Of a stretch of DNA of 48,641 nucleotides, positions 1 through 48,641 are shown piece by piece. Within the stretch, counting starts at the first letter, position 1. Each line of letters opens with the position of its first letter. The notes below the pieces were generated by a model. It was given only the letters and a program-made list of their open reading frames with translations, did not search any database and had not been told where the DNA came from. A program made the translations under genes and the position numbers. This DNA comes from an uncultured Desulfococcus sp. (GTDB taxonomy: Bacteria > Desulfobacterota > Desulfobacteria > Desulfobacterales > Desulfococcaceae). The stretch covers positions 1 through 48,641 of the forward strand of contig CAJXSB010000002.1 in assembly GCA_913060435.1 (NCBI GenBank). The letters are read 5' to 3'.

Positions 1-274
1 TTTCGGTCTGCGGGGACACATCCGGAACCGAGGTTGACACTGTGCTTGGCGGCCTTTTGGGCGATGTCGTTCCACGGGGGATCGGCGTCTTCAGCGTGGT
101 GCCACCTATGGGAACTGTTTCCGGCCCTGAAAAATGCGCCGTCTCCTGTGTCGCCGTCATGGGATGCAACCCCCTTGAGCCCGGCGGAAGGTGCGGGACA
201 AAAGACGGCCGAACGGTCGCAGCCGGCGCAAGCCCTGCTCCCCTCTGGACCAGGTTATGGATGAATCGGCTCAT
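1..274 (-). CDS. Partial proline-rich protein of the contractile injection operon
   Basis: An open frame starts with ATG at 274 and runs off the left edge of the window with no stop, giving 91 codons. Its start overlaps the stop of the upstream baseplate gene as ATGA (274-271), and a GGAGG lies just before it, so translation is probably coupled. The protein begins MSRFIHNLVQRGAGL and becomes rich in Pro, Thr and Ser with no recognisable fold. I recall short proteins with a similar amphipathic start next to the gp26-like gene in other phage-tail-like clusters, but I cannot name a family. Position and coupling argue for a structural or assembly role in the injection system. The function is unknown. 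Confidence 0.65.
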   Translation of the reverse strand, partial: MSRFIHNLVQRGAGLAPAATVRPSFVPHLPPGSRGLHPMTATQETAHFSGPETVPIGGTTLKTPIPRGTTSPKRPPSTVSTSVPDVSPQTE

Positions 275-1146
275 CGGCGTCTTTCCTCCCCGAGGGTTTC
301 TCCCAGGCTTTCCAGGTACTGGCGGCGTCTCTGGGACGGCATGTTCATGATCTCCGCCTCGCTCCAGTGATGGTAAAAGGCCAGGAGATGAACCTCCTGG
401 TATAGAAAACGCGAGCTGCCGGCCAGCTCCTGGAAGAAGTAGCTTGCCGTATCAAAGAGGGCGGAGAAGTCGTGACCACATTCGGGGCAGCTCAGGTTGA
501 GCGTCAATTCCGCCTGGGGATCGCATTCCGCCATCATGGCCGGAAGGTGCCGGGCCACGGCGGAAGGCCAGTCCTCGACAGCCTCGCTGTTACTGTCTTC
601 CGCAGTCACCTTTTCCACGCAGCGGCCCAGAAGCAGGTCTGCTGCCGATTCTGGACGGCTGCGGGCAAACGCTGCCGCCGCTTCCTGATCAGCTCCCGTA
701 GGCAGGCGAAAATAGACCCGATAGGCACGCCCATTCTCGTTCAACGCGGTCTCGTGCCGATCCTTTGCATCGGGGCCCGGTGGCAGCAAGAGGTCGCTGA
801 CCTTCAATGCCAGGTCCATCTGTTTTCCGCAGTCCGGCTGCGGGCAGCTCAGCACGCAAGGCAGGCGGTCGCCCAGCGTCAACCGGCGAAGGTGGAGGAG
901 CAGGGCTTCTCGATCGCCCGCCGTCAGGGATCTCACCGCTTCCGAAGTCACCGAATCCCCAGGTCCCAGGGCTGTCAGGCAGCGGGCCAGCAGGGCCGTC
1001 ACGCGGTGGGCCATGGGAAGCGACTCGCCAACCTCCAGCAAAAAGAGTTCATCCGCGCCGGTGAGCTGGCGCAGAGACGCCTCGCGGTGACATATACCCT
1101 CCCGCCAGATGCCGGCAGGTAACGTGATGGTCACGGCGGTGTTCAT
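271..1146 (-). CDS. T4-type baseplate protein of a contractile injection system
   Basis: The product has 291 residues and resembles the T4_baseplate (gp26-like) family found in phage-tail-like injection clusters, where it is thought to help build the baseplate hub. The C-terminal part carries the family-like pattern of a helix-rich YHWSEAEIMNMP stretch and an Arg/Glu-rich tail. Two cysteine clusters are visible: C97, C101 and C106, then C220 and C223 in CPECGHDF. Together they could bind one zinc ion. The gene begins 2 nt after the tube gene stop and overlaps the next gene by 4 nt, so it sits mid-operon. No strong ribosome site is visible, which fits coupling to the tube gene. The family call is moderately sure; the zinc site is inferred. 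Confidence 0.7.
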   Translation of the reverse strand: MNTAVTITLPAGIWREGICHREASLRQLTGADELFLLEVGESLPMAHRVTALLARCLTALGPGDSVTSEAVRSLTAGDREALLLHLRRLTLGDRLPCVLSCPQPDCGKQMDLALKVSDLLLPPGPDAKDRHETALNENGRAYRVYFRLPTGADQEAAAAFARSRPESAADLLLGRCVEKVTAEDSNSEAVEDWPSAVARHLPAMMAECDPQAELTLNLSCPECGHDFSALFDTASYFFQELAGSSRFLYQEVHLLAFYHHWSEAEIMNMPSQRRRQYLESLGETLGEERRR

Positions 1147-1148
1147 GG

Positions 1149-1676
1149 TTATCCCGAGGGCTCGACAAAACTGGGCTCTGACGGTTCGGTCACGTCATAG
1201 TCCCGCTCCCAGCCTTCATTTTCCAGCTTCAGGGTTTGGATCGCCACGGCATTCCCGTTGGCGTCGAGTTCGGGCAGGGCTTGATATTCCGACACCCAGC
1301 AGCGGTAGACCTTGTAGGAAATCACCTTCTGGCCGGCTTCGTTGAAGACGTCGATGATGATGTCCTTGCGGAAATCCTCGAGCGACACCTCCATGCCCAG
1401 GCCGGCACCATAATTCCAGACCTTGTTGGCCCATTTTTCGAATTCGGTATCGTGCGTCACCCCGCGTTCCAGGGTAATGGGTTCGTATGTGATTTTTCCG
1501 GGCAGCTTGCGGCTCGAACTGGGATCGCCTCCCTCGCGGTGCGACACCAGCTCGGTGGTCCGCCTCAAGGCGCCCACCTTGCTGACCCCGGCGATGTACC
1601 GGCCGTCCCATTTGACGCGGAACTTGAAGTTTCTGTATGGATCGAACCGATGCGGGTTCACGCTGAACTGTGCCAT
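1149..1676 (-). CDS. Tail tube protein of contractile injection system (gp19-like)
   Basis: This 175-residue protein matches the phage T4 gp19-like tail tube family (Afp1/Afp5, Pvc1/Pvc5 type). Hallmarks are the N-terminal DPYRNFKFRVKWDG strand, AGVSKVGALRRTTE, the central YEPITLERGVTHD and the late LENEGWERD segment. Such proteins stack as hexameric rings to form the inner tube through which cargo is delivered when the sheath contracts. A GGAGG ribosome site precedes the ATG. It lies 12 nt downstream of the sheath gene on the same strand, so the two main stem components are made together. The length is normal for the family. Only one tube gene is visible here; others may lie beyond the left edge. 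Confidence 0.9.
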   Translation of the reverse strand: MAQFSVNPHRFDPYRNFKFRVKWDGRYIAGVSKVGALRRTTELVSHREGGDPSSSRKLPGKITYEPITLERGVTHDTEFEKWANKVWNYGAGLGMEVSLEDFRKDIIIDVFNEAGQKVISYKVYRCWVSEYQALPELDANGNAVAIQTLKLENEGWERDYDVTEPSEPSFVEPSG

Positions 1677-1688
1677 GGGAGTGCCTCC

Positions 1689-4322
1689 TTATGTCTCAAT
1701 CTGCCCGGCGATTTGGCGGATCTTGATGATGACGAACTCGGCCGGCTTGAGCGGGGCGAAGCCCACCAGAATGTTGACGATGCCCCGGTTGATGTCGTCC
1801 TGTGTGGTGGTCTCTTTGTCGCATTTCACCAGATATGCATCCCTCGGCGTACTTCCCTGAAATGCACCTTGACGGAAGAGGCTGTGCATGAACGCACCGA
1901 TGTTGAGGCGGATCTGCGCCCAGAGCGGCTCATCGTTCGGTTCGAAGACCACCCACTGGGTCCCCCGGTAGAGGCTTTCCTCGAGGAAGAGGGTCAGCCG
2001 GCGTACCGGGATGTATTTCCACTCCGACGCCTGCTGGTCGCTTCCCACCAGGGTACGGCTTCCCCAGCTTACATTGCCGTAAATCGGAAAATTTCGGAGG
2101 CAGTTGATGCCCAGAGGGTTCAGGGTTCCGTTCTCCTGATCGGTCAATTTGTAGTCCAGGGACTGAACGCCCCTCAATACGGCCTCGGTCCCGGCGGGCG
2201 CCTTCCAGACGCCGCGTGCACTGTCTGTGCGGGCATAGAGTCCCGCGATGGTGCCGCAGGCCCCGATGGATCGGGGGCGAAATTTATGGAGCGGGTCGGC
2301 AATGCGAATACGGGGAAAGTATACGGCGGCGTTTGCGTGGCGCAGGCTATCGCTCTTTTTGAGCCAACTCTTGATCTCTTGAACATCGTCGACGTTGTTG
2401 GGGGTATCCAGGATGAAAAAGGCCCGCTTTTTCTCACAGTAATGATTGGCCACGGCAATCACCTGCTGGGCCTCGGATGCTGACAGCGGTTTGGGATCGT
2501 TTCCCGATACCATGGCCGTCCGGGGGATACAGAGGATGTTGAAGAGATCTACATCTTCCAGTGCATAGATGCCTGTCTTGCTGTTCAGGTCTCCGATCAG
2601 CGCCGTACCATCGGGCGGTAATCCGTCATATCCGGAAGCGCCCGACCCTTGGGCGGTATTCGGCATCGCCGCTCCGGCGCCGAGGCGGTATTCCTGTACA
2701 TTGGCAACAGCACCGCTTGCTGTATCCAGCTTGAGCGCTTTGACGGTCTTTGCGTCCTGGGGGGCTTCCGTGAACACAACGGTATTTCCCGTGTGCCCGG
2801 GTATCACAACAAGCCGATGTTCACCCGCCTGCGAGTATAGTGCCACGCGCGCTCCGGTAAAGGCCTGGTTTTTCTTTTTGTCGGCGCTGCGGATCGCCTC
2901 TTCCAGGCGGGTCCTGGCATCGTTTAGGGAAGTGGGCTTTGGGCTGAGCGTTGCCGTGTGAGGGCCTTCATTTCCGATGGTTACTTTCAGCGCTGGCACG
3001 ACCGCGCTCAGCGTTGGCGGTGATGGGATATCGCCTGAAACCAACCCCTCCGCCGACATAACCGATGCCGTGTTCAGCTTCAGCTGGGATACGGTGGTAT
3101 TGTCGGTCGGCGTGGCGGCAAATGACACCTTGACGCCGGAGATGCCGGGTATCACAATGAGCCGGTGATCACCCGGCTGGCTATAGACTGCCACACGTGC
3201 TGCTTTGAACGTCTGCCCCTTGCCAGCCCCGCGGATGGCGTTTTCCAGGCGGGACCGGACATCGGTCAGTGAAGTGGGCTTTGGCATCGCAAATTCCGCC
3301 AGGTGTGGGCCTTCATTTCCGATGGTTACGCTTACTGCAGGCTTCCCGGCACTCAACGCCAGAGACGATGAAAGGTTACCTGAAACAGCCCCGTCAAAGG
3401 AGAGGGCCGATGCCGTGTCCAACGCTAACTCCTCTGCCGTTGGATCGGACCCTGCGGAGCCGAAGGCGATGCGCGAAGATGCGGATGTGGGGCCGGCGAG
3501 AATCCGAAGCCGGTTTTGAAAGAGTGCCACCTCGGCAGAGGCGAACGCCGGGTTGTCGGGCTTGCTGGAACGGATGGCGGATTCAAGCGCGGACCGGGCT
3601 TTTTCCAGGGTAGCTGGTTTTTCCTTGAATTTCGCGGTATAGCTCCCCTCCGTCCCGATGGTGACATCGACAGCCGGGGAGCTCGCCGTCAGCGCGACCG
3701 CGGAAAAAGAGGATAGGTCGCCTGAAACCGTCCCGTTTTGCGCCGGGGCATTGGCATGGGTCTTTTCTATTTGAATCAGCTTTGAGCCAGAGTTTCTGTC
3801 ATTGACGACCGCTTTCGCCCACGATGCATCCTTGGGATCCATCGATAGATTTCGAAAAACCTCAGAGCGGACGGTTCTGGGATTTTCCCCGCTGCCGGCA
3901 TACTCCGAGACCGTCATGTTGAACAGGGACGGGGCGGATGGATTGTAATCGATGCTGACCCGCAGATGATTGCCCCAGACGCCTTCGTTTATCGCTTCAA
4001 TTTCGAGGGACGCTGCACCGCCGTTGTCCAAGATCTTCAACGTCGCCTTCTTGGCACCTGTCGCGGTGCGGACCACCCAGGCTTCAGCGCCACCGTTCAG
4101 GAAGAACTGCTGGAGGGCATAGCTTACCTCGCTTTCAGCGTCCAACCCTCCGAATTCCCGGTTAAAGTCTCCCATGTTGAAGATTTGGACAGCCTGATTC
4201 ATCGGGCCTCGCCTCAAAAACCCGAGAAATGCCGTGACCGATGTTGAAACCCCCGTGATCGTTCTGACCTCACTTGGAACTTCTTCGATGTACACGCCTG
4301 GATAAGTGGGTGTGACCGGCAT
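1689..4322 (-). CDS. Contractile tail sheath protein with tandem-repeat insertion
   Basis: This 877-residue protein has the N-terminal sheath start (MPVTPTYPGVYIEEVPSEVR, then GVSTSVTAFLGF). Its C-terminal domain ends in the family hallmark GFAPLKPAEFVIIKIRQ. Sheath subunits polymerise around the tube and contract to drive it into a target. At 877 residues it is far longer than the roughly 350-500 residues usual for such sheaths. The excess is three tandem copies of an about 115-residue unit at residues 197-550, between the N-terminal domain and the conserved core. A GGAGG lies 7 nt before the ATG. It is the first gene of the operon, with an intergenic region of about 380 nt upstream. The sheath call is firm; the role of the repeats is unknown. 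Confidence 0.93.
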   Translation of the reverse strand: MPVTPTYPGVYIEEVPSEVRTITGVSTSVTAFLGFLRRGPMNQAVQIFNMGDFNREFGGLDAESEVSYALQQFFLNGGAEAWVVRTATGAKKATLKILDNGGAASLEIEAINEGVWGNHLRVSIDYNPSAPSLFNMTVSEYAGSGENPRTVRSEVFRNLSMDPKDASWAKAVVNDRNSGSKLIQIEKTHANAPAQNGTVSGDLSSFSAVALTASSPAVDVTIGTEGSYTAKFKEKPATLEKARSALESAIRSSKPDNPAFASAEVALFQNRLRILAGPTSASSRIAFGSAGSDPTAEELALDTASALSFDGAVSGNLSSSLALSAGKPAVSVTIGNEGPHLAEFAMPKPTSLTDVRSRLENAIRGAGKGQTFKAARVAVYSQPGDHRLIVIPGISGVKVSFAATPTDNTTVSQLKLNTASVMSAEGLVSGDIPSPPTLSAVVPALKVTIGNEGPHTATLSPKPTSLNDARTRLEEAIRSADKKKNQAFTGARVALYSQAGEHRLVVIPGHTGNTVVFTEAPQDAKTVKALKLDTASGAVANVQEYRLGAGAAMPNTAQGSGASGYDGLPPDGTALIGDLNSKTGIYALEDVDLFNILCIPRTAMVSGNDPKPLSASEAQQVIAVANHYCEKKRAFFILDTPNNVDDVQEIKSWLKKSDSLRHANAAVYFPRIRIADPLHKFRPRSIGACGTIAGLYARTDSARGVWKAPAGTEAVLRGVQSLDYKLTDQENGTLNPLGINCLRNFPIYGNVSWGSRTLVGSDQQASEWKYIPVRRLTLFLEESLYRGTQWVVFEPNDEPLWAQIRLNIGAFMHSLFRQGAFQGSTPRDAYLVKCDKETTTQDDINRGIVNILVGFAPLKPAEFVIIKIRQIAGQIET
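2673..3734 (-). repeat. Three tandem ~115-residue repeats inside the sheath gene
   Basis: The encoded units span about residues 197-310, 311-427 and 428-550. Each holds the ordered motifs V-SG-(D/N)-(L/I), VTIG-EG, KP-(A/T)-(S/T)-L, R-LE-AIR, A-(R/E)-VA-(L/V)-(Y/F)-(S/Q), (H/N)RL-(I/V/R)-(V/I), and (A/K)L-(L/K)-(D/N)TAS. Copies two and three are more alike (IGNEGPH, QAGEHRLVVIPG or QPGDHRLIVIPG) than either is to copy one, which suggests stepwise duplication. In known sheaths, insertions at this place decorate the outer surface. Confidence 0.85.
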
Positions 4323-4703
4323 TGAAAACCTCCACTGATGGGTTGTCGCTCCAAATCCACCCAGAGGGATAAACCCTTTTACAGGTGGCTCATGGTAAAA
4401 TAAGACAGTTCGGTCTGAAGGAGCATTTTGGTGGTAAGAGGTTAACGAAAGAATCTTTTGGGGTTGTCAACGGAGGAGAATGTCCGGTGTGAGATATAGA
4501 ATCGGATGGAATGCAGGGCGACCTGAATCGTCTTAACAGCGGGATTGTTCAGGATAGAGAAGCGTAGCTTAATGTATTTATTCTTTTATTATATTCATTT
4601 CTATTTTTTGTATATAGGGGAAACCCCTCATTTGCAGTGGGAAAAAAACCCATTGAGTTTTTTGACTCAGATCTATTATGCGATCAAGATGGATATGCTG
4701 CAA
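4323..4703. other. Intergenic region between injection-system and efflux operons
   Basis: No gene is supported in these 381 nt. It must hold the promoter of the injection operon, read to the left. A perfect minus-strand TTGACA sits at 4465-4470, but the hexamer 17-18 nt further (CGTTAA or GTTAAC) is a poor -10, so I do not assign a promoter firmly. The 4560-4620 part is markedly AT-rich compared with the rest of the window, and the 3' end of the efflux operon lies at the right side. Confidence 0.6.
4642..4669 (-). terminator. Possible intrinsic terminator of the efflux operon
   Basis: On the minus strand, about 35 nt after the stop of the outer membrane gene, a short hairpin (TGAGT, loop CAAAAA, ACTCA; plus 4654-4669) is followed by ATGGG and seven T. 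The stem has only five pairs, so it is weak, but the position and T-run fit a rho-independent terminator. Confidence 0.4.
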
Positions 4704-6119
4704 TTAAGGCGTTTTCGGTGTCATTTCGGCCTTGGTGATCCAGCCGCCGCCCAGGGCCTTGTACAGCTTCACGTAGGCCCTGAGGTAGAGTTGCCGAAGC
4801 TCCGAGAGCTCCAGCTCGGCTGAAAAGAGGGTCCTTTCGGCATCCAGGTACTCCAGGTAGCTGGTGACGCCCTGGTCGTATCGCTCCTTGGCCAGGTCGT
4901 TGGCGTTCTTGGCGGCGTCCCGCTGCCGCGTGACCGCGGCGACCTGCTCCCGGTAGGTCTCGATCTCCACCAGGGCGTCTTCGACCTCTTTGAAGGCCGT
5001 GAGGATGGTGTTCTCATAGATGAAGAGGGCCTGCTTGGTCCTTTCCTCTTCGATCTCCACCCGCCGGATGTTCTTGCCGAAATTGTAGATGGGGCCGAAG
5101 AGGCCGCCGCTTACGGACCAGATGCCGCCTTCGGAGGTGACGGAGGAGAGCTCGGAGCTGGCCGCGCCCAGGAGTCCGGTGAGCGAGATGGCCGGATATC
5201 TCAGCGCCTCGGCCACGCCGATCAGGGCGTTCTGGGCTTCGAGAACGGCCATGGCCTCGGCGATGTCGGGCCGGCGGTTGAGGAGGGCCGAGGGCAGCCC
5301 TGTGGGGATGTCCGGCGGGATCGTCTGGCTGGCCAGGGGCCGGCCCTTCTGGATCTCCTTGGGGAGCTGCCCCAGCAGCGTGCTGAGGGCGTTCTCGTTC
5401 TGGGCGATGAGGCGTTCGAATTGGGGAATGGCCGCCGCCGCGATCTCTTTCTGGATCTGGGCCTGGTTGACGTCGATCTCGGGGATGATGCCCTCGTCGA
5501 AGCGCTGCTGGATGATGTCAAGGCTATTCACCCGGGATTTGAGGGTGTTTTGGGAGATGCTCCGGCGCTGGTGGAAATCGAGCAGGAGGTAATAGGTGCC
5601 CACCACCTCGGAGATGAGGCTCAGCTGCACCGTCCGGAGGGCGAACTCCGATGCCAGCAGCTCTGCCTGGGCGGCCTCGGTGGCCCGCCGGAATTTCCCC
5701 CAGAAATCGATCTCCCAGCTCAGGATCGGGGCGACGAAGAGATTCGTGTTGGTGTCGTCGGACCGGACGCCCGAAAAGTTCCCGGCGCTGGCGCCGGCTT
5801 CGATGTCAAGGGCCGGATACTGGTCCGCCCGGGTGAAGCCCAGGACCGCGCGGGCTTCGGAGACCCGGCTGGCGGCGATCTTGAGGTCGCGGTTGTTCTC
5901 CAGGGCCATGATGACAAGCTTGTAGAGGACCGGGTCATTGAAGAGGTCCCACCACTTGAGGTTGACGGCCCTTGCCGTCTGCGGGTCCCCGAATCGATAG
6001 TTTTCCGGGGTCTCCGCCACCGGCGGCTTGAAATCCGGGCCGACGGTGCAGCCGAAAAGGAAAATGGAAATCGCCAGGGAGACGATCTTGAGCGCTTGAT
6101 GGGATTGGCCGGATCTCAT
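4704..6119 (-). CDS. RND efflux outer membrane lipoprotein (NodT/OprM family)
   Basis: This is the TolC-like outer membrane channel of a tripartite RND pump. I chose the ATG at 6119, giving 471 residues, because it follows AGAAGG and opens a lipoprotein signal ending in lipobox LFGC (Cys24), then TVGPDFKPP. The longer frame from 6224 would overlap the permease gene and bury the signal. The rest shows the family pattern of two outer-membrane-efflux repeats, with WWDLFNDP near the start, LLNRRPDIAEAMAVLEAQNA in the middle and SYLEYLDAERTLFSAE towards the end. It starts 4 nt after the permease stop and is the last gene of the operon. The drug or metabolite exported cannot be told from sequence. 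Confidence 0.93.
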   Translation of the reverse strand: MRSGQSHQALKIVSLAISIFLFGCTVGPDFKPPVAETPENYRFGDPQTARAVNLKWWDLFNDPVLYKLVIMALENNRDLKIAASRVSEARAVLGFTRADQYPALDIEAGASAGNFSGVRSDDTNTNLFVAPILSWEIDFWGKFRRATEAAQAELLASEFALRTVQLSLISEVVGTYYLLLDFHQRRSISQNTLKSRVNSLDIIQQRFDEGIIPEIDVNQAQIQKEIAAAAIPQFERLIAQNENALSTLLGQLPKEIQKGRPLASQTIPPDIPTGLPSALLNRRPDIAEAMAVLEAQNALIGVAEALRYPAISLTGLLGAASSELSSVTSEGGIWSVSGGLFGPIYNFGKNIRRVEIEEERTKQALFIYENTILTAFKEVEDALVEIETYREQVAAVTRQRDAAKNANDLAKERYDQGVTSYLEYLDAERTLFSAELELSELRQLYLRAYVKLYKALGGGWITKAEMTPKTP

Positions 6120-6123
6120 GGGG

Positions 6124-9100
6124 TCAAACCTTCTCGTTTTGGGAAGCGGCTTGGGAATCGGGTTCACGTCCGGATGCCTGGTCGCGTTTTTTTTCATACC
6201 GGGCGATCTTGCCGATGAATACAAACAGCATGGGATAGAAAAAGACGCCCAGGAGCGTCGCCACGGTCATGCCGCCCAGGAGCGCCATCCCCATTACCTT
6301 CCTTGATTCCGCGCCGGCGCCCGAGGCCACCACCAGGGGCAGGATCCCCAGGATGAACGAAAAGGCGGTCATGAGAATCGGCCGGAACCGGAGCTTGGCC
6401 GACTCCACCGCGGCGCTGAAAAGGGAAAGCCCTTCGTTGAACTTGATGTTGGCGAACTCCACAATGAGGATGGCGTTCTTGGCCGCCATGCCGATGAGCA
6501 TGACGAGGGAAATCTGGGCGAAGACGTTGTTCTCGTAGGCCAGGTCGTACTGGCGGGCCAGGAGCACGAATGCGAAGGCGCCGAAGATGGCAAAGGGCGT
6601 CCCCAGAAGAATGCTGAAGGGCAGGGACCAGCTCTCATACTGGGCCGCCAGGATCAGGAACACGAAGAGCAGCGAGAAGACGAAGACGATGGCGCCGGAG
6701 CCGGCGGCCTTCTTCTCCTGGTAGGACATGTTGCTCCATGCGTAGCCCATTTCGGGCGGCAGGACCTCCGCCGCCACCTCCTCGAGGGCGGCCAGGGCCT
6801 GGGCCGAGGTGTATCCCCTGGCCGGTCCCCCGGTCAGCTCGACGGCCCGGAACAGGTTGAACCGGTTGGTGAAGTCGGGTCCGACGACATTCTGGATATC
6901 CACGAAAGCCGATAGGGGAACGCTCTCACCGTCCTTGTTCTTGATGAAGAAGAGATCGATCTGCTCCTTTTTCTGCCGGTATTCGGGCTCCGCCTGGATG
7001 TAGGCCTTGTAAAGGCGGCCAAAGCGGTTGAAGTCATTGACGTAGCTGCCGCCGAGAAAGGCGCCGATGGTGGTATAGGTGTCGTTCAGGTCGATGCCGG
7101 CCTTGAGGGCCTTGTCCCGGTTGATCTCGATGAACCGCTGGGGCACGTCGGCCCGGAAAGTGGTGAAGACGGCGCCGATTTCAGGCCGCTCCTGGGCGGC
7201 GGCGATGAACTTCGCGGCCTGGCTGCCCAGGTATTCCGGGGTGTTGCCGGTACGGTCCTGGAGCAGCATGGTGAAGCCCGAGCCGCTGCCGAGCCCGGGG
7301 ATGGCCGGCGGGCCGAAGGCGAAGACCTGGGCCTCGTTGATCCCGAAAAAGAATTCCCGGTTCAGCTCGCTGACCAGGTCCTTGACGGTTTTTTCCCGTT
7401 CAGACCAGTCGATCAGGGAGACGAAGATAAAGGCGGCGTTGGAGGCGTTGCTGCCCGAGAGCATGCTGTAGCCGGTGGCCGTGGTGATGAATTCGGCCTC
7501 CTTGTGCCGCCCGATGATCGCCTCCGCCTTTTTCGCCACCGCATCCGCCCGCTGGAGCGAGGCCGCATCCGGGAGCTGGATATTGACGAAGAGGTATCCC
7601 ATGTCTTCTTCGGGCATGAACCCGCCGGGGACGATCCTGCCGATGAGCCCGGTGCCGACCGTAAGGGCGAGGATGATGACGACGCCGATGAAGATCTTCG
7701 GGGTGAAGACGTTGGTGAAGCCGATGTAGGTGTTGGTGGAGCGGTCGAAGACGCCGTTGAACATTTTGAAAAAAAGCCCGAGGGGACCGCGGTAGGGTTT
7801 GGGCTTTTTCAGGAGCAGGCCGCAGAGGGCCGGGCTCAGGGTCAGGGCGTTCATCGACGAGAAGCAGACCGAGACCACGATGGTGATGGCGAACTGCTGG
7901 TAGAGGAGGCCCGTGATGCCGCCCATGACCGCCGTCGGCACGAAGACCGCCACCAGGACCAGGGTCGTGGCGATGACCGGGGCGGTGACCTCCTTCATGG
8001 CGTGGACGGTCGCCTCCTTCGGCTCCATCCCGTTTTCGATGTTGACCTGGACGGCCTCCACCACGACGATGGCATCGTCCACCACGATGCCGATGGCGAG
8101 GACGAGGCCCAGGAGCGAGAGGACATTGATGGTGAAGCCGAGAAGCGGAAAGGCGATGAAGGCACCCAGGAGGGAGACGGGGATGGCGACGGTGGGGATC
8201 AGGGTCGCCCGCCAGTCCTGGATGAAGATGAAAACCACGAAAATCACCAGGGCCAGGGCGATGAAGAGGGTTTCGACGATCTCATCGATGCCCGCCGTAA
8301 TGGGGAGGGTCGCGTCGAGGGAGACGTCGTACCGGATCCCCTTGGGGAAGGATGCGGACATCTCTTCCATTGCCTTCCGGACGTCCTTGGCCAGCTGGAC
8401 CGCGTTGGAGCCCGGCGCTTGGTAAAGGGCGATGATCGAGCATTCCTTGTTGTTGAGCCGGGTGAAGTTGTTGTAGGTTTCGACACCGAGCTCGACCCGG
8501 GCGATGTGCTTGATCTTGACCTGGGCCCCGGATTCCGTGGTCCGCACCACGATCTCGCCGAACTCCTTTTCCGACTGGAGCCGGTCGGGCAGGCGGACCG
8601 TGTAGGTGAATTCGGTCCCCGGCGGTGCGGGTTCGGCGCCGAATTTGCCGCCCGGAACGATGACGTTCTGGGCGCGGATGGCGTTCATGATTTCCGGGAC
8701 GGTGATACCGAGCTGCGCCAGCCGGTCCGGCTTGATCCAGATCCGCATGGAATAGTCGCTGGCCCCCAGGACGTTCACTCTCCCGATCCCCTTGAGGCGG
8801 GCCAGGGCGTCCTTGATGTTGATGAGGGCGTAATTTCCCAGAAACTGCTGGTCGTATTGGCCGCCCTCGGCGGTCAGGGTCACCAGCATGAGAATGTTGG
8901 GGAGGGATTTCTCGGTGGTGACCCCCAGGCGTTTGACCTCCTCGGGCAGCTTGGCGGTGGCCGCCGAAACCCGGTTCTGGGTGAAGACCGTGTTCATGTC
9001 GGGGTCGGTGCCGATCTCGAAGGAGGTCTGGATCACCATGGTGCCGTCGTTGGCGTTGATCGACTTCATGTAGATCATGTTGTCGACGCCGTTGATCTGC

Positions 9101-9300
9101 TGCTCGAGGGGGGTGGCCACGGACTGCTCCACGTTGATGGCGTTGGCGCCCGTGTAGGTGGCCCGGACCTCGACGATCGGCGGGGTGATATTGGGGTACT
9201 GCTCCATGGGAAGGCTGAGAAGCGACAGCGTACCGACGATGACCGTGATAATGGCGATGACGATGGCGACAATGGGCCGCCTGACGAAAAAATTTCCCAT
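6124..9300 (-). CDS. RND efflux permease, HAE1 (AcrB-like) family
   Basis: This 1058-residue inner-membrane pump has the normal length of the hydrophobe/amphiphile efflux-1 family. It begins MGNFFVRRPIVAIVIAIITV, the canonical start with the first transmembrane helix, followed by PMEQYPNITPP. The proton-relay aspartates are D408-D409 in GIVVDDAIVVVE, and the partner lysine is in GMAAKNAILIVEFAN near residue 960. Two periplasmic loops and twelve helices are expected. It lies between the adaptor gene (7 nt upstream) and the outer membrane gene (4 nt downstream), so the operon encodes a complete trimeric pump. Substrates are probably hydrophobic or amphiphilic compounds, by family analogy only. 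Confidence 0.96.
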   Translation of the reverse strand: MGNFFVRRPIVAIVIAIITVIVGTLSLLSLPMEQYPNITPPIVEVRATYTGANAINVEQSVATPLEQQINGVDNMIYMKSINANDGTMVIQTSFEIGTDPDMNTVFTQNRVSAATAKLPEEVKRLGVTTEKSLPNILMLVTLTAEGGQYDQQFLGNYALINIKDALARLKGIGRVNVLGASDYSMRIWIKPDRLAQLGITVPEIMNAIRAQNVIVPGGKFGAEPAPPGTEFTYTVRLPDRLQSEKEFGEIVVRTTESGAQVKIKHIARVELGVETYNNFTRLNNKECSIIALYQAPGSNAVQLAKDVRKAMEEMSASFPKGIRYDVSLDATLPITAGIDEIVETLFIALALVIFVVFIFIQDWRATLIPTVAIPVSLLGAFIAFPLLGFTINVLSLLGLVLAIGIVVDDAIVVVEAVQVNIENGMEPKEATVHAMKEVTAPVIATTLVLVAVFVPTAVMGGITGLLYQQFAITIVVSVCFSSMNALTLSPALCGLLLKKPKPYRGPLGLFFKMFNGVFDRSTNTYIGFTNVFTPKIFIGVVIILALTVGTGLIGRIVPGGFMPEEDMGYLFVNIQLPDAASLQRADAVAKKAEAIIGRHKEAEFITTATGYSMLSGSNASNAAFIFVSLIDWSEREKTVKDLVSELNREFFFGINEAQVFAFGPPAIPGLGSGSGFTMLLQDRTGNTPEYLGSQAAKFIAAAQERPEIGAVFTTFRADVPQRFIEINRDKALKAGIDLNDTYTTIGAFLGGSYVNDFNRFGRLYKAYIQAEPEYRQKKEQIDLFFIKNKDGESVPLSAFVDIQNVVGPDFTNRFNLFRAVELTGGPARGYTSAQALAALEEVAAEVLPPEMGYAWSNMSYQEKKAAGSGAIVFVFSLLFVFLILAAQYESWSLPFSILLGTPFAIFGAFAFVLLARQYDLAYENNVFAQISLVMLIGMAAKNAILIVEFANIKFNEGLSLFSAAVESAKLRFRPILMTAFSFILGILPLVVASGAGAESRKVMGMALLGGMTVATLLGVFFYPMLFVFIGKIARYEKKRDQASGREPDSQAASQNEKV

Positions 9301-9307
9301 ATCTCGA

Positions 9308-10465
9308 CTACTGCCCGTTGGGGGTGATCTGTTTGACGTCCGTCACCACCGGATTTACGGTGGCGCCGTCTCCGATTTTCTGGAGCCCTTCGTACACCAC
9401 CTTCTCCCCCGGTTTGAGGCCGTCTTTGACCAGCCAGAAATTGTCGATGGTCGGCCCCATGGTGACCTGCCGCTCCTCGACCTTGTTCTGGTCGTCGACC
9501 ACAAAGACCCGGAAGAGGCCCTGGAGCTCGGTGACGCACCGCTGGGGAACGAGAATGCCGTCCTTGGCCACGTCGACCTGGGTCCGGATCCTGGCAAAGA
9601 GGCCGGGGCGAAGGAGTTTGTCCGGATTGGGGAAGGAGGCCTGGACGAGGATGGCGCCGGTGGTGGGGTCAATACCCCGGTCAACGAAGTCCGGCTTGCC
9701 CTTGTGGGGATAGACGGAGCCGTCGGCCAGGATCAGCTCGAGCTCCGCCTCGGGTGTTTCTTCCTGATCGACATCGTCGCCCTTCACCAGATACCTGCGG
9801 GCGATGGCCAGGAATTGGCTTTCCGTCAGGAAGAAGTCGACGCGGACCGTGTCGATGTTGGAGACGACGTTGAGGATGACCGGGTTGGGGCTGCGCCCAA
9901 CGAAATCCCCCTCCTTGGCCTGGGTCTTGCCGATGAGGCCGGTGATGGGGGCATGGATTTTCGTGTAGCTGAGCTGGATATTGGCGGCCCTGAGGTTCGC
10001 CTCCGCTGCTTCCACCGAGGCCTTGGACGCTTCGTAGGCCGCAACGGCGCCGTCGAGGTCGCTCTGGCTGACGGCCCTTTTCCGGGCCAGGGGGCGGATG
10101 CGGTTGAGGTCGGAGGTCGTCTTGGCCAGTACGGTCTTGGCTTCGGCCACCTGGCTCATCTTGGCGGCGACATCGGCCTCGAAGGGCTGGCTTTCCAGGA
10201 CGTAGAGCAGCGTACCCTTTTCAACTTCCGATCCCTCGTCGAAATGCATCTCCTCGAGAAAACCCTCGACCCGTGCGCGGATGGCGATATCCTCGGCACC
10301 GTAGATCTGCCCCACGAACTCCTGAAAGATGGGCACGTCCTGGGCTTCGGTCTCAAACACCTGAACCTCGGGCGGGGGCGCCTCCGGTGGGGCCTCCTGC
10401 TTCTTCTGGCAGGCCAGGAGGGTCAACATCGAGCAAAAGATCAAGATGGATGTACGAATCTTCAT
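9308..10465 (-). CDS. RND efflux periplasmic adaptor (membrane fusion protein)
   Basis: The product joins the permease to the outer membrane channel. I chose the ATG at 10465 (385 residues). It opens with MKIRTSILIFCSMLTLLAC, a lipoprotein signal with Cys19, and AAGAAG lies just upstream. The frame is open further up to 10651, but those residues look like non-coding leader. Visible domains are the lipoyl half-motifs (IAIRARVEGFLEEMHFDEGS and YTKIHAPITGLIGKTQAKEG), a helical hairpin between them at roughly residues 95-165, and a beta-barrel with GAILVQASFPNPD and LLRPGLFARIRTQV. It is the first gene of the efflux operon, downstream of the promoter and repeat array at 10649-10719. Confidence 0.94.
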   Translation of the reverse strand: MKIRTSILIFCSMLTLLACQKKQEAPPEAPPPEVQVFETEAQDVPIFQEFVGQIYGAEDIAIRARVEGFLEEMHFDEGSEVEKGTLLYVLESQPFEADVAAKMSQVAEAKTVLAKTTSDLNRIRPLARKRAVSQSDLDGAVAAYEASKASVEAAEANLRAANIQLSYTKIHAPITGLIGKTQAKEGDFVGRSPNPVILNVVSNIDTVRVDFFLTESQFLAIARRYLVKGDDVDQEETPEAELELILADGSVYPHKGKPDFVDRGIDPTTGAILVQASFPNPDKLLRPGLFARIRTQVDVAKDGILVPQRCVTELQGLFRVFVVDDQNKVEERQVTMGPTIDNFWLVKDGLKPGEKVVYEGLQKIGDGATVNPVVTDVKQITPNGQ

Positions 10466-10648
10466 AATGGTCTTCTTTGCTTGTCGGGTAAAGGGATACG
10501 GAACGAGCGCTTTTTGCGGGAAAAAGCGCGCCGGAAGGTTTATCATAACTGCGTTGACGGTCATCGCCTCGCCGAATAGAGAGAGGCTGAAACGGATGGG
10601 GTGGCCTCCACCTCGCTGAGGATATGGAGGGGATGTATTCGGCTCAGC

Positions 10649-10705
10649 CATGTGAAACAGGTAATTTCACATGATATTCTCTTACTTCACATGATATTCT
10701 CTTAC
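10649..10705. promoter_or_regulatory. Operator-like repeat array upstream of efflux operon
   Basis: A 9-nt inverted repeat, CATGTGAAA (10649-10657) and TTTCACATG (10665-10673), is spaced by 7 nt. Overlapping its right arm, a perfect 20-nt tandem direct repeat follows (10666-10685 and 10686-10705). This gives a third TTCACATG half-site at 10686-10693. The half-sites overlap the predicted -10 of the efflux promoter, the typical place for a repressor. The binding protein is unknown. The nearby CI-like repressor has a different palindrome in front of its own gene, so it may not be the partner. Confidence 0.65.
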
Positions 10706-10719
10706 TATGGATCAGACAA
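10691..10719 (-). promoter_or_regulatory. Probable sigma-70 promoter of the efflux operon
   Basis: On the minus strand, TTGTCT (plus 10714-10719, four of six matches to the -35 consensus), a 17-nt spacer and TATCAT (plus 10691-10696, five of six) are well placed to transcribe the efflux operon. The leader would be about 220 nt. The -10 lies inside the second copy of the 20-nt tandem repeat. Confidence 0.5.
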
Positions 10720-10840
10720 TCTTGTCAATGTTAAGATGAATCTGCATCATTCCGGATCTGCCCGGCTGAAAGGCGTCCCGCAGGCAGATCCGGACGATGT
10801 TCCGGCCACCGAAAAAAAGGTTGCCGTTTTCGTCCGAGCG

Positions 10841-10858
10841 TGTTAATTAAAATTAACA
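10841..10858. promoter_or_regulatory. Palindromic operator upstream of the CI-like repressor gene
   Basis: TGTTAAT-TAAA-ATTAACA is a perfect 7+7 nt inverted repeat 50 nt before the repressor ATG. The same architecture with the same TAAA centre recurs at 11574-11591 just after the gene. This strongly suggests an operator for the repressor itself. It overlaps the region where a -10 would fall. Confidence 0.65.
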
Positions 10859-10908
10859 ATACTGGCCAACCATCCGACCATGCATCCAACTGATCCCTGG
10901 AGGGCGCC

Positions 10909-11556
10909 ATGAGCGCAGCAGGCTTCGACATGTTTCTCCGAAGGGTTTTCGAGGCGACCGGCATCGCTTCCCAGAACGAGCTGGCCTCGGTCCTGAACAT
11001 CCACCGGGCCGCCGTCAGCCAGGCGAAGCGCAAGGGCGCCGTTCCGGAAAGATGGATCCTCATTCTGTCCCGGAAGTTCGGCCTCAATCCCGAATGGCTC
11101 GAGACCGGCGAGGGGCTGACGTTTTCTTCGCAGGAGGCTGGTGCGGCGTTTGTCCATGTCCCCAAGGTGGCGGCCCGGCTCTCGGCCGGCGGCGGCTCCT
11201 TTGAGACGGCATCGAAGATCGAGGGGCATTTTGCCTTCCAGCGGTCCTGGCTGACGCAAAAAGGCGACCCCGGCCGGATGGTCCTCATGGATGTCTCCGG
11301 CGACAGCATGGAGCCGGAAATACGGGATGGAGACATGGTCCTGATCGACCGTTCCCGGGTCGAGATGCTGGCCGGCGCCATCTATGCCGTCGGCGTCGAC
11401 GAAGCGATCCTGGTCAAGCGTGTCGAGAAGCAGCCGAACGCGCTTGTGCTGCACAGTGACAATCCCCGGTATGCGCCGATGGTGCTACGCGGTGATGAGA
11501 CGGCCGGCGTGCGGATGATCGGCCGGGTCATCTGGGTGTGCCGGGAATATCGATAG
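10909..11556 (+). CDS. CI/LexA-like repressor with S24 peptidase domain
   Basis: This 215-residue regulator has a phage CI-type helix-turn-helix at about residues 8-66 (SQNELASVLNIHRAAVSQAK) and a C-terminal S24/LexA-type self-cleavage domain. The catalytic pair is visible as Ser133 in GDSMEPEI and Lys170 in ILVKRVEK. A candidate cleavage site is Ala93-Gly94 in LSAGGG; Ala77-Gly78 is an alternative. Such proteins are repressors inactivated by RecA-stimulated self-cleavage after DNA damage, or simply dimerise through this domain. GGAGG precedes the ATG. Two near-identical palindromes flank the gene, pointing to autoregulation and control of the following small gene. No prophage genes surround it, so it may be a domesticated regulator. 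Confidence 0.88.
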   Translation: MSAAGFDMFLRRVFEATGIASQNELASVLNIHRAAVSQAKRKGAVPERWILILSRKFGLNPEWLETGEGLTFSSQEAGAAFVHVPKVAARLSAGGGSFETASKIEGHFAFQRSWLTQKGDPGRMVLMDVSGDSMEPEIRDGDMVLIDRSRVEMLAGAIYAVGVDEAILVKRVEKQPNALVLHSDNPRYAPMVLRGDETAGVRMIGRVIWVCREYR

Positions 11557-11573
11557 ACCTCTTTTTTTTTAGA

Positions 11574-11591
11574 TGTTAACTAAAGTAAACA
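11574..11591. promoter_or_regulatory. Second CI-type palindromic operator before small gene
   Basis: TGTTAAC-TAAA-GTAAACA is an imperfect inverted repeat (one mismatch; the flanking A and T extend it to 20 nt) with the same TAAA centre as the site at 10841-10858. It lies 45 nt upstream of the small gene at 11636 and 18 nt after the repressor stop, next to a run of about ten T. Confidence 0.6.
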
Positions 11592-11635
11592 TTTGGAATT
11601 TCATCCAGCCAACCTGTTTTGGGAAAGGAGAGCAC

Positions 11636-11857
11636 ATGATGGATATCCGGGAAGAATTGACAACGACGATCATGAAGATGCGGTGCCTGGCCGAAACCTA
11701 CAACACCGATGCCGATATCGGTTTCCGGCGGGGCTGGGAGCGTACGACCGGCAGCCTGATCCACGGGCTTGCCGATGAGATCGAGGCCGTACTTGCCATG
11801 TCCAACGAAAGCGAAATAGAGGGGGGGCGTTCGGACGCGGTCCTGAAGTCCGCCTAG
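11636..11857 (+). CDS. Small hypothetical protein downstream of CI-like repressor
   Basis: The chosen ATG at 11636 follows AAAGGAG at good spacing and gives 73 residues beginning MMDIREELTTTIMKMRCL. A longer frame from 11573 would start inside the palindromic operator and is unlikely. The protein is mostly helical and acidic, with ITMKM-type amphipathic helices and a LADEIEAVLAM stretch; there is no signal peptide or membrane segment. I do not recognise the family. The upstream palindrome matches that of the repressor, so it is probably controlled by it and could be expressed upon DNA damage or another inducing signal. Confidence 0.6.
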   Translation: MMDIREELTTTIMKMRCLAETYNTDADIGFRRGWERTTGSLIHGLADEIEAVLAMSNESEIEGGRSDAVLKSA

Positions 11858-12075
11858 GCCCGCCATCGTCCGGCTCTCGCCGTGCCGGACGATGGACCGC
11901 CGGGCCTCCCGCCGCGTCTGCACCTCGCCTGCACCCCCTTCCCGGCGCCCGACCCGGGCGTCGATTTGACGAACCCCTCAACGGCCCGTACCTTTATTCA
12001 TATGAGAGGCATGTAAACTTTTTGGCATTTGACGCGTCCAAAAAGACAAAAGGTCTTGAATGCAAGGGGGGCGCC

Positions 12076-12918
12076 ATGATCCGGAAACGCACCACCAAAA
12101 CCATCGCCGTGACCCTGATCGGTCTGTTGATCTTCGCCGTCGGCGTCGTGGATGCTTCGCGTCACAACGGCGGCGGCTCCGGCAGGGGCGGGCATGGGTA
12201 TAGCGGCCACCGGGGGCACGCCCGCGGCGGATCCTATCGGGGTCCCAACCGGGGGGGCCGCAGAGGGGAATATCGACATCATCGGGGCGCTCGCAGCGGA
12301 TCCCGCCGCGGGATCCACCGGGGCCGCCCGGTGGTCCGTCATCGGCGCGCCGTTCGGCACGGCTATCGCAACCATCCCGGGAAGCGCTATCATGGGAAGC
12401 GCTATCATGCGCCCCGGTATCGCCATTATCGACGGTACCCGTACCGCCGCCACGTCTGCCGCCCCGGCGTCCGGTGCTACCATGCCCGCTGGCGGCCCCG
12501 CTACCGCTACTATTCCCCTGGATATGCATGGGTGCGTCCGGCGGTGGGGAGCATCGTCGTGGGCCTGCCCCTCGGCTGTGCCGGCTTCTATATCGGCGGG
12601 TCGCTCCACTATTATTATAACGATGTCTATTACCGGCCGGTCCCCACGGGTTACATGGTGGTGGCCCCGCCGGCGGCTCCCCCGCCCCCAGTTGCCGCGG
12701 GCGAGGCCGTGTACACCCGGGTCTCCGTTGTTGCGGCGCTCCTGAATGTCCGGTCCGGCCCGGGGCCGAACTACGGCATCCTCCAACAGGTGCGAAAGGG
12801 TGAGATGATGGATGTCACGGGCGAAAAGAATGGGTGGCTTTCGGTGGTGACGCCCGGCGGGCAGACGGGGTGGGTCGACGCCCGCTATACCGCTCCCATC
12901 CTGGATGGCGGCGGCTGA
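12076..12918 (+). CDS. Secreted Gly/Arg/His/Tyr-rich protein with bacterial SH3 domain
   Basis: The ATG at 12076 follows a GGGGGG stretch and opens a signal peptide (IAVTLIGLLIFAVGVVDA), so the mature protein is periplasmic or surface-exposed; total length is 280 residues. After the signal comes about 120 residues very rich in Gly, Arg, His and Tyr (for example YRHYRRYPYRR). A hydrophobic Gly segment (SIVVGLPLGCAGFYIGG), a Pro/Ala linker and a C-terminal SH3b domain at about residues 210-275 (LNVRSGPGPNYGIL, then GWVDARY) follow. SH3b domains often bind cell-wall peptides. The basic region could bind polyanions. The gene is convergent with dinB, 21 nt apart. Confidence 0.8.
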   Translation: MIRKRTTKTIAVTLIGLLIFAVGVVDASRHNGGGSGRGGHGYSGHRGHARGGSYRGPNRGGRRGEYRHHRGARSGSRRGIHRGRPVVRHRRAVRHGYRNHPGKRYHGKRYHAPRYRHYRRYPYRRHVCRPGVRCYHARWRPRYRYYSPGYAWVRPAVGSIVVGLPLGCAGFYIGGSLHYYYNDVYYRPVPTGYMVVAPPAAPPPPVAAGEAVYTRVSVVAALLNVRSGPGPNYGILQQVRKGEMMDVTGEKNGWLSVVTPGGQTGWVDARYTAPILDGGG

Positions 12919-12939
12919 TGCCGCCCCGATGCAAGTGGA

Positions 12940-14064
12940 TTATCCATGCCAGGGTGTTTCCGGCTGGAATTGGCCGGAAGCGTCGACAAATGGCAGGTGC
13001 AGCTGCCGACAGGTGCCCGAAGGCGCCTGGGATGCGAAGTTCGAGATGCCCATGCCCAACAGCCGCACCCGGCGGCCCGCGGCGTCGGTGCTGTCCAGGA
13101 GCCTGCAGGCCTGGGCCGTCATGGTCGCTGCATCCCGGAAAGGCTGCTCCAGGGTCACGCTCCGGGTGATGCTGCGGAAATCCGAATACCGGATCTTGAT
13201 GGTCAAGGTCATCCCATAAACGTCATGCGCCCGGACGAGCGCCTCGATCTCGCCGGCCAGCCGTTCGAATACGGCGACCATCGGCGTCCTTCCTTCGATA
13301 TCCTCTGAAAAGGTGGTCTCCTTGCTGATGGACTTTCGCACCCGGTTGGCGTTGACCGGCCGGTGATCCCTTCCATGGGCGATGTCGTGAAAATAGATGC
13401 CGGCCTTGCCGAACCGGCGGACGAGATCCTCCTTCCGGAATCGTTTCAGATCCGCGCCGGTCCGGATTCCCATGGCCCGCATCTTTTCCTCGGTCGCCTT
13501 TCCCACGCCAAAGAATTTGCGGATCGCCAGCCGGTCGATGAACTGATCCGCGGCATGGGGGGGGACAACGGTAATCCCGTCGGGCTTGTTCTCGTCCGAG
13601 GCGACCTTGGCCAGAAATTTGTTGAACGAGATACCCGCAGAAGCGGTCAGGCCGGTTCGGGAGCGGATGTCCCGCCGGATGCATTCGGCCGTAATGGTGG
13701 CAGAGGGGATCTGCTTCTTATTGCGGGTGACATCCAGAAACGCCTCGTCGAGGGAGAGGGGTTCGACCAGGTCTGAATACTCGTGGAAGATATCCCGGAT
13801 CTCGGCCGACACCCGGCGGTAGACGTCAAAACGGGGCCTGAGAAAAATCCCGTGGGGGCACCGCCGCAGGGCGATCTTCCCCGGCAGAGCGGAATGGACC
13901 CCGAAACGCCGGGCTTCGTAAGAGCAGGCGGCGACAACCCCCCGCTTGCGGGGATCGCCGCCCACGATGACCGGTTTGCCACGGAGTTCGGGTCGGTCCC
14001 GCTGCTCCACGGCGGCATAAAAGGCGTCCATGTCGATGTGGATGATCTTGCGGTATCCATCCAT
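12940..14064 (-). CDS. dinB: DNA polymerase IV (Y-family)
   Basis: This 374-residue translesion polymerase has all the expected marks. The first catalytic aspartate is D11 in HIDMDAFYAAVEQ. YEARRFGVHSALP follows, and then the D106-E107 pair in PLSLDEAFLD. The helix-hairpin-helix thumb contains FFGVGKATEEKMRAMGI. A little-finger domain and a C-terminal beta-clamp motif QLHLPF at 354-359 complete it. It bypasses damaged bases with low fidelity. The damage-inducible character of the family fits the nearby S24-type repressor, but no copy of that repressor's palindrome lies directly upstream. A weak GAAGAGA ribosome site precedes the ATG. Confidence 0.96.
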   Translation of the reverse strand: MDGYRKIIHIDMDAFYAAVEQRDRPELRGKPVIVGGDPRKRGVVAACSYEARRFGVHSALPGKIALRRCPHGIFLRPRFDVYRRVSAEIRDIFHEYSDLVEPLSLDEAFLDVTRNKKQIPSATITAECIRRDIRSRTGLTASAGISFNKFLAKVASDENKPDGITVVPPHAADQFIDRLAIRKFFGVGKATEEKMRAMGIRTGADLKRFRKEDLVRRFGKAGIYFHDIAHGRDHRPVNANRVRKSISKETTFSEDIEGRTPMVAVFERLAGEIEALVRAHDVYGMTLTIKIRYSDFRSITRSVTLEQPFRDAATMTAQACRLLDSTDAAGRRVRLLGMGISNFASQAPSGTCRQLHLPFVDASGQFQPETPWHG

Positions 14065-14139
14065 GTCTCTTCACCGTCGGGGAAAACAGACCGCAGGCAG
14101 CGGCAGCCCGGTCAGTGCTGCGGGATTCCGGCGAAGGGG

Positions 14140-14346
14140 TCAGAAGGGCTTCACCGGCCGGACATTGACGGCCTGCTTTCCCTGGGGGGTGGTTTTCAGG
14201 TCAAAGCTGACAAGGTCGTCTTCCTGGAAGCCGAAATGACCGAATTCCTTTATGTTTTTGTAATAAAGAAATATATCCCCGTGTTCTTCGCTCGTGATGA
14301 ATCCGTATTTTTTCTTCTCGTTGTACCATTTGATGCGACCTTCCAT
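14140..14346 (-). CDS. Cold-shock-domain protein with altered RNP2
   Basis: This 68-residue protein is a single cold-shock domain, an OB-fold that binds single-stranded RNA or DNA. It begins MEGRIKWYNEKKKYGFI, with the RNP1-like KKYGFI. The chosen ATG at 14346 has GGAAGG 8 nt upstream; a GTG two codons earlier is too close to it. The second nucleic-acid motif reads DIFLYYKNI where CspA relatives usually have VFVHHS-I, so the paired histidine positions are replaced by tyrosine or leucine. The rest, including the QGKQAVNVRP end, is normal. It lies 75 nt upstream of dinB on the same strand and may be co-transcribed with it. Confidence 0.85.
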   Translation of the reverse strand: MEGRIKWYNEKKKYGFITSEEHGDIFLYYKNIKEFGHFGFQEDDLVSFDLKTTPQGKQAVNVRPVKPF

Positions 14347-14874
14347 GTACACGTCCTTCCGGGTTGGGGTGAGCGGTTTCGAATGGCATCCGGCGCTCCT
14401 GGGATTATTTCGAAAGAAGGTCTAAAATGGTGCTTTTAGACGGACTCCAAAACAATTTTCCGGGAGCGGTAGTATGTTCACGGCTCCCGTTCCGTCGCCT
14501 GATCTGACTTATTGTAGACTGCTCAACTTTCGAGCTTCGTTCACGCGATGGATCCGGAGACCACCGGCTCATGAAACGCGAAAGATAAATGATACACTAT
14601 CTATCGTCTTTTGGCAGAATGATCAAGGACGAAGGCGCCCGGAACCGCTGCCCCCGACGACCCGGATGGAAGTTATGCTTGCGTGCAGGGCCGCTGGGGG
14701 CTATAGACCTATCGGTCCCGATGCCGGCGTTCCCATGGATGGCCAACGCGCCCCCTGCCGGCGTCGTTGTATGGGCGCTGCCGCCGACAACGGCCGACGC
14801 TCCCATTTTCGCCCCATCATGGCGGCGGGGGGAATGCGCGGCCGGCAGCGGAAAGGATAAATGAGCTGAAAAAA
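14347..14874. other. Gene-poor stretch between csp-like and FAD oxidoreductase genes
   Basis: I find no gene with both a ribosome site and recognisable protein sequence in these 528 nt. Overlapping frames on both strands (for example plus 14589-14864) have no family resemblance. It holds a 7-bp hairpin at 14461-14489 without a T-tract and one copy of the dispersed repeat at 14511-14556. The promoters of the cold-shock gene (leftward) and the FAD oxidoreductase operon (rightward) should be here; I cannot pick clear ones. Confidence 0.55.
14511..14556 (-). repeat. Dispersed repeat, copy C (opposite orientation)
   Basis: The core TTCGTTCACGCGATGGAT (14536-14553) matches the reverse complement of 29571-29588 at 17 of 18 positions. 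The flanking TTGTAGACT and CAACTTTCGAG resemble the other two copies in order and spacing. The outer CCGGAGAAC-type end of copies A and B is shortened here to CCGGAGACC. Confidence 0.55.
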
Positions 14875-16194
14875 ATGACAAAGCGATATGATACGGATGT
14901 GGTGATCATCGGCGGCGGCGCCGTCGGCATCTGCTCGGCCTTTTACCTGAGGCAGCGTGGCTTCAAGGTGACGGTTGTCGATCGGGACCGCGTATGCGGG
15001 GCATGCTCCGCCGCTAATGGGGGCCTCATTGTGCCCAGCTACAGCATTCCCCTTTCGTCACCGGGGAAGATCGCCAAAGGGCTGAAGTGGATGCTCCACC
15101 CCGAAAGCCCGTTTTCCATCAAGCCCCGCCTCGATCCGGCGCTCCTCCGCTGGATGATGCTCTTCCAGCGCGCCTCCCGCCCGTACCGGTGCCGCGCCGG
15201 CATCCCCGTCCTCCGGGATCTCAATCTTGGCGGACTCCTTCAGTTCCAGGCGCTGCAGGCCGGACTGCCGCTGGACCTCGAACTTTCGCACCAGGGCTTC
15301 CTGGAGGTGTTCCGCACCCGCCATGGATATGAGGAAGGGGTCGAAGATGCCCGGCTCCTCGAGGGATTCGGCATCATCCCCGAGATCGTCGGGTCGGAAG
15401 CCGTCGCCGAGATGACCGGCGGCCGCCCTACCCGTGCCGTCGGCGGTATTTTCTACCCCCAGGACGCCCATATCGACCCCCGTCGATTCGTCGAACAGCT
15501 TGCGACGCACGTGCGCGGCATGGGGGTCGAGATCCGGGAGTCGACCATGGTGACGGGGTTTCGGATCTCCGGTTCACGGATCCGCGCCGTCGAAACGGAC
15601 CGGGGGGGGATCTCCGCACGCCATTTCGTTCTGGCCGGCGGGGCCTGGTCGCCCGGCATCGTGACGGGGCTGAAGATCGATCTGCCGATGCAGCCGGCCA
15701 AGGGCTACAGCGTCACCTTTGTCCGGACGGACGCCTGCCCCGTGATCCCCGTGGGGCTGTCGGAGGCCAAGACCGTCCTGACGCCGCTGGGAGAGCGCTT
15801 CCGGGTGGCGGGGACCCTCGAATTCGCCGGCTTCGACGAATCCTGGGGCCGTCGGCGCGTTCTGTCGGTGGTTCGCAGCATGTGCGACTATTTTCCCGAT
15901 ATCGACCCGTCCGCCATGGCGGTGGAGGAGATCTGGCAGGGGTTCCGTCCCTGCAGCCCGGACGGCCTTCCCTATCTCGGGCATACGGATGCATACGACA
16001 ACCTGATCGTGGCCGCGGGACACGGCATGCTCGGCGTCACCCAGGCGCCCATTTCAGGGTTGATGGCCGCCCAGCTGGCCGCCGGCGAGCGGCCGGAATT
16101 GAACCTCACGCCCCTGCACCCGGACCGGTTCCGGGGTCTGGGCCTTTTCTCAGGGGCGGCAGGCCGCCCTGGAACCAGGAGGATGGAATCATGA
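14875..16194 (+). CDS. FAD-dependent oxidoreductase, DadA/glycine-oxidase type
   Basis: The ATG at 14875 gives 439 residues starting with a beta strand and the dinucleotide-binding motif IIGGGAVGICSAFYL. The DAO-family features continue with NGGLIVPSYS near residue 50, HIDPRRFVEQLATH around 210, FVLAGGAWSPGI and a C-terminal AAGHGMLGVTQAP. Members oxidise the C-N bond of D-amino acids, glycine or sarcosine. Start choice is by homology; the ribosome site is weak (GAGCTG). The stop overlaps the start of the DsbA-like selenoprotein as ATGA, so the two are translationally coupled and probably work together. Substrate is unknown. It resembles the membrane-linked D-amino acid dehydrogenases most. 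Confidence 0.85.
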   Translation: MTKRYDTDVVIIGGGAVGICSAFYLRQRGFKVTVVDRDRVCGACSAANGGLIVPSYSIPLSSPGKIAKGLKWMLHPESPFSIKPRLDPALLRWMMLFQRASRPYRCRAGIPVLRDLNLGGLLQFQALQAGLPLDLELSHQGFLEVFRTRHGYEEGVEDARLLEGFGIIPEIVGSEAVAEMTGGRPTRAVGGIFYPQDAHIDPRRFVEQLATHVRGMGVEIRESTMVTGFRISGSRIRAVETDRGGISARHFVLAGGAWSPGIVTGLKIDLPMQPAKGYSVTFVRTDACPVIPVGLSEAKTVLTPLGERFRVAGTLEFAGFDESWGRRRVLSVVRSMCDYFPDIDPSAMAVEEIWQGFRPCSPDGLPYLGHTDAYDNLIVAAGHGMLGVTQAPISGLMAAQLAAGERPELNLTPLHPDRFRGLGLFSGAAGRPGTRRMES

Positions 16195-16820
16195 CGGATC
16201 CCGTACGATTGGAGATCTTTTCCGACTATGTCTGACCCTGGTGCTATTTCATTACCGGGCGTATTGAACGATTGGAAGAGACGTATGAGATGGATGTTCG
16301 ATGGGTGGCCTTTCCCCTCCACCCCGAAACCCCTGCAGAGGGGATGACCCTGGAGGCGCTGTTTGCAGGACAGCCCGTCGACATTCCCGGCATGATGGCG
16401 CGGCTCAAGGCCGAGGCGGACCGGGAGGGGCTCCCCTTCGGGGACCGCCGCCGAACCTACAACAGCCGTCTGGCCCAGGAGCTTGGGCACTGGGCGGCAT
16501 CCATGGGCCGGGGCCGGGCGTTTCACGATGCAGCGTTCCGGGCCTATTTTGCCGATGGCCGAAACCTCGCGGAGATCCCGGTCCTGACGGCCATCGCCGC
16601 AGATGCCGGCCTCGAGCCGGAAGCGGCCCGGGCCGTGCTGGAAGCGCGGACCTTCCGGTCCTCCGTGGATGCGGACTGGGCATATGCCCGGCGGATCGGC
16701 ATCCGGGCGGTGCCTTCGTTCAAGATCGGGGAGGCCTTGCTCGTGGGGGCCCGTCCGTATCCGGAACTCGAGGCCTTTCTGCTGAGAAGCCGCCCCGGAC
16801 CCGAGCTACATGGCGGTTGA
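16191..16820 (+). CDS. Probable selenoprotein: DsbA/FrnE-like with U-P-W-C active site
   Basis: The frame starts at ATG 16191, with AGGAGG 7 nt upstream and ATGA overlap to the FAD oxidoreductase gene. It reads MTDPVRLEIFSDYV, then TGA (16233-16235), then PWCYFITGRIERLEE and continues to 16820, 209 residues if the TGA is decoded. In DsbA-family FrnE-like proteins this exact place is the CPWC thioredoxin-fold active site after SDYV, so TGA replaces the first cysteine (U15, C18). The downstream part keeps the family helical insertion and the cis-Pro region (RAVPSFKIGEALLVGARPY). A hairpin follows the TGA. The likely role is thiol-disulfide oxidoreduction in the cytoplasm, since no signal peptide is seen. 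The alternative is a nonsense mutation, but the precise codon position argues against it. Confidence 0.85.
16233..16268 (+). promoter_or_regulatory. Candidate bacterial SECIS element
   Basis: The in-frame TGA is at 16233-16235. A hairpin begins 12 nt later: TTCATTAC (16248-16255), loop CGGGC (16256-16260), GTATTGAA (16261-16268), with seven pairs and one T-T mismatch. The loop starts 20 nt after the TGA and has G within its first two bases. Both fit the loose bacterial SECIS rules as I recall them (loop about 16-37 nt downstream, G at position one or two). It would recruit SelB with Sec-tRNA. Confidence 0.6.
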
Positions 16821-16942
16821 CCCGCGCCTTGCCTCCTGTTAAAATGGTTGGATCATTATACGTCGACACCATTTTTCGAATCGACATGGCATGACCGCCA
16901 TGGCCGGTGCGCGCGTGTCTTCATCGGGAAGGTTTTGCAGTC

Positions 16943-17704
16943 ATGCCGAAACATTCGGGTTTAACGTCCAAGGGCGCGCCATTCCGCGTCGCCAGGCAAA
17001 GCCGGATCTTCCAGGACGTGGTCGACCAGATTCAGGAAGCGATCCTGAGCGGGGAGTTCCAGCGGGGGGACATGCTGCCCTCGGAACGGGAGATGCGGGA
17101 AATTTTTCATGTCAGCCGGGGCACCCTCCGGGAGGCGCTTCGGGTGCTCGAACAGAAGGGGTTGATCGAGATCCGCCTCGGGGTCAACGGCGGCGCCATG
17201 GTCACGGCCGCCATCGCCGAGACCATGACCGAAAGCCTGGGGCTCATGCTCCGGTTCCGCAAGATCTCCCTCGACCACCTCCAGGAATTCCGGGAGGACA
17301 TCGAAGGCATCGTTACGGCCAAGGCAGCTGACAGGGCGGCCGAGGCCGATGTGGCGGTGCTGCGTTCGCTTCTGGCCGAGGCCGAAGCGCATGTGGCTGG
17401 GGGGATCTCGGAATGGCGCGCGTTTTTGAACGTCGACAAGAAATTCCACCAGGCCGTGGCCCGGATCACGGGAAACCCCATCTACATTTTCATCCACAAC
17501 ATGGTCCACGACAACATCCAGCCCTACTACGACACCTTCCTTCCCCCGGACCAGGAGCGGCTCCAGCAGAACTTCCGGGACCTGAAGGAGATCCTTGCGG
17601 CGGTGGAGTCCGGGGATGCGGACCAGGCTGGAGATCTTGCCAGAAAGCACATCTGGCGCTTCAACGAATACATGACGAAACGCCGGCAGGAGCCGCAGGG
17701 GTAG
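16943..17704 (+). CDS. GntR/FadR-family (FCD) transcriptional regulator
   Basis: The ATG at 16943 follows GGAAGG and gives 253 residues. A winged helix-turn-helix occupies about residues 20-85 (LPSEREMREIFHVSRGTLRE). The C-terminal all-helical FCD effector domain carries the metal/ligand histidine pattern D-KFH-AV at about 165 and LARKHIWRFNEYM at the end. Such regulators respond to carboxylic acids such as lactate, glycolate or gluconate. The gene sits between the FAD oxidoreductase/selenoprotein pair and the aromatic-pathway genes and GlcD/GlcF-type enzyme, all on one strand. It is therefore the likely local regulator, with the effector possibly a hydroxy acid, by analogy with LldR and GlcC. 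Confidence 0.9.
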   Translation: MPKHSGLTSKGAPFRVARQSRIFQDVVDQIQEAILSGEFQRGDMLPSEREMREIFHVSRGTLREALRVLEQKGLIEIRLGVNGGAMVTAAIAETMTESLGLMLRFRKISLDHLQEFREDIEGIVTAKAADRAAEADVAVLRSLLAEAEAHVAGGISEWRAFLNVDKKFHQAVARITGNPIYIFIHNMVHDNIQPYYDTFLPPDQERLQQNFRDLKEILAAVESGDADQAGDLARKHIWRFNEYMTKRRQEPQG

Positions 17705-17738
17705 CTGCGGCGTCAGCCAGCGGCGGGGCGGGAGAATC

Positions 17739-18263
17739 ATGCCAAGGCCCAACATCATCCTCACCGGATTCATGGGCACGGGGAAGACCACCGTGGGAAA
17801 AATCCTAGCGCGGCATCTGGGATACGGCTTCGTGGATACGGACGAACGGATCCAGGCGCGCTCCGGGAAAACCATTCCCGAGATTTTCCAGGAAGAGGGC
17901 GAAGCCGCCTTCCGCTGCCTGGAAGCGGCGGTGGCGCGGGAGCTCGCCGCCGGGGAGGGCATGGTGGTGGCGACGGGCGGCCGGATGATGCTCGACCCCG
18001 AAAACGCCGAAACCCTCGGCAGAAGCGGGCGCGTCTTCTGCCTGCAGGCGGCCCCGGAGGAGATTCTGGCCCGGGTGGCCGGGGATGCGGGGGCGGTGCG
18101 CCCTCTCCTGGAAGGCGGAGATCCCCTGGCGCGCATCCTGGCGCTCTTGAAGGAGCGGGCGGCGGGGTATGCCCGGTTCCCGCAGGTCCGGACCTCCGGC
18201 AGAACGCCGGAAGAGGTCGCGGGGCGCATCCTCGAGGCCTGCCAGGCGGATCCAGCATCCTGA
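17739..18263 (+). CDS. aroK: Shikimate kinase
   Basis: This 174-residue P-loop kinase phosphorylates shikimate in the chorismate pathway. It has the Walker A GFMGTGKTT at 10-18, the substrate-binding D33 and D35 in FVDTDERIQ, R59 in AAFRCLE, and the lid region AVRPLL near 119. The usual substrate-binding Gly-Gly-Gly reads ATGGRMM here, so the third glycine is Arg82; related deltaproteobacterial kinases may share this, which I recall but cannot verify. It is in an operon-like row 34 nt after the regulator and 58 nt before the type II dehydroquinase. Placement beside oxidoreductases rather than other aro genes is unusual. Confidence 0.88.
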   Translation: MPRPNIILTGFMGTGKTTVGKILARHLGYGFVDTDERIQARSGKTIPEIFQEEGEAAFRCLEAAVARELAAGEGMVVATGGRMMLDPENAETLGRSGRVFCLQAAPEEILARVAGDAGAVRPLLEGGDPLARILALLKERAAGYARFPQVRTSGRTPEEVAGRILEACQADPAS

Positions 18264-18321
18264 TGCCGCCACCCCTTTCCGGGCGCCGACGCCGGGGGCG
18301 GCCCCCAACGGAGGAGATCCC

Positions 18322-18780
18322 ATGAAAAAAGTGCTCGTGCTGCACGGCATCAATCTCAACATGTTCGGCAAGCGGGACCCCGGCCAATACGGCACCATCA
18401 CCCTGGACGAGATCGACCGGCGGCTGGCAAAGCTGGGGGACGAACTGAGGGCCGCGGTGGAATGCTTCCAGACCAACCATGAAGGGGAGATGGTGGAAAG
18501 GATCCACCAGGCCCATGGGGACGGGACGGATGCGGTCGTCATCAACGCCGGCGCCTGGACCCACTACAGCTACGGCATCATGGACGCCCTCGGCATCCTG
18601 ACCATCCCGGTCGTGGAGGTTCACATGTCCCATGTCCATGCCCGGGAGGCGTTCCGGCGGACGTCGGTGGTCGCGCCCGTGGCCCGGGGGCAGATCTCCG
18701 GCTTTGGGGTGCAGAGCTACCTCCTGGGGCTGCGGGCCGCTGTCGAACTGGTCCAAGGTCCGGAGTCCGCCGACGGATGA
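18322..18780 (+). CDS. aroQ: Type II 3-dehydroquinate dehydratase
   Basis: The ATG at 18322 follows GGAGGAG and gives 152 residues, the normal size. The enzyme interconverts 3-dehydroquinate and 3-dehydroshikimate. Family motifs are HGINLNMFGKRDPGQYG (Arg18 and Tyr23 in the catalytic loop), the NAGAWTHYS turn, and EVHMSHVHAREAFRRTS with the active-site histidine. Small departures exist: HGINLN where GPNLN is common, and MSH where LSN is common. Type II enzymes act in biosynthesis and in quinate catabolism. The neighbours (a hydroxyacid-type FAD/Fe-S enzyme and an FCD regulator) make the second possibility worth keeping. Confidence 0.9.
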   Translation: MKKVLVLHGINLNMFGKRDPGQYGTITLDEIDRRLAKLGDELRAAVECFQTNHEGEMVERIHQAHGDGTDAVVINAGAWTHYSYGIMDALGILTIPVVEVHMSHVHAREAFRRTSVVAPVARGQISGFGVQSYLLGLRAAVELVQGPESADG

Positions 18781-18802
18781 GCCGGCCGGAGAAGGAGCGG
18801 CG

Positions 18803-21625
18803 ATGAGCACGCACGGTTTGGATTCCCTGGCACGGCGCATCGACGGCGAGGTCCGCACCGATGCCCTGCGCAGGCAGCTCCTGTCGACGGACGGCAGCAT
18901 CTTCCAGAAGGTGCCTGCCGCCGTGGTCTACCCCCGCCATGCCGGAGATGTCGAGGCGACGGCGGCGTTCGCCCGGGAGAAAGGGGTTTCGGTCCATCCC
19001 CGCGGGGCCGGGAGCGGGCTCTGCGGCGGGGCCCTGGGCGGTGGCATCGTGGTCGATTTCACCCGCCACATGAACCGGCTGATCCGGATCGACCTCGAAC
19101 GGGGCATCTTCGAATGCGAGCCCGGATATCGCCTGGGCCAGCTGGAGGCGGCCCTCGCCGGGACGGGGCGCTTCTTTCCGCCGGACCCTTCGAGCGGGGA
19201 GTACGCGACCTTCGGAGGCATGGTCGCCACCAACGCCAGCGGTGCCCACAGCGTCAAGTACGGCAATGTGGCCGACTACCTCCTGGACGCCGAGGTGGTG
19301 ACGGGCGACGCCCGCCGGATCGTCCTCTCGGAGATTGAAGGCCGGGATATCGGCGCCCTTCCGGCGCATCTCCGGGAACTGGCCCGATTGTACACCGAAA
19401 ACGCGGATGCCATCGAGCGGGCCTATCCCCCGATCCGGTGCAACGTGGCCGGATACAACCTCCGGGGGCTGGTCGACGGCGGGCGCCTCCGCCTGGCGCG
19501 GCTCTTTGCCGGGGCCGAGGGCACCCTGGGCATCGCCGTCCGCCTCACCTTCCGGCTCCGGGAAAAGCCGCCCTTCGACAGCCTGGTGGTGGCCGCCTTC
19601 GACGACATCGTCCGCTCGGCTGCGGCGGTGCAGCAGCTCCTGCCCATGGGCCCTTCGGGCATCGAGGTCATGGACAAATCCCTCCTGGGGCTTGCCCGCG
19701 AGAACGACCCCGCCCTCCGGGAGCAGATTCCCGAGGGGGTCGACAACCTCCTCCTCATCGAGTTTGACGGCGACACGGCTGCGGCATGTGCCCGTGCGGC
19801 AGCAGCGGCCAGGGAACTCCTGGCGGGCGCGGGGCTGAGCCGGGAGATCCACATCGCCGTATCCGGCGGGGAGAAGGAACGGTTCTGGGCCGTTCGCAAG
19901 GCTGCGGTGCCGATCCTCTACCGGCTTAAGGGGGAGAAGAAGATTTTGGCCCTCATCGAGGACGCGGCCGTGCCCACGGACCATCTGGCGGCGTATTTCA
20001 AGGGAATTTACGAGATCCTGGAAAGGCGGGGCGTGCGCTTCGTCACCTCCGGCCACATCGCCAAGGGTCTCCTCCACACCCGGCCGCTCCTCGACCTCCG
20101 GGATGCCGGGGATGTGGCCCTACTCAAACCCATTGCAGACGACGTCTACGCACTGGTCGAGGGCCTGGGGGGAACGGTCTCGGGCGAGCACGGCGACGGT
20201 CGCCTCCGGAGCGCCTACATCCGGCGGCGCTACCCGGAGATCTACGATCTTTTTGCCGCGGTCAAGCGTTGCCTGGACCCGTCGGGGATCTTCAACCCCG
20301 AGATCAAGACCCGCCACGAGCCGGACCAGATGGCCCGCGCCCTCCGGTTCGGGGCGGAATACGCCGCCGCCGACATGCCGGGCAAGGCCCTGGCCTGGCC
20401 CGAGGGATTTGTCCGGGAGGCCGAGAAATGCCATGGCTGCAGCAAATGCACCACCGTGACGACGGCCACCCGCATGTGCCCCGTCTACAAATTCACCCGC
20501 GACGAAGACGCCGCGCCCAAGGCCAAGGCCAACCTCCTGCGGGCGCTCATCAGCGGCGCGCTGCCCGAAAAGGCACTCTACCGCCGGGCGTTCCAGCAGG
20601 TGATGGCGCAGTGCGTCCACTGCGGGAGCTGCGTTCACGAGTGCCCGTCGGGGGTCAACATCCCCAAGCTGGCGGTGGAGGCCCGGGCCCAGTATGTCCA
20701 GCGGTTCGGGATCTCCCTGGACCATCGGCTGCTCACGGCTGTCGAGCTGGCCGGGCGGACCACCCGAAAGCTTCCGGAATCGTTGAAGCGCCTGGCGGAG
20801 ACCCGGCCCGCCAGGCGGGCGGCCGAGCGGTTCGCCAACGTATCCGCTCGACGGCGCCGCCCCTGTTTCCCCGCCCGTTCCCTCTTCGAGCGGGTCCCGG
20901 CCGCATCCAGCGGGGGCCGCCCCCGGGTGCTTTATTTTGCGGGGTGCTACGCCTCCTACATCCGGCCCGAGATCGGCGAGGCCGCCGTCCGGGTGCTGAC
21001 GGCCATGGGCATGACGGTCTTCGTGCCCCATCAGCACTGCTGCGGCCTGCCCATGCTGGCCAAGGGCATGACCCGCCAGGCGGCGGCAAAGATTCGGAAA
21101 AATCTCGCCCGGTGGGGGCGCCTGGCCAGTGAGGTGGATGCCGTGGTGGTCACGTGCTCCTCCTGCGGCCTCTCCCTGATGCGGGAGTGGGGGGATCTTG
21201 CGGGTGCCGCCGGCGTGGGAGCCATCCAGGCAAAAACGATGCACATCAGCCGCCTGATCGGGGATTTTCGCGAGCGGCTGCCCCTCGGGCCGATGCCTCT
21301 CCGCGCCGCCTACCACATGCCGTGCCACCTGAAGGTCCAGCCGTCGCCGGAAAGCTCCCTCTCCCTCCTGGCGCGGATCCCGGACCTGGCGGCTGTCGAC
21401 CTGAAAGGCCACTGCTGCGGCATGGCCGGAACCTGGGGCATGTGCGTCGCCAACGACGACCTGAGCCGGAAAATCGGCGCGGAGATGATCGCCCGGCTCG
21501 ACCGCTCGGGTGCGGCCGTCGGCGTGACCGACTGCCCCACCTGCCGGATGCAGATGGAGGAGATGGGAGATCTGCCCGTCCGGCATCCGATTGAACTCGC
21601 GGCCGCCGCCATCGCCGATGGATAA
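18803..21625 (+). CDS. Fused FAD/Fe-S oxidoreductase (GlcD-GlcF, D-lactate dehydrogenase type)
   Basis: The ATG at 18803 follows GAAGGAG and gives 940 residues. The N-terminal half is a PCMH-type FAD domain (HPRGAGSGLCGGALGG near 65-80) with a GlcD C-terminal domain ending in SGEHGDGRLR and LDPSGIFNPEIK. Two 4Fe-4S clusters follow: CHGCSKC near 542 and CVHCGSCVHECP near 603. Two CCG-type domains complete it (FAGC near 712, HQHCCGLP near 743, CHLK near 841, HCCGMAG near 870, DCPTC). Enzymes of this fused kind oxidise D-lactate, glycolate or D-2-hydroxyglutarate and pass electrons to quinone or cytochromes. The aroQ gene ends 22 nt upstream. Which hydroxy acid is used cannot be told. Confidence 0.9.
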   Translation: MSTHGLDSLARRIDGEVRTDALRRQLLSTDGSIFQKVPAAVVYPRHAGDVEATAAFAREKGVSVHPRGAGSGLCGGALGGGIVVDFTRHMNRLIRIDLERGIFECEPGYRLGQLEAALAGTGRFFPPDPSSGEYATFGGMVATNASGAHSVKYGNVADYLLDAEVVTGDARRIVLSEIEGRDIGALPAHLRELARLYTENADAIERAYPPIRCNVAGYNLRGLVDGGRLRLARLFAGAEGTLGIAVRLTFRLREKPPFDSLVVAAFDDIVRSAAAVQQLLPMGPSGIEVMDKSLLGLARENDPALREQIPEGVDNLLLIEFDGDTAAACARAAAAARELLAGAGLSREIHIAVSGGEKERFWAVRKAAVPILYRLKGEKKILALIEDAAVPTDHLAAYFKGIYEILERRGVRFVTSGHIAKGLLHTRPLLDLRDAGDVALLKPIADDVYALVEGLGGTVSGEHGDGRLRSAYIRRRYPEIYDLFAAVKRCLDPSGIFNPEIKTRHEPDQMARALRFGAEYAAADMPGKALAWPEGFVREAEKCHGCSKCTTVTTATRMCPVYKFTRDEDAAPKAKANLLRALISGALPEKALYRRAFQQVMAQCVHCGSCVHECPSGVNIPKLAVEARAQYVQRFGISLDHRLLTAVELAGRTTRKLPESLKRLAETRPARRAAERFANVSARRRRPCFPARSLFERVPAASSGGRPRVLYFAGCYASYIRPEIGEAAVRVLTAMGMTVFVPHQHCCGLPMLAKGMTRQAAAKIRKNLARWGRLASEVDAVVVTCSSCGLSLMREWGDLAGAAGVGAIQAKTMHISRLIGDFRERLPLGPMPLRAAYHMPCHLKVQPSPESSLSLLARIPDLAAVDLKGHCCGMAGTWGMCVANDDLSRKIGAEMIARLDRSGAAVGVTDCPTCRMQMEEMGDLPVRHPIELAAAAIADG

Positions 21626-21651
21626 CGGCTGGATTGTCTCTGGTTCCGGGT

Positions 21652-21882
21652 CTATTCGAAAATCTCGAGAATGAAGCGTTTGTTCCCTTTCCGGGATGAA
21701 GCGTTGAGGATGGTTCGCATCGCCGCCACGGTCTGGCCGCCCCTGCCGATGACCTTGCCGATGTCCTCCTTGGCGACCTTCAGCTCCAGTACGCTGGTCT
21801 GCTGCCCGCCGAGTTCCATCACCTCCACCTGTGCCGGATGATCCACCAGTGCCTGTGCAATCGTTGTAATCAGCTCTTTCAT
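21652..21882 (-). CDS. khpA: KH-domain RNA-binding protein KhpA
   Basis: This 76-residue protein is a single type II KH domain that binds RNA. The GXXG loop is seen in GKVIGRGGQTVAAMR, and the C-terminal strand is RFILEIFE. The length is typical of KhpA (YlqC). In many bacteria khpA lies between rpsP and rimM and partners with KhpB; here it stands alone, convergent with the FAD/Fe-S gene (26 nt apart), so it may be a second copy. The upstream region holds two inverted repeats that would fall in its leader. ATG at 21882 is preceded by AGGAG. Confidence 0.9.
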   Translation of the reverse strand: MKELITTIAQALVDHPAQVEVMELGGQQTSVLELKVAKEDIGKVIGRGGQTVAAMRTILNASSRKGNKRFILEIFE

Positions 21883-22326
21883 AGCGTTGTCTCCTCTTCG
21901 TCGGTATCCTTGTCAAGCATTCTTCGCCGGCGCTAATGGTGCGCGATCCAATAGGAAGTCGTGTTCGTGAGCCCTGCGGTTCCGGTGCTGCCTGTTGGGG
22001 CCGGGGCAGGCGCCCTGGGAATGCCCGGGCAGAACGGCGGGCATTCTTTCCATTTTCCTGCAGGCTTTAATGACGGATATATTATGACAAAAATATCCGT
22101 CCGGTATATAGGTTGATTCCCTGATTCGACTAGGGGTTCTACCCAATTGTCATGGGGGGATCACCCAAGGAGGCCTCCAGCAAAGCGCACCGGGGGCAGC
22201 GGCGTTCAGCCGTCGTGTGGGGTCGGGGGATGCTTCGGAACGGTCCGGATCACCGCGCACCCCCTGTCGGTGGCCACGTCGATGGACACCGCCCCGCCGG
22301 GCATGCGGATTCGGTCCGCATGTTTT
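21883..22326. other. Intergenic region with two inverted repeats upstream of khpA
   Basis: I see no supported gene in these 444 nt. Two perfect 9-nt inverted repeats stand out. GAATGCCCG/CGGGCATTC lies at 22019-22046. GACGGATAT/ATATCCGTC lies at 22072-22101, in an AT-rich patch. Both lie 140-220 nt upstream of khpA and may belong to its promoter or leader. The part next to the MocR gene 3' end (22140-22326) shows nothing. Confidence 0.55.
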
Positions 22327-23769
22327 TCAGCTGGAGCCCCGGGCGACGGCGGCGGCGTGGCGGCCGACCGTTTCGACGGCCGCGAGGATGCCGTCGCCGC
22401 CATGGGCTGCGTTGAGCCGGATAAAGTCCTGGTAATGATCGCTGGACGAGAAGATGTGCCCGGGGGTGACAGCGATCCCGGACTGGAGTGACCGCCGGTA
22501 GACCTCGAAGGCGTCGGCGTTCTCCGGCAGCTGCAGCCAGAGCAGAAATCCCCCCGAGGGCCGGGTGACGCGGGTGCCCTCGGGGAAGGATCGTTCGACC
22601 ACCTGGATCATGGCGGCCACACGCCGCTCGTAGGTGCGCCGGATGCGCCGCAGGTGCTGCTCGCAGGCGCCGGAGGCCAGGAATTCCGCGAACGCCAGCT
22701 GGGGCAGGGTCGCCGAGACCATGGTCGATGTGTATTTCAGCCATTCGATGCGCTTGAGTAGCCGCCCGGCCGCCACCCAGCCCACCCGGCAGCCCGGACA
22801 GATGGTTTTGGAAAAGGAGGAGCAGAGCATGACAAGACCCTTCTGATCGTAGGATTTGCAGATGCCGGGGCGATCCGGGCCGAAGTGGATGTCGCCGAAG
22901 ATATCGTTTTCGATCAGCGGGATCTCATGCTTCGCCAGCAGGGCGACCAGGGCCTGCTTCCGCTCCTCGGGGATGCAGCTGCCCAGGGGGTTGTTGAAGT
23001 TGGAGATGACGATGCAGGCCCGGACCGGGTTGTGCTCGATGGCGAATTCGAGGGTTTCCAGGCGGATGCCGTTCCGGGGGTGGGTGGGGATCTCCAGGGC
23101 CCGAAGTTCAAGGGCTTCGATGCACTGGAGGACGTCAAAGCAGATGGGGGATTCGATCGCTACGATGTCGCCGGGGCGGCAGGCCGCCCGGAGGCAGAGG
23201 CTGACCGCCTCGGCGCATCCCGTGGTCAGCACCAGCTCGTCGGGCCGGATGCGGCACCCGACTGCTGCGGCGCGCTGGGCGATCTGGACGCGGAGGGGCA
23301 GGGCGCCCTGGGGCGGCAGGGCATACATCCCGCTTTTTTCGCCCTTGCGCCGGGCGATTGCAGCCTGGAGGCGCGCCAGCTTGCCGGTGGCCATGAGGTC
23401 CGGGCTGGGGTAGGCGGCCCCCAGGGGGACAAGGTCCGGGTTGAAGGCATCCAGGATGATCATCCGCACCATCTCCTCCACCGTCACCCGGGCGGGATCG
23501 GGCTCGGGCGACGAGATCCGGGGCTCCGGCATCAGCCGGGGAAGGGCGGTGCGGACGAAGATGCCGGAACGGGGGCGGGTTTCGATGAGCCCGCGGGCTT
23601 CCAGGGCGCAGTAGGCCTGCATGACCGTCGAGACGCTGACCTGCTTCCGCCGGCTCATCTGGCGGATCGATGGGATGCGGTCGCCAGGCCGAAAGGTGCC
23701 GGAGCGGATCAGCTCGGCCATTTCATCCGCCAGCTGTTCATATTTAAAAGGATGCGGCCGAACGTCCAT
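22327..23769 (-). CDS. MocR-type regulator (GntR HTH fused to aminotransferase fold)
   Basis: ATG at 23769 follows GGAGG and gives 480 residues. The N-terminal winged helix-turn-helix (residues 5-75, IPSIRQMSRRKQVSVSTVMQ) is joined to a fold-type I aminotransferase domain. The PLP-binding lysine is Lys321 in SSFSKTICPG, with NPLG at 260-263 and ENDIFGD near 290. MocR proteins use PLP to sense amino acids or vitamin B6 and do not usually catalyse transamination. The gene diverges from the DUF2917 gene across 201 nt, and MocR proteins often control the divergent neighbour, so that gene is the obvious target. The longer frame upstream overlaps that neighbour and is rejected. Confidence 0.92.
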   Translation of the reverse strand: MDVRPHPFKYEQLADEMAELIRSGTFRPGDRIPSIRQMSRRKQVSVSTVMQAYCALEARGLIETRPRSGIFVRTALPRLMPEPRISSPEPDPARVTVEEMVRMIILDAFNPDLVPLGAAYPSPDLMATGKLARLQAAIARRKGEKSGMYALPPQGALPLRVQIAQRAAAVGCRIRPDELVLTTGCAEAVSLCLRAACRPGDIVAIESPICFDVLQCIEALELRALEIPTHPRNGIRLETLEFAIEHNPVRACIVISNFNNPLGSCIPEERKQALVALLAKHEIPLIENDIFGDIHFGPDRPGICKSYDQKGLVMLCSSFSKTICPGCRVGWVAAGRLLKRIEWLKYTSTMVSATLPQLAFAEFLASGACEQHLRRIRRTYERRVAAMIQVVERSFPEGTRVTRPSGGFLLWLQLPENADAFEVYRRSLQSGIAVTPGHIFSSSDHYQDFIRLNAAHGGDGILAAVETVGRHAAAVARGSS

Positions 23770-23889
23770 GGGGATGGCCTCCGCCTTCGAAACAACCGCA
23801 AAAGGGGTACAGATGACGCGTTTCCGGCCGGTACAGCTGCCCGATGGAAAGGGCTGTTCCGGTGACAAATGTTGATTTCTGTATCTGGT

Positions 23890-23918
23890 ATTATATCCGG
23901 GCCGCGGATAGGATGCAA
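23890..23918 (-). promoter_or_regulatory. Probable promoter of the MocR gene
   Basis: On the minus strand, TTGCAT (plus 23913-23918, three of six), a 17-nt spacer and a perfect TATAAT (plus 23890-23895) face the MocR gene, giving a leader of about 115 nt. It lies in the divergent region shared with the DUF2917 gene. Confidence 0.5.
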
Positions 23919-23970
23919 CCATCAATACCCGACGCAACCAAACGAGCGCCCAAAGGGCGAAGGAGGTGCC

Positions 23971-24312
23971 ATGGCTGTCATCGCAAATTTCAAACAATCC
24001 ACGGACGTCACGGACGCCATCGGGGGGCAGGATCGCCGTGTCGGCAGCCCCATGTTTGAAATCGAATTGAAAAAATCCGCCACCCGTCGGCTGCCCCGCT
24101 CCCGGCGGTGGCAGATGCTCGTCTGCCTCGAAGGATCGCTGTGGGTCACCCAGGCCGGTGATCCCCGGGACTACGTCCTGAATACCGGGGAAGTCTTCAT
24201 CGTCGACCGGCCGACCAGCGTCGTGGTCGAAGCCCTTGCCGCCGCCCGGTTTTATGTGTCGGAGATGCACCAGGGTGAGCCGTTCCAGGGGCGGCTCCCC
24301 CATTTTTCCTGA
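23971..24312 (+). CDS. DUF2917-like cupin-type small protein
   Basis: The ATG at 23971 follows a strong AAGGAGG and gives 113 residues. The middle carries the DUF2917 pattern: basic stretch, WQMLVCLEGSLWVTQAGDPRDYVLNTGEVF and FIVDRP. It is a small beta-rich cupin-like domain of unknown function. No signal peptide or metal-binding histidine set is obvious. It is transcribed divergently from the MocR-type regulator, which probably controls it. In other proteobacteria I recall DUF2917 genes beside MocR or LysR regulators, but I know of no assigned biochemical role. Confidence 0.75.
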   Translation: MAVIANFKQSTDVTDAIGGQDRRVGSPMFEIELKKSATRRLPRSRRWQMLVCLEGSLWVTQAGDPRDYVLNTGEVFIVDRPTSVVVEALAAARFYVSEMHQGEPFQGRLPHFS

Positions 24313-24574
24313 AAGCTCGTTTTCCGGGAAGTTCGTCTCGAATCCCGGATGTTTCCCATCCCGGCGGCCGCTCTCCTGTCTGTACAGCGGCCGCCGGGCG
24401 TTTCCGGGGGCTGTCACCCGGCCCAAGCCCTTTGCCCGTCATCTGCAGTGCCGATCCCTGCCGTTTCCGCATGCCCTGCTGTCGATTTATGGTCCCATTG
24501 CAGCCCGTTTTGTGATAAATTATCTGAAAATATTGTAATACGTGGTTTCTGAAAAAGATGCGACAGGGGAGTTT

Positions 24575-25228
24575 ATGGGAAACGATGAGATGACGGCGGA
24601 AGAACTGGTGGACGCCGTGGAAGCCGGGCTGGAGGCGCAACCCCATCCCTCGCCCCAGGATCTCGGTGCCGCGCAGGACGAGGGCATCGCCGGGAAAGAT
24701 GCTGCGGGTGACGACAACAGCGTGGACAAGATCCGCGAGATCCTGTTCGGGGGCCAAAAGCGGGAGTTCAGCCGCCGCCTGGACGAGATGGAAGCGGTTT
24801 TCCGAAAGGAGCTCGAGGAGATCCGGCACGAGCAGAACCAGCGGCATGAAGCCCTCGAAACCTATATCCGGCGCGAGATCGACGCCCTGGCCGACCAGGT
24901 GATGGCCGAGCAGCGGCAGCGCACCGAACAGGTCCGGGAATTGTCCGAAGAGGTGGAGAAGATCCGGAAGGCCCTCGAGAAGCGGATGGACCAGCTGGAC
25001 GAAGACACCCGGAAGGCGGCCAAGGATTTCCGGCAGCAGCTCCTGGAGCAGACCAAGACGCTGTCGGTGGAGATCCAGCGGAAGAGCGAGGAGACGGGCG
25101 CCCGCTTCGCCGCGGCCCAGCAGGATATGCGGGAGGACATGGTCGGCCGGGCCTCCCTCGGGGCGCTCTTTACCCGGATGGGCATGCATCTGGCTTCCGA
25201 GGGGACCGGGACGGGAGAAGACCGATAG
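24575..25228 (+). CDS. Coiled-coil protein of the GTPase-OmpA module
   Basis: ATG at 24575 follows GGGGAG and gives 217 residues. After an acidic, flexible N-terminal 65 residues, about residues 65-195 form an almost unbroken charged helix with heptad-like patterning (REFSRRLDEMEAVFRKELEE, then VRELSEEVEKIRKALEKR). The end has GRASLGALFTRMGMHL, a conserved-looking amphipathic tail. No membrane segment is present. It is the first gene of a four-gene row and its stop is 4 nt before the OmpA-domain gene. It may act as a cytoplasmic scaffold for the N-terminal domain of that protein or for the GTPase. I do not recognise a named family. Confidence 0.75.
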   Translation: MGNDEMTAEELVDAVEAGLEAQPHPSPQDLGAAQDEGIAGKDAAGDDNSVDKIREILFGGQKREFSRRLDEMEAVFRKELEEIRHEQNQRHEALETYIRREIDALADQVMAEQRQRTEQVRELSEEVEKIRKALEKRMDQLDEDTRKAAKDFRQQLLEQTKTLSVEIQRKSEETGARFAAAQQDMREDMVGRASLGALFTRMGMHLASEGTGTGEDR

Positions 25229-25232
25229 CGCC

Positions 25233-27023
25233 ATGCCGTCCGGCGTGAAACCCGCCAGAGCGACTGCCAGGGAGCCCGCCAGAGAGCCAACCAGAGAGAT
25301 TGACCGGCTCCGGCGCCTGATCCTGGGGCGCGAGCAGGACGAACTCCGGGGCGTGACGGCGCGCCTCGACGATCCGGAGCGCCGGGCCGGCGAGATCGCC
25401 CGCGTGCTGCCCGAGGCCCTGGCCCAAAGCGCCCAAAGCGACCGGACCGGCTCCCGGCTGGGGGCCGCCCTTGCGCCCACGGTACAGGAGCTCGTCGACG
25501 AGGCGTTCCAACGCGACCGGGAGGGGTTGGTCAACAGCCTCTATCCCATCATGGGGCCCGCCATCCGGAAGGCCATTGCCGAGGCCATCCGGCGGATGCT
25601 CCAGGGGCTGAACCAGGCCCTGGAAAAGAGCGTCTCCGTCCAGGGGGTGCTCTGGCGGATCGAGGCGGCGAGAACCGGCAGGCCTTTTGCCGAGATCGTC
25701 CTGCTCCACAACCTCATCTACCGCGTCGAGCAGGTCTTTCTCATCCACCGGGAGAGCGGGGTTCTGCTGCTCCACGGGGTGGGAGCCTCCGAGGTGGTCC
25801 AGGATGCGGACATGGTCTCGGCCATGCTCACGGCCATCCAGGATTTTATCCGGGACTCCTTCCAGTCGTCGGGGGACGACACCCTCGACACCATCCAGAT
25901 GGGGGACGTGACCCTCTACATCGAGCAGGGGCCGGCACTGGTCCTGGCCGCCGTGGTCCGGGGCAGCGCCCCGGCATCCCTGCGGGATGTTTTCCAGTCG
26001 GTCCTGGAGCGGATCCATCTCGAACAGGCGTCGGCCATCGCGAAGTTTTCCGGGGACACCGACCCCTTTGAGCCGAGCCGGCCGCTCCTGGAAAGCTGCC
26101 TCGAGGCCCGCTTCAAAAAGAAGCGCACATCTCCCGTCCTGTGGATCGTCGCTGCACTGCTGCTGGCGGGTGCCGGGATGTGGGGATACCGGGCCGTGCT
26201 CGACCATGTTCACTGGCGCCGCTACCTCGACGCCCTTTCGGCCCAGCCGGGGATCGTCGTCGCGTCGGCGGAGTCCGGCTTTCGCACCCGGCGGGTGGTC
26301 GGCTTCCGGGACCCCCTGGCTGCGGATCCCAGGGCGCTGCTGGCCGACCACGGTCTCCCGGCGGATGCCGTCGACGCGGCATGGGAGCCCTATTTTGCCC
26401 TCGACCCCGTGCTGGTCCTGGAGCGGGCCCAACATCACCTCCAGCCGCCGGCGGGAGTGCAACTCCGGCTCGACGGCGGGGTGCTCCGGATCGAAGGGAC
26501 GGCCCCGGGGGCCTGGTGCGCGCGCCTGACGGGGCGCACCATCACGCTTCCGGGGGTGTTGGAACTGGATGCGACGCGGCTGGTCAATTCGGATCAGCTG
26601 CAGTTTCGCCGCTTGAAGCAGGAGGTCGAAGGTCTGCGCTTTTCATTTGAGAAAGGGCAGTCCGTTCTGTCGGCCTCGGAGCGTGCGCGGCTGTTGGATG
26701 CGGCCGAAAGGATCGACGCCCTCCTGGCCCTCGCCCCCCGGATCGGGCGCACGGTTGTCATCCACATATCGGGATATGCCGATCCCAGCGGGACATCCGA
26801 GCAGAACCTGAACATCTCCCGGGAGCGGGCCGACCATGTCCGGACGATCCTTGCCGGGCACGGCATCCCCCCATCCATAATGACGGTCCGCGGCAAAGGG
26901 GCCGCTGCAGCCGCGGACGACGGCGGACATCACCGGCGGGTGGAGATCGAGATCGACGACAGGCCCGGCATCGGCGGCAGGGCCCACGGCATCGGGAAGG
27001 CGGAAGGAACAGATGGCGATTAA
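25233..27023 (+). CDS. Membrane-spanning OmpA-domain protein with large cytoplasmic N-terminal domain
   Basis: This 596-residue protein has three parts. Residues 1-300 are a soluble domain with an RRLILGREQDELRG start and an unusual VLLHNLIYRVEQVFLIHR stretch, a recognisable but uncharacterised family domain. Residues 301-323 form one transmembrane helix (PVLWIVAALLLAGAGMW) preceded by KKK. After it come a BON-like region (about 330-455) and an OmpA peptidoglycan-binding domain at 465-575 (YADPSGTSEQNLNISRERAD). The positive charges before the helix place the N-terminus in the cytoplasm. It would thus link the cytoplasm to the cell wall. It starts 4 nt after the coiled-coil gene and overlaps the GTPase gene by 11 nt. 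No ribosome site is visible, so translation is probably coupled. Confidence 0.82.
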   Translation: MPSGVKPARATAREPAREPTREIDRLRRLILGREQDELRGVTARLDDPERRAGEIARVLPEALAQSAQSDRTGSRLGAALAPTVQELVDEAFQRDREGLVNSLYPIMGPAIRKAIAEAIRRMLQGLNQALEKSVSVQGVLWRIEAARTGRPFAEIVLLHNLIYRVEQVFLIHRESGVLLLHGVGASEVVQDADMVSAMLTAIQDFIRDSFQSSGDDTLDTIQMGDVTLYIEQGPALVLAAVVRGSAPASLRDVFQSVLERIHLEQASAIAKFSGDTDPFEPSRPLLESCLEARFKKKRTSPVLWIVAALLLAGAGMWGYRAVLDHVHWRRYLDALSAQPGIVVASAESGFRTRRVVGFRDPLAADPRALLADHGLPADAVDAAWEPYFALDPVLVLERAQHHLQPPAGVQLRLDGGVLRIEGTAPGAWCARLTGRTITLPGVLELDATRLVNSDQLQFRRLKQEVEGLRFSFEKGQSVLSASERARLLDAAERIDALLALAPRIGRTVVIHISGYADPSGTSEQNLNISRERADHVRTILAGHGIPPSIMTVRGKGAAAAADDGGHHRRVEIEIDDRPGIGGRAHGIGKAEGTDGD

Positions 27024-27516
27024 CAAGAAGGTCTGCATGCTGGGGCCGTTCGCCGTGGGGAAGACCTCCCTGGTCCGGCAGTTTGTCCACAGCATGTTTT
27101 CGGAAAAATACCAGACAACCATCGGCGTGAAAGTGGACAAGAAAACCCTCTCGGTGAGCGGAAAAACCCTGAATCTCATGCTCTGGGACATCCAGGGGGA
27201 GGATGAGCTCCACCAGATCAAGGTCTCCTACCTGAGGGGCGCCGCAGGCTGCCTGCTGGTGGCCGACGGCATGCGCCCGGAGACCCTTCAGGCGGTCCTG
27301 GAGATCCGCCGGACGGTCGAGGCTCACGTTGGGCCGTGCCCCTGTATCCTGGCGGTGAACAAGGCGGACCGGATCGAGGACTGGGTCGTGACCGATGGCG
27401 AGATCGCTTCGCTGAAATCCGAGGGGTGGCAGGTTATCCGGACCAGCGCCAAGACCGGCGAGGGGGTCGAGGACGCCTTCCAGCAGCTCTCCGAAATGCT
27501 GCTGGCCGAGGTATAG
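27013..27516 (+). CDS. Ras-superfamily small GTPase (Rab/Rup-like)
   Basis: This 167-residue protein is a stand-alone GTPase domain. Motifs are G1 GPFAVGKTS (11-19), switch I YQTTIG with Thr35/Thr36, G3 WDIQGEDE (58-65), G4 NKAD (116-119) and G5 TSAK (144-147). The catalytic Gln61 position of Ras is Glu63 here (DIQGE), a change common in prokaryotic Ras-like proteins and expected to slow or alter hydrolysis. There is no lipid-modification cysteine at the C-terminus. Its start overlaps the OmpA-domain gene by 11 nt, and its stop abuts the sigma-54 regulator ATG. It probably cycles between states that change the partner membrane protein, as MglA does in polarity control; that analogy is inference. 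Confidence 0.9.
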   Translation: MAINKKVCMLGPFAVGKTSLVRQFVHSMFSEKYQTTIGVKVDKKTLSVSGKTLNLMLWDIQGEDELHQIKVSYLRGAAGCLLVADGMRPETLQAVLEIRRTVEAHVGPCPCILAVNKADRIEDWVVTDGEIASLKSEGWQVIRTSAKTGEGVEDAFQQLSEMLLAEV

Positions 27517-28896
27517 ATGGCCCGCAGGGAGGAACGGTCCGAGAGCAGGACCCTCGAACGACTGATGGCGGCCCGGGAGCTCGGGTCCGTCCGGTTCGGC
27601 CGCGGCGGCCGGGTGCGACGGATCGATCCCATTGCTTCGGGCATCCTGAAGGGGATGGGGCAGCCCCACGGGGAGCGGGACATCTTCGACCTCTTTCCCG
27701 AGCTGGTGGGGAGCGAGGACGCCATCGAGGCGGTGCTCGACCACCAGGAGGAGGCGCTCCGGATCCCCTACGTCAACCGCGGAGACCAGGACGGCGGCGC
27801 CGGCTACCTCCACCTGTTCGTGTTCGCCGACGCCGATCCCGGCACGGGCCTCGTGGTGATCGAGAACGTCACCGATCGGGGGCGGATGTGGCAGGAGCTC
27901 AACCAGCACCGGTATGACCGGGTGCTGCGGCGCTACGGGCTCGACACGGCCGGCGGCGCCTCCCCCGAGGGGCTCTTGGGCGAGTCGCCCCTGCTCCAGG
28001 AGCTGCGGAAGAACATCCGGAAGATCGGCGGCGTTCCCTCCGCCACGGTCCTTCTCCTGGGGGAGACGGGCACCGGCAAGAGCCTGGCCGCCCACATGAT
28101 CCACGTTCGCTCCATGGCCGCGGACGCCCCCTTCGTGGAGATAAACTGTGCGGCACTGCCGGAGCACCTGGTGGAGGCCGAGCTCTTCGGGTATCAAAAA
28201 GGCGCCTTCACCGATGCCAAGACCGCCCGCGCCGGACTCCTCCAGGCGGCCGAGGGCGGCACCCTCTTCCTGGACGAGATCGGGGACATGGATCTCGCCC
28301 TCCAGGCCAAGCTCCTCTCGGTCATCGAAACCCGCCGGTACCGGCGCATCGGGAGCGACCAATCCCTGCCCTTCAAGGCCCGCATCATCGCGGCCACCCA
28401 CCGGAACCTGGAAGAGATGGTCCGGGAAAAAACCTTTCGGGAGGATCTCTACTACCGGCTCAACGTGGTGGTCTTCCAACTCCCCCCCCTCCGGGCGATG
28501 GCGGCGGACATCCCCGTCATCGCCCATCGGTTCATCGAAACCTACAACGCCGAATACCAGCGGCGCGTGGCGGGGCTGACCCCGGCCGCTGAAAAGCGCC
28601 TCACGGCCCACCAATGGCCGGGCAACATCCGCGAGCTCCGGAACTGCATCGAGCGGGCCATGATCTTCACGGAATCCGACCACATCGACGCCCGCGACAT
28701 CCTCCTCCCGACATCCCCCGCCGCCGAGAGCGCCGAAGGCCAGTGGGAGGTCCCGCCCCAGGGCATCCGCCTCGACGAGGTGGAGCGGCAGCTGATCCGC
28801 TCCGCCCTGGCCCGGACCGGCAACAACATCACCCGGGCCGCCAAGCTCCTGGGCATCTCCCGGGACACCCTCCGCTACCGGATGGGCAAGCTCTGA
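27517..28896 (+). CDS. Sigma-54-dependent transcriptional activator with PAS-like domain
   Basis: This 459-residue protein has an N-terminal PAS-like sensor (about 10-120), a central AAA+ domain and a Fis-type helix-turn-helix at about 425-455 (NNITRAAKLLGISRDTLRYR). AAA+ motifs are Walker A GETGTGKS (182-189), Walker B FLDEIGD (251-257), and WPGNIRELRN for the sensor II arginine. The sigma-54-contacting loop reads GAFTDA (229-234) instead of the strongly conserved GAFTGA. It follows the GTPase gene with no gap. It has no receiver domain, so the signal is sensed by the PAS domain or via the GTPase. Whether it controls this operon is unknown; I found no clear -24/-12 promoter upstream. Confidence 0.9.
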   Translation: MARREERSESRTLERLMAARELGSVRFGRGGRVRRIDPIASGILKGMGQPHGERDIFDLFPELVGSEDAIEAVLDHQEEALRIPYVNRGDQDGGAGYLHLFVFADADPGTGLVVIENVTDRGRMWQELNQHRYDRVLRRYGLDTAGGASPEGLLGESPLLQELRKNIRKIGGVPSATVLLLGETGTGKSLAAHMIHVRSMAADAPFVEINCAALPEHLVEAELFGYQKGAFTDAKTARAGLLQAAEGGTLFLDEIGDMDLALQAKLLSVIETRRYRRIGSDQSLPFKARIIAATHRNLEEMVREKTFREDLYYRLNVVVFQLPPLRAMAADIPVIAHRFIETYNAEYQRRVAGLTPAAEKRLTAHQWPGNIRELRNCIERAMIFTESDHIDARDILLPTSPAAESAEGQWEVPPQGIRLDEVERQLIRSALARTGNNITRAAKLLGISRDTLRYRMGKL

Positions 28897-29132
28897 GGCA
28901 TTGATTTTTCTCCACAGTTTTTCTTCATGACGTAACTCGAGTTTCATCACCCGGTGGGCTCCGGACCCGGAGGCCACCTCCATGCATCGTGCGAGTGAAG
29001 CCGAAAGCCGGGTTTGGTGATTTGCAGCCGCGGAGGGCGCTTTCCGGTCTTTGATCCGGAAGCGGTTGGTGCCATAGGGCATGACCCCACCATCGACAAC
29101 CATTCATTATGGATAACAGGAAAGAGAAAATC

Positions 29133-29528
29133 ATGTGCTGTAGCAAAAAGTCCGTTCGCAATGCCGTATTGGCGCTCTTTTCGATGTGTTTTCTTGTTTT
29201 GGTCGTTCACCCGGTGAACGCGCGTATCACGCCGCAGGGCGGCAGCCAGATGATGGTCGACAATACTGCGGTGGCGTTCCGCGGCGTCGCGTCCGATTAT
29301 TCGAACGCGGGTGAATCGACATGGTACTATACGGACGGCTCCGTCAACTATATGCCCGACGACGGCTTTTGCGGCGAGGACTCCTTCGTCTACGAGATCT
29401 CGGACGGCGCGCTCACGGATCGGGCGAAGGTCACCATCGCCGTGGCCTGTCCCGCCAACCTGCCGCCGAAGCTCAAGGATGACACCTACAGTGCGATGTT
29501 GAACCTGCCGCCGGGCGCCGTCCCCTGA
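29133..29528 (+). CDS. Secreted Ig-like protein, probably truncated
   Basis: The ATG at 29133 follows AGGAAAGAG and gives 131 residues with a signal peptide (VLALFSMCFLVLVVHPVNA). One complete cadherin/Ig-like repeat is seen (DNTAVAFRGVASDY, then VNYMPDDGFCGEDSFVYEIS and AKVTIAVAC) with two cysteines that could pair. The last residues, PPKLKDDTYSAMLN, look like the beginning of another such repeat that stops after about ten residues. The dispersed repeat copy A lies 26 nt after the stop. It may be the stump of a longer surface protein cut by rearrangement, or a short stand-alone secreted protein. Confidence 0.6.
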   Translation: MCCSKKSVRNAVLALFSMCFLVLVVHPVNARITPQGGSQMMVDNTAVAFRGVASDYSNAGESTWYYTDGSVNYMPDDGFCGEDSFVYEISDGALTDRAKVTIAVACPANLPPKLKDDTYSAMLNLPPGAVP

Positions 29529-29553
29529 GGGCGGCCTGGCAAATAATACCGCC

Positions 29554-29605
29554 CCCGGAGAACACCTCATATCCATCGCGTCAACGAATCTATAGTTGGG
29601 TTAAC
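29554..29605 (+). repeat. Dispersed repeat, copy A
   Basis: It starts with CCCGGAGAACACCTC (29554-29568), identical to 41087-41101, and goes on through ATCCATCGCGTCAACGAA (29571-29588), AGTTGGG and TTAACA. Spacing matches copy B within a base or two. The middle also matches copy C at 14536-14553 in 17 of 18 positions. Confidence 0.6.
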
Positions 29606-29729
29606 ATCCTCAAATCGCGATTTTTTCACTCGGCTCCTGGTTCCAGGAGGATGCCAGCATGGGCCATACCAGGGAATGGCCAAGTTCGTGGTGCAAGACC
29701 ATGGCGGCCTTTGCCGCGCCTGCGCAGAG

Positions 29730-29764
29730 GGGGGATATCGCCCACCTGTACGGGCATATCCCCC
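29730..29764. repeat. Strong stem-loop, 13 pairs with one bulge
   Basis: GGGGGATAT (29730-29738), one unpaired C, GCCC (29740-29743), an 8-nt loop, GGGC (29752-29755) and ATATCCCCC (29756-29764) fold into a long stem. There is no T-tract. It could be part of a structured RNA or an operator. Confidence 0.6.
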
Positions 29765-29994
29765 GATGCTTACTGCATGTCCCATCGGCCCTGCGAGGCT
29801 GTGGGAGATAAACTATCTAAGATTACAGGAGATTCATGAACTTCTATGAATGTCAACGCCTCTTGGCATCATTCTTGATCTAATGTGCCCGCAGACGGCA
29901 ATTTTTATCACGGCGAAGGACAAGGCCGACGGCTGGTTCCTGGACCGGCTCTCCCGGTAGGCCCGTCCATCTGACAAAAGCCTGACCCTGGAAG

Positions 29995-30035
29995 GCGGGG
30001 CTTCGGTCGCCATTCATCCGAAGTCGGGGCCCCGC
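29995..30035. repeat. Stem-loop with internal bulge
   Basis: GCGGGG-CTTCGG (29995-30006) pairs with CCGAAG (30018-30023) and CCCCGC (30030-30035), with a six-base bulge TCGGGG between the right half-stems. It lies about 110 nt upstream of mscS and ends in CTTTCC, which is too short a T-run for a confident terminator. Confidence 0.5.
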
Positions 30036-30057
30036 TTTCCCCATGTTTCTTCAAACC

Positions 30058-30094
30058 GGCAGCGCATCGGTTTCACCCGAACCGATGCGCTGCC
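30058..30094. promoter_or_regulatory. Perfect 15-bp stem-loop in the mscS leader
   Basis: GGCAGCGCATCGGTT (30058-30072), loop TCACCCG, AACCGATGCGCTGCC (30080-30094) is a perfect inverted repeat. It ends 47 nt before the mscS ATG and leaves the ribosome site free. No U-run follows, so it is probably not an intrinsic terminator. It may stabilise the mRNA, bind a protein or terminate in a condition-dependent manner. Confidence 0.6.
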
Positions 30095-30141
30095 ATGAAC
30101 GATCCAAACAGAGCAGAAAGTACAGAAAGGAAACCCTCATC

Positions 30142-30969
30142 ATGAACAACATCGACGTATCCGCGCTCCTGGCAAAGGTCTATGAACTCCTCACGGTCTA
30201 CGGGCTCCGCATCATCGCAGCGCTGGCCATCTTCGTCATCGGGCGGTGGGTGGCCAAGGGGATCCGGAGCCTCCTGGGCCGGGTCATGGCCAAGAACGGC
30301 GTGGACGAAACCCTCACCACCTTTGTCTGCAACCTCAGCTATGTCGCCCTCCTGGTTTTCGTCATCGTGGCGGCCCTCAACCAGCTGGGGATCCAGACGG
30401 CCTCCTTTATCGCCGTGATCGGTGCCGCCGGCCTGGCCGTCGGCCTCGCCCTCCAGGGCTCCCTCTCCAACTTCGCGGCGGGGGTGCTCATGATCATCTT
30501 CCGTCCCTTCAAGGTCGGCGACTATGTTGAAGGCGGTGGTACCGCCGGGACGGTCGAGGAGATCCAGATCTTCGTCACCCAGCTCAAGACCCCGGACAAC
30601 AAGACCATCATCGTCCCCAACGCCAAGATGATGAGCGACAACATCGTCAACTACTCCACCAAGGGAACCCGGCGCGTGGACATGACCTTCGGCATCGGCT
30701 ATGGCGATGACATCGACAAGGCCCGCCAGGTCATCATGCGGATTATCGAGAAGGATGCGCGGGTCATGAAGGATCCTGCGCCGGTGGTGCTCCTTTTGGA
30801 GCTGGCGGACAGCAGCGTCAATTTCGCCGCCCGCTTCTGGACCTCGGCGGGCGACTACTGGGGCGCTTATTTCGATACCATGGAGGCGGTGAAGAAGCAC
30901 TTCGACGCCGAAAACATCAGCATCCCCTTCCCCCAGCGGGATGTGCACGTCTACAACCACGTCAGTTAA
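30142..30969 (+). CDS. mscS: Small-conductance mechanosensitive channel
   Basis: ATG at 30142 follows AAAGGAAA and gives 275 residues, close to E. coli MscS (286). Three membrane helices are visible in the first 125 residues. The pore-lining third helix has the Gly/Ala-rich pattern GAAGLAVGLALQGSLSNFAAG, followed by the beta-domain start FRPFKVGDYVE. The vestibule region includes VPNAKMMSDNIVNYS and the end IPFPQRDVHV, both typical. It opens upon membrane tension and releases solutes during hypo-osmotic shock. A perfect stem-loop lies in its leader. The GGDEF-like gene follows 120 nt downstream on the same strand. Confidence 0.95.
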   Translation: MNNIDVSALLAKVYELLTVYGLRIIAALAIFVIGRWVAKGIRSLLGRVMAKNGVDETLTTFVCNLSYVALLVFVIVAALNQLGIQTASFIAVIGAAGLAVGLALQGSLSNFAAGVLMIIFRPFKVGDYVEGGGTAGTVEEIQIFVTQLKTPDNKTIIVPNAKMMSDNIVNYSTKGTRRVDMTFGIGYGDDIDKARQVIMRIIEKDARVMKDPAPVVLLLELADSSVNFAARFWTSAGDYWGAYFDTMEAVKKHFDAENISIPFPQRDVHVYNHVS

Positions 30970-31089
30970 GGCGGCAGGTTCGGCGGCGCGACACCCCTTC
31001 AGGATCGGCCTGCTGGCAGCTGGAATGCCTGCGGTCCTTCCGGGGGGGGCGCCGCCGGATTGAAAACGCCATTAAGAAAGAGGTGAACC

Positions 31090-31635
31090 ATGAAAATGCT
31101 GAACCGCTGGAAAATTCCCTGCCGGCCCGAAAACCGAACGCCCGGCGGCGTTCATTCCCGAATGCGGTTTCGTGAAATCCTGGAAAGAGAGCGGCTGCGG
31201 ACCTATCGGAGCGGCAGCGTGTTTTCGCTCCTCTTTTTCGATGTGGAGAGGTCTGACACCGGGCCGCTTCGTGGGAGGTTTGTCAAATATCTCAAGGTGC
31301 GCCTTCGCGCCACGGATGAAATCGGATGGCATGAAGACCACCGCCTCAGCATCATGCTGCCGGATACCGATGAATCCGGATCCCTCGCCCTGGCCGGGGA
31401 GATCACACGGAAGATGAACCATGAGGTTGCCTTGAAGAAGGTGATGGTTCATTCCAGGCGCGAAAACTTCGAAATATCCCTCCGGCCGGCGGTTTCCCAC
31501 GGCATTATCCAATATGAGATCCTGAAGCCGCCGAAAGCCGAATATCTTCGGCGCGCGCGCGGCGGAGGATCGTCGCCGGCGGGGCCGGCCCATGGGCGAC
31601 GGGACGGCGCGCGCCGATCATCCTGCTGGGATTGA
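31090..31635 (+). CDS. Degenerate GGDEF-like (nucleotide-cyclase fold) protein
   Basis: The ATG follows GAGGTG and gives 181 residues. The body resembles a GGDEF domain in layout: an N-terminal helix with RERLRTYRSGS, a strand FSLLFFDVER, then VRLRATDEIGWHEDHRLSIMLPDTDESG, ending in SHGII. The catalytic GG(D/E)EF motif itself is replaced by HEDHRL, so cyclase activity is not expected. Similar degenerate modules occur beside exopolysaccharide genes. The C-terminal 30 residues are Arg/Gly-rich and probably disordered. There is no membrane segment. It may bind a nucleotide or a partner; the family call is tentative. Confidence 0.5.
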   Translation: MKMLNRWKIPCRPENRTPGGVHSRMRFREILERERLRTYRSGSVFSLLFFDVERSDTGPLRGRFVKYLKVRLRATDEIGWHEDHRLSIMLPDTDESGSLALAGEITRKMNHEVALKKVMVHSRRENFEISLRPAVSHGIIQYEILKPPKAEYLRRARGGGSSPAGPAHGRRDGARRSSCWD

Positions 31636-31766
31636 GCCACCCTGCGCACCTTCAGCGCCTTTGAGACCGGTGCATTCCATTGGTCGGTGATGCCGTTGTT
31701 CCCTGCGGGATTCCTGCCCGATGCGGCATCGATGCCACGCCTTGATGCCGCCCGTCCCGGCAATCT

Positions 31767-34349
31767 TCATATGTCGCCGGGGGGGATGTTTTCGTCTTCG
31801 AGTTCCTTTTCCGCGTTTTCCGCCTTCACCCGGGCCTTGGCAGCCCGCCGGGCAGCCTTTTCCGCCGCCTGGTCGGCTTTCTCCGCATCGCTCTCCAGCT
31901 GCGCCAGCATCTCCGGGTCGTCATCCCCACGGGCCGCCGCCACGTTTTCCTGGGCGGCCTCCGCCGCTTCCCGGGCATCGGCCGCGTCCTTTTCCGCGGC
32001 GTCGGCCTTCTTCTGCATCTCGGCCAGAGCGTCGAGGGCCGCGGCCCGTTCGGCGGCGGTTCCCTCCTCTGGCTCGGCGCCCAGGTCGATGTCCTCGGCC
32101 GCCAGGACCAGGGCCGTGGTCGGGAGCTTTTCGAGCAGGGCCTCGGCCCGCCCGGGGGCAAGGGTCTGGACCAGGTTGCCCTTGAGGCGGAAGGGGAGGA
32201 AGACCATGGCCGATTGAGCGGACGCCGCAATAACGGCTGCCGCGCTGCCGGCCGACTCGTCATCGCCGCTCTTTTCCGGGGCCAAGATGTGGAGATCCGC
32301 CTCGATCCGGGCCTCCTCCAGCACCGCGGCCAGGGCCTCTCTCCGTTCTTCCTCACCAGCATCTCCCTGGAAGGCGAACAGCCGGATCGACGCATCCTCC
32401 CAACGCGCATCGCGGGTTATCAGGTAGGCGAACAGCAGCATCATCGGGCCGGTGGCATCGTCGGACCACCAGACGTCGAGGTTGCGTCGGGCCGGTGCCG
32501 GTCCGTCCGCCGTCAGGCGCTCCCAACTCTCGACGCTGCTGTGGAGCACCACGATGTTGCAGCCAAGGCGGTGGATGGTCCGGAGCTGACGCCCGAAGAG
32601 GAACTCCCGGAACCCCATGGGGGAGGTCGAATCCGGGTCGAGCCAGTTGACGAGGATGGTGTTGACCCGCAGCGGGCCGATGCCGTGTGACTGGAGAAGG
32701 GTGTGGATGGCGGCCTCGGTGTTCTGGGTGGTGATCACCAGGGGAAAGGCCGCCGGGTCGTTCTCCCGGATGGCCTTCAGGAGCGCCGCTTCGGTCTCCT
32801 CCCTTGCCTTGGCCAACAGGAGGTCGCGTCCCTCCAGGAGGGTCACCACCGTGGTGAGGCCGCTGCCCCCGTCGAGCCAGGAGGCGAGGCGGAGCAGTCG
32901 GGGCCGGCGTTCGGGGTCCTGGGAAAAGGCGAGGATCTGGGGCCGCCAGTCCCGGTGGTGCTCGGGGGTGACGCCCGCCGCCAGGAGATTCTCCCGGACC
33001 CGCTGGAGGTGGTGGGCCCGGCGGCTGTCGGCCCATCGCGCCGGGCCGGCCGTCCGCCGCAGATACTGGAAGATGGCGAAGAGGATCGCCATGGCGGCGA
33101 CCCCCGTGGAGGGATCGATGGCCAGCATGACCCCCAGGCAGACGAGGCCGCCCAGCAGGCTGAGGCGCGGGTGGAACCACCGGAAGGTGGGCCGGAACGA
33201 GGGGCTCTCGGTCCGGGCCTCGTAGTAGGTGGCGTAGTTGAGCAGGCCGTAGGAGATCAGGAAGAACATCGACACCACCGGCGCGATGAGGTCGAGGTTG
33301 CCGAGGGCGATGGCGGCAAAGGCGATCCCCGCAGACAGGAGCACCCCCCGCCGGGGGTTGCCGCTGGGCCCGGATCCCTTGGCAAAGAAGAGGAGAAACG
33401 GAAAGATCCGGTCGGCGGACAGGGACTGGAGGATGCGCGGCGCCCCCAGAAACGAGGCCATGGCGGAGGAGAGGGTGGCGGCGATGACCCCGGCGTCGAC
33501 CAGGAATCCGAACCGGGCCAGCCGCTTCATGGCGGTGTAGTCGGCGGCAAGGTCCGGGTTGGGCATGGCCCCGGCAAAGACGAGGGCCGCCCCGAAATAG
33601 ACCAGGATCGAGACGCCCACGGCCATGAAGGTCCCGAGGGGAAGGCTCTTTCCCGGGTCCCTGAGGTCCCCCGACATGCTGACCCCCTGGGTGAAGCCGG
33701 TGACCGCCGGGAAGAAGAGGGCGAAGAGGACCCAGAAGGGCGGGCCGCCTTGGGGCGCGCTCCAGTTGGCCGAGAAGACGGCGCCGTCCCACCGGGGGAT
33801 GCCGCCCAGGAAGAAGGCGGCCAGGGACGCGATCAGGAGCGCCATGACCACGTACTGGAATTTCGTGGCCCAGTCGGCCCCCATCCACGCGAAGACCAGG
33901 AGGAAGGCGACAGCCCCGGCGGCGACGGCCCGGGGCGAAAGCTCGAGGCCTGCCAGCGGTGCGAGGTCGGCCACGGCCTCGCCGAAGCCGATGCCGTAGA
34001 AGGCGATGGAGACGGCCTGGGCCAGGAAGAGCACGAGGCCGATGGCGCCCCCGAACTCGACGCCGAGGGTCCGCGAGATCAGGTAATAGTCCCCGCCGCC
34101 CTTGACCTTGAGGTTGGTGGCCACCGCCGAGAGGGAGATGGAGGTGAGGACCGAGATGAGGTTGGCCGTGGCGATGATGACGAGGGCCCGGGCCGTGCCG
34201 GCGGCCCCCACCACGTACCCCAGCCGCAGGAAGAGAATGATGCCCAGGATGGTCAGGACGCTGGGCGTGAAGACGCCGGCGAAGGTGCCGAGGCGGCCGG
34301 GGGCCTGGGGTGCTGGGGATGCGGTCTGGTTCTGTTTGCTGGTTGCCAT
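31767..34349 (-). CDS. SLC12-like cation-chloride/amino acid permease with coiled-coil tail
   Basis: ATG at 34349 follows AAGGAA and gives 860 residues. Residues 20-480 form a 12-helix APC-superfamily transporter with the start FAGVFTPSVLTILGIILFLR, characteristic of cation-chloride cotransporter (SLC12) relatives, and VKGGGDYYLISRTLG. A soluble SLC12-type domain follows (about 480-780), and the last 75 residues are an Ala/Glu/Lys-rich coiled coil (ADAREAAEAAQENVAAARG). Substrate could be ions or amino acids. It is the last gene of a five-gene minus-strand row, 120 nt after the methyltransferase gene, so it may move the pathway's precursor or product. That link is inferred from position only. 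Confidence 0.82.
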   Translation of the reverse strand: MATSKQNQTASPAPQAPGRLGTFAGVFTPSVLTILGIILFLRLGYVVGAAGTARALVIIATANLISVLTSISLSAVATNLKVKGGGDYYLISRTLGVEFGGAIGLVLFLAQAVSIAFYGIGFGEAVADLAPLAGLELSPRAVAAGAVAFLLVFAWMGADWATKFQYVVMALLIASLAAFFLGGIPRWDGAVFSANWSAPQGGPPFWVLFALFFPAVTGFTQGVSMSGDLRDPGKSLPLGTFMAVGVSILVYFGAALVFAGAMPNPDLAADYTAMKRLARFGFLVDAGVIAATLSSAMASFLGAPRILQSLSADRIFPFLLFFAKGSGPSGNPRRGVLLSAGIAFAAIALGNLDLIAPVVSMFFLISYGLLNYATYYEARTESPSFRPTFRWFHPRLSLLGGLVCLGVMLAIDPSTGVAAMAILFAIFQYLRRTAGPARWADSRRAHHLQRVRENLLAAGVTPEHHRDWRPQILAFSQDPERRPRLLRLASWLDGGSGLTTVVTLLEGRDLLLAKAREETEAALLKAIRENDPAAFPLVITTQNTEAAIHTLLQSHGIGPLRVNTILVNWLDPDSTSPMGFREFLFGRQLRTIHRLGCNIVVLHSSVESWERLTADGPAPARRNLDVWWSDDATGPMMLLFAYLITRDARWEDASIRLFAFQGDAGEEERREALAAVLEEARIEADLHILAPEKSGDDESAGSAAAVIAASAQSAMVFLPFRLKGNLVQTLAPGRAEALLEKLPTTALVLAAEDIDLGAEPEEGTAAERAAALDALAEMQKKADAAEKDAADAREAAEAAQENVAAARGDDDPEMLAQLESDAEKADQAAEKAARRAAKARVKAENAEKELEDENIPPGDI

Positions 34350-34469
34350 GGTGTTCCTTGCCTGATTGTTGTATCGGCGGTCCGGGGAGCCCCGGCGCCC
34401 GCGCGTGCAGGCCCGGCGCCTGGATGCGGTCTCTTCCCGCATTCCCCCGGAGATTCGATGATCCGATGA

Positions 34470-35249
34470 TCAGGTTTTTTGAGCGGTGATGATCATCCGG
34501 TGGTTCATGCAGCCGTAGTCACCTTCCCCCAGATGGGGGGAGAAATCGGTGTGGATGGTCGTTCGGGAAAATCCTGCGCGCGTGGCTGCCGCCGCCAGTG
34601 CAGGGGGCTGATAGAGGCGCATGCAGTAGGTGCGGTCGCGAATCAGCCCGCTCTCCTTGCTGATGACCATCTCCCGGGCGCAGATAACGTCGCCCTGCTG
34701 TTCCCGCTGCCGGCAGACGACCACGTCGCCCCCGATCTCATGCCAGGCATTGGGGGAAAAGCGCTTCCGGATCGAAGCGCCGTCGGCGACATCCAGCAGG
34801 AGCCACCCGCCGTCTTTGAGAACGCGGTACGCTTCGGCCAGGATCTCGGCGTCCGCCTGCGGGTCGGGGATATACCCCAGGGAATTGCCAAGCACCATGA
34901 CGTGGTCGAAGCAGCTCCTGGGGAACGCGATGTTCCGGGCATCGCCGTTGACAAATGCCACGGAAAGGCGGTGGCGGGCCGCTGCGGCCGCTCCCCGCCG
35001 GAGCAGGCAGCGGGAATAGTCGAGGACCGTGCAGTGCGCAAACCCCCGCCGGGAGAGCTCCAGGGCATGGCGGCCGTGCCCGCCGCAGAGATCGAGGATC
35101 TGGTGGGACCGGCCGATGGGGATCAGCCGGGAGAAGACCTCGACCTCCGTCTCGGTGACTTCCGGGCTGCAGACGGACCGGGCGTCGGTGACCAGGTAGA
35201 CATCGTCGAAGAGGGTCTTCCACCAGTCGGGATCGACGTGGATCGTCAT
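34470..35249 (-). CDS. Class I SAM-dependent methyltransferase
   Basis: This 259-residue enzyme has the Rossmann-like methyltransferase fold. Motif I is ILDLCGGHGRHA at 51-62, followed by the FVNGDARNIAF motif III-like segment, SFDHVMVLGNSLGYI and LKDGGWLLLDVADG. The methyl acceptor is unknown; the fold resembles small-molecule and peptide methyltransferases (UbiE/BioC type) rather than RNA enzymes. It starts inside the stop of the ATP-grasp gene (ATGA at 35249-35246), so the two proteins are made together, and probably act on the same molecule. The mid-region contains several Cys and Trp residues without an obvious metal site. Confidence 0.85.
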   Translation of the reverse strand: MTIHVDPDWWKTLFDDVYLVTDARSVCSPEVTETEVEVFSRLIPIGRSHQILDLCGGHGRHALELSRRGFAHCTVLDYSRCLLRRGAAAAARHRLSVAFVNGDARNIAFPRSCFDHVMVLGNSLGYIPDPQADAEILAEAYRVLKDGGWLLLDVADGASIRKRFSPNAWHEIGGDVVVCRQREQQGDVICAREMVISKESGLIRDRTYCMRLYQPPALAAAATRAGFSRTTIHTDFSPHLGEGDYGCMNHRMIITAQKT

Positions 35250-36643
35250 GGCGCCTCCGGGTGGGCGCCGAAGCTGAAGAGCCCGTCCGCGGCGAAAATG
35301 GCCGGGGAGCCTTTCCAGGGCTGGGATCGGGCGATCTCGAGCTCCTCGGCCTCGATGTCGATGTAGTCGTCCAGCACGCCGTCGAACCACATCTGCTCCA
35401 GGACCCGACTGTCCTCCCACATGGCCCGGGAGTAGGACGCCAGGGCGCCCAGGTGGGCTTCGGTGAGAACCCGCGGCCGGAGCGCGATCCGGATGGGGCC
35501 CAGCAGGTAGGTAAACCGCTTTTCGAGGGCCAGGGCCTTCTGGATGCCCACCAGCTCAACCACATCGCCCACGGGCATCGCCATGATCGCGTCGTTGATC
35601 CGGTGGACGGCGTCGCGCACGCTCATGTCGGACCGGAGAATGCCCATGGGGTGGACCCCGCCCCCGCTGCCGACATTGGTGGGCACGTTCCCGTACCGGC
35701 CCAGGAACCCGAACACGGCATCCGGCCCGACCAGGCACCGGAAATCGGTCTGGTATCGCTTCAGCACCACCGCTTTTCGGGCTTCGTCCAGCTCCGGGAT
35801 CTCTTCGGCCCAGAGATCGAGGGGCACTTTTTCCTGCAGGATGTAGTTCTCCTCCCGCAGGGCGGTCTCGATAGCGGCATCGGCGTCCGGGTTCACGGTG
35901 CCCACAAAGACGCCCCTCCCGGAGTAGCCCCGTTCCGGTTTGAGCACCAGGTCGTCCCAGTGGGCCCGGGCCCAGGTGATAAGATCGTCGATTGGCTCCC
36001 CTTTGGGGCCGGTGGCCTTCCGGGGGCGGAACCGGCGGGTCCACGGCGTGCGGGCCACGGTCTCGGGATGAAAGCGGTCCGAATACGGGCCGGTGATTAC
36101 CTCGAACATGCTTTTCACGTTGATCGGCTCCGTGCCCCGCGGGTTGAGTACGCGATTGTCACGGATCGCCGCCATCAACGGGGAGAGATCGTGTTTTCGG
36201 TGCAGCTTCAGGAAGACATCGTTGTTGAAGTCCATGAAGACCAGGGAGACGGGCTGCCCCTGGTAGGTGGTTCGGCCCTGCCGGTCCAGCTCGAATTCAT
36301 GCGGCGCGGCAAGGATGCCGGTGATGCCGTCGAACCCGTCGAGCCGACGGGCGATGTTGATGTTTTCCGTCACATCGGTGAGGGTCTCCTCCTCCGCGAC
36401 AATGGCGATCACGCCGGGGCCGCTGCCGTCCCGCCGCCGCTGGACGTCGACCAGCATCTCGGCAAACCCCTTGACCGGGCAGAGCATGGGGTGGTCGAAG
36501 TCGAGGTCCACCCCGACCGGCCGGATCCGGTTCATTTTTTCCCAGACGACCTTTGCGATCTCCTGGGTCATCCGCTGGTAGTCCCAACCGCCGGGGCTCC
36601 CCAGATTCCATTCTGAATGGTATCCCCAAAACGTCTCCACCAT
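35246..36643 (-). CDS. ATP-grasp-like ligase, uncharacterised family
   Basis: This 465-residue protein contains an ATP-grasp-type glycine loop with the key lysine (LVLKPERGYSGRG, Lys235-Gly244), then EENYILQEKVPL and, further on, GRYGNVPTNVGSGGG, where the metal-binding Glu/Asn residues of the fold would lie. ATP-grasp enzymes join a carboxylate to an amine or thiol using ATP. The N-terminal 200 residues (starting FWGYHSEWNLGSPGGW) resemble circularly arranged members such as glutathionylspermidine-synthase relatives, but I cannot place it. AGGAGG lies just before the ATG. It overlaps the methyltransferase gene by 4 nt. Function inferred: peptide-bond or amide formation in a small pathway. 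Confidence 0.65.
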   Translation of the reverse strand: MVETFWGYHSEWNLGSPGGWDYQRMTQEIAKVVWEKMNRIRPVGVDLDFDHPMLCPVKGFAEMLVDVQRRRDGSGPGVIAIVAEEETLTDVTENINIARRLDGFDGITGILAAPHEFELDRQGRTTYQGQPVSLVFMDFNNDVFLKLHRKHDLSPLMAAIRDNRVLNPRGTEPINVKSMFEVITGPYSDRFHPETVARTPWTRRFRPRKATGPKGEPIDDLITWARAHWDDLVLKPERGYSGRGVFVGTVNPDADAAIETALREENYILQEKVPLDLWAEEIPELDEARKAVVLKRYQTDFRCLVGPDAVFGFLGRYGNVPTNVGSGGGVHPMGILRSDMSVRDAVHRINDAIMAMPVGDVVELVGIQKALALEKRFTYLLGPIRIALRPRVLTEAHLGALASYSRAMWEDSRVLEQMWFDGVLDDYIDIEAEELEIARSQPWKGSPAIFAADGLFSFGAHPEAP

Positions 36644-36738
36644 CTCCCTCCTCGAAGTCTGTCGGCACTGTCATGCGCTTCGGCGCAGCGCCGTGTCCGG
36701 GTGGTGCGGCCCCTGGGTCATGAGGGGGATCCGCGCTC

Positions 36739-38340
36739 TCAAGTCCTGTCTGTCCGGCAAACCTCTTTCCTGCATACCATCTTTTCGAGATTTGCCAAGC
36801 CGATTTCGCCCGTGGCAAAAACGATTCGCGTGAAATCCGCCGGATGGGTGTGCTCTTTTCGCCATGATTCATAGATCCGCTCAAACCACCGCATGCCGAT
36901 GGTATAGCAGAGCTGATAGCCGGGCTTCAGGGCGTACCGCCGTACCATGGCCAAGGCCTGCCGACGTCCCATTCCGGCCGTCGTCAACAATTCCGCGGCC
37001 TCTGGGATGGTTTTCCGACCGGTCTGGATCTCCAGGTCCGCCAGGCCCCGCATGGCCCGCCAGAACCGCCGCTTCGCCAGCAGGAAGCGGTCGATGGGCC
37101 CGGTGAAAAAGCCGGTGTGGAACAGCAGCTTCTCCGAAAAGCAGGCCCATCCCTCGTAGAACAGGGGGAACTCGATGTGGCGGCGGAGGGGGCGCGGGAG
37201 CCCCCAGCGGGACGTGTCCAGGAGGTGGTGGCCGGCATAGGTCTCATGGGCGGTGAGCAGGCGGAAGTCATGGGGGAGGTGGTCCGGGTGGTAGCGGTCG
37301 TCCACGTAGAAGGTCCCGCCCCGGGGCGGATGGCCCGGCGGCATGCTGTAGGCGGCCGCACTCCGGATCGTGGCGAGGTAGGGCGGCACCGGTGCGACCC
37401 GTACCGGGCATGCCTCCAGCAGGGAGGCGTCGATGAGGCCCTTTGCCGCGCAGTGGCGGCCAAGGTCGTCGATGGCGGACCGATAGAGGGCCGACATGCC
37501 GCCCTCGGGCGGCGCCGGCGGAGGCAGATGCGACATCACCGCCTGCCAGGGGTGTCCCGGCAGGATCCGGCCCCCTTCCTCCGCCAGGACGGCCGACATC
37601 TCGGCCCGCTCCTGCTCGAGCTCGCAACGGATCTCCCGGACGCCCATGCCGCAGCCGATGTGATGCCGGACAATCCGGTCCAGCTGTGCCGGCGGGAGTA
37701 TGAAGTCCACCGTAACGGGAATCTTACGAAGGTGGCCGTGCAGATCATCGAGGGCGTCGAACGCCGGCCGGACATACCGGTCCTCCAGGGCGAGCGAGAC
37801 CAGCCATGCGCGGACGCTCTCCAGCATCTCCAGGCCAAGGTCGCGGAAATGGGCGGGGATAAGCTTGAGGTTCCGGCGGGCCTGGGCCATGAAGTCTGGC
37901 AGGACCTGCAGCCGCGCCTCCAGAGCATGATGCCCGACCGCCAGGGCTTCGGCCATCCCGATGGCGGCGACGCTCAGGTGGAATGTGGGCTGGGTTTCCT
38001 GGAACCGGACCTCGCCAAGCTGTTCGCGAAGGGTCCGGAGCACCCGGCGCAGCACGGCGATGTCGATCATCGAATCCGGATCCCCGGGCACATCGGATCG
38101 ATCGGTTCGATTACCGAGCGTATCCTCCCACCCGGAGATCTGTTTGTCTAAACGCGCGAGGGCGCCCGGGGAGAAATCATCCCATTGGAATGGGCCGTGC
38201 CGGCAGGTCTCGGCCTGGGGGAAGTAATGGAATTCATCGCTGGCCATGCAGACCGGAAACTGCCGGGCAAGCGCGTTGAAGATTTCGGCTGCGAGGGCCT
38301 CGATGGATGCCGGTGGGCCATCGGGGCGTGCCGGCGTCAA
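36739..38340 (-). CDS. DUF885 family putative metallopeptidase
   Basis: This 533-residue protein belongs to DUF885, which carries a zinc-peptidase-like HExxPGHH motif; here it reads HETYAGHH at 365-372, with Ala in place of Pro. The second signature YEGWACFSE at 396-404 supplies the usual glutamate. The N-terminal 300 residues are helical. A few members are reported as carboxypeptidase-like, but most are untested. There is no signal peptide, so it should act in the cytoplasm. It overlaps the FAD oxidoreductase gene by 4 nt (ATGA), and its stop is 95 nt before the ATP-grasp gene. It may trim or hydrolyse the product of the ligase, an inference from context. Confidence 0.82.
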   Translation of the reverse strand: MTPARPDGPPASIEALAAEIFNALARQFPVCMASDEFHYFPQAETCRHGPFQWDDFSPGALARLDKQISGWEDTLGNRTDRSDVPGDPDSMIDIAVLRRVLRTLREQLGEVRFQETQPTFHLSVAAIGMAEALAVGHHALEARLQVLPDFMAQARRNLKLIPAHFRDLGLEMLESVRAWLVSLALEDRYVRPAFDALDDLHGHLRKIPVTVDFILPPAQLDRIVRHHIGCGMGVREIRCELEQERAEMSAVLAEEGGRILPGHPWQAVMSHLPPPAPPEGGMSALYRSAIDDLGRHCAAKGLIDASLLEACPVRVAPVPPYLATIRSAAAYSMPPGHPPRGGTFYVDDRYHPDHLPHDFRLLTAHETYAGHHLLDTSRWGLPRPLRRHIEFPLFYEGWACFSEKLLFHTGFFTGPIDRFLLAKRRFWRAMRGLADLEIQTGRKTIPEAAELLTTAGMGRRQALAMVRRYALKPGYQLCYTIGMRWFERIYESWRKEHTHPADFTRIVFATGEIGLANLEKMVCRKEVCRTDRT

Positions 38341-39764
38341 GGGTCGCCCTTCCCACCGCCTCGGTGCGGCGCTCCGGCAAAGTTCCGCGCCACCAGGTCC
38401 TTGGCATACTGGACGATGCCTTCGACGAAATCGAAGTCGTAGAGGCCCCCCACGTAGTAGGTCCGGTTGTCGCCCTGGATCCTCTCCCAGGCGTCGTAGT
38501 AGCCGTCCTGGAAATCCGCTGGGCCGACATGCCGGAAATAGTGCCAGACGTCGTAGGAATGCCAGTCGTCCTCATATCGGATGCGGCCGCCGAGGGCGCG
38601 GGCATACCGGGCGATCTGCTCCTTGAGGCGGGCCTCGTCTTCCGGCGTCGGCTCTCGGGTGGGGAGATAGGCATAGAATGCCATGAGTTCATTGTCCGGG
38701 TACTGCTGGGTGATGATCAGCGGCTCGCCCACGGGGGGCGGGGGCACGACAAAGACGAGCCGCTCCTGCAGGGGGGCGCCTGCGATCTCAAAGGTGGCGA
38801 CGGCGTATGGGTTGAATCGGAGCCGGGCGGCCAGCCGCGCCTCCTCCGGGCTCAGGTCCATGAATGTCGCAAACTCCTCGGGCAGCAGGGGGCAGGCCAG
38901 GATGAGGTAGTCATACCGGGCCGTCACATTGTCGTGGATCACCTGTCTGTTGATCAGCTGGGACGGGTGGGCGTAGGTGATGGTAACCCCTTCGCCGCTC
39001 CGCTCGATCCGCTTGACCGTGCAGTTGCGCCGGACGTTCAGCTCCCAGGAGAGGCGCTCCCAGAACCGCTGAAATCCGAAGGTGAAGCGTTGGAGCAGGA
39101 GGCACGCAGGGATGAAACGGGCCAGGGGGCCCGAGCTGAGGAGGCCGGAGACGAGGGTCATGGGGCTGATATAGCGGAGGGCATAGGGTGCCGCGATCGC
39201 CTCGAGGTCGCCGTACCCGAAAGCCGTCAAGGGGATTTCGAAGAGACGGGCGAGGTCTTGGAGGTTTCGCCGCCGAAGCCATTCGAGAAAGGATACGCAA
39301 AGCGCCGGGTATGCCGCGACGCCCTCCCACCCGGGCCGGTCGATCACCCGGCGGTGGCGAAGCCAGTGCCGGATATAGCGCAGGCAGCGCCATAAAAACC
39401 GTATTCTGGCGGAAGGCGACGCACCCCCGGCCAGGTAGGTGAACAGGTCATGGTACCGGCCGCCGTCGGCCGAACCGGCGGGTGATATGGCCGTCGCCCC
39501 CCAGATGGGCGTAAGCGTCATGCCGATGCGCCGGGCGATCTTGCGGACCTCATGGTAGGAGGGGGGCACGATCACGGCCCCGAGATCGAAGGACTGGTAG
39601 TCTTCGGTGGCCGAGCAGCAGAGGCCGCCGACCCGGCCCAGCCGCTCCATGACCGTGACGTTCTTGAAGCCGTGCTGCTTGAGGTAATAGGCCGTCGACA
39701 GCCCGGCAGGGCCGGCGCCGATGATGAGGATGGCTGCGCTGGTGTCGACCTTGGGCTGCATCAT
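38337..39764 (-). CDS. FAD/NAD(P)-binding amine-oxidase-like oxidoreductase
   Basis: ATG at 39764 follows AGGAGG and gives 475 residues. The N-terminal nucleotide-binding motif ILIIGAGPAGLSTAYYL is followed by the ExxxxxGG signature (MERLGRVGG, then LCCSATEDYQSFDLGA). This is the pattern of protoporphyrinogen oxidase/phytoene desaturase-type flavoproteins. The C-terminal part holds YYVGGLYDFDFVEGIV, resembling the second FAD contact. Such enzymes oxidise amines, tyrosine-type side chains or polyenes. It is the first gene of the five-gene row and overlaps the DUF885 gene by 4 nt. Substrate unknown. The longer frame from 39881 lacks a ribosome site. Confidence 0.84.
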   Translation of the reverse strand: MMQPKVDTSAAILIIGAGPAGLSTAYYLKQHGFKNVTVMERLGRVGGLCCSATEDYQSFDLGAVIVPPSYHEVRKIARRIGMTLTPIWGATAISPAGSADGGRYHDLFTYLAGGASPSARIRFLWRCLRYIRHWLRHRRVIDRPGWEGVAAYPALCVSFLEWLRRRNLQDLARLFEIPLTAFGYGDLEAIAAPYALRYISPMTLVSGLLSSGPLARFIPACLLLQRFTFGFQRFWERLSWELNVRRNCTVKRIERSGEGVTITYAHPSQLINRQVIHDNVTARYDYLILACPLLPEEFATFMDLSPEEARLAARLRFNPYAVATFEIAGAPLQERLVFVVPPPPVGEPLIITQQYPDNELMAFYAYLPTREPTPEDEARLKEQIARYARALGGRIRYEDDWHSYDVWHYFRHVGPADFQDGYYDAWERIQGDNRTYYVGGLYDFDFVEGIVQYAKDLVARNFAGAPHRGGGKGDP

Positions 39765-40000
39765 GGTCAATCCTCCTGGGGGAGTGAGGCGATCGTTATC
39801 CTGAAGGTCGAGTATGGCGGAAAAACTATCAGATGCGTATCCGAACCTCAAGTGTTTTGTGGGCCGGCGCCCGGGCATCAATTTAAAATTCTTGAAAAAG
39901 GATGCCGCATCCCCGATAATGGAACTCTTTATGTTTGTGTTTTGGCGAAATGGAATCCATGGGAAAATGCGTCCGGAATCGGCGTTGAAAGGGAGGCGGT

Positions 40001-40615
40001 ATGAAGGTGGATATGAAAAAGGTCAGCTATATTCTGGGGCGGAGCATCGCCGGCGATTTTCAGCGGCAGGAGATGGGCATCGACGTCGACAGCTTCGTCG
40101 AGGGGTTCAGGAGCGCTGTCGCCGGTGAGCAGAGCCGGATCCCCGTGGGCGAGATGCAGCAGATCATGGAGGGGTTCAAAAGCGAATTCCAGGCGCGCCA
40201 GCAGAAAGGTGCCGCCGGCAGGGCCGAAGCCAATATGGAGAAAGGACGGGCATTTCTGGCGGAAAACCGGAAAAAGGCCGGCATCGTCGAGACCGACAGC
40301 GGCCTCCAGTACCGCGTTATCCAGGAGGGCACCGGGAAGACGCCCGCCGTGTCCGACACCGTAGAGACCCATTATGAAGGTAGAACCCTCGACGGAACGG
40401 TGTTCGACAGCTCCATCAAGCGGGGCGCGCCGGCGACGTTCCCGGTGAGCGGCGTCATCCAGGGGTGGCAGGAGGCCCTCCAGCTGATGAAGGAGGGGGC
40501 CCGATACGAACTCTTCGTTCCCTCCGGCCTGGCATACGGACCCGCCGGCGCCGGCAAGGCCATCGGCCCCCATGAAACCCTGATCTTCGAGGTGGAGCTG
40601 CTCGGGATCAAATAG
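40001..40615 (+). CDS. fklB: FKBP-type peptidyl-prolyl isomerase (FklB/Mip-like)
   Basis: This 204-residue protein has the FKBP_N dimerisation helix region (KVSYILGRSIAGDFQ to about residue 95) and a C-terminal FKBP domain (about 105-203). The catalytic pocket shows DTVETHYEGRTLDGTVFDSS, VIQGWQEALQLMKEG and SGLAYGPAGAG. It catalyses cis-trans isomerisation of Xaa-Pro bonds. No signal peptide is present, which points to a cytoplasmic FklB-type enzyme. GGGAGG precedes the ATG at 40001. It is 44 nt upstream of yciH and is divergent from the FAD oxidoreductase operon. Not obviously linked to either neighbour. Confidence 0.93.
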   Translation: MKVDMKKVSYILGRSIAGDFQRQEMGIDVDSFVEGFRSAVAGEQSRIPVGEMQQIMEGFKSEFQARQQKGAAGRAEANMEKGRAFLAENRKKAGIVETDSGLQYRVIQEGTGKTPAVSDTVETHYEGRTLDGTVFDSSIKRGAPATFPVSGVIQGWQEALQLMKEGARYELFVPSGLAYGPAGAGKAIGPHETLIFEVELLGIK

Positions 40616-40659
40616 CCTTGCGATGGCACACGTCAGGCGAAACAATCGAAGGAGCTCCC

Positions 40660-41031
40660 ATGAAAAACAGCCGCTTGGTCTATTCCACCGAAACGGGCCG
40701 AACCTGCCCGGAATGCGGCAGGCCCGTCGCTGCCTGCGAATGCCGCAGGAAAAAGGCCAAGACCCCGGACCGGCCGAAGGCCTTTCCAGATGACGGCATC
40801 GTCCGGATCCAGCGGGAGAGCAAGGGCCGAAAGGGCAAAACAGTGACGGTCGTCCACGGCGTTCCCCTGGAAGCAGCGGCCCTGAAGGAGCTGGCCAAAG
40901 CGCTCAAGCGCCGCTGCGGCACCGGCGGCGCCGTGAAGGGCGGCGTCATAGAGATCCAGGGGGACCACCGGGAGATGATCGCCCGGGAGCTGCGCCGCGA
41001 GGGCTACACGGTCAAGCTTGCCGGTGGATGA
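40660..41031 (+). CDS. yciH: YciH/SUI1 translation initiation factor homologue
   Basis: ATG at 40660 follows GAAGGAG and gives 123 residues. The C-terminal SUI1 (eIF1) domain is clear: GKTVTVVHGVP, LKELAKALKRRCGTGG, GGVIEIQGDHRE and YTVKLAGG. The N-terminus carries a small metal-binding knuckle, CPECGRPVAACEC. The length is close to the E. coli protein (108) with a slightly longer N-terminus. In E. coli YciH is thought to regulate translation fidelity or initiation under stress rather than to be essential. It follows fklB in the same direction. Confidence 0.92.
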   Translation: MKNSRLVYSTETGRTCPECGRPVAACECRRKKAKTPDRPKAFPDDGIVRIQRESKGRKGKTVTVVHGVPLEAAALKELAKALKRRCGTGGAVKGGVIEIQGDHREMIARELRREGYTVKLAGG

Positions 41032-41086
41032 TTCCCGCGCCGTCGTGGCGGCACTAAAACTCACGGCTCACGGGGCGGAAACCGGA

Positions 41087-41141
41087 CCCGGAGAACACCT
41101 CTATCCATAACTTGAACAAATCTCGAGTTGAGTATAACAAA
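41087..41141 (+). repeat. Dispersed repeat, copy B
   Basis: It begins with CCCGGAGAACACCTC, identical to 29554-29568, and continues TATCCATAACTTGAACAAA, CGAGTTGAGT and ATAACA, parallel to copy A with about three-quarters identity. It lies about 130 nt upstream of the DUF6951-like gene, so it may include its promoter. Confidence 0.6.
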
Positions 41142-41265
41142 TGTCCTGGGTGAGGACCGGGCGCGTAGCGGAGGACTTCGGCACCGGCGTTGCACTCCGA
41201 AGCGCCAATATGGAAAAGAAGTAGACGCGCTGAGAAAGCGAAGACGCTGTTTTACGGAGGACGTT

Positions 41266-41580
41266 GTGGCGAAAGCGGAAATTCATGCCGGCATCTGCGG
41301 CTTTACCACGGTGGTCGAGGCGACGATGGATGGCAAGGTCTGCATCCTGGAGATCAACAGTGATTGCGAAGCCGTTCGAAAACTGGCGCGAAACTTGAGC
41401 CAAGTGGAGCCCTTTCAGGAAATTTCATTCAGAGGGGTCATGCCCCGGACGATCGAGATGGGCATCGCCCATTGCGCCCATGCCGCCTGTCCCGTTCCGG
41501 TCGGCATTATCAAAGCCGTCGAAGTCGCAGCCCGGCTGGCGCTGCCCCAAGATGTATCCATCCGGTTGAGTCCTTCATGA
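41266..41580 (+). CDS. Small Cys-rich protein, DUF6951-like
   Basis: A GTG at 41266 with GGAGG 6 nt before it is the best start, giving 104 residues (first codons read VAKAEIHAGICGFTTVVEA, the valine being made as Met). Upstream frames lack a ribosome site. Conserved-looking cysteines are in HAGICGF, GKVCILEINSDC and GIAHCAHAACPVPVG, which suggest metal or cofactor binding. The pattern fits a small bacterial/archaeal family I recall as DUF6951. It overlaps the following ADP-ribosylglycohydrolase by 4 nt (ATGA), so the pair is coupled. No biochemical role is known to me. Confidence 0.7.
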   Translation: MAKAEIHAGICGFTTVVEATMDGKVCILEINSDCEAVRKLARNLSQVEPFQEISFRGVMPRTIEMGIAHCAHAACPVPVGIIKAVEVAARLALPQDVSIRLSPS

Positions 41581-42353
41581 TCGGCGCCATCGCAGGAGAC
41601 ATCATCGGCTCGGTCTACGAGCACCGGCCCATCAAGACCAAGGATTTCGAACTGTTCGACGACCGAAGCACCTTTACGGACGATACGGTCCTTACGGTCG
41701 CCTGCGCCGAAGCGATCCTCTCCGGTGCGCCGTATATCGATGCCGTCCGGCGTTTCGGGCGGCGCCACCCCCACGCAGGCTATGGGGGGTCGTTCCTCCG
41801 GTGGCTTTTCTCGGAAAATCCCCAGCCCTACCACAGCTGGGGGAACGGCGCCGCCATGCGGGTGAGCCCCGTGGGCTTCGCCTTTTCCACGGAGGTCGAG
41901 GTGCTGCGGGAGGCGCGGAGGACGGCGGAGATCACCCACAACCACCCTGAGGGCATCAAGGGTGCATCGGCCACGGCGCTGGCCATATTCCTCGCCAGAA
42001 CCGGGCATGGCAAGGATGCCATCCGGGAGCGCATCACCAAGGATTTTGGCTACGACCTGGAGAGGACCGTTGATGAAATCCGCCCCTCCTACTCCTTTGA
42101 CATCTCCTGCCAGGGAACCGTTCCCGAGGCGATCATCGCCTTCCTGGATGCGAGATCCTACGAGGATGCCGTCCGCAACGCAGTCTCCCTGGGCGGGGAC
42201 AGCGATACGCTTGCCTGCATCACCGGCGGCATTGCCGAGGCCTTCTACGGCGGCGTCCCGGAGGATACCGCCGCCCGGGCGCTGCGGCTGCTGACGCCGG
42301 ACCTCCGGCAGGTGGTCCAGGCATTTCAACGCCGTTATGGCCTGGAAGGCTGA
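41577..42353 (+). CDS. ADP-ribosylglycohydrolase family protein
   Basis: This 258-residue protein has the DraG/ARH fold signature. The metal-binding start is MIGAIAGDIIGSVYE, followed by FTDDT at 33-37 and the C-terminal GGDSDTLAC at 206-214, whose aspartates hold the two magnesium ions. The enzyme removes ADP-ribose from protein or nucleic acid targets, or from small molecules. It is slightly shorter than DraG (about 295). It is coupled to the Cys-rich gene by a 4-nt overlap. No nearby ADP-ribosyltransferase (DraT-like) gene is present in this window. Target unknown. Confidence 0.92.
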   Translation: MIGAIAGDIIGSVYEHRPIKTKDFELFDDRSTFTDDTVLTVACAEAILSGAPYIDAVRRFGRRHPHAGYGGSFLRWLFSENPQPYHSWGNGAAMRVSPVGFAFSTEVEVLREARRTAEITHNHPEGIKGASATALAIFLARTGHGKDAIRERITKDFGYDLERTVDEIRPSYSFDISCQGTVPEAIIAFLDARSYEDAVRNAVSLGGDSDTLACITGGIAEAFYGGVPEDTAARALRLLTPDLRQVVQAFQRRYGLEG

Positions 42354-42376
42354 GAATGTGATAGAGGAGGCAGAGG

Positions 42377-42496
42377 ATGAAAAAGAAATGCGTTTCATCA
42401 GTTGTATTGGCTGCGGTACTGGTCCTTGCATCTCTTGCGTCGTTTTTGTTTGGTGAAACCACCCTTCCCGAAAAGAAGCAGACCTCCATCTTTTAA
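42377..42496 (+). CDS. Predicted 39-residue membrane peptide
   Basis: ATG at 42377 follows GAGGAGG at good spacing and encodes 39 residues: a KKK start, a hydrophobic helix at residues 6-25 (VSSVVLAAVLVLASLASFLF) and a polar tail ending QTSIF. It could be a small inner-membrane protein or a cleaved signal-like peptide. It is 24 nt after the ADP-ribosylglycohydrolase and 26 nt before the MttB-family gene. Its ribosome site is as good as that of any neighbour, which is why I call it a gene. No family recognised. Confidence 0.55.
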   Translation: MKKKCVSSVVLAAVLVLASLASFLFGETTLPEKKQTSIF

Positions 42497-42522
42497 CATC
42501 ATGCTCCTGGAGGATATGGTTG

Positions 42523-43941
42523 ATGACGGACCGTATGCAGATGTTTCAGAAACACGAGCTCGACCTGATCAATGACGCCTCCATGGAGATCCTGGGGCGG
42601 ATCGGGGTAAGGTTCCATTCCGAGGGGGCATTGGCGGTGTTTCAGCAGCATGGATTCCGACAGGACGGCAAGAGCGTCTTCTTTACGGAAAAGGATGTTC
42701 AAAGCGCCCTGGAGAGCGCGCCGGCACGGTTTCGGATTCGGGCCCGGAATCCCGCAAAGGACGTCTCCATCGGCGGTGACGATTTCGTTCTTCTGCCCAC
42801 CGGCGGGGCTCCCAATGTCGCTGCGAGCAGCGGAGAGCAGCGGCCGGCCACCCTCGAGGACTACCATACCTGCTGCAGGCTGGTGCAAACATCGGATCAA
42901 CTGGACATGAACGGCTGCCTGATGGTCCAGCCGACGGACCTTCCGCCGGGAACGGCCCATCTGGACATGCTTTTCGCCAACATGGTGATGTGCGACAAGG
43001 CCTATGTCGGCCCCGCCATGTTCCGAGCAGCAGCCGTCGACGCCCTGGAGATGGCCGCCATTGCCTGGGGCGGACCGGAGCGCCTCAAGGAAGCGCCGGT
43101 CATGGCCGCCATTGTGAGTGCAACCTCGCCGCTGCAGTATCCTGCAGACGAGGCGGACGCCATTATCGAGATGGCCCGCGCCGGGCAGGCCGTGGTGATC
43201 ACGGACCTGGTCATGGCCGGCACCAGCGGCCCCATCGCTTTGCCGGGCCTCCTGGCCTTGGCCAACGCCGAGATCCTGGCGGGCATCGTTCTCGCGCAGC
43301 TGGCAGGTCCGGGGGCCCCGGTGGTATATGGATCCGTCTCCGCGCCGGCGGATATGCGGACCGTCACCTCGGCGGTGGGGGCGCCGGAGGCGGTGGTGCT
43401 CGCATCCGCCGTCATCCAGCTGGCCCAGCACTACGGGCTGCCGTGCCGGACCGGCGGCATGATCACCAACGCCCACTGCCCCGATGCCCAGGCCGCGGCG
43501 GAAGGAACGCTGATGATGAGCACGGCGCTGAGAAACGGCGCCAACTTCATCTTTCACGCCTGCGGCCAGCTGGGCTCCTACATCTCCATGAGCTTCGAAA
43601 AATGGCTCATCGACGAGGAGGTCTGCCGGACGCTCCGCCGTGTCCTGACCAGCATGCAGATCACCGTCGAATCGATTGACATCGAAACCATCAACAGCGT
43701 CGGCATCGATGGCAGCTATCTGCGGCACCCCACGACATTCAAACACTGCCGCGAGCTCTATCAGCCGGTCATCTTTACCCGGCGCGACTACCCCGGATGG
43801 CGGAAAAAGGGCGCCTTCCGGGCGGAGGAACAGGCCGCCAGAGCACTTGCCGACCGCCTGTCCCAGTATACCAGACCTCCCATCGACGAAGGGCTTTCAG
43901 AGGCGCTGGCGGACTTTGTCCGCCGGCGTAAACGGGGATGA
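42523..43941 (+). CDS. MttB-family corrinoid methyltransferase, non-pyrrolysine
   Basis: This 472-residue protein (TTG at 42520 is an alternative start) belongs to the trimethylamine methyltransferase superfamily (PF06253). There is no internal TAG, so it lacks pyrrolysine and is like the quaternary-amine enzymes MtgB, MtcB and MtpB. It has the TIM-barrel pattern RIGVRFHSEGALAVFQQHGF, MAGTSGPIALPG and FHACGQLGSYISMSFEKW. Members move a methyl group from glycine betaine, carnitine or a similar compound to a corrinoid protein. No corrinoid protein (MtgC-like) or MtgA gene lies in the window, so partners are elsewhere. The following gene is an ABM monooxygenase-like protein, 79 nt away. Confidence 0.9.
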   Translation: MTDRMQMFQKHELDLINDASMEILGRIGVRFHSEGALAVFQQHGFRQDGKSVFFTEKDVQSALESAPARFRIRARNPAKDVSIGGDDFVLLPTGGAPNVAASSGEQRPATLEDYHTCCRLVQTSDQLDMNGCLMVQPTDLPPGTAHLDMLFANMVMCDKAYVGPAMFRAAAVDALEMAAIAWGGPERLKEAPVMAAIVSATSPLQYPADEADAIIEMARAGQAVVITDLVMAGTSGPIALPGLLALANAEILAGIVLAQLAGPGAPVVYGSVSAPADMRTVTSAVGAPEAVVLASAVIQLAQHYGLPCRTGGMITNAHCPDAQAAAEGTLMMSTALRNGANFIFHACGQLGSYISMSFEKWLIDEEVCRTLRRVLTSMQITVESIDIETINSVGIDGSYLRHPTTFKHCRELYQPVIFTRRDYPGWRKKGAFRAEEQAARALADRLSQYTRPPIDEGLSEALADFVRRRKRG

Positions 43942-44020
43942 CGGCACGGACTCCCGGATCCGGCACCGCAACGAGGGGGACGTGCTGCAATAAACAACCA
44001 TTCCACCAAAGGAGGCAACC

Positions 44021-44335
44021 ATGGCCGTCACTGTGATGATCCGTCGAAACTTTGCCGAAAAGGAAAAGGCTGCAGAACTCGCACCGCTGATCGTCAAGCT
44101 CCGGTCGCTCGCGACGGTGCAGCCCGGCTACATCACCGGGCAGACCTTCCGCTGCATCGACGCGCCCGGCGAGTACGTGGTCCTCAGCACCTGGAACAGC
44201 GCCGAGGAGTGGGAGCGCTGGCGGAGCAGCGACGCGCGCCGCCAGATCCAGGAGCGGATCGACGACCTCCTGGGTGAAAAAACAGAATATATCCTCTATG
44301 AGCCCCTGGTCGGGGGCATTATTCCGAAAGCCTGA
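44021..44335 (+). CDS. Antibiotic biosynthesis monooxygenase (ABM) domain protein
   Basis: This 104-residue protein has the ABM fold (dimeric alpha-beta barrel): AVTVMIRRNFAEKEKA, then QPGYITGQTFRC, the EYVVLSTWNSAEEWERWRSS signature and IDDLLGEKTEYILYEPL. A strong AAAGGAGG precedes the ATG. ABM proteins include heme-degrading and quinone or antibiotic monooxygenases, and many small members have no known activity. It follows the MttB-family gene and may share its transcript. A catalytic role cannot be told from the sequence. Confidence 0.85.
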   Translation: MAVTVMIRRNFAEKEKAAELAPLIVKLRSLATVQPGYITGQTFRCIDAPGEYVVLSTWNSAEEWERWRSSDARRQIQERIDDLLGEKTEYILYEPLVGGIIPKA

Positions 44336-44398
44336 GTCGCTTGCCCCGGTCCCCCAGCGGATGATCCCGGACATCCCCACGTATACATCGGTTCGGGA

Positions 44399-47300
44399 TC
44401 ACAGGAGATTTCGCCGGAGCCATGCCGAGAGGTTGGCCCAGAGCAGCCTGGCCGCGAAATCCTTGGGGATTTCCACGATATCTTCGGCCTGGGGTGCGGG
44501 GCGGAATCGGATCTCGGCCGGCGGCGTGGCAGGACTTCCGTCCGGATGGAGGGCCTCGACGGTGGCGATATAATCCCTGTCGAATTCCGTAAACCGGGAT
44601 GTGTCGACAAAAGCGGTCCTCCCCACCACCGTGACCGTCTTCTCCGCTGATTCGTGCGGCGCGCCGTACCGGATGCGGTACTCCGTATCGGGGCCTCCTA
44701 CGGCCTCCCAGTGAAACAGGATGCCGTTTTGGTAGTTGAGCGCCATGAAGCCTGCCGGCGGCAGGGGGCCGATGCCGGTTTTGTCGGGTGCGGGCGGCCT
44801 GGCCTGGTTTGCGCCGATGGTGATGGGCCGCCGGGCAAAGGCGATCAGGTCCTTTTTGGGGCCGTCCGGAATGGCGTTGCCGTCAAAGAAGGAGACCATC
44901 AGCTCGAACCGGTCGCGGTAGCCGTTGTAGGTCGGGGCGGCGCTCCGAAGCTGCGGGGCCGACAGGAGGACGGCTTCGTACCCCAGGCGGTTGCCGCGGG
45001 TGGGCGGCGTCAGCTGCTCTCCGTCATAGGTGCCGAAGGGGTTGGCGCGGATGGTGAATTCACCGGTCCCGGGCAGGTGCGTCATGGTGAACGGGCAGAA
45101 GGCGAAATTGGCGTTCACCCGCGGGTTCATGGCCACGGCCATACCGCGTCCGCCCGTGGTCACCCCGGCATAGGCGGCGGTGATGTGGTTGTTGATGCTG
45201 GCCACGTCCAGGTTCTTGGACGAATGGCGGTAATAGTCGACCGGGTAGGCGGACTCCTGGCCGAGGTAGTTGCGCTTGTGGATGAGAAAGGGCTCCGTTT
45301 TCCGGGCCCGGGCCAGGAACCGGAGCTCCACCGGTGCGACGGCTTCCCAACCGTCGTCGATCTTCCGGGCGAGCATCGGCTTCTTTTCGTGAATCACCTG
45401 GCGGCGATAGGTGTCCGGATACTGGACCTCCCCCTCGATGAACAGGTAGGGAACGCCTTCCAGCAGCCGCAGCCGGTAGTCGACCCATCCTGGTGCACGA
45501 GCAGCCTCCGGCGGTCCCTCCCAGGGGCCGTGGATCCGGACCGCCGCCAGCCCGTCCCTCCCGTCCGCCGCAACGTCCACCCTGAGACGATCGGGGCTCA
45601 GGCGACGGCCACGATAGACGATGTACGGCAGCAGGCTCCCGGCATCGAGCTGGGCCGCGCTGTTCTGGACAACCCCGGTGACGCGGCCCTCGGGGCTGAA
45701 ATTCACGGTGATGAACCCATTGCGGAGGGTGCGGCGGTCGGCGAACACCGGTCGGTTGGCCTCCAGCGGCCCTCCCGGGATGTCCGCCCGAACAAACAGG
45801 AAGTAGACGCCGGCAGGCATCTGATGGCTGCGGGATATTCGGAGGGTCACGTCGGCCCCCGGTCCATCCGGGGATTGGCTCCTTCCGGCCACGGCGGCGG
45901 GGATGGTGCGCCCCTTTCCATCGGCAATGAGATAGCGGGCCCCGCGGGGCGCTCCGTCCGGCAGGGTGAAGGAGAGGAGGCGCTCGGCGCCGTCCGTGCC
46001 GTCGTCCCCCAGGTGCAGAAAGGTCTCGACCCGGCGGCCCCGGCCCGGCGGCATGGCAGGGGGGGCTGCCGACGCGATGAGGGCGTCGGCCAGGACGGCG
46101 GCCTGCGTCTCGATCGCTTCGGTGCATCGGTCGAGGCGTGTCAACAGGGCATCCATGGCCTGCTCCCGTGCCCGGGTCAGGAAGGGGGCGGCCAGCCCGA
46201 AATGGGTCGTGGACAATGCCCGGAGGCGGGTCTCGAAGGATGTTTCCAGAAGCGCCCTGAAGCCCGGCGGCAGCGCATCCGCTCCAGCGGCGGCAGAAAC
46301 TGCGGCGGCCATCCGGTGGGCTCGGCGATTGCGGACGATCCGCGTCCAGTAGTCGGATGCGTAGGCCTTCTCCGCCCATGAATGGTAGCCGTGGAAGCTG
46401 CCGTCCGCCGTGTCCTGGCTGAAATGGACCGTTCCCGCCGGCGGATGGTTCGCCAGGTAGCTGCTGACGTTGCTGAAGGAGACGTAGTCCAGATCGGCCA
46501 CCGAATCGACAACCTGTCGGATGCCGCCGGTGTTGGGCAGCCACTGGAGATGCGGGGGGAGGTCCGCGCCGAACCAGAACTCGGCGTCGGCGTCGAAATT
46601 GACAAATATGAGGACATCCCGGTCGATGCTGCCTTCGATCTGGCGCTGGTGAAGCGATTCCGCCCAGTTTCGGAGGCTGACGTGCTCCACCAGGTCGCCG
46701 GCATGGTAGGTAGGGAGGATGACGATCTCCTCCCCGCTGTCGGGGTTCTGATAGCGGACCGGGTTGTGGGCCTCCGTGGGGGAGAGTTCGCGGGAGAAGA
46801 GCCGGAATCCGTCAAAGGGGGTGGCGCTGTAGTAGAGGGAGACATACTCGATCCCCGATGCCCGGTATCGCTCGAAATGGCCGGGCGTGGTCATCATCTC
46901 CTGGGGGCGCACCACCGGGGCGACGCGGTCGAAGAGGTCGCGGGCGCCGCTGCCGGCACTGTTGGAGATCGACCGCTCCACGGATGCCGTGAATTCGTCA
47001 TGGTCCATGGCGGAGACCAGGCCGTTGTTGTAGGACATCAGGATGACATCATCCTTGTTTTCCGTAACCCGGCGCTGTACATCCCGGATGATGTCCGGGG
47101 CGCGGGCGGGGAGGATCTCCTGGAGGGAGAAAAGGCTGTCAAAATCCCAGACCGCGCTGACCGGTACACCCTGTTGATTGAAGTCATCCAGCTCCCGGAT
47201 GATGTGGCGAATGACCCGGATGTCCTGACCGAAGCCGTTTTCGTCGTTGGTGTCGCCGCGGAAAGAGTGGTAAAGATTGACATGAAATCCAAATGCGATG

Positions 47301-47431
47301 TGGACTTTGTGGGGTGTTCCAGCGGCCGAAAACGGATACCGGGAGACGCTGGGCGGCCAAAAGATCCAGATGCCGACAATAAAAAGGAACAGGAATACCG
47401 GTTTTTTCAGCAGGGGATCGTGTCTGCTCAT
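44399..47431 (-). CDS. Large membrane-anchored GH38/57-like glycoside hydrolase protein
   Basis: This 1010-residue protein begins with a signal anchor (residues 9-27, PVFLFLFIVGIWIFW). The next 300 residues resemble the catalytic barrel of GH38/GH57-type enzymes, with FGFHVNLYHSFRGDTNDENG, HAGDLVEH and DGSFHGYHSWAEKAY. The middle (about 400-850) has beta-sandwich-like sequence as in mannosidase C-terminal domains, and a fibronectin type III-like segment lies at about 900-985. The protein is probably attached to the outer face of the inner membrane and acts on an oligosaccharide or glycolipid. The family call is tentative because the catalytic aspartates could not be aligned with certainty. 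It diverges from the lipid-kinase gene. Confidence 0.55.
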   Translation of the reverse strand: MSRHDPLLKKPVFLFLFIVGIWIFWPPSVSRYPFSAAGTPHKVHIAFGFHVNLYHSFRGDTNDENGFGQDIRVIRHIIRELDDFNQQGVPVSAVWDFDSLFSLQEILPARAPDIIRDVQRRVTENKDDVILMSYNNGLVSAMDHDEFTASVERSISNSAGSGARDLFDRVAPVVRPQEMMTTPGHFERYRASGIEYVSLYYSATPFDGFRLFSRELSPTEAHNPVRYQNPDSGEEIVILPTYHAGDLVEHVSLRNWAESLHQRQIEGSIDRDVLIFVNFDADAEFWFGADLPPHLQWLPNTGGIRQVVDSVADLDYVSFSNVSSYLANHPPAGTVHFSQDTADGSFHGYHSWAEKAYASDYWTRIVRNRRAHRMAAAVSAAAGADALPPGFRALLETSFETRLRALSTTHFGLAAPFLTRAREQAMDALLTRLDRCTEAIETQAAVLADALIASAAPPAMPPGRGRRVETFLHLGDDGTDGAERLLSFTLPDGAPRGARYLIADGKGRTIPAAVAGRSQSPDGPGADVTLRISRSHQMPAGVYFLFVRADIPGGPLEANRPVFADRRTLRNGFITVNFSPEGRVTGVVQNSAAQLDAGSLLPYIVYRGRRLSPDRLRVDVAADGRDGLAAVRIHGPWEGPPEAARAPGWVDYRLRLLEGVPYLFIEGEVQYPDTYRRQVIHEKKPMLARKIDDGWEAVAPVELRFLARARKTEPFLIHKRNYLGQESAYPVDYYRHSSKNLDVASINNHITAAYAGVTTGGRGMAVAMNPRVNANFAFCPFTMTHLPGTGEFTIRANPFGTYDGEQLTPPTRGNRLGYEAVLLSAPQLRSAAPTYNGYRDRFELMVSFFDGNAIPDGPKKDLIAFARRPITIGANQARPPAPDKTGIGPLPPAGFMALNYQNGILFHWEAVGGPDTEYRIRYGAPHESAEKTVTVVGRTAFVDTSRFTEFDRDYIATVEALHPDGSPATPPAEIRFRPAPQAEDIVEIPKDFAARLLWANLSAWLRRNLL

Positions 47432-47575
47432 GGGAAGCGCTCCGGGTTGTTTCTGTACAAAAAATGCAACAATATTTTAACAGGATTCTAACGCTAATCT
47501 AACAATAATTTTGTTCAGAATCAATGAAAAATTCGATTCAACAAGATCGTTGCGGGTAATCAGGGGAGGAGGGGG

Positions 47576-48454
47576 ATGGGATCGAGACTGCGGTATGGCA
47601 TCATCGCCAATCCGGCGTCCGGGACCCTGCCCAGGAACCGGCGGCATGCCCTGCTGAAGGGGGCCGCGGCCATTCTGCGGGCCGGGATCCACGGGCTGGA
47701 CACGGCTTCGGCCTCAGAGCTGGTGCAGTGCGCCCGGGAGCAGTCCGAGCGGTGCGATGTGCTGGTGGTGGCCGGGGGGGACGGCACGATGTCGGCGGTG
47801 ATCAATGCCGTCGACCCGGCTGCAGCGGTGCTGGCGTTTCTGCCCTTTGGCACGGGCAACGCCCTTACCCATGCCCTCCATTATCGCGGAGGGCCGCTGG
47901 AGATCGCCTCCCGGATCCGCCGCGGCCGGGTGCATACCTGCGACCTCATCGACTGTGACGGCAGGAAAAAATCGTTCATGGCCTCCCTGGGCGTCGACGG
48001 GACGGCCATCCAACTCTACGAAGGGTATCGGTCCCGGGGCTGCCGGGGCCTTGCGGCGCACCTGCGGGCCGGCCGCAGGGCCCTCTTCGGGGAATACCGG
48101 CCGGCCGGCGCCCGCATCGACATCGACGGCGATATCCGGCAGGTCCGGCGGCTGATGAGTCTGATGGTGGTCAAACAGCCCTTTTTCGGCATGGGCCTCA
48201 AGGCCGTCCCCCGGGCCCGTTGGGATGATGCGAGGCTCCATTCCGTGGCTATCGCCGCCGGGCTGCCCCGGGTCCTGGCAGGGCTCGCCACCGGGTTTAC
48301 GGTCGGCAACCAGGTGGGGGAGTACCGATGCGGAGAGCGCCTGGTGGTGCAGCTCTCCGCCCCCCTCACGATCCAGGTCGACGGCGAACTGGGGTGGACC
48401 AGCGACCGGTTCGCCTTTGCCGTGATGCCTGGAGCGCTAAAGCTGAAGTATTGA
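47576..48454 (+). CDS. Diacylglycerol kinase-family lipid kinase
   Basis: This 292-residue protein has the DAGK_cat/YegS fold. Motifs are NPASG at 12-16, the nucleotide-binding GGDGT at 67-71 and PFGTGNAL at 90-97, followed by a C-terminal domain with VGNQVGEYRCGERL and IQVDGELG. It phosphorylates a lipid such as diacylglycerol or a sphingoid/ceramide-type lipid using ATP. GGGGAGGAGG lies before the ATG. It is divergent from the GH38-like gene; a polysaccharide or lipid-linked role for both is possible but unproven. Confidence 0.92.
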   Translation: MGSRLRYGIIANPASGTLPRNRRHALLKGAAAILRAGIHGLDTASASELVQCAREQSERCDVLVVAGGDGTMSAVINAVDPAAAVLAFLPFGTGNALTHALHYRGGPLEIASRIRRGRVHTCDLIDCDGRKKSFMASLGVDGTAIQLYEGYRSRGCRGLAAHLRAGRRALFGEYRPAGARIDIDGDIRQVRRLMSLMVVKQPFFGMGLKAVPRARWDDARLHSVAIAAGLPRVLAGLATGFTVGNQVGEYRCGERLVVQLSAPLTIQVDGELGWTSDRFAFAVMPGALKLKY

Positions 48455-48507
48455 ATCCTGCACCTGCGATGATCGGTTTGCGAACGATGGGGCTGGATGG
48501 CCGGCGG

Positions 48508-48641
48508 TCAGATATGCTTGGCCTTGGCGATCATCCGGTCGAACTTTTCGACCTCCACGACCGGGGAGGTCGTAAAGGTGATCCCGGTCAGCCGGTTCAG
48601 GTCGACGGAAGCGGAGAGGGCTTGTTCCATGTCCGGAAAAT
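48508..48641 (-). CDS. Partial CDS, C-terminal end of an unrecognised protein
   Basis: A minus-strand frame enters from the right edge and ends with TGA at 48510-48508, giving the last 43 residues (FPDMEQALSASVDLNRLTG, then TFTTSPVVEVEKFDRMIAKA). It has good coding character and an alternating pattern of a conserved domain end. I cannot name the family from this fragment. It is convergent with the lipid kinase gene. Confidence 0.55.
   Translation of the reverse strand, partial: FPDMEQALSASVDLNRLTGITFTTSPVVEVEKFDRMIAKAKHI

Follow-up and report, generated by a model that had tools for sequence, protein, structure and literature searches.

The locus is, to judge from its sequence, quite probably a minimal two-promoter switch, in which a chromosomal, phage-derived S24 repressor would act at two operators, O1 and O2, and a tiny gene would be the output. 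It lies in a window of 48,641 nucleotides, the whole stretch of DNA that was analysed. The repressor gene (10909..11556, plus strand) and the small gene downstream of it (11636..11857, plus strand) are located as the first-pass annotation had claimed, and the two matching palindromes that it had described do flank the repressor, at 10841-10858 and 11574-11591. O1 (10841..10858, no strand; TGTTAATTAAAATTAACA) has the arms TGTTAAT and ATTAACA around a TAAA centre, pairs at 7/7 arm positions as a perfect palindrome, and is a predicted site over the expected -10 element of the repressor promoter. O2 (11574..11591, no strand; TGTTAACTAAAGTAAACA), with the arms TGTTAAC and GTAAACA around the same centre, is a predicted site before the small gene and pairs at 6/7 positions, with a single arm mismatch. 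With up to three mismatches allowed these are the only places in the window, each read on both strands. The window has a GC content of 64%, and the palindrome pattern was found in none of 100 dinucleotide shuffles of it. The first-pass annotation had named many unrelated copies genome-wide as the result that would count against a dedicated unit; across the whole assembly (4.58 Mb, 553 contigs, 98.8% complete), exact matches to the degenerate pattern TGTTWAYNNNNRTWAACA occur at O1 and O2 only, with one occurrence of the reversed-pattern control. Allowing up to two mismatches gave 38 places in the same assembly versus 47 for the control, and thus no wider set of sites. One site with a single mismatch lies at C386:408, about 130 nt beyond the 3' end of an ORF that we take to be aminotransferase-like. 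A weight matrix trained solely on upstream sites of other genomes, but on sites picked with the window-derived consensus, ranked O1 and O2 first and second in the window at 25.4 and 18.4 bits, the next place scoring 8.0 bits.

The -35-like hexamer of the repressor promoter, TTGCCG (10821..10826, plus strand), aligns with a TTGC(A) conserved in relatives, where it is TTGCA in most. It is a weak match to the consensus and was missed by a sigma-70 scan of the window, which found no good promoter at either O1 or O2. A T9 tract (11562..11570, plus strand) stands between the repressor stop codon and O2, and a T-tract recurs at this place in many relatives. Further repeats lie on the other side of the repressor. 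The region 10649-10705, between the repressor and a divergent RND efflux operon, holds an inverted repeat, CATGTGAAA...TTTCACATG, as well as a 20-bp sequence repeated perfectly in tandem, TTCACATGATATTCTCTTAC; it looks like the binding region of another regulator, probably one for the efflux pump. Just upstream of the repressor promoter is a 12-nt perfect inverted repeat with a 20-nt gap (TCCGGATCTGCC/GGCAGATCCGGA, 10751-10794).

Homologues of the repressor (E <= 1e-30) were found in 42/194 related genomes, as a single copy in 40 of the 42, and in 19/395 genomes drawn across the phylum. The 42 loci compared here, all from related Desulfobacterota, comprise 40 loci from 39 genomes of the 194-genome survey and two Desulfomicrobium loci. 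Partial repressor matches in G051, G149 and G186 (two) were left out, three further loci were excluded as duplicates of genomes already in the set, and at least one locus near a contig end drops from single counts, which then stand at 41 instead of 42. An upstream operator scored at least 12/14 in 29/41 loci and a downstream operator did so in 22/41. When these regions were shuffled, about 2% reached the same score in either case, and the shuffles are the fairer control given that the consensus used for picking sites came from the window. In relatives the upstream geometry is TTGCA, then 17-18 nt, then a -10 element embedded in the operator. The downstream operator sits mostly 9-65 nt beyond the repressor stop, and its promoter has no clear -35 element. 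A leave-one-out matrix was also built on upstream sites alone. With the upstream interval set aside, it gave the downstream site the top score of the locus in 29/41 cases, where about 1.3 would be expected from interval length alone. Several loci have no downstream operator, and in G077 and G117 the recognition helix is mostly the same, yet there is no operator. The GC-rich relatives G460, G568 and G399 keep the repressor, the T-tract, the downstream operator and a small gene of the family termed A below.

Runs of at least six T within 160 nt of the repressor stop are present in 33/45 loci, and the recurrent T7-T9 tract between this stop and O2 is often followed by GCC. A hairpin in the tract was rejected, the flank complementarity being 140 versus 139.4 +/- 11.6 in shuffled sequence, with no covariation. 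A terminator before O2 is likewise not general, as a stem folds in some loci only. Over 34 repressor genomes the exact pattern occurs at 34 sites versus 22 for the reversed control, and 13 of these are at repressor loci. Outside them the count is 21 against 22, and a wider regulon was rejected, with the exception of one locus in G004 described below. The ten repressor-free genomes among the 44 searched held seven exact sites versus three for the control.

The repressor is a protein of 215 residues in which Pfam and homologues identify a Phage_CI_repr HTH (residues 9-71; PF07022, 37 bits against a cut-off of 22) and a Peptidase_S24 domain (residues 89-208; PF00717, 83.6 bits against 23.3). It carries two sequence marks of the self-cleaving repressors of the S24 superfamily (LexA/CI/UmuD), the domain itself and an Ala-Gly bond with a Ser/Lys dyad. 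The predicted self-cleavage bond is Ala93-Gly94 (codons at 11185..11190, plus strand), with Ala in 42/42 and Gly in 41/42 aligned repressors. Ser133 (11305..11307, plus strand), the predicted nucleophile, lies in a region aligned with PDB LexA chains; both it and Lys170 (11416..11418, plus strand), the predicted general base, are present in 42/42. The protein is probably a self-cutting member of the LexA/UmuD type. The earlier label 'CI/LexA-like' names the right kind of protein, though LexA itself can be discounted: the repressor's score against the LexA equivalog TIGR00498 (NCBIfam) is 50.1 bits, below the cut-off of 110.95, and a separate canonical LexA is encoded in the same genome on contig C233, at 169.6 bits. 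The best PHROG match is a phage transcriptional repressor (phrog_4, E 2.3e-42).

The small gene encodes P0002, a protein of 73 residues of family E for which AlphaFold predicts a two-helix hairpin (single-sequence model, mean pLDDT 76.4). It is preceded by a Shine-Dalgarno-like AAGGAG (11625..11630, plus strand), a motif also found before the homologue in G001. Homologues share 65% identity in G001 and 48% in G004, and over 72 codons P0002 and the G001 protein differ at 21/15/33 sites by codon position. This third-position excess, the homologues and the Shine-Dalgarno-like sequence together indicate a real gene. A family search of Pfam, NCBIfam, PHROG and PADLOC with P0002 gave no match. Family E is the rarest type of output, being present in 3/194 genomes with its own included. 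In G004 the family-E gene is on a different contig from the repressor, behind a 54-aa ORF (L040 1738-1902) that has an exact operator 28 nt before it. This ORF belongs to family F, which was rejected as a repressor-linked output, since it is widespread (39/194 genomes) and its occurrence is not tied to the repressor.

Across the 42 loci the next same-strand gene or genes come from five tiny-protein families in 30, a figure that is a description rather than an independent test, as the family seeds were taken from the same loci; 12/42 loci have none of the five. Family A was found at 13 loci, B at 16, C and D at 4 each, and E at 2 (window included), with A and B together in nine. Family A is zinc-ribbon-like and Cys-rich, C is a membrane protein, D is Cys-rich and E is a helical hairpin; for none of the five did the searched libraries yield a confident match. 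With two sites in the genome, both positions conserved in relatives and a small gene at these 30 loci, the earlier proposal of a likely self-contained regulatory unit holds up well. Family A occurs in 11/194 genomes, every one a repressor carrier (Fisher p = 1.6e-8), and adjoins the repressor in 11/12 matches; the copy in G122 looks degraded. Family D is present in 13/194 genomes, with 4 matches at repressor loci.

Family B is found in 58/194 genomes. At 10/14 B loci read away from the repressor, all ten in repressor-free genomes, a WYL-type gene lies beside B, the call resting on the same gene type as two that Pfam showed to be HTH_11-WYL-WCX regulators. In these loci (L126, L136, L137, L140, L142, L144, L145, L148, L149 and L150) the B protein has the form EYHGNT...RDWILFD, and a gene of about 126 aa and a cytochrome c3-like gene are often near. 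The excerpted literature places the ssDNA-sensing damage regulators DriD and PafBC among the WYL regulators. Elsewhere a large N6-methylase-type gene comes next after the repressor, in L119 (G025), L085 (G191, locus G191a) and L083 (G124), or after family B in L099 (G086). The G025 gene product gave matches to type IIG restriction enzymes, and the G025, G191a and G124 loci have no convincing downstream operator.

Genes for translesion (Y-family) polymerases are near the repressor in 5/40 loci (G000, G001, G079, G114 and G155), against 0.10 expected from the 63 such genes in 39 genomes. G000 and G001 are of the same genus, which leaves about four independent cases. A gene that we take to be umuD-like is divergent from the repressor in G190 and G155, and presumably umuDC-like genes lie downstream of it in G114. 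Read from sequence, the predicted cleavage residues and these neighbours support a putative DNA-damage signal for the switch. LexA scored above its cut-off in 26/42 repressor genomes, so the repressor switch is usually additional to LexA. The other 16/42 had no LexA over the cut-off; the assemblies of some of them are not complete, and in G060 fragments lie at contig ends. In G001, a single contig, the repressor and a canonical LexA are about 18 kb apart (L097/L212; C1:279809 and 298332), and a Y-family polymerase gene is close to each of them.

In the switch that we propose, a repressor dimer would bind O1 and O2 and so repress both itself and the tiny gene. DNA damage would lead to RecA filaments and these to self-cleavage of the repressor between Ala93 and Gly94. 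Both promoters would then fire, and newly made repressor would later shut them off. The output would vary by lineage, being A, B, C, D or, as here, E, and in the window genome the switch would work beside canonical LexA.

Several other explanations bear on this proposal. The palindromes could be coincidental AT-rich inverted repeats or be bound by an unrelated regulator, as such palindromes arise easily in AT-rich relatives and, away from the repressor loci, 34 repressor genomes contain no more exact matches than control matches. We regard this as highly improbable, given the 64% GC of the window, the empty shuffles and a position conserved in relatives above shuffled levels. It is also improbable that the locus is a prophage remnant, or a piece of a prophage that can still move, and not a host switch. 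The CI-type HTH and the PHROG match would fit a prophage, and so would the related copies in f112 genomes (1-3 per genome, about 40-45% identity), which we infer to be prophage copies; these have no such operators, their best scores being 8-10 of 14. Against it, a Pfam scan of 17 window proteins, covering 14 of the 31 larger ORFs and with six of ten in one batch lacking any match, found no phage gene besides the repressor's own HTH, and a scan of a viral contig collection gave 7 pattern matches and 0 repressor relatives. The repressor is single copy in nearly all carriers, and the operator is kept in dozens of genomes. Its neighbours are efflux, repair or metabolic genes, those in the window including an efflux pump and metabolic genes, and four loci of family f51 share neighbours that we take to be glycerol kinase and amidohydrolase. 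The nearest phage protein, from Desulfovibrio phage ProddE, shares 38.8% identity. The first-pass suggestion of a perhaps domesticated phage switch is plausible on these grounds, and the switch is of phage type and probably chromosomal.

The signal and the output each allow a different reading. The repressor might bind both sites and cleave itself in response to something other than DNA damage, such as redox state or a ligand, in the manner of S24-type regulators that work independently of RecA. The efflux pump and metabolic genes that adjoin it in the window would fit this, as would the canonical LexA already in the genome, and the abstract of PMC7101444 presents the LexA-like protein IrvR as departing from the RecA rule. 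The invariant cleavage residues and the repeated adjacency to umuDC, umuD or dinB stand against such a signal, which we consider unlikely. As to the output, our first guess is that P0002 is the effector of a damage checkpoint. The main alternative, between which and our guess the data do not choose, is that the small protein is a partner of the repressor, whether corepressor, antirepressor or modulator of its cleavage, as DdrR is for UmuDAb or gp7 for LexA. This possibility, the less favoured of the two but a serious one, concerns the output only and is compatible with the rest of the proposed switch. It gains from the confinement of family A to repressor genomes, where it is nearly always adjacent, and from DdrR, which the available text of PMC11332147 describes as a small genus-specific corepressor under the same operator as its repressor. 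It would require five unrelated small families all to bind the same repressor, and the presence of family B in many repressor-free genomes, often beside a WYL regulator, argues that B acts elsewhere.

The closest published case that we found is FddR of Francisella (PMC13148647). As far as the excerpted text describes it, FddR is likewise a co-opted phage S24 repressor outside prophages, which regulates itself through a palindrome in a minimal, 'self-contained' network comprising one gene whose function is unknown and, in certain species, dinB as well. An operator in the repressor's own promoter is also predicted for the locus here and related loci, where O1 falls on the -10 position. The same excerpt gives the FddR site as GTG-N11-CAC with a divergent target, both absent here, where the motif is TGTTWAY-N4-RTWAACA and the target lies downstream in the same direction; it also describes Francisella, a different phylum, as being without LexA, whereas the window genome has one. 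For a small partner protein, UmuDAb/DdrR is the closest precedent (PMC11332147). The parts of that paper available describe a self-cleaving LexA-family repressor, an operator-controlled small lineage-specific protein and a link to error-prone polymerases. Unlike the repressor here, UmuDAb is there related to UmuD and its HTH is unconventional, the ddrR gene is divergently oriented, Acinetobacter has no LexA in the genus, and UmuDAb operators lie at several umuDC loci.

Canonical LexA of the SOS response shares the S24 domain, the Ala-Gly bond, the Ser-Lys dyad and the expected autoregulation; the repressor here differs from it in its CI-type HTH, its sub-cut-off score, a two-site regulon and the true LexA alongside. 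Phage CI repressors with PF07022 and S24 (ProddE and Pseudomonas phage DMS3) share 36-39% identity over 95-98% of the protein, but no phage surroundings were found here among the 17 window proteins scanned, and the repressor is mostly single copy, with chromosomal neighbours and tiny outputs that have no PHROG match. Caulobacter DriD/DidA, in the excerpted account (PMC4211646), is a LexA-independent damage regulator that drives a small protein, and family B of the relatives lies by WYL regulators; DriD is a WYL activator there, in contrast to the S24 repressor here. The locus thus differs from known cases in its motif, its downstream co-directional target, its exchangeable outputs and its coexistence with LexA. 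Our literature search returned no direct description of such a repressor/tiny-gene unit in Desulfobacterota, and a full-text search for LexA or SOS in Desulfovibrio and sulfate reducers returned nothing.

A broader reading, which we put forward tentatively and which may well not hold, is that Desulfobacterota possess an old, LexA-independent 'plug-in' damage switch, with a single conserved repressor, fixed operators on either side of its gene and swapped tiny proteins, family B having been recruited by WYL regulators, and that these proteins would form a new effector class. Under this reading the downstream site would in some loci have taken up umuDC or, possibly, a restriction enzyme of type IIG. 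If our proposal is true, the locus would be a two-site, one-output damage circuit suited to reconstruction in a laboratory strain, and would provide a means to ask how phage repressors turn into host regulators. It would also single out five tiny-protein families whose members are likely to be stress effectors or partners of the repressor.

Follow-up and report, generated by a model that had tools for sequence, protein, structure and literature searches.

The window analysed here is a stretch of 48,641 nucleotides of contig CAJXSB010000002.1 from an uncultured Desulfococcus sp. (GenBank assembly GCA_913060435.1). Within it, a gene for a DAO-type FAD-dependent oxidoreductase is followed directly by a FrnE/DsbA-like frame with TGA at codon 15 and then by a gene for a GntR/FCD regulator (Table 1). 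The ATG at 16191 overlaps the oxidoreductase stop (TGA, 16192-16194) in the sequence ATGA and has a strong AGGAGG site in front of it, both as described in the original prediction. The in-frame TGA is part of the motif SDYV-TGA-PWC and is followed by 194 sense codons. The oxidoreductase is closest to the D-amino-acid dehydrogenase model PRK00711, with a score of 270.6 bits that lies below the cut-off of 383. The element AATGGTTGGATCATTATA, which is conserved upstream of the regulator gene both here and in a complete genome of the same genus (G001), could be the operator of the GntR regulator.

Table 1. Coordinates of the genes and sequence elements at the locus, in window numbering
Feature	Position	Strand	Basis or remark
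DAO-type FAD-dependent oxidoreductase, D-amino-acid-dehydrogenase-like	14875..16194	+	PF01266, 221.8 bits
Shine-Dalgarno AGGAGG	16177..16182	+	sequence; spacer to ATG 8 nt
Predicted FrnE/DsbA-like selenoprotein gene	16191..16820	+	209 residues including Sec15; TGA stop 16818-16820
Predicted Sec codon UGA (codon 15), first position of UPWC	16233..16235	+	TGA in 45, TGC or TGT in 76 relatives
Cys18, partner of Sec15, sole Cys codon in frame	16242..16244	+	invariant in protein alignment A2
Putative SECIS, upper stem-loop UUUCAUUAC-CGGGC-GUAUUGAA	16248..16268	+	covariation; TGA-only synonymous constraint; 10 further loci, not all independent
Putative SECIS, apical loop	16256-16260	+	5 nt; invariant G at 16257, loop position 2
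Pro175 within V-P	16713..16715	+	V174 and P175 invariant in alignment A2
AATGGTTGGATCATTATA, conserved upstream of GntR gene in window and G001	16843-16860		sequence comparison
GntR/FCD regulator downstream of selenoprotein gene	16943..17704	+	syntenic in same-genus genome G001

The interrupted frame, its homologues and the decoding machinery

The read-through product matches the Pfam DSBA family (PF01323) over residues 7-196 with 108.5 bits, the cut-off being 25.6 bits, and the protein alignment shows that the invariant residues of the family are kept across all 194 codons downstream of the TGA, confirming the open frame with family motifs that had been noted originally. Its best sequence match in the PDB is Deinococcus radiodurans FrnE (2e-28). 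This alignment passes straight through the active site, CPWCY against CPWCY, with the FrnE cysteine opposite the window's TGA.

The TGA had been placed at the first Cys position of the CPWC motif of FrnE/DsbA proteins, and the codon alignment of 121 family members agrees with this: codon 15 is TGA in 45 of them and a Cys codon (TGC or TGT) in the other 76, which supply the Cys homologues that the original prediction proposed to look for. The recurrence of TGA at this one codon is far beyond chance. Scanning GTDB genomes, we obtained 80 loci, 75 with TGC or TGT at codon 15 and five with TGA (L020, L021, L024, L073 and L094), and the closest named loci belong to one Syntrophales MAG and one Desulfarculaceae MAG. 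Among 96 relatives the gene is present in 43, nearly all with a single TGA; 61 of 297 genomes drawn from the phylum also have it, with one TGA in most full-length matches. We inspected 30 of the relative loci: those read in the forward-strand alignment have the TGA at codon 15, and the others have the same aligned stop. On a protein tree calculated with codon 15 left out (a quick tree, with several long branches) the Sec/Cys label changes at least seven times, so the family interconverts Sec and Cys, with one large group made up mainly of Sec members. With such repeated switching, the family would lend itself to asking why some lineages retain Sec and others give it up.

Several further copies were seen during these comparisons. 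On an Anaerolineaceae contig, a distant paralogue (L098:6676-7308, 25% identity) has TGA at the equivalent position (U-VWC) and sits 1.7 kb downstream of a Cys-type FrnE homologue. At about position 3647 of locus L153 (G073:C3:204147) there is a truncated copy which keeps the start, the TGA and a SECIS-like segment, while Ser replaces Cys18 and the frame is lost soon after; it is a duplicate in decay, lying some 4.6 kb away from the intact copy. Short matches similar to this fragment are also found in G070 (L189) and G017 (L190).

The source genome assembly (4.58 Mb in 553 contigs, 98.8% complete) contains tRNA-Sec (76.1 bits, Rfam gathering threshold 47), selA (610 bits, on contig C84) and selD (376 bits; L017, G000 contig C1, 115-1035). 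The selD gene itself has one in-frame TGA and is predicted to encode a second selenoprotein. For selB, a 377-aa frame corresponding to the C-terminal part runs off the end of contig C84; the draft assembly of the source genome yielded no full-length gene and no N-terminal half of SelB, while the complete genome G001 has a full-length selB (361 bits). A TIGR00475 match on contig C56 (194.6 bits) was rejected as selB, being EF-Tu in a 404-aa frame within a ribosomal-protein region. Besides full selB, two relatives have a second SelB-family match (G001:C1:1715285-1716385 and G002:C1:3116580-3118355). Hence, of the selA, selB, selC and selD set that the original prediction wanted to see, tRNA-Sec, selA and selD are in place and selB is represented by a C-terminal fragment at a contig end. 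Since selA is nearly universal among the 96 relatives (93 of 96, including all 43 that carry the selenoprotein gene), its co-occurrence with the gene is a consistency check only. Of 20 window genes whose stops were checked, 13 end in an ordinary UGA, and we therefore rejected a genome-wide reassignment of this codon as an explanation of the in-frame TGA.

The original prediction was exposed on two sides, to a genome lacking machinery and to homologues lacking Cys at this codon; the machinery is present (selB as a fragment only), Cys homologues exist, and the selenocysteine reading is strongly supported. A standard annotation would stop after codon 14 or choose a later start, and the gene therefore adds a well-supported entry to the selenoproteome.

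A conserved hairpin downstream of the UGA

In TGA members of the family, synonymous codons at codons 16-26 are shared far above the expectation from codon usage. Over codons 16-32 the excess of synonymous identity is 0.21 in these members versus 0.04 elsewhere in the gene, and the Cys members have 0.04 over the same codons; Phe20 is TTC in essentially every compared pair of TGA members. Since the constraint at codons 16-26 is limited to TGA members, it acts on the RNA and is tied to the TGA. It is accounted for by the hairpin at 16248-16268, in which 96.2% of cells are paired across the TGA members and changes on both sides are found in five of the seven pairs. There are 26 double-changed cells, against 3.9 +/- 1.6 in shuffles (0/500), and sliding of the partner strand abolishes the pairing signal. 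RNAalifold arrived unprompted at the same helix. The hairpin is reproduced in 10 further loci outside the defining set, from other families of the phylum and not all independent (L194 is nearly identical to L021 in the hairpin region), and three of the 10 have U-A instead of A-U at one pair.

The published bSECIS model demands an apical loop of 3-9 nt with G in one of the first two loop positions, a distance of 16-37 nt between the loop and UGA and an energy of -7.5 kcal/mol or lower (quoted in PMC13188914). The window hairpin has this geometry, with its loop 20 nt after UGA. When enforced in the window RNA its energy is -5.5 kcal/mol, weaker than the model value, which 28 of the 45 TGA members reach; the free optimum of the window RNA (-11.4 kcal/mol) pairs differently from the conserved hairpin. 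The minimum-energy hairpin formed by many members was set aside, since the covarying one has far better support. Taken across the alignment, the comparisons strongly support the hairpin at 16248-16268 as a putative bacterial SECIS, and the set of 45 TGA and 76 Cys sequences offers clean evidence for such an element in the form of TGA-specific synonymous constraint together with covariation. SelB carrying Sec-tRNA-Sec would bind this stem-loop, within codons 20-26, and insert Sec at UGA, giving a product with a Sec-Pro-Trp-Cys site that would open the first helix of the thioredoxin fold.

Could the TGA be an ordinary stop instead, either in a pseudogene or through a sequencing or assembly error for TGC or TGT? 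It is one base away from the Cys codons, and decayed remnants of the gene do exist elsewhere, as in the L153 fragment of G073. However, the identical TGA in dozens of independent genomes, the synonymous constraint specific to it, the covarying hairpin, the open codons with invariant residues after the TGA and the Sec machinery in the genome all argue against this explanation, and we consider it extremely improbable. We give hardly any credence either to termination at UGA combined with an internal start of the downstream frame, for example at TTG 16272, which would yield a truncated protein without the active site. Possible start codons are indeed available downstream of the TGA, but the first strand and the active-site motif around it are as conserved as the rest of the protein, and a product without beta1 and UxxC would be without the core of the fold. 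As for the RNA, the conserved signal might be another hairpin, CCUGGUG with UACCGGG (16237-16259), which forms in many members with 90.2% of cells paired. This is very unlikely, as it overlaps the invariant Pro-Trp-Cys codons, has six double-changed cells compared to 26 in the covarying hairpin, is unpaired at one pair in 15 of the 45 sequences and places its loop 8 nt from UGA, too close for the published spacing of 16-37 nt. For codon 15 itself, the machinery, the Cys and TGA homologues and the TGA-specific covarying hairpin agree with the selenocysteine that had been predicted in the UxxC active site: the in-frame UGA is almost certainly read as selenocysteine, and we infer that Sec is actually inserted there.

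Fold, probable function and known relatives

The AlphaFold2 model, built from a 32-sequence alignment, has a pLDDT of 94.1 and a pTM of 0.90. In it, Sec15 and Cys18 lie where the first long helix starts, and beta1 already begins at residue 5, with no hydrophobic leader. Pro175 is presumably the cis-proline of the thioredoxin fold and would face the active site, as we expect from DsbA folds in general. The top Foldseek matches in the PDB are the D. radiodurans FrnE (DrFrnE) entries, with TM scores of 0.85-0.89, and next Streptomyces coelicolor SCO1869 with 0.87. The model thus has a predicted FrnE-like fold, a motif of the CP(W/F)C type (as UPWC) and no signal peptide.

DrFrnE is reported to be a cytoplasmic disulfide reductase that is important under diamide and cadmium stress; FrnE proteins have the CP(W/F)C motif and in many members also a C-terminal CXXXXC, which some lack (PMC8945050). 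In Pseudomonas, a FrnE/DsbA-like gene contributes to resistance against allicin, that is, to disulfide stress (PMC7119367). By analogy with these two cases, the product in the window is likely to act in the cytoplasm as a selenol/thiol-disulfide reductase. Its selenolate would attack a substrate disulfide, a mixed disulfide or another oxidised thiol, Cys18 would resolve the selenosulfide, and the electrons would be supplied by thioredoxin reductase or by low-molecular-weight thiols; the reductase rather than oxidase direction, the electron donor and the substrate are all what we infer from the family. Overall, we consider it highly probable that the gene encodes a cytoplasmic FrnE/DsbA-family oxidoreductase with UGA codon 15 decoded as selenocysteine.

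Compared to DrFrnE (DR_0659; PDB 5cnw, 5coh and others), the window protein shares the CP(W/F)C-type motif and the predicted cytoplasmic location, but it has Sec in place of the first Cys and lacks the C-terminal CXXXXC. SCO1869 (PDB 3gl5) has a DsbA/FrnE-type fold as well, although it is more distant in sequence (5e-14) than DrFrnE and gives no evidence of Sec. The HCCA isomerases and kappa-class GSTs have a related DsbA-like fold (TM 0.68-0.76) at 13-22% identity and are not known to have a CxxC dithiol site.

A report of 2005 assigned DsbA-like UxxC selenoproteins from the Sargasso Sea to COG2761 (PMC1088965), in line with the statement in the original prediction that such redox selenoproteins have been reported in metagenomic surveys. 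Sequenced bacteria, deltaproteobacteria among them, were added in 2006 (PMC1794560), and a 2026 review lists a 'DsbA-like protein form 1' (PMC13188914). The FrnE match would place the window protein in COG2761 too. Compared by description only, the window gene and this family share PF01323, Sec as the first residue of UxxC, Cys homologues and a SECIS after UGA (PMC1088965, PMC13188914), and no difference in kind was found, except that the FAD oxidoreductase neighbour here is lineage-specific. The gene is therefore a well-supported addition to a selenoprotein family known since 2005 and not a new kind of system.

The flavin oxidase neighbour and the surrounding locus

The original prediction coupled the selenoprotein to the FAD oxidase, and the operon-like overlap on which this was based is real; the two genes are probably co-transcribed in the source genome. 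Are they then a dedicated pair, the selenoprotein acting on disulfides or thiols that an amino-acid oxidase produces? The ATGA overlap and the strong internal ribosome-binding site do suggest co-transcription and translational coupling. However, the oxidase was found beside the gene in none of 40 relative loci (L107, L130-L168), on contigs some of which end close to the gene, nor in the screened named loci, and the 19 best oxidase homologues have no FrnE-like gene within a flank of ~1.5 kb. Window positions 12940-18263 are syntenic with G001 (L170) in the order DinB, oxidase (64% identical), GntR (79%) and shikimate kinase (67%), but in G001 the selenoprotein gene is absent between oxidase and GntR, and from this complete genome altogether. 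We therefore regard a dedicated pair as very unlikely, and the functional part of the proposed coupling is unsupported. The idea that the enzyme handles disulfide adducts of the oxidase product loses its comparative footing too, the pairing not being conserved. As far as these loci tell, the oxidoreductase is not a partner conserved with the selenoprotein gene, and the position beside a flavin amino-acid oxidase gene is peculiar to the source lineage, leaving no basis for functional coupling. We likewise see very little chance of a lineage-specific recruitment into an amino-acid-oxidase operon, in which the protein would work with the oxidase, for example by reducing a disulfide or a peroxide-derived compound that this enzyme forms.

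Homology of the window to G001 ends near 16144 within the oxidase. It starts again at 16808, where only the final codons of the selenoprotein gene are left, and extends through AATGGTTGGATCATTATA. Since the syntenic G001 locus is without the gene, it was either gained here or lost there. The neighbourhoods of the relative loci have almost nothing in common, and clustering of the neighbours of 53 loci, in a search for a redox partner, brought none to light. The only recurrent neighbours, with family names taken from reading the sequences, are an M48-type protease-like gene directly downstream in six of the 53 loci and a few families in three to five. A Sec-containing oxidase, considered since some oxidase homologues have apparent internal stops, was rejected, as these stops are terminal or lie outside the alignments. 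Further downstream in the window, at 17739-21625, GntR is followed on its own strand by genes for shikimate kinase, for type II dehydroquinase and for a GlcD-GlpC-like fusion of FAD-oxidase and Fe-S parts; shikimate genes are thus grouped, unusually, with genes of the 2-hydroxyacid-dehydrogenase-like kind.

Follow-up and report, generated by a model that had tools for sequence, protein, structure and literature searches.

Cp1B, a glutathione synthetase-like ATP-grasp enzyme, makes an amide in E-64 biosynthesis, and YgiC and YjfC have been termed peptidylpolyamine synthetases (PMC12568646). Here, we describe a compact three-gene unit from environmentally important anaerobes that encodes a DUF885 protein, an ATP-grasp protein and a methyltransferase; no such system is present in curated family libraries. 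A literature search, to which the Amidoligases work of Iyer and colleagues (2009) was out of reach, returned no paper combining DUF885 and ATP-grasp, and the mentions of DUF885 that it found were incidental.

Organization of the locus

The window (the whole stretch of DNA analysed) measures 48,641 nt. Five complete minus-strand open reading frames were recovered at 31767-39764, bearing out the five-gene minus-strand cluster described in an earlier note. The genes are, in order of transcription:

39764-38337, minus strand: FAD-dependent amine-oxidase-like enzyme (475 aa, ATG start; PF01593, E 3e-22)
38340-36739, minus strand: predicted DUF885 metallopeptidase, core gene 1 (533 aa, TTG start; PF05960, E 1.5e-38)
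36643-35246, minus strand: predicted ATP-grasp ligase, circularly permuted, core gene 2 (465 aa, ATG start; fold and profile evidence)
35249-34470, minus strand: class I SAM-dependent methyltransferase, core gene 3 (259 aa, ATG start; PF13649, E 2.4e-18)
34349-31767, minus strand: SLC12/cation-chloride-cotransporter-like transporter (860 aa, ATG start; PF00324, E 2e-53; PF03522, E 1e-14)

Both intergenic distances in the note are correct, with 95 nt at 36644-36738 and 120 nt at 34350-34469. ATGA overlaps had been reported at two junctions; the one between ligase and methyltransferase is present, whereas the FAD/DUF885 junction reads TTGA. This TTG is the furthest-upstream ATG, GTG or TTG in the DUF885 reading frame, and starting instead at the ATG of codon 32 would truncate the conserved FPVCxASDEF motif. 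A terminator-like site was searched for on the minus strand of the methyltransferase-SLC12 interval and none was found, so a single transcript across the locus is possible in the window. An RNA family search of the window gave no match.

Conservation of gene content and order

Co-occurrence was analysed by Fisher test in 96 related genomes including the source (95 others), and the whole-genome comparison was confined to Desulfobacterota. The genes for DUF885, ATP-grasp and methyltransferase, in this order, constitute a genuine conserved module. The ATP-grasp gene and this DUF885 subfamily are found in an identical set of 17 of the 96 genomes (3e-19). Sixteen of these 17 also carry the methyltransferase (1e-13); the sole exception is genome G058, in which an N-gap adjoins the gene. 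Order and orientation are kept at most loci, even at an ATP-grasp identity of 43-48%, and are shared by the two main clades of the ligase phylogeny. Partial units were found as well: ligase and methyltransferase without adjoining DUF885 (loci L041 and L042), DUF885 and ligase without adjoining methyltransferase (L047 and L089), and DUF885 and methyltransferase without adjoining ligase (L121). At L048, L050 and L047, some genomes have the ligase alone or ligase and peptidase at the given locus.

A scan of all GTDB contigs with exact short patterns gave matches only in deltaproteobacterial MAGs. Close relatives were searched for in phage, plasmid and viral collections and none were found. Further conserved neighbours of the trio, sought by clustering, were not found either; an acyltransferase, a D-aminopeptidase M55, PAS regulators and MFS proteins each adjoin it at few loci. 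Likewise, no dedicated exporter or building-block enzyme was found to be conserved alongside the trio.

The FAD enzyme and the SLC12 transporter are local neighbours outside the conserved unit. The FAD enzyme is present in 1 of the 17 ATP-grasp genomes (Fisher 0.32), and its single relative (71%) in the 95 other genomes has a host without the triad. SLC12 genes are present in 34 of the 96 genomes (33 of the 95 others) and never adjoin the ATP-grasp gene outside the window, being located on other contigs or distant from the triad. They are found in 11 of the 17 ligase genomes versus 23 of the 79 without the ligase, a difference (p 0.007) that ignores relatedness and habitat. The transporter itself passes the PF00324 and PF03522 cut-offs and stays below that of the NCBIfam K-Cl model (482 vs 953). 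A five-gene biosynthetic cluster was rejected on this co-occurrence pattern (FAD enzyme in 1/95; SLC12 never adjacent elsewhere). For the three middle genes, there is good support for the earlier proposal of a small amino-acid- or peptide-type pathway without NRPS or precursor peptide, but the five-gene unit fails: the test suggested in the note itself, joint occurrence across genomes, is passed by DUF885, ATP-grasp and methyltransferase and failed by the other two.

Several irregular gene copies were inspected and rejected as candidates. An apparent selenocysteine in the L053 ligase is a true TGA stop within the ATGA overlap, and another, in one methyltransferase copy of genome G070 (L120), is explained by damage to that gene, which nearly duplicates a second, intact one. 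An 865-aa ligase fusion in L046 corresponds to an assembly gap filled with N, and the ligase of L085, apparently split, seems to be frameshifted.

ATP-grasp ligase

The ATP-grasp protein of the window gave no Pfam match and no significant family or PDB sequence match. Structure prediction, as suggested in the earlier note, yielded a model with an ATP-grasp fold (pLDDT 76). Foldseek matched this model to human glutathione synthetase (E 1.8e-6), and VIA gave a Z of 12.9 to plant glutathione synthetase (294 residues, rmsd 4.6), 11.9 to YgiC, 10.4 to GspS, 10.3 to RimK, 9.1 to Cp1B and 8.5-8.6 to tubulin tyrosine ligase. The ligase profile aligned to glutathionylspermidine-synthase-like cousins with a hhalign E of 1e-42, and a Sinorhizobium protein annotated as glutathionylspermidine synthase family matched the ligase at 25%. 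With a relaxed E-value limit, 8 of 34 ligase relatives matched PF14403 below its cut-off (best E 7.6e-5); PF03738 had no match among 58 relatives. Judged by fold and profile, the protein is probably an ATP-dependent carboxylate-amine ligase. Its motifs are:

36605..36613, minus strand: E11-x-N13, putative N-terminal Mg-ligand motif (E11 and N13 invariant in 34 proteins)
35909..35941, minus strand: putative glycine-rich ATP-binding loop KPERGYSGRGV, residues 235-245 (K235, G239, S241, G242 and G244 invariant in 34 proteins)
35285..35287, minus strand: D453 in ..ADGLF.., putative C-terminal Mg-ligand position (D453-G454 invariant in 34 proteins)

E11xN13 aligns with the ExN of L099 and of the Sinorhizobium protein, and D453 is equivalent to the D of RxD, aligning with RLD in L099 and with RLDGLF in the Sinorhizobium protein. 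By alignment to these cousins, E11, N13, D453, K235 and GxSGxG would serve in Mg and ATP binding. RxD and ExN are neighbours in both cousins, whereas in the window protein ExN (residue 11) and D (residue 453) occupy opposite chain ends. Enzymes of the GSP-synthase/eukaryotic GSH-synthetase type carry RxD and then ExN within the N-terminal third, ahead of the ATP loop; this arrangement was not found in the window ligase. Residues 346-465 alone aligned to residues 12-132 of L099 with E 3e-8 (score 58; 30 shuffles ≤17.6), and rotating the ligase by about 340 residues gave 441 aligned columns versus 326 without rotation. Set against glutathione synthetase, YgiC and glutathionylspermidine synthetase, the ligase is circularly permuted, and it shows a further way in which so ancient an enzyme fold can be permuted. 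It lacks the Arg of RxD, D453 being preceded by an Ala, Val or Cys-type residue, so the substrate site probably differs from that of related enzymes.

DUF885 protein and methyltransferase

The DUF885 protein scored 134 bits against PF05960 (cut-off 32.4). Its AlphaFold2 model (pLDDT 88.7) matched the solved DUF885 structures 3o0y, 3u24 and 3iuk with VIA Z 28.8-30.5, oligoendopeptidase F and M32 carboxypeptidases with 13-15, MATCAP with 13.6 and ACE with 10-12. The putative active site is located at:

37225..37248, minus strand: DUF885 active-site motif HETYAGHH, residues 365-372 (HETxPGHH in most relatives)

All 36 triad DUF885 proteins compared share H365, E366, G370 and H371, and 34 of them have H372; HExxPGHH is kept in nearly all copies. 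The motif is accompanied by Y395-E-G-W-A and E403. In motif and predicted fold, the protein thus resembles a metallopeptidase.

The methyltransferase has both the Pfam match and the SAM motif I that mark the class I SAM-dependent enzymes:

35067..35096, minus strand: SAM-binding motif I LDLCGGHGRH, residues 52-61 (L52, D53, C55, G56, G57, G59, R60 and H61 invariant in 20 proteins)

Its nearest solved relative is 9ri2 (E 3e-17). The NCBIfam equivalog for glycine/sarcosine N-methyltransferase scored 37.5 bits, below its cut-off of 350, and was outscored by the UbiE/MenG subfamily model. Relatives of the methyltransferase (identity 36-39%) are fused to a different, D-Ala-D-Ala-ligase-like ATP-grasp. 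An M32 carboxypeptidase gene follows this fusion in two genomes (L128 and L129), that is, at 2 of 9 loci with the fusion or its methyltransferase homologue, and a gene of the N-formylglutamate-amidohydrolase family precedes it in one genome. The fusion genomes G005 and G028 gave no DUF885 match. Fusion with another ATP-grasp, twice beside M32, means that the combination of methyltransferase, amide ligase and metallopeptidase recurs from unrelated parts.

Proposed pathway and alternatives

We give roughly even chances to the conserved trio being a compact NRPS-free pathway whose product is a methylated amide of low molecular weight, such as a methylated amino-acid amide; what the enzymes act on, what they make and in which order are our proposal. 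Using ATP and Mg2+, the ATP-grasp enzyme would convert a carboxylate into an acyl phosphate and couple it to an amine, which could be an amino acid, a polyamine or a short peptide. The methyltransferase may add a methyl group to one building block or to the product. DUF885, shaped like closed-channel carboxypeptidases, might trim a peptide precursor to a building block, or alternatively hydrolyse the completed amide and thereby control how much of it is present. Neither an NRPS nor a precursor peptide would be needed. In favour of this reading are the co-occurrence and shared gene order, the lack of other conserved neighbours, the existence of each gene pair without the third alongside, the folds and motifs of ligase and peptidase, the methyltransferase fusions and the Cp1B precedent. 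Against it count the lack of a conserved exporter or building-block enzyme, the missing Arg of RxD, the loci with a ligase alone or a ligase and peptidase (L048, L050 and L047), and an M32 gene at no more than 2 of the 9 loci with the fusion or its methyltransferase homologue.

More tentatively, this could be an undescribed low-molecular-weight metabolite widespread in Desulfobacterota, for example methylated glutathione-like or peptidyl-amine, made by an ATP-grasp enzyme of new topology whose chain is cut between the two magnesium-binding strands, in a type of pathway (methyltransferase, amide ligase and metallopeptidase) assembled more than once from unrelated parts. A shared small metabolite would reveal unknown chemistry in sulfate-reducer-type bacteria.

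Two other readings are unlikely, to a similar degree. In the first, ligase and carboxypeptidase act in a cycle that modifies the tail of a protein or peptide. Like RimK and tubulin tyrosine ligase, the ATP-grasp enzyme would attach an amino acid to a side chain or C-terminus; DUF885 would take it off again in the manner of MATCAP, and the methyltransferase would cap it. The structural matches to RimK, tubulin tyrosine ligase and the tubulin tyrosine carboxypeptidase MATCAP are consistent with this, as is the strictest linkage being that of ligase and peptidase. However, the nearest fold matches of the ligase are small-molecule synthetases, M32/M3/ACE-type folds generally admit short peptides, and neither a substrate protein nor a small peptide gene is conserved next to the trio. 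The second reading is salvage or detoxification of an imported or endogenous peptide conjugate by DUF885 hydrolysis, followed by methylation and re-ligation, with no dedicated product. It accommodates a peptidase-like first core gene and the lack of conserved biosynthetic feeder genes next to the trio, but accounts poorly for an ATP-consuming ligase as the strictest partner of the peptidase, and no importer is conserved with the trio.

Less likely still, the trio makes a compatible solute in the form of a methylated osmoprotectant; a connection to the SLC12 ion transporter would then make sense. The enrichment of SLC12 in ligase genomes and the weak similarity of the methyltransferase to glycine/sarcosine N-methyltransferases agree with it; yet SLC12 never adjoins the trio outside the window, the enrichment disregards relatedness and habitat, and the similarity is generic, the UbiE/MenG model scoring higher. 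That all five genes form one dedicated pathway, in which the FAD enzyme oxidises and the SLC12 protein exports the product, is very improbable: tight spacing, shared strand, the TTGA junction and the lack of a terminator-like site ahead of SLC12 speak for it, but the only other genome with the FAD enzyme lacks the triad, SLC12 is placed elsewhere in every other triad genome having it, and SLC12 proteins transport ions such as K+, Na+ and Cl-, not peptides.

Comparison with known systems

The best fold matches of the ligase are the permuted ATP-grasps of the GSH-synthetase type (eukaryotic glutathione synthetase, GspS, YgiC/YjfC and Cp1B), with which its ExN motif and ATP loop align. In contrast to these, it is permuted again, their N-terminal helical part and D strand being C-terminal here, and it lacks the Arg of RxD. 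Among the canonical ATP-grasp ligases (RimK, LysX and D-Ala-D-Ala ligase), RimK 1-254 can be matched, with chain order preserved, to residues 77-462 of the window protein (Z 10.3), but the last Mg-ligand strand (ExN) is N-terminal in the window ligase and C-terminal in those enzymes.

The DUF885 protein was compared with the solved 3o0y, 3u24 and 3iuk and with M32/M3/ACE metallopeptidases; family membership, by profile and fold, and the HExxPGHH-type motif are shared. Unlike the solved proteins, two of which were deposited as putative lipoproteins, it belongs to a distinct subfamily tied to the ATP-grasp gene.

At the level of the pathway, the E-64 system (Cp1A-D) and further routes to amides that dispense with an NRPS, among them that of the dapdiamides, also combine amide formation by a stand-alone ATP-grasp enzyme with a compact cluster (PMC12568646). 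The trio differs in having a methyltransferase and a metallopeptidase and no oxygenase, decarboxylase or adenylate-forming synthetase. The fusion system of L128 and L129 pairs a homologous methyltransferase with an ATP-grasp, and its metallopeptidase belongs to a similar fold class, whereas its ligase and peptidase come from other families and its methyltransferase and ligase are fused. This analogous system would give separate access to the same chemistry, independent of the trio.

Linkage of the three genes

The five genes read as a single cluster in an earlier note were recovered as five complete open reading frames on the minus strand (31767-39764), and the intergenic gaps given there (95 and 120 nt) were correct. 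Of the two ATGA overlaps, that between ligase and methyltransferase genes was confirmed, whereas the FAD enzyme/DUF885 overlap is TTGA and DUF885 starts with TTG. The window spans bases 1-48,641 of contig 2 in a draft genome of 4.6 Mb. Pfam backed the identities of the FAD-dependent amine-oxidase-like enzyme, DUF885 protein, class I methyltransferase and amino-acid-permease/SLC12 transporter. The 465-aa ligase gave no match in Pfam or, using a single-sequence search, among PDB sequences, and nothing significant in NCBIfam.

The ligase was present in 17 of 96 related genomes and in 24 of 395 genomes sampled phylum-wide; the relatives having it are Desulfobacterales MAGs. Independent searches detected the DUF885 subfamily in the identical 17 genomes; full agreement over these 17, with both genes missing from the other 79, is hard to explain unless the two are linked. 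The methyltransferase was found in 16 of the 17 and in four others, two carrying a fusion described below (G005, G028) and two giving weak partial matches. Co-occurrence thus held for these three genes but not for the outer two. The FAD enzyme had a single relative in the 95 other genomes, in one lacking the trio. SLC12 occurred in 34 of the 96 and, outside the window, never adjoined the ligase; its weak association with the ligase (p 0.007) may reflect habitat. Fisher tests took genomes as independent, so p-values overstate certainty.

Neighborhoods were counted at 41 ligase loci, several truncated by contig ends. Usually, DUF885 lies immediately 5′ of the ligase and the methyltransferase immediately 3′, on one strand. 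DUF885 adjoins the ligase at 30 loci and the methyltransferase does so at 33; both adjoin it with gaps <400 nt at 25. The full trio also occurs at L027, and with a wider gap or broken frame at L031 and L085. No further conserved neighbor was found at the ligase loci. Split forms comprise ligase with methyltransferase (L041, L042), DUF885 with ligase (L047, L089), DUF885 with methyltransferase (L121) and solitary ligase (L048, L050). As the two main branches of the ligase tree each contain the trio, this arrangement is probably ancestral, with subsequent splits.

At L041, where DUF885 is absent, a 183-aa methyltransferase-like (TehB/Methyltransf_25) gene (3467-4018) lies directly 5′ of the ligase; L042 has a similar 185-aa gene at this position. 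Genome G070 carries two near-identical DUF885-methyltransferase pairs (L120, L121), one methyltransferase being damaged (TGA and altered SAM motif), which represents a duplicate or an assembly error. The single ligase detected in G070 sits elsewhere by itself.

Fold and permutation of the ligase

Ten sequences went into the ligase model (pLDDT 76), which is of low confidence at the two termini, where pLDDT falls. Best matches were glutathione synthetases (Foldseek E 1.8e-6; VIA Z 12.9), followed by YgiC, YjfC, GspS and RimK. The usual order of N-terminal helical part, RxD, ExN and ATP loop is seen in distant cousins within the phylum (L097-L099, ∼28% identity) as well as in a Sinorhizobium protein (25% identity) annotated as glutathionylspermidine synthase family. 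By profile alignment, ligase residues 1-345 matched the later two thirds of the L099 protein (126-486), while the C-terminal piece (346-465) alone matched L099 residues 12-132 (E 3e-8; score 58, maximum 17.6 over 30 column shuffles). Following rotation at approximately residue 340, the alignment was collinear over 441 columns (E 1e-51 vs 1e-42 unrotated); that with the Sinorhizobium protein lengthened from 307 to 419 columns. The joint is plainest in the latter, where RLDGLF and ETNTESPGG are separated by a few residues; the window ligase starts with HSEWNLGSPGG and ends with ADGLFSFG. Judged from this piecewise mapping and the gain on rotation, the ligase is a re-permuted ATP-grasp, its presumed Mg-ligand motifs lying at opposite chain ends. 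Residues 77-462 are collinear with canonical ATP-grasps (e.g. RimK), which places the cut between the final pair of Mg-ligand strands. Across 34 proteins, the D and ExN positions do not vary; the Arg of RxD is lost. From the aligned families, we infer that the D/ExN residues bind Mg.

A further ligase-peptidase pairing occurs at L099 (7374-11619), where two TldD/PmbA metallopeptidase genes come after the unpermuted glutathionylspermidine-synthase-like cousin.

Peptidase, methyltransferase and fusions

The DUF885 model (pLDDT 88.7) scored highest against the three DUF885 proteins of known structure (Z 29-30). Below these (Z 10-15) came oligoendopeptidase F, M32 carboxypeptidases, neurolysin, MATCAP (tubulin tyrosine carboxypeptidase) and ACE. 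HExxPGHH, YEGWA and E403 are retained in essentially all 36 copies; the window copy has Ala for Pro, and two copies lack the final His. By analogy with tubulin's ligase TTL and MATCAP, a protein-tail ligase/carboxypeptidase cycle is possible. Folds of the M32/M3/ACE type usually have a deep channel admitting short peptides.

The closest solved relative of the methyltransferase is 9ri2, a putative methyltransferase. Relatives sharing 36-39% identity occur within fusion proteins of 620-730 aa that also contain a D-Ala-D-Ala-ligase-like ATP-grasp. An M32 carboxypeptidase gene follows the fusion in two genomes (L128:3578-7079, L129:2143-6047), overlapping it in one; in a third (L117:2654-5444), an N-formylglutamate-amidohydrolase-family gene precedes it. 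Counting the fusion-M32 loci, methyltransferase, amide ligase and metallopeptidase come together at least two times, the ligases and peptidases being different ones. The other fusion loci mostly have no peptidase-type neighbor, and few cases therefore support the argument where the peptidase is concerned.

Other genes of the window

1689-4322, minus strand: 877-aa protein with phage tail sheath C-terminal domain, possibly a contractile injection or phage remnant
4704-10651, minus strand: RND efflux operon (outer membrane efflux protein, AcrB-family pump, HlyD/CusB-type adaptor)
18632-21625, plus strand: 997-aa protein joining an FAD-linked oxidase to 4Fe-4S and cysteine-rich domains
30043-30969, plus strand: gene for an MscS-type mechanosensitive channel, a short way downstream of the oppositely oriented SLC12-like gene
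42520-43941, plus strand: MTTB-family (trimethylamine methyltransferase superfamily) protein

Proposed pathway and comparison with known systems

Every component of the trio belongs to a known superfamily; the surprising features are the permuted ligase and how strictly the three genes are linked. Curated family libraries contain no model covering the ligase, and no paper linking DUF885 with ATP-grasp was found in open-licence literature; an earlier description elsewhere is conceivable. An amide pathway of ligase, methyltransferase and peptidase is best supported. The ATP-grasp would phosphorylate a carboxylate and join it to an amine, the methyltransferase would act on a building block or the product, and the peptidase might supply building blocks or break down the product. 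For the ligase fold, precedent exists in the glutathione-synthetase-like Cp1B, an amide former in E-64 biosynthesis; the paper reporting this also classes YgiC and YjfC as peptidylpolyamine synthetases (PMC12568646).
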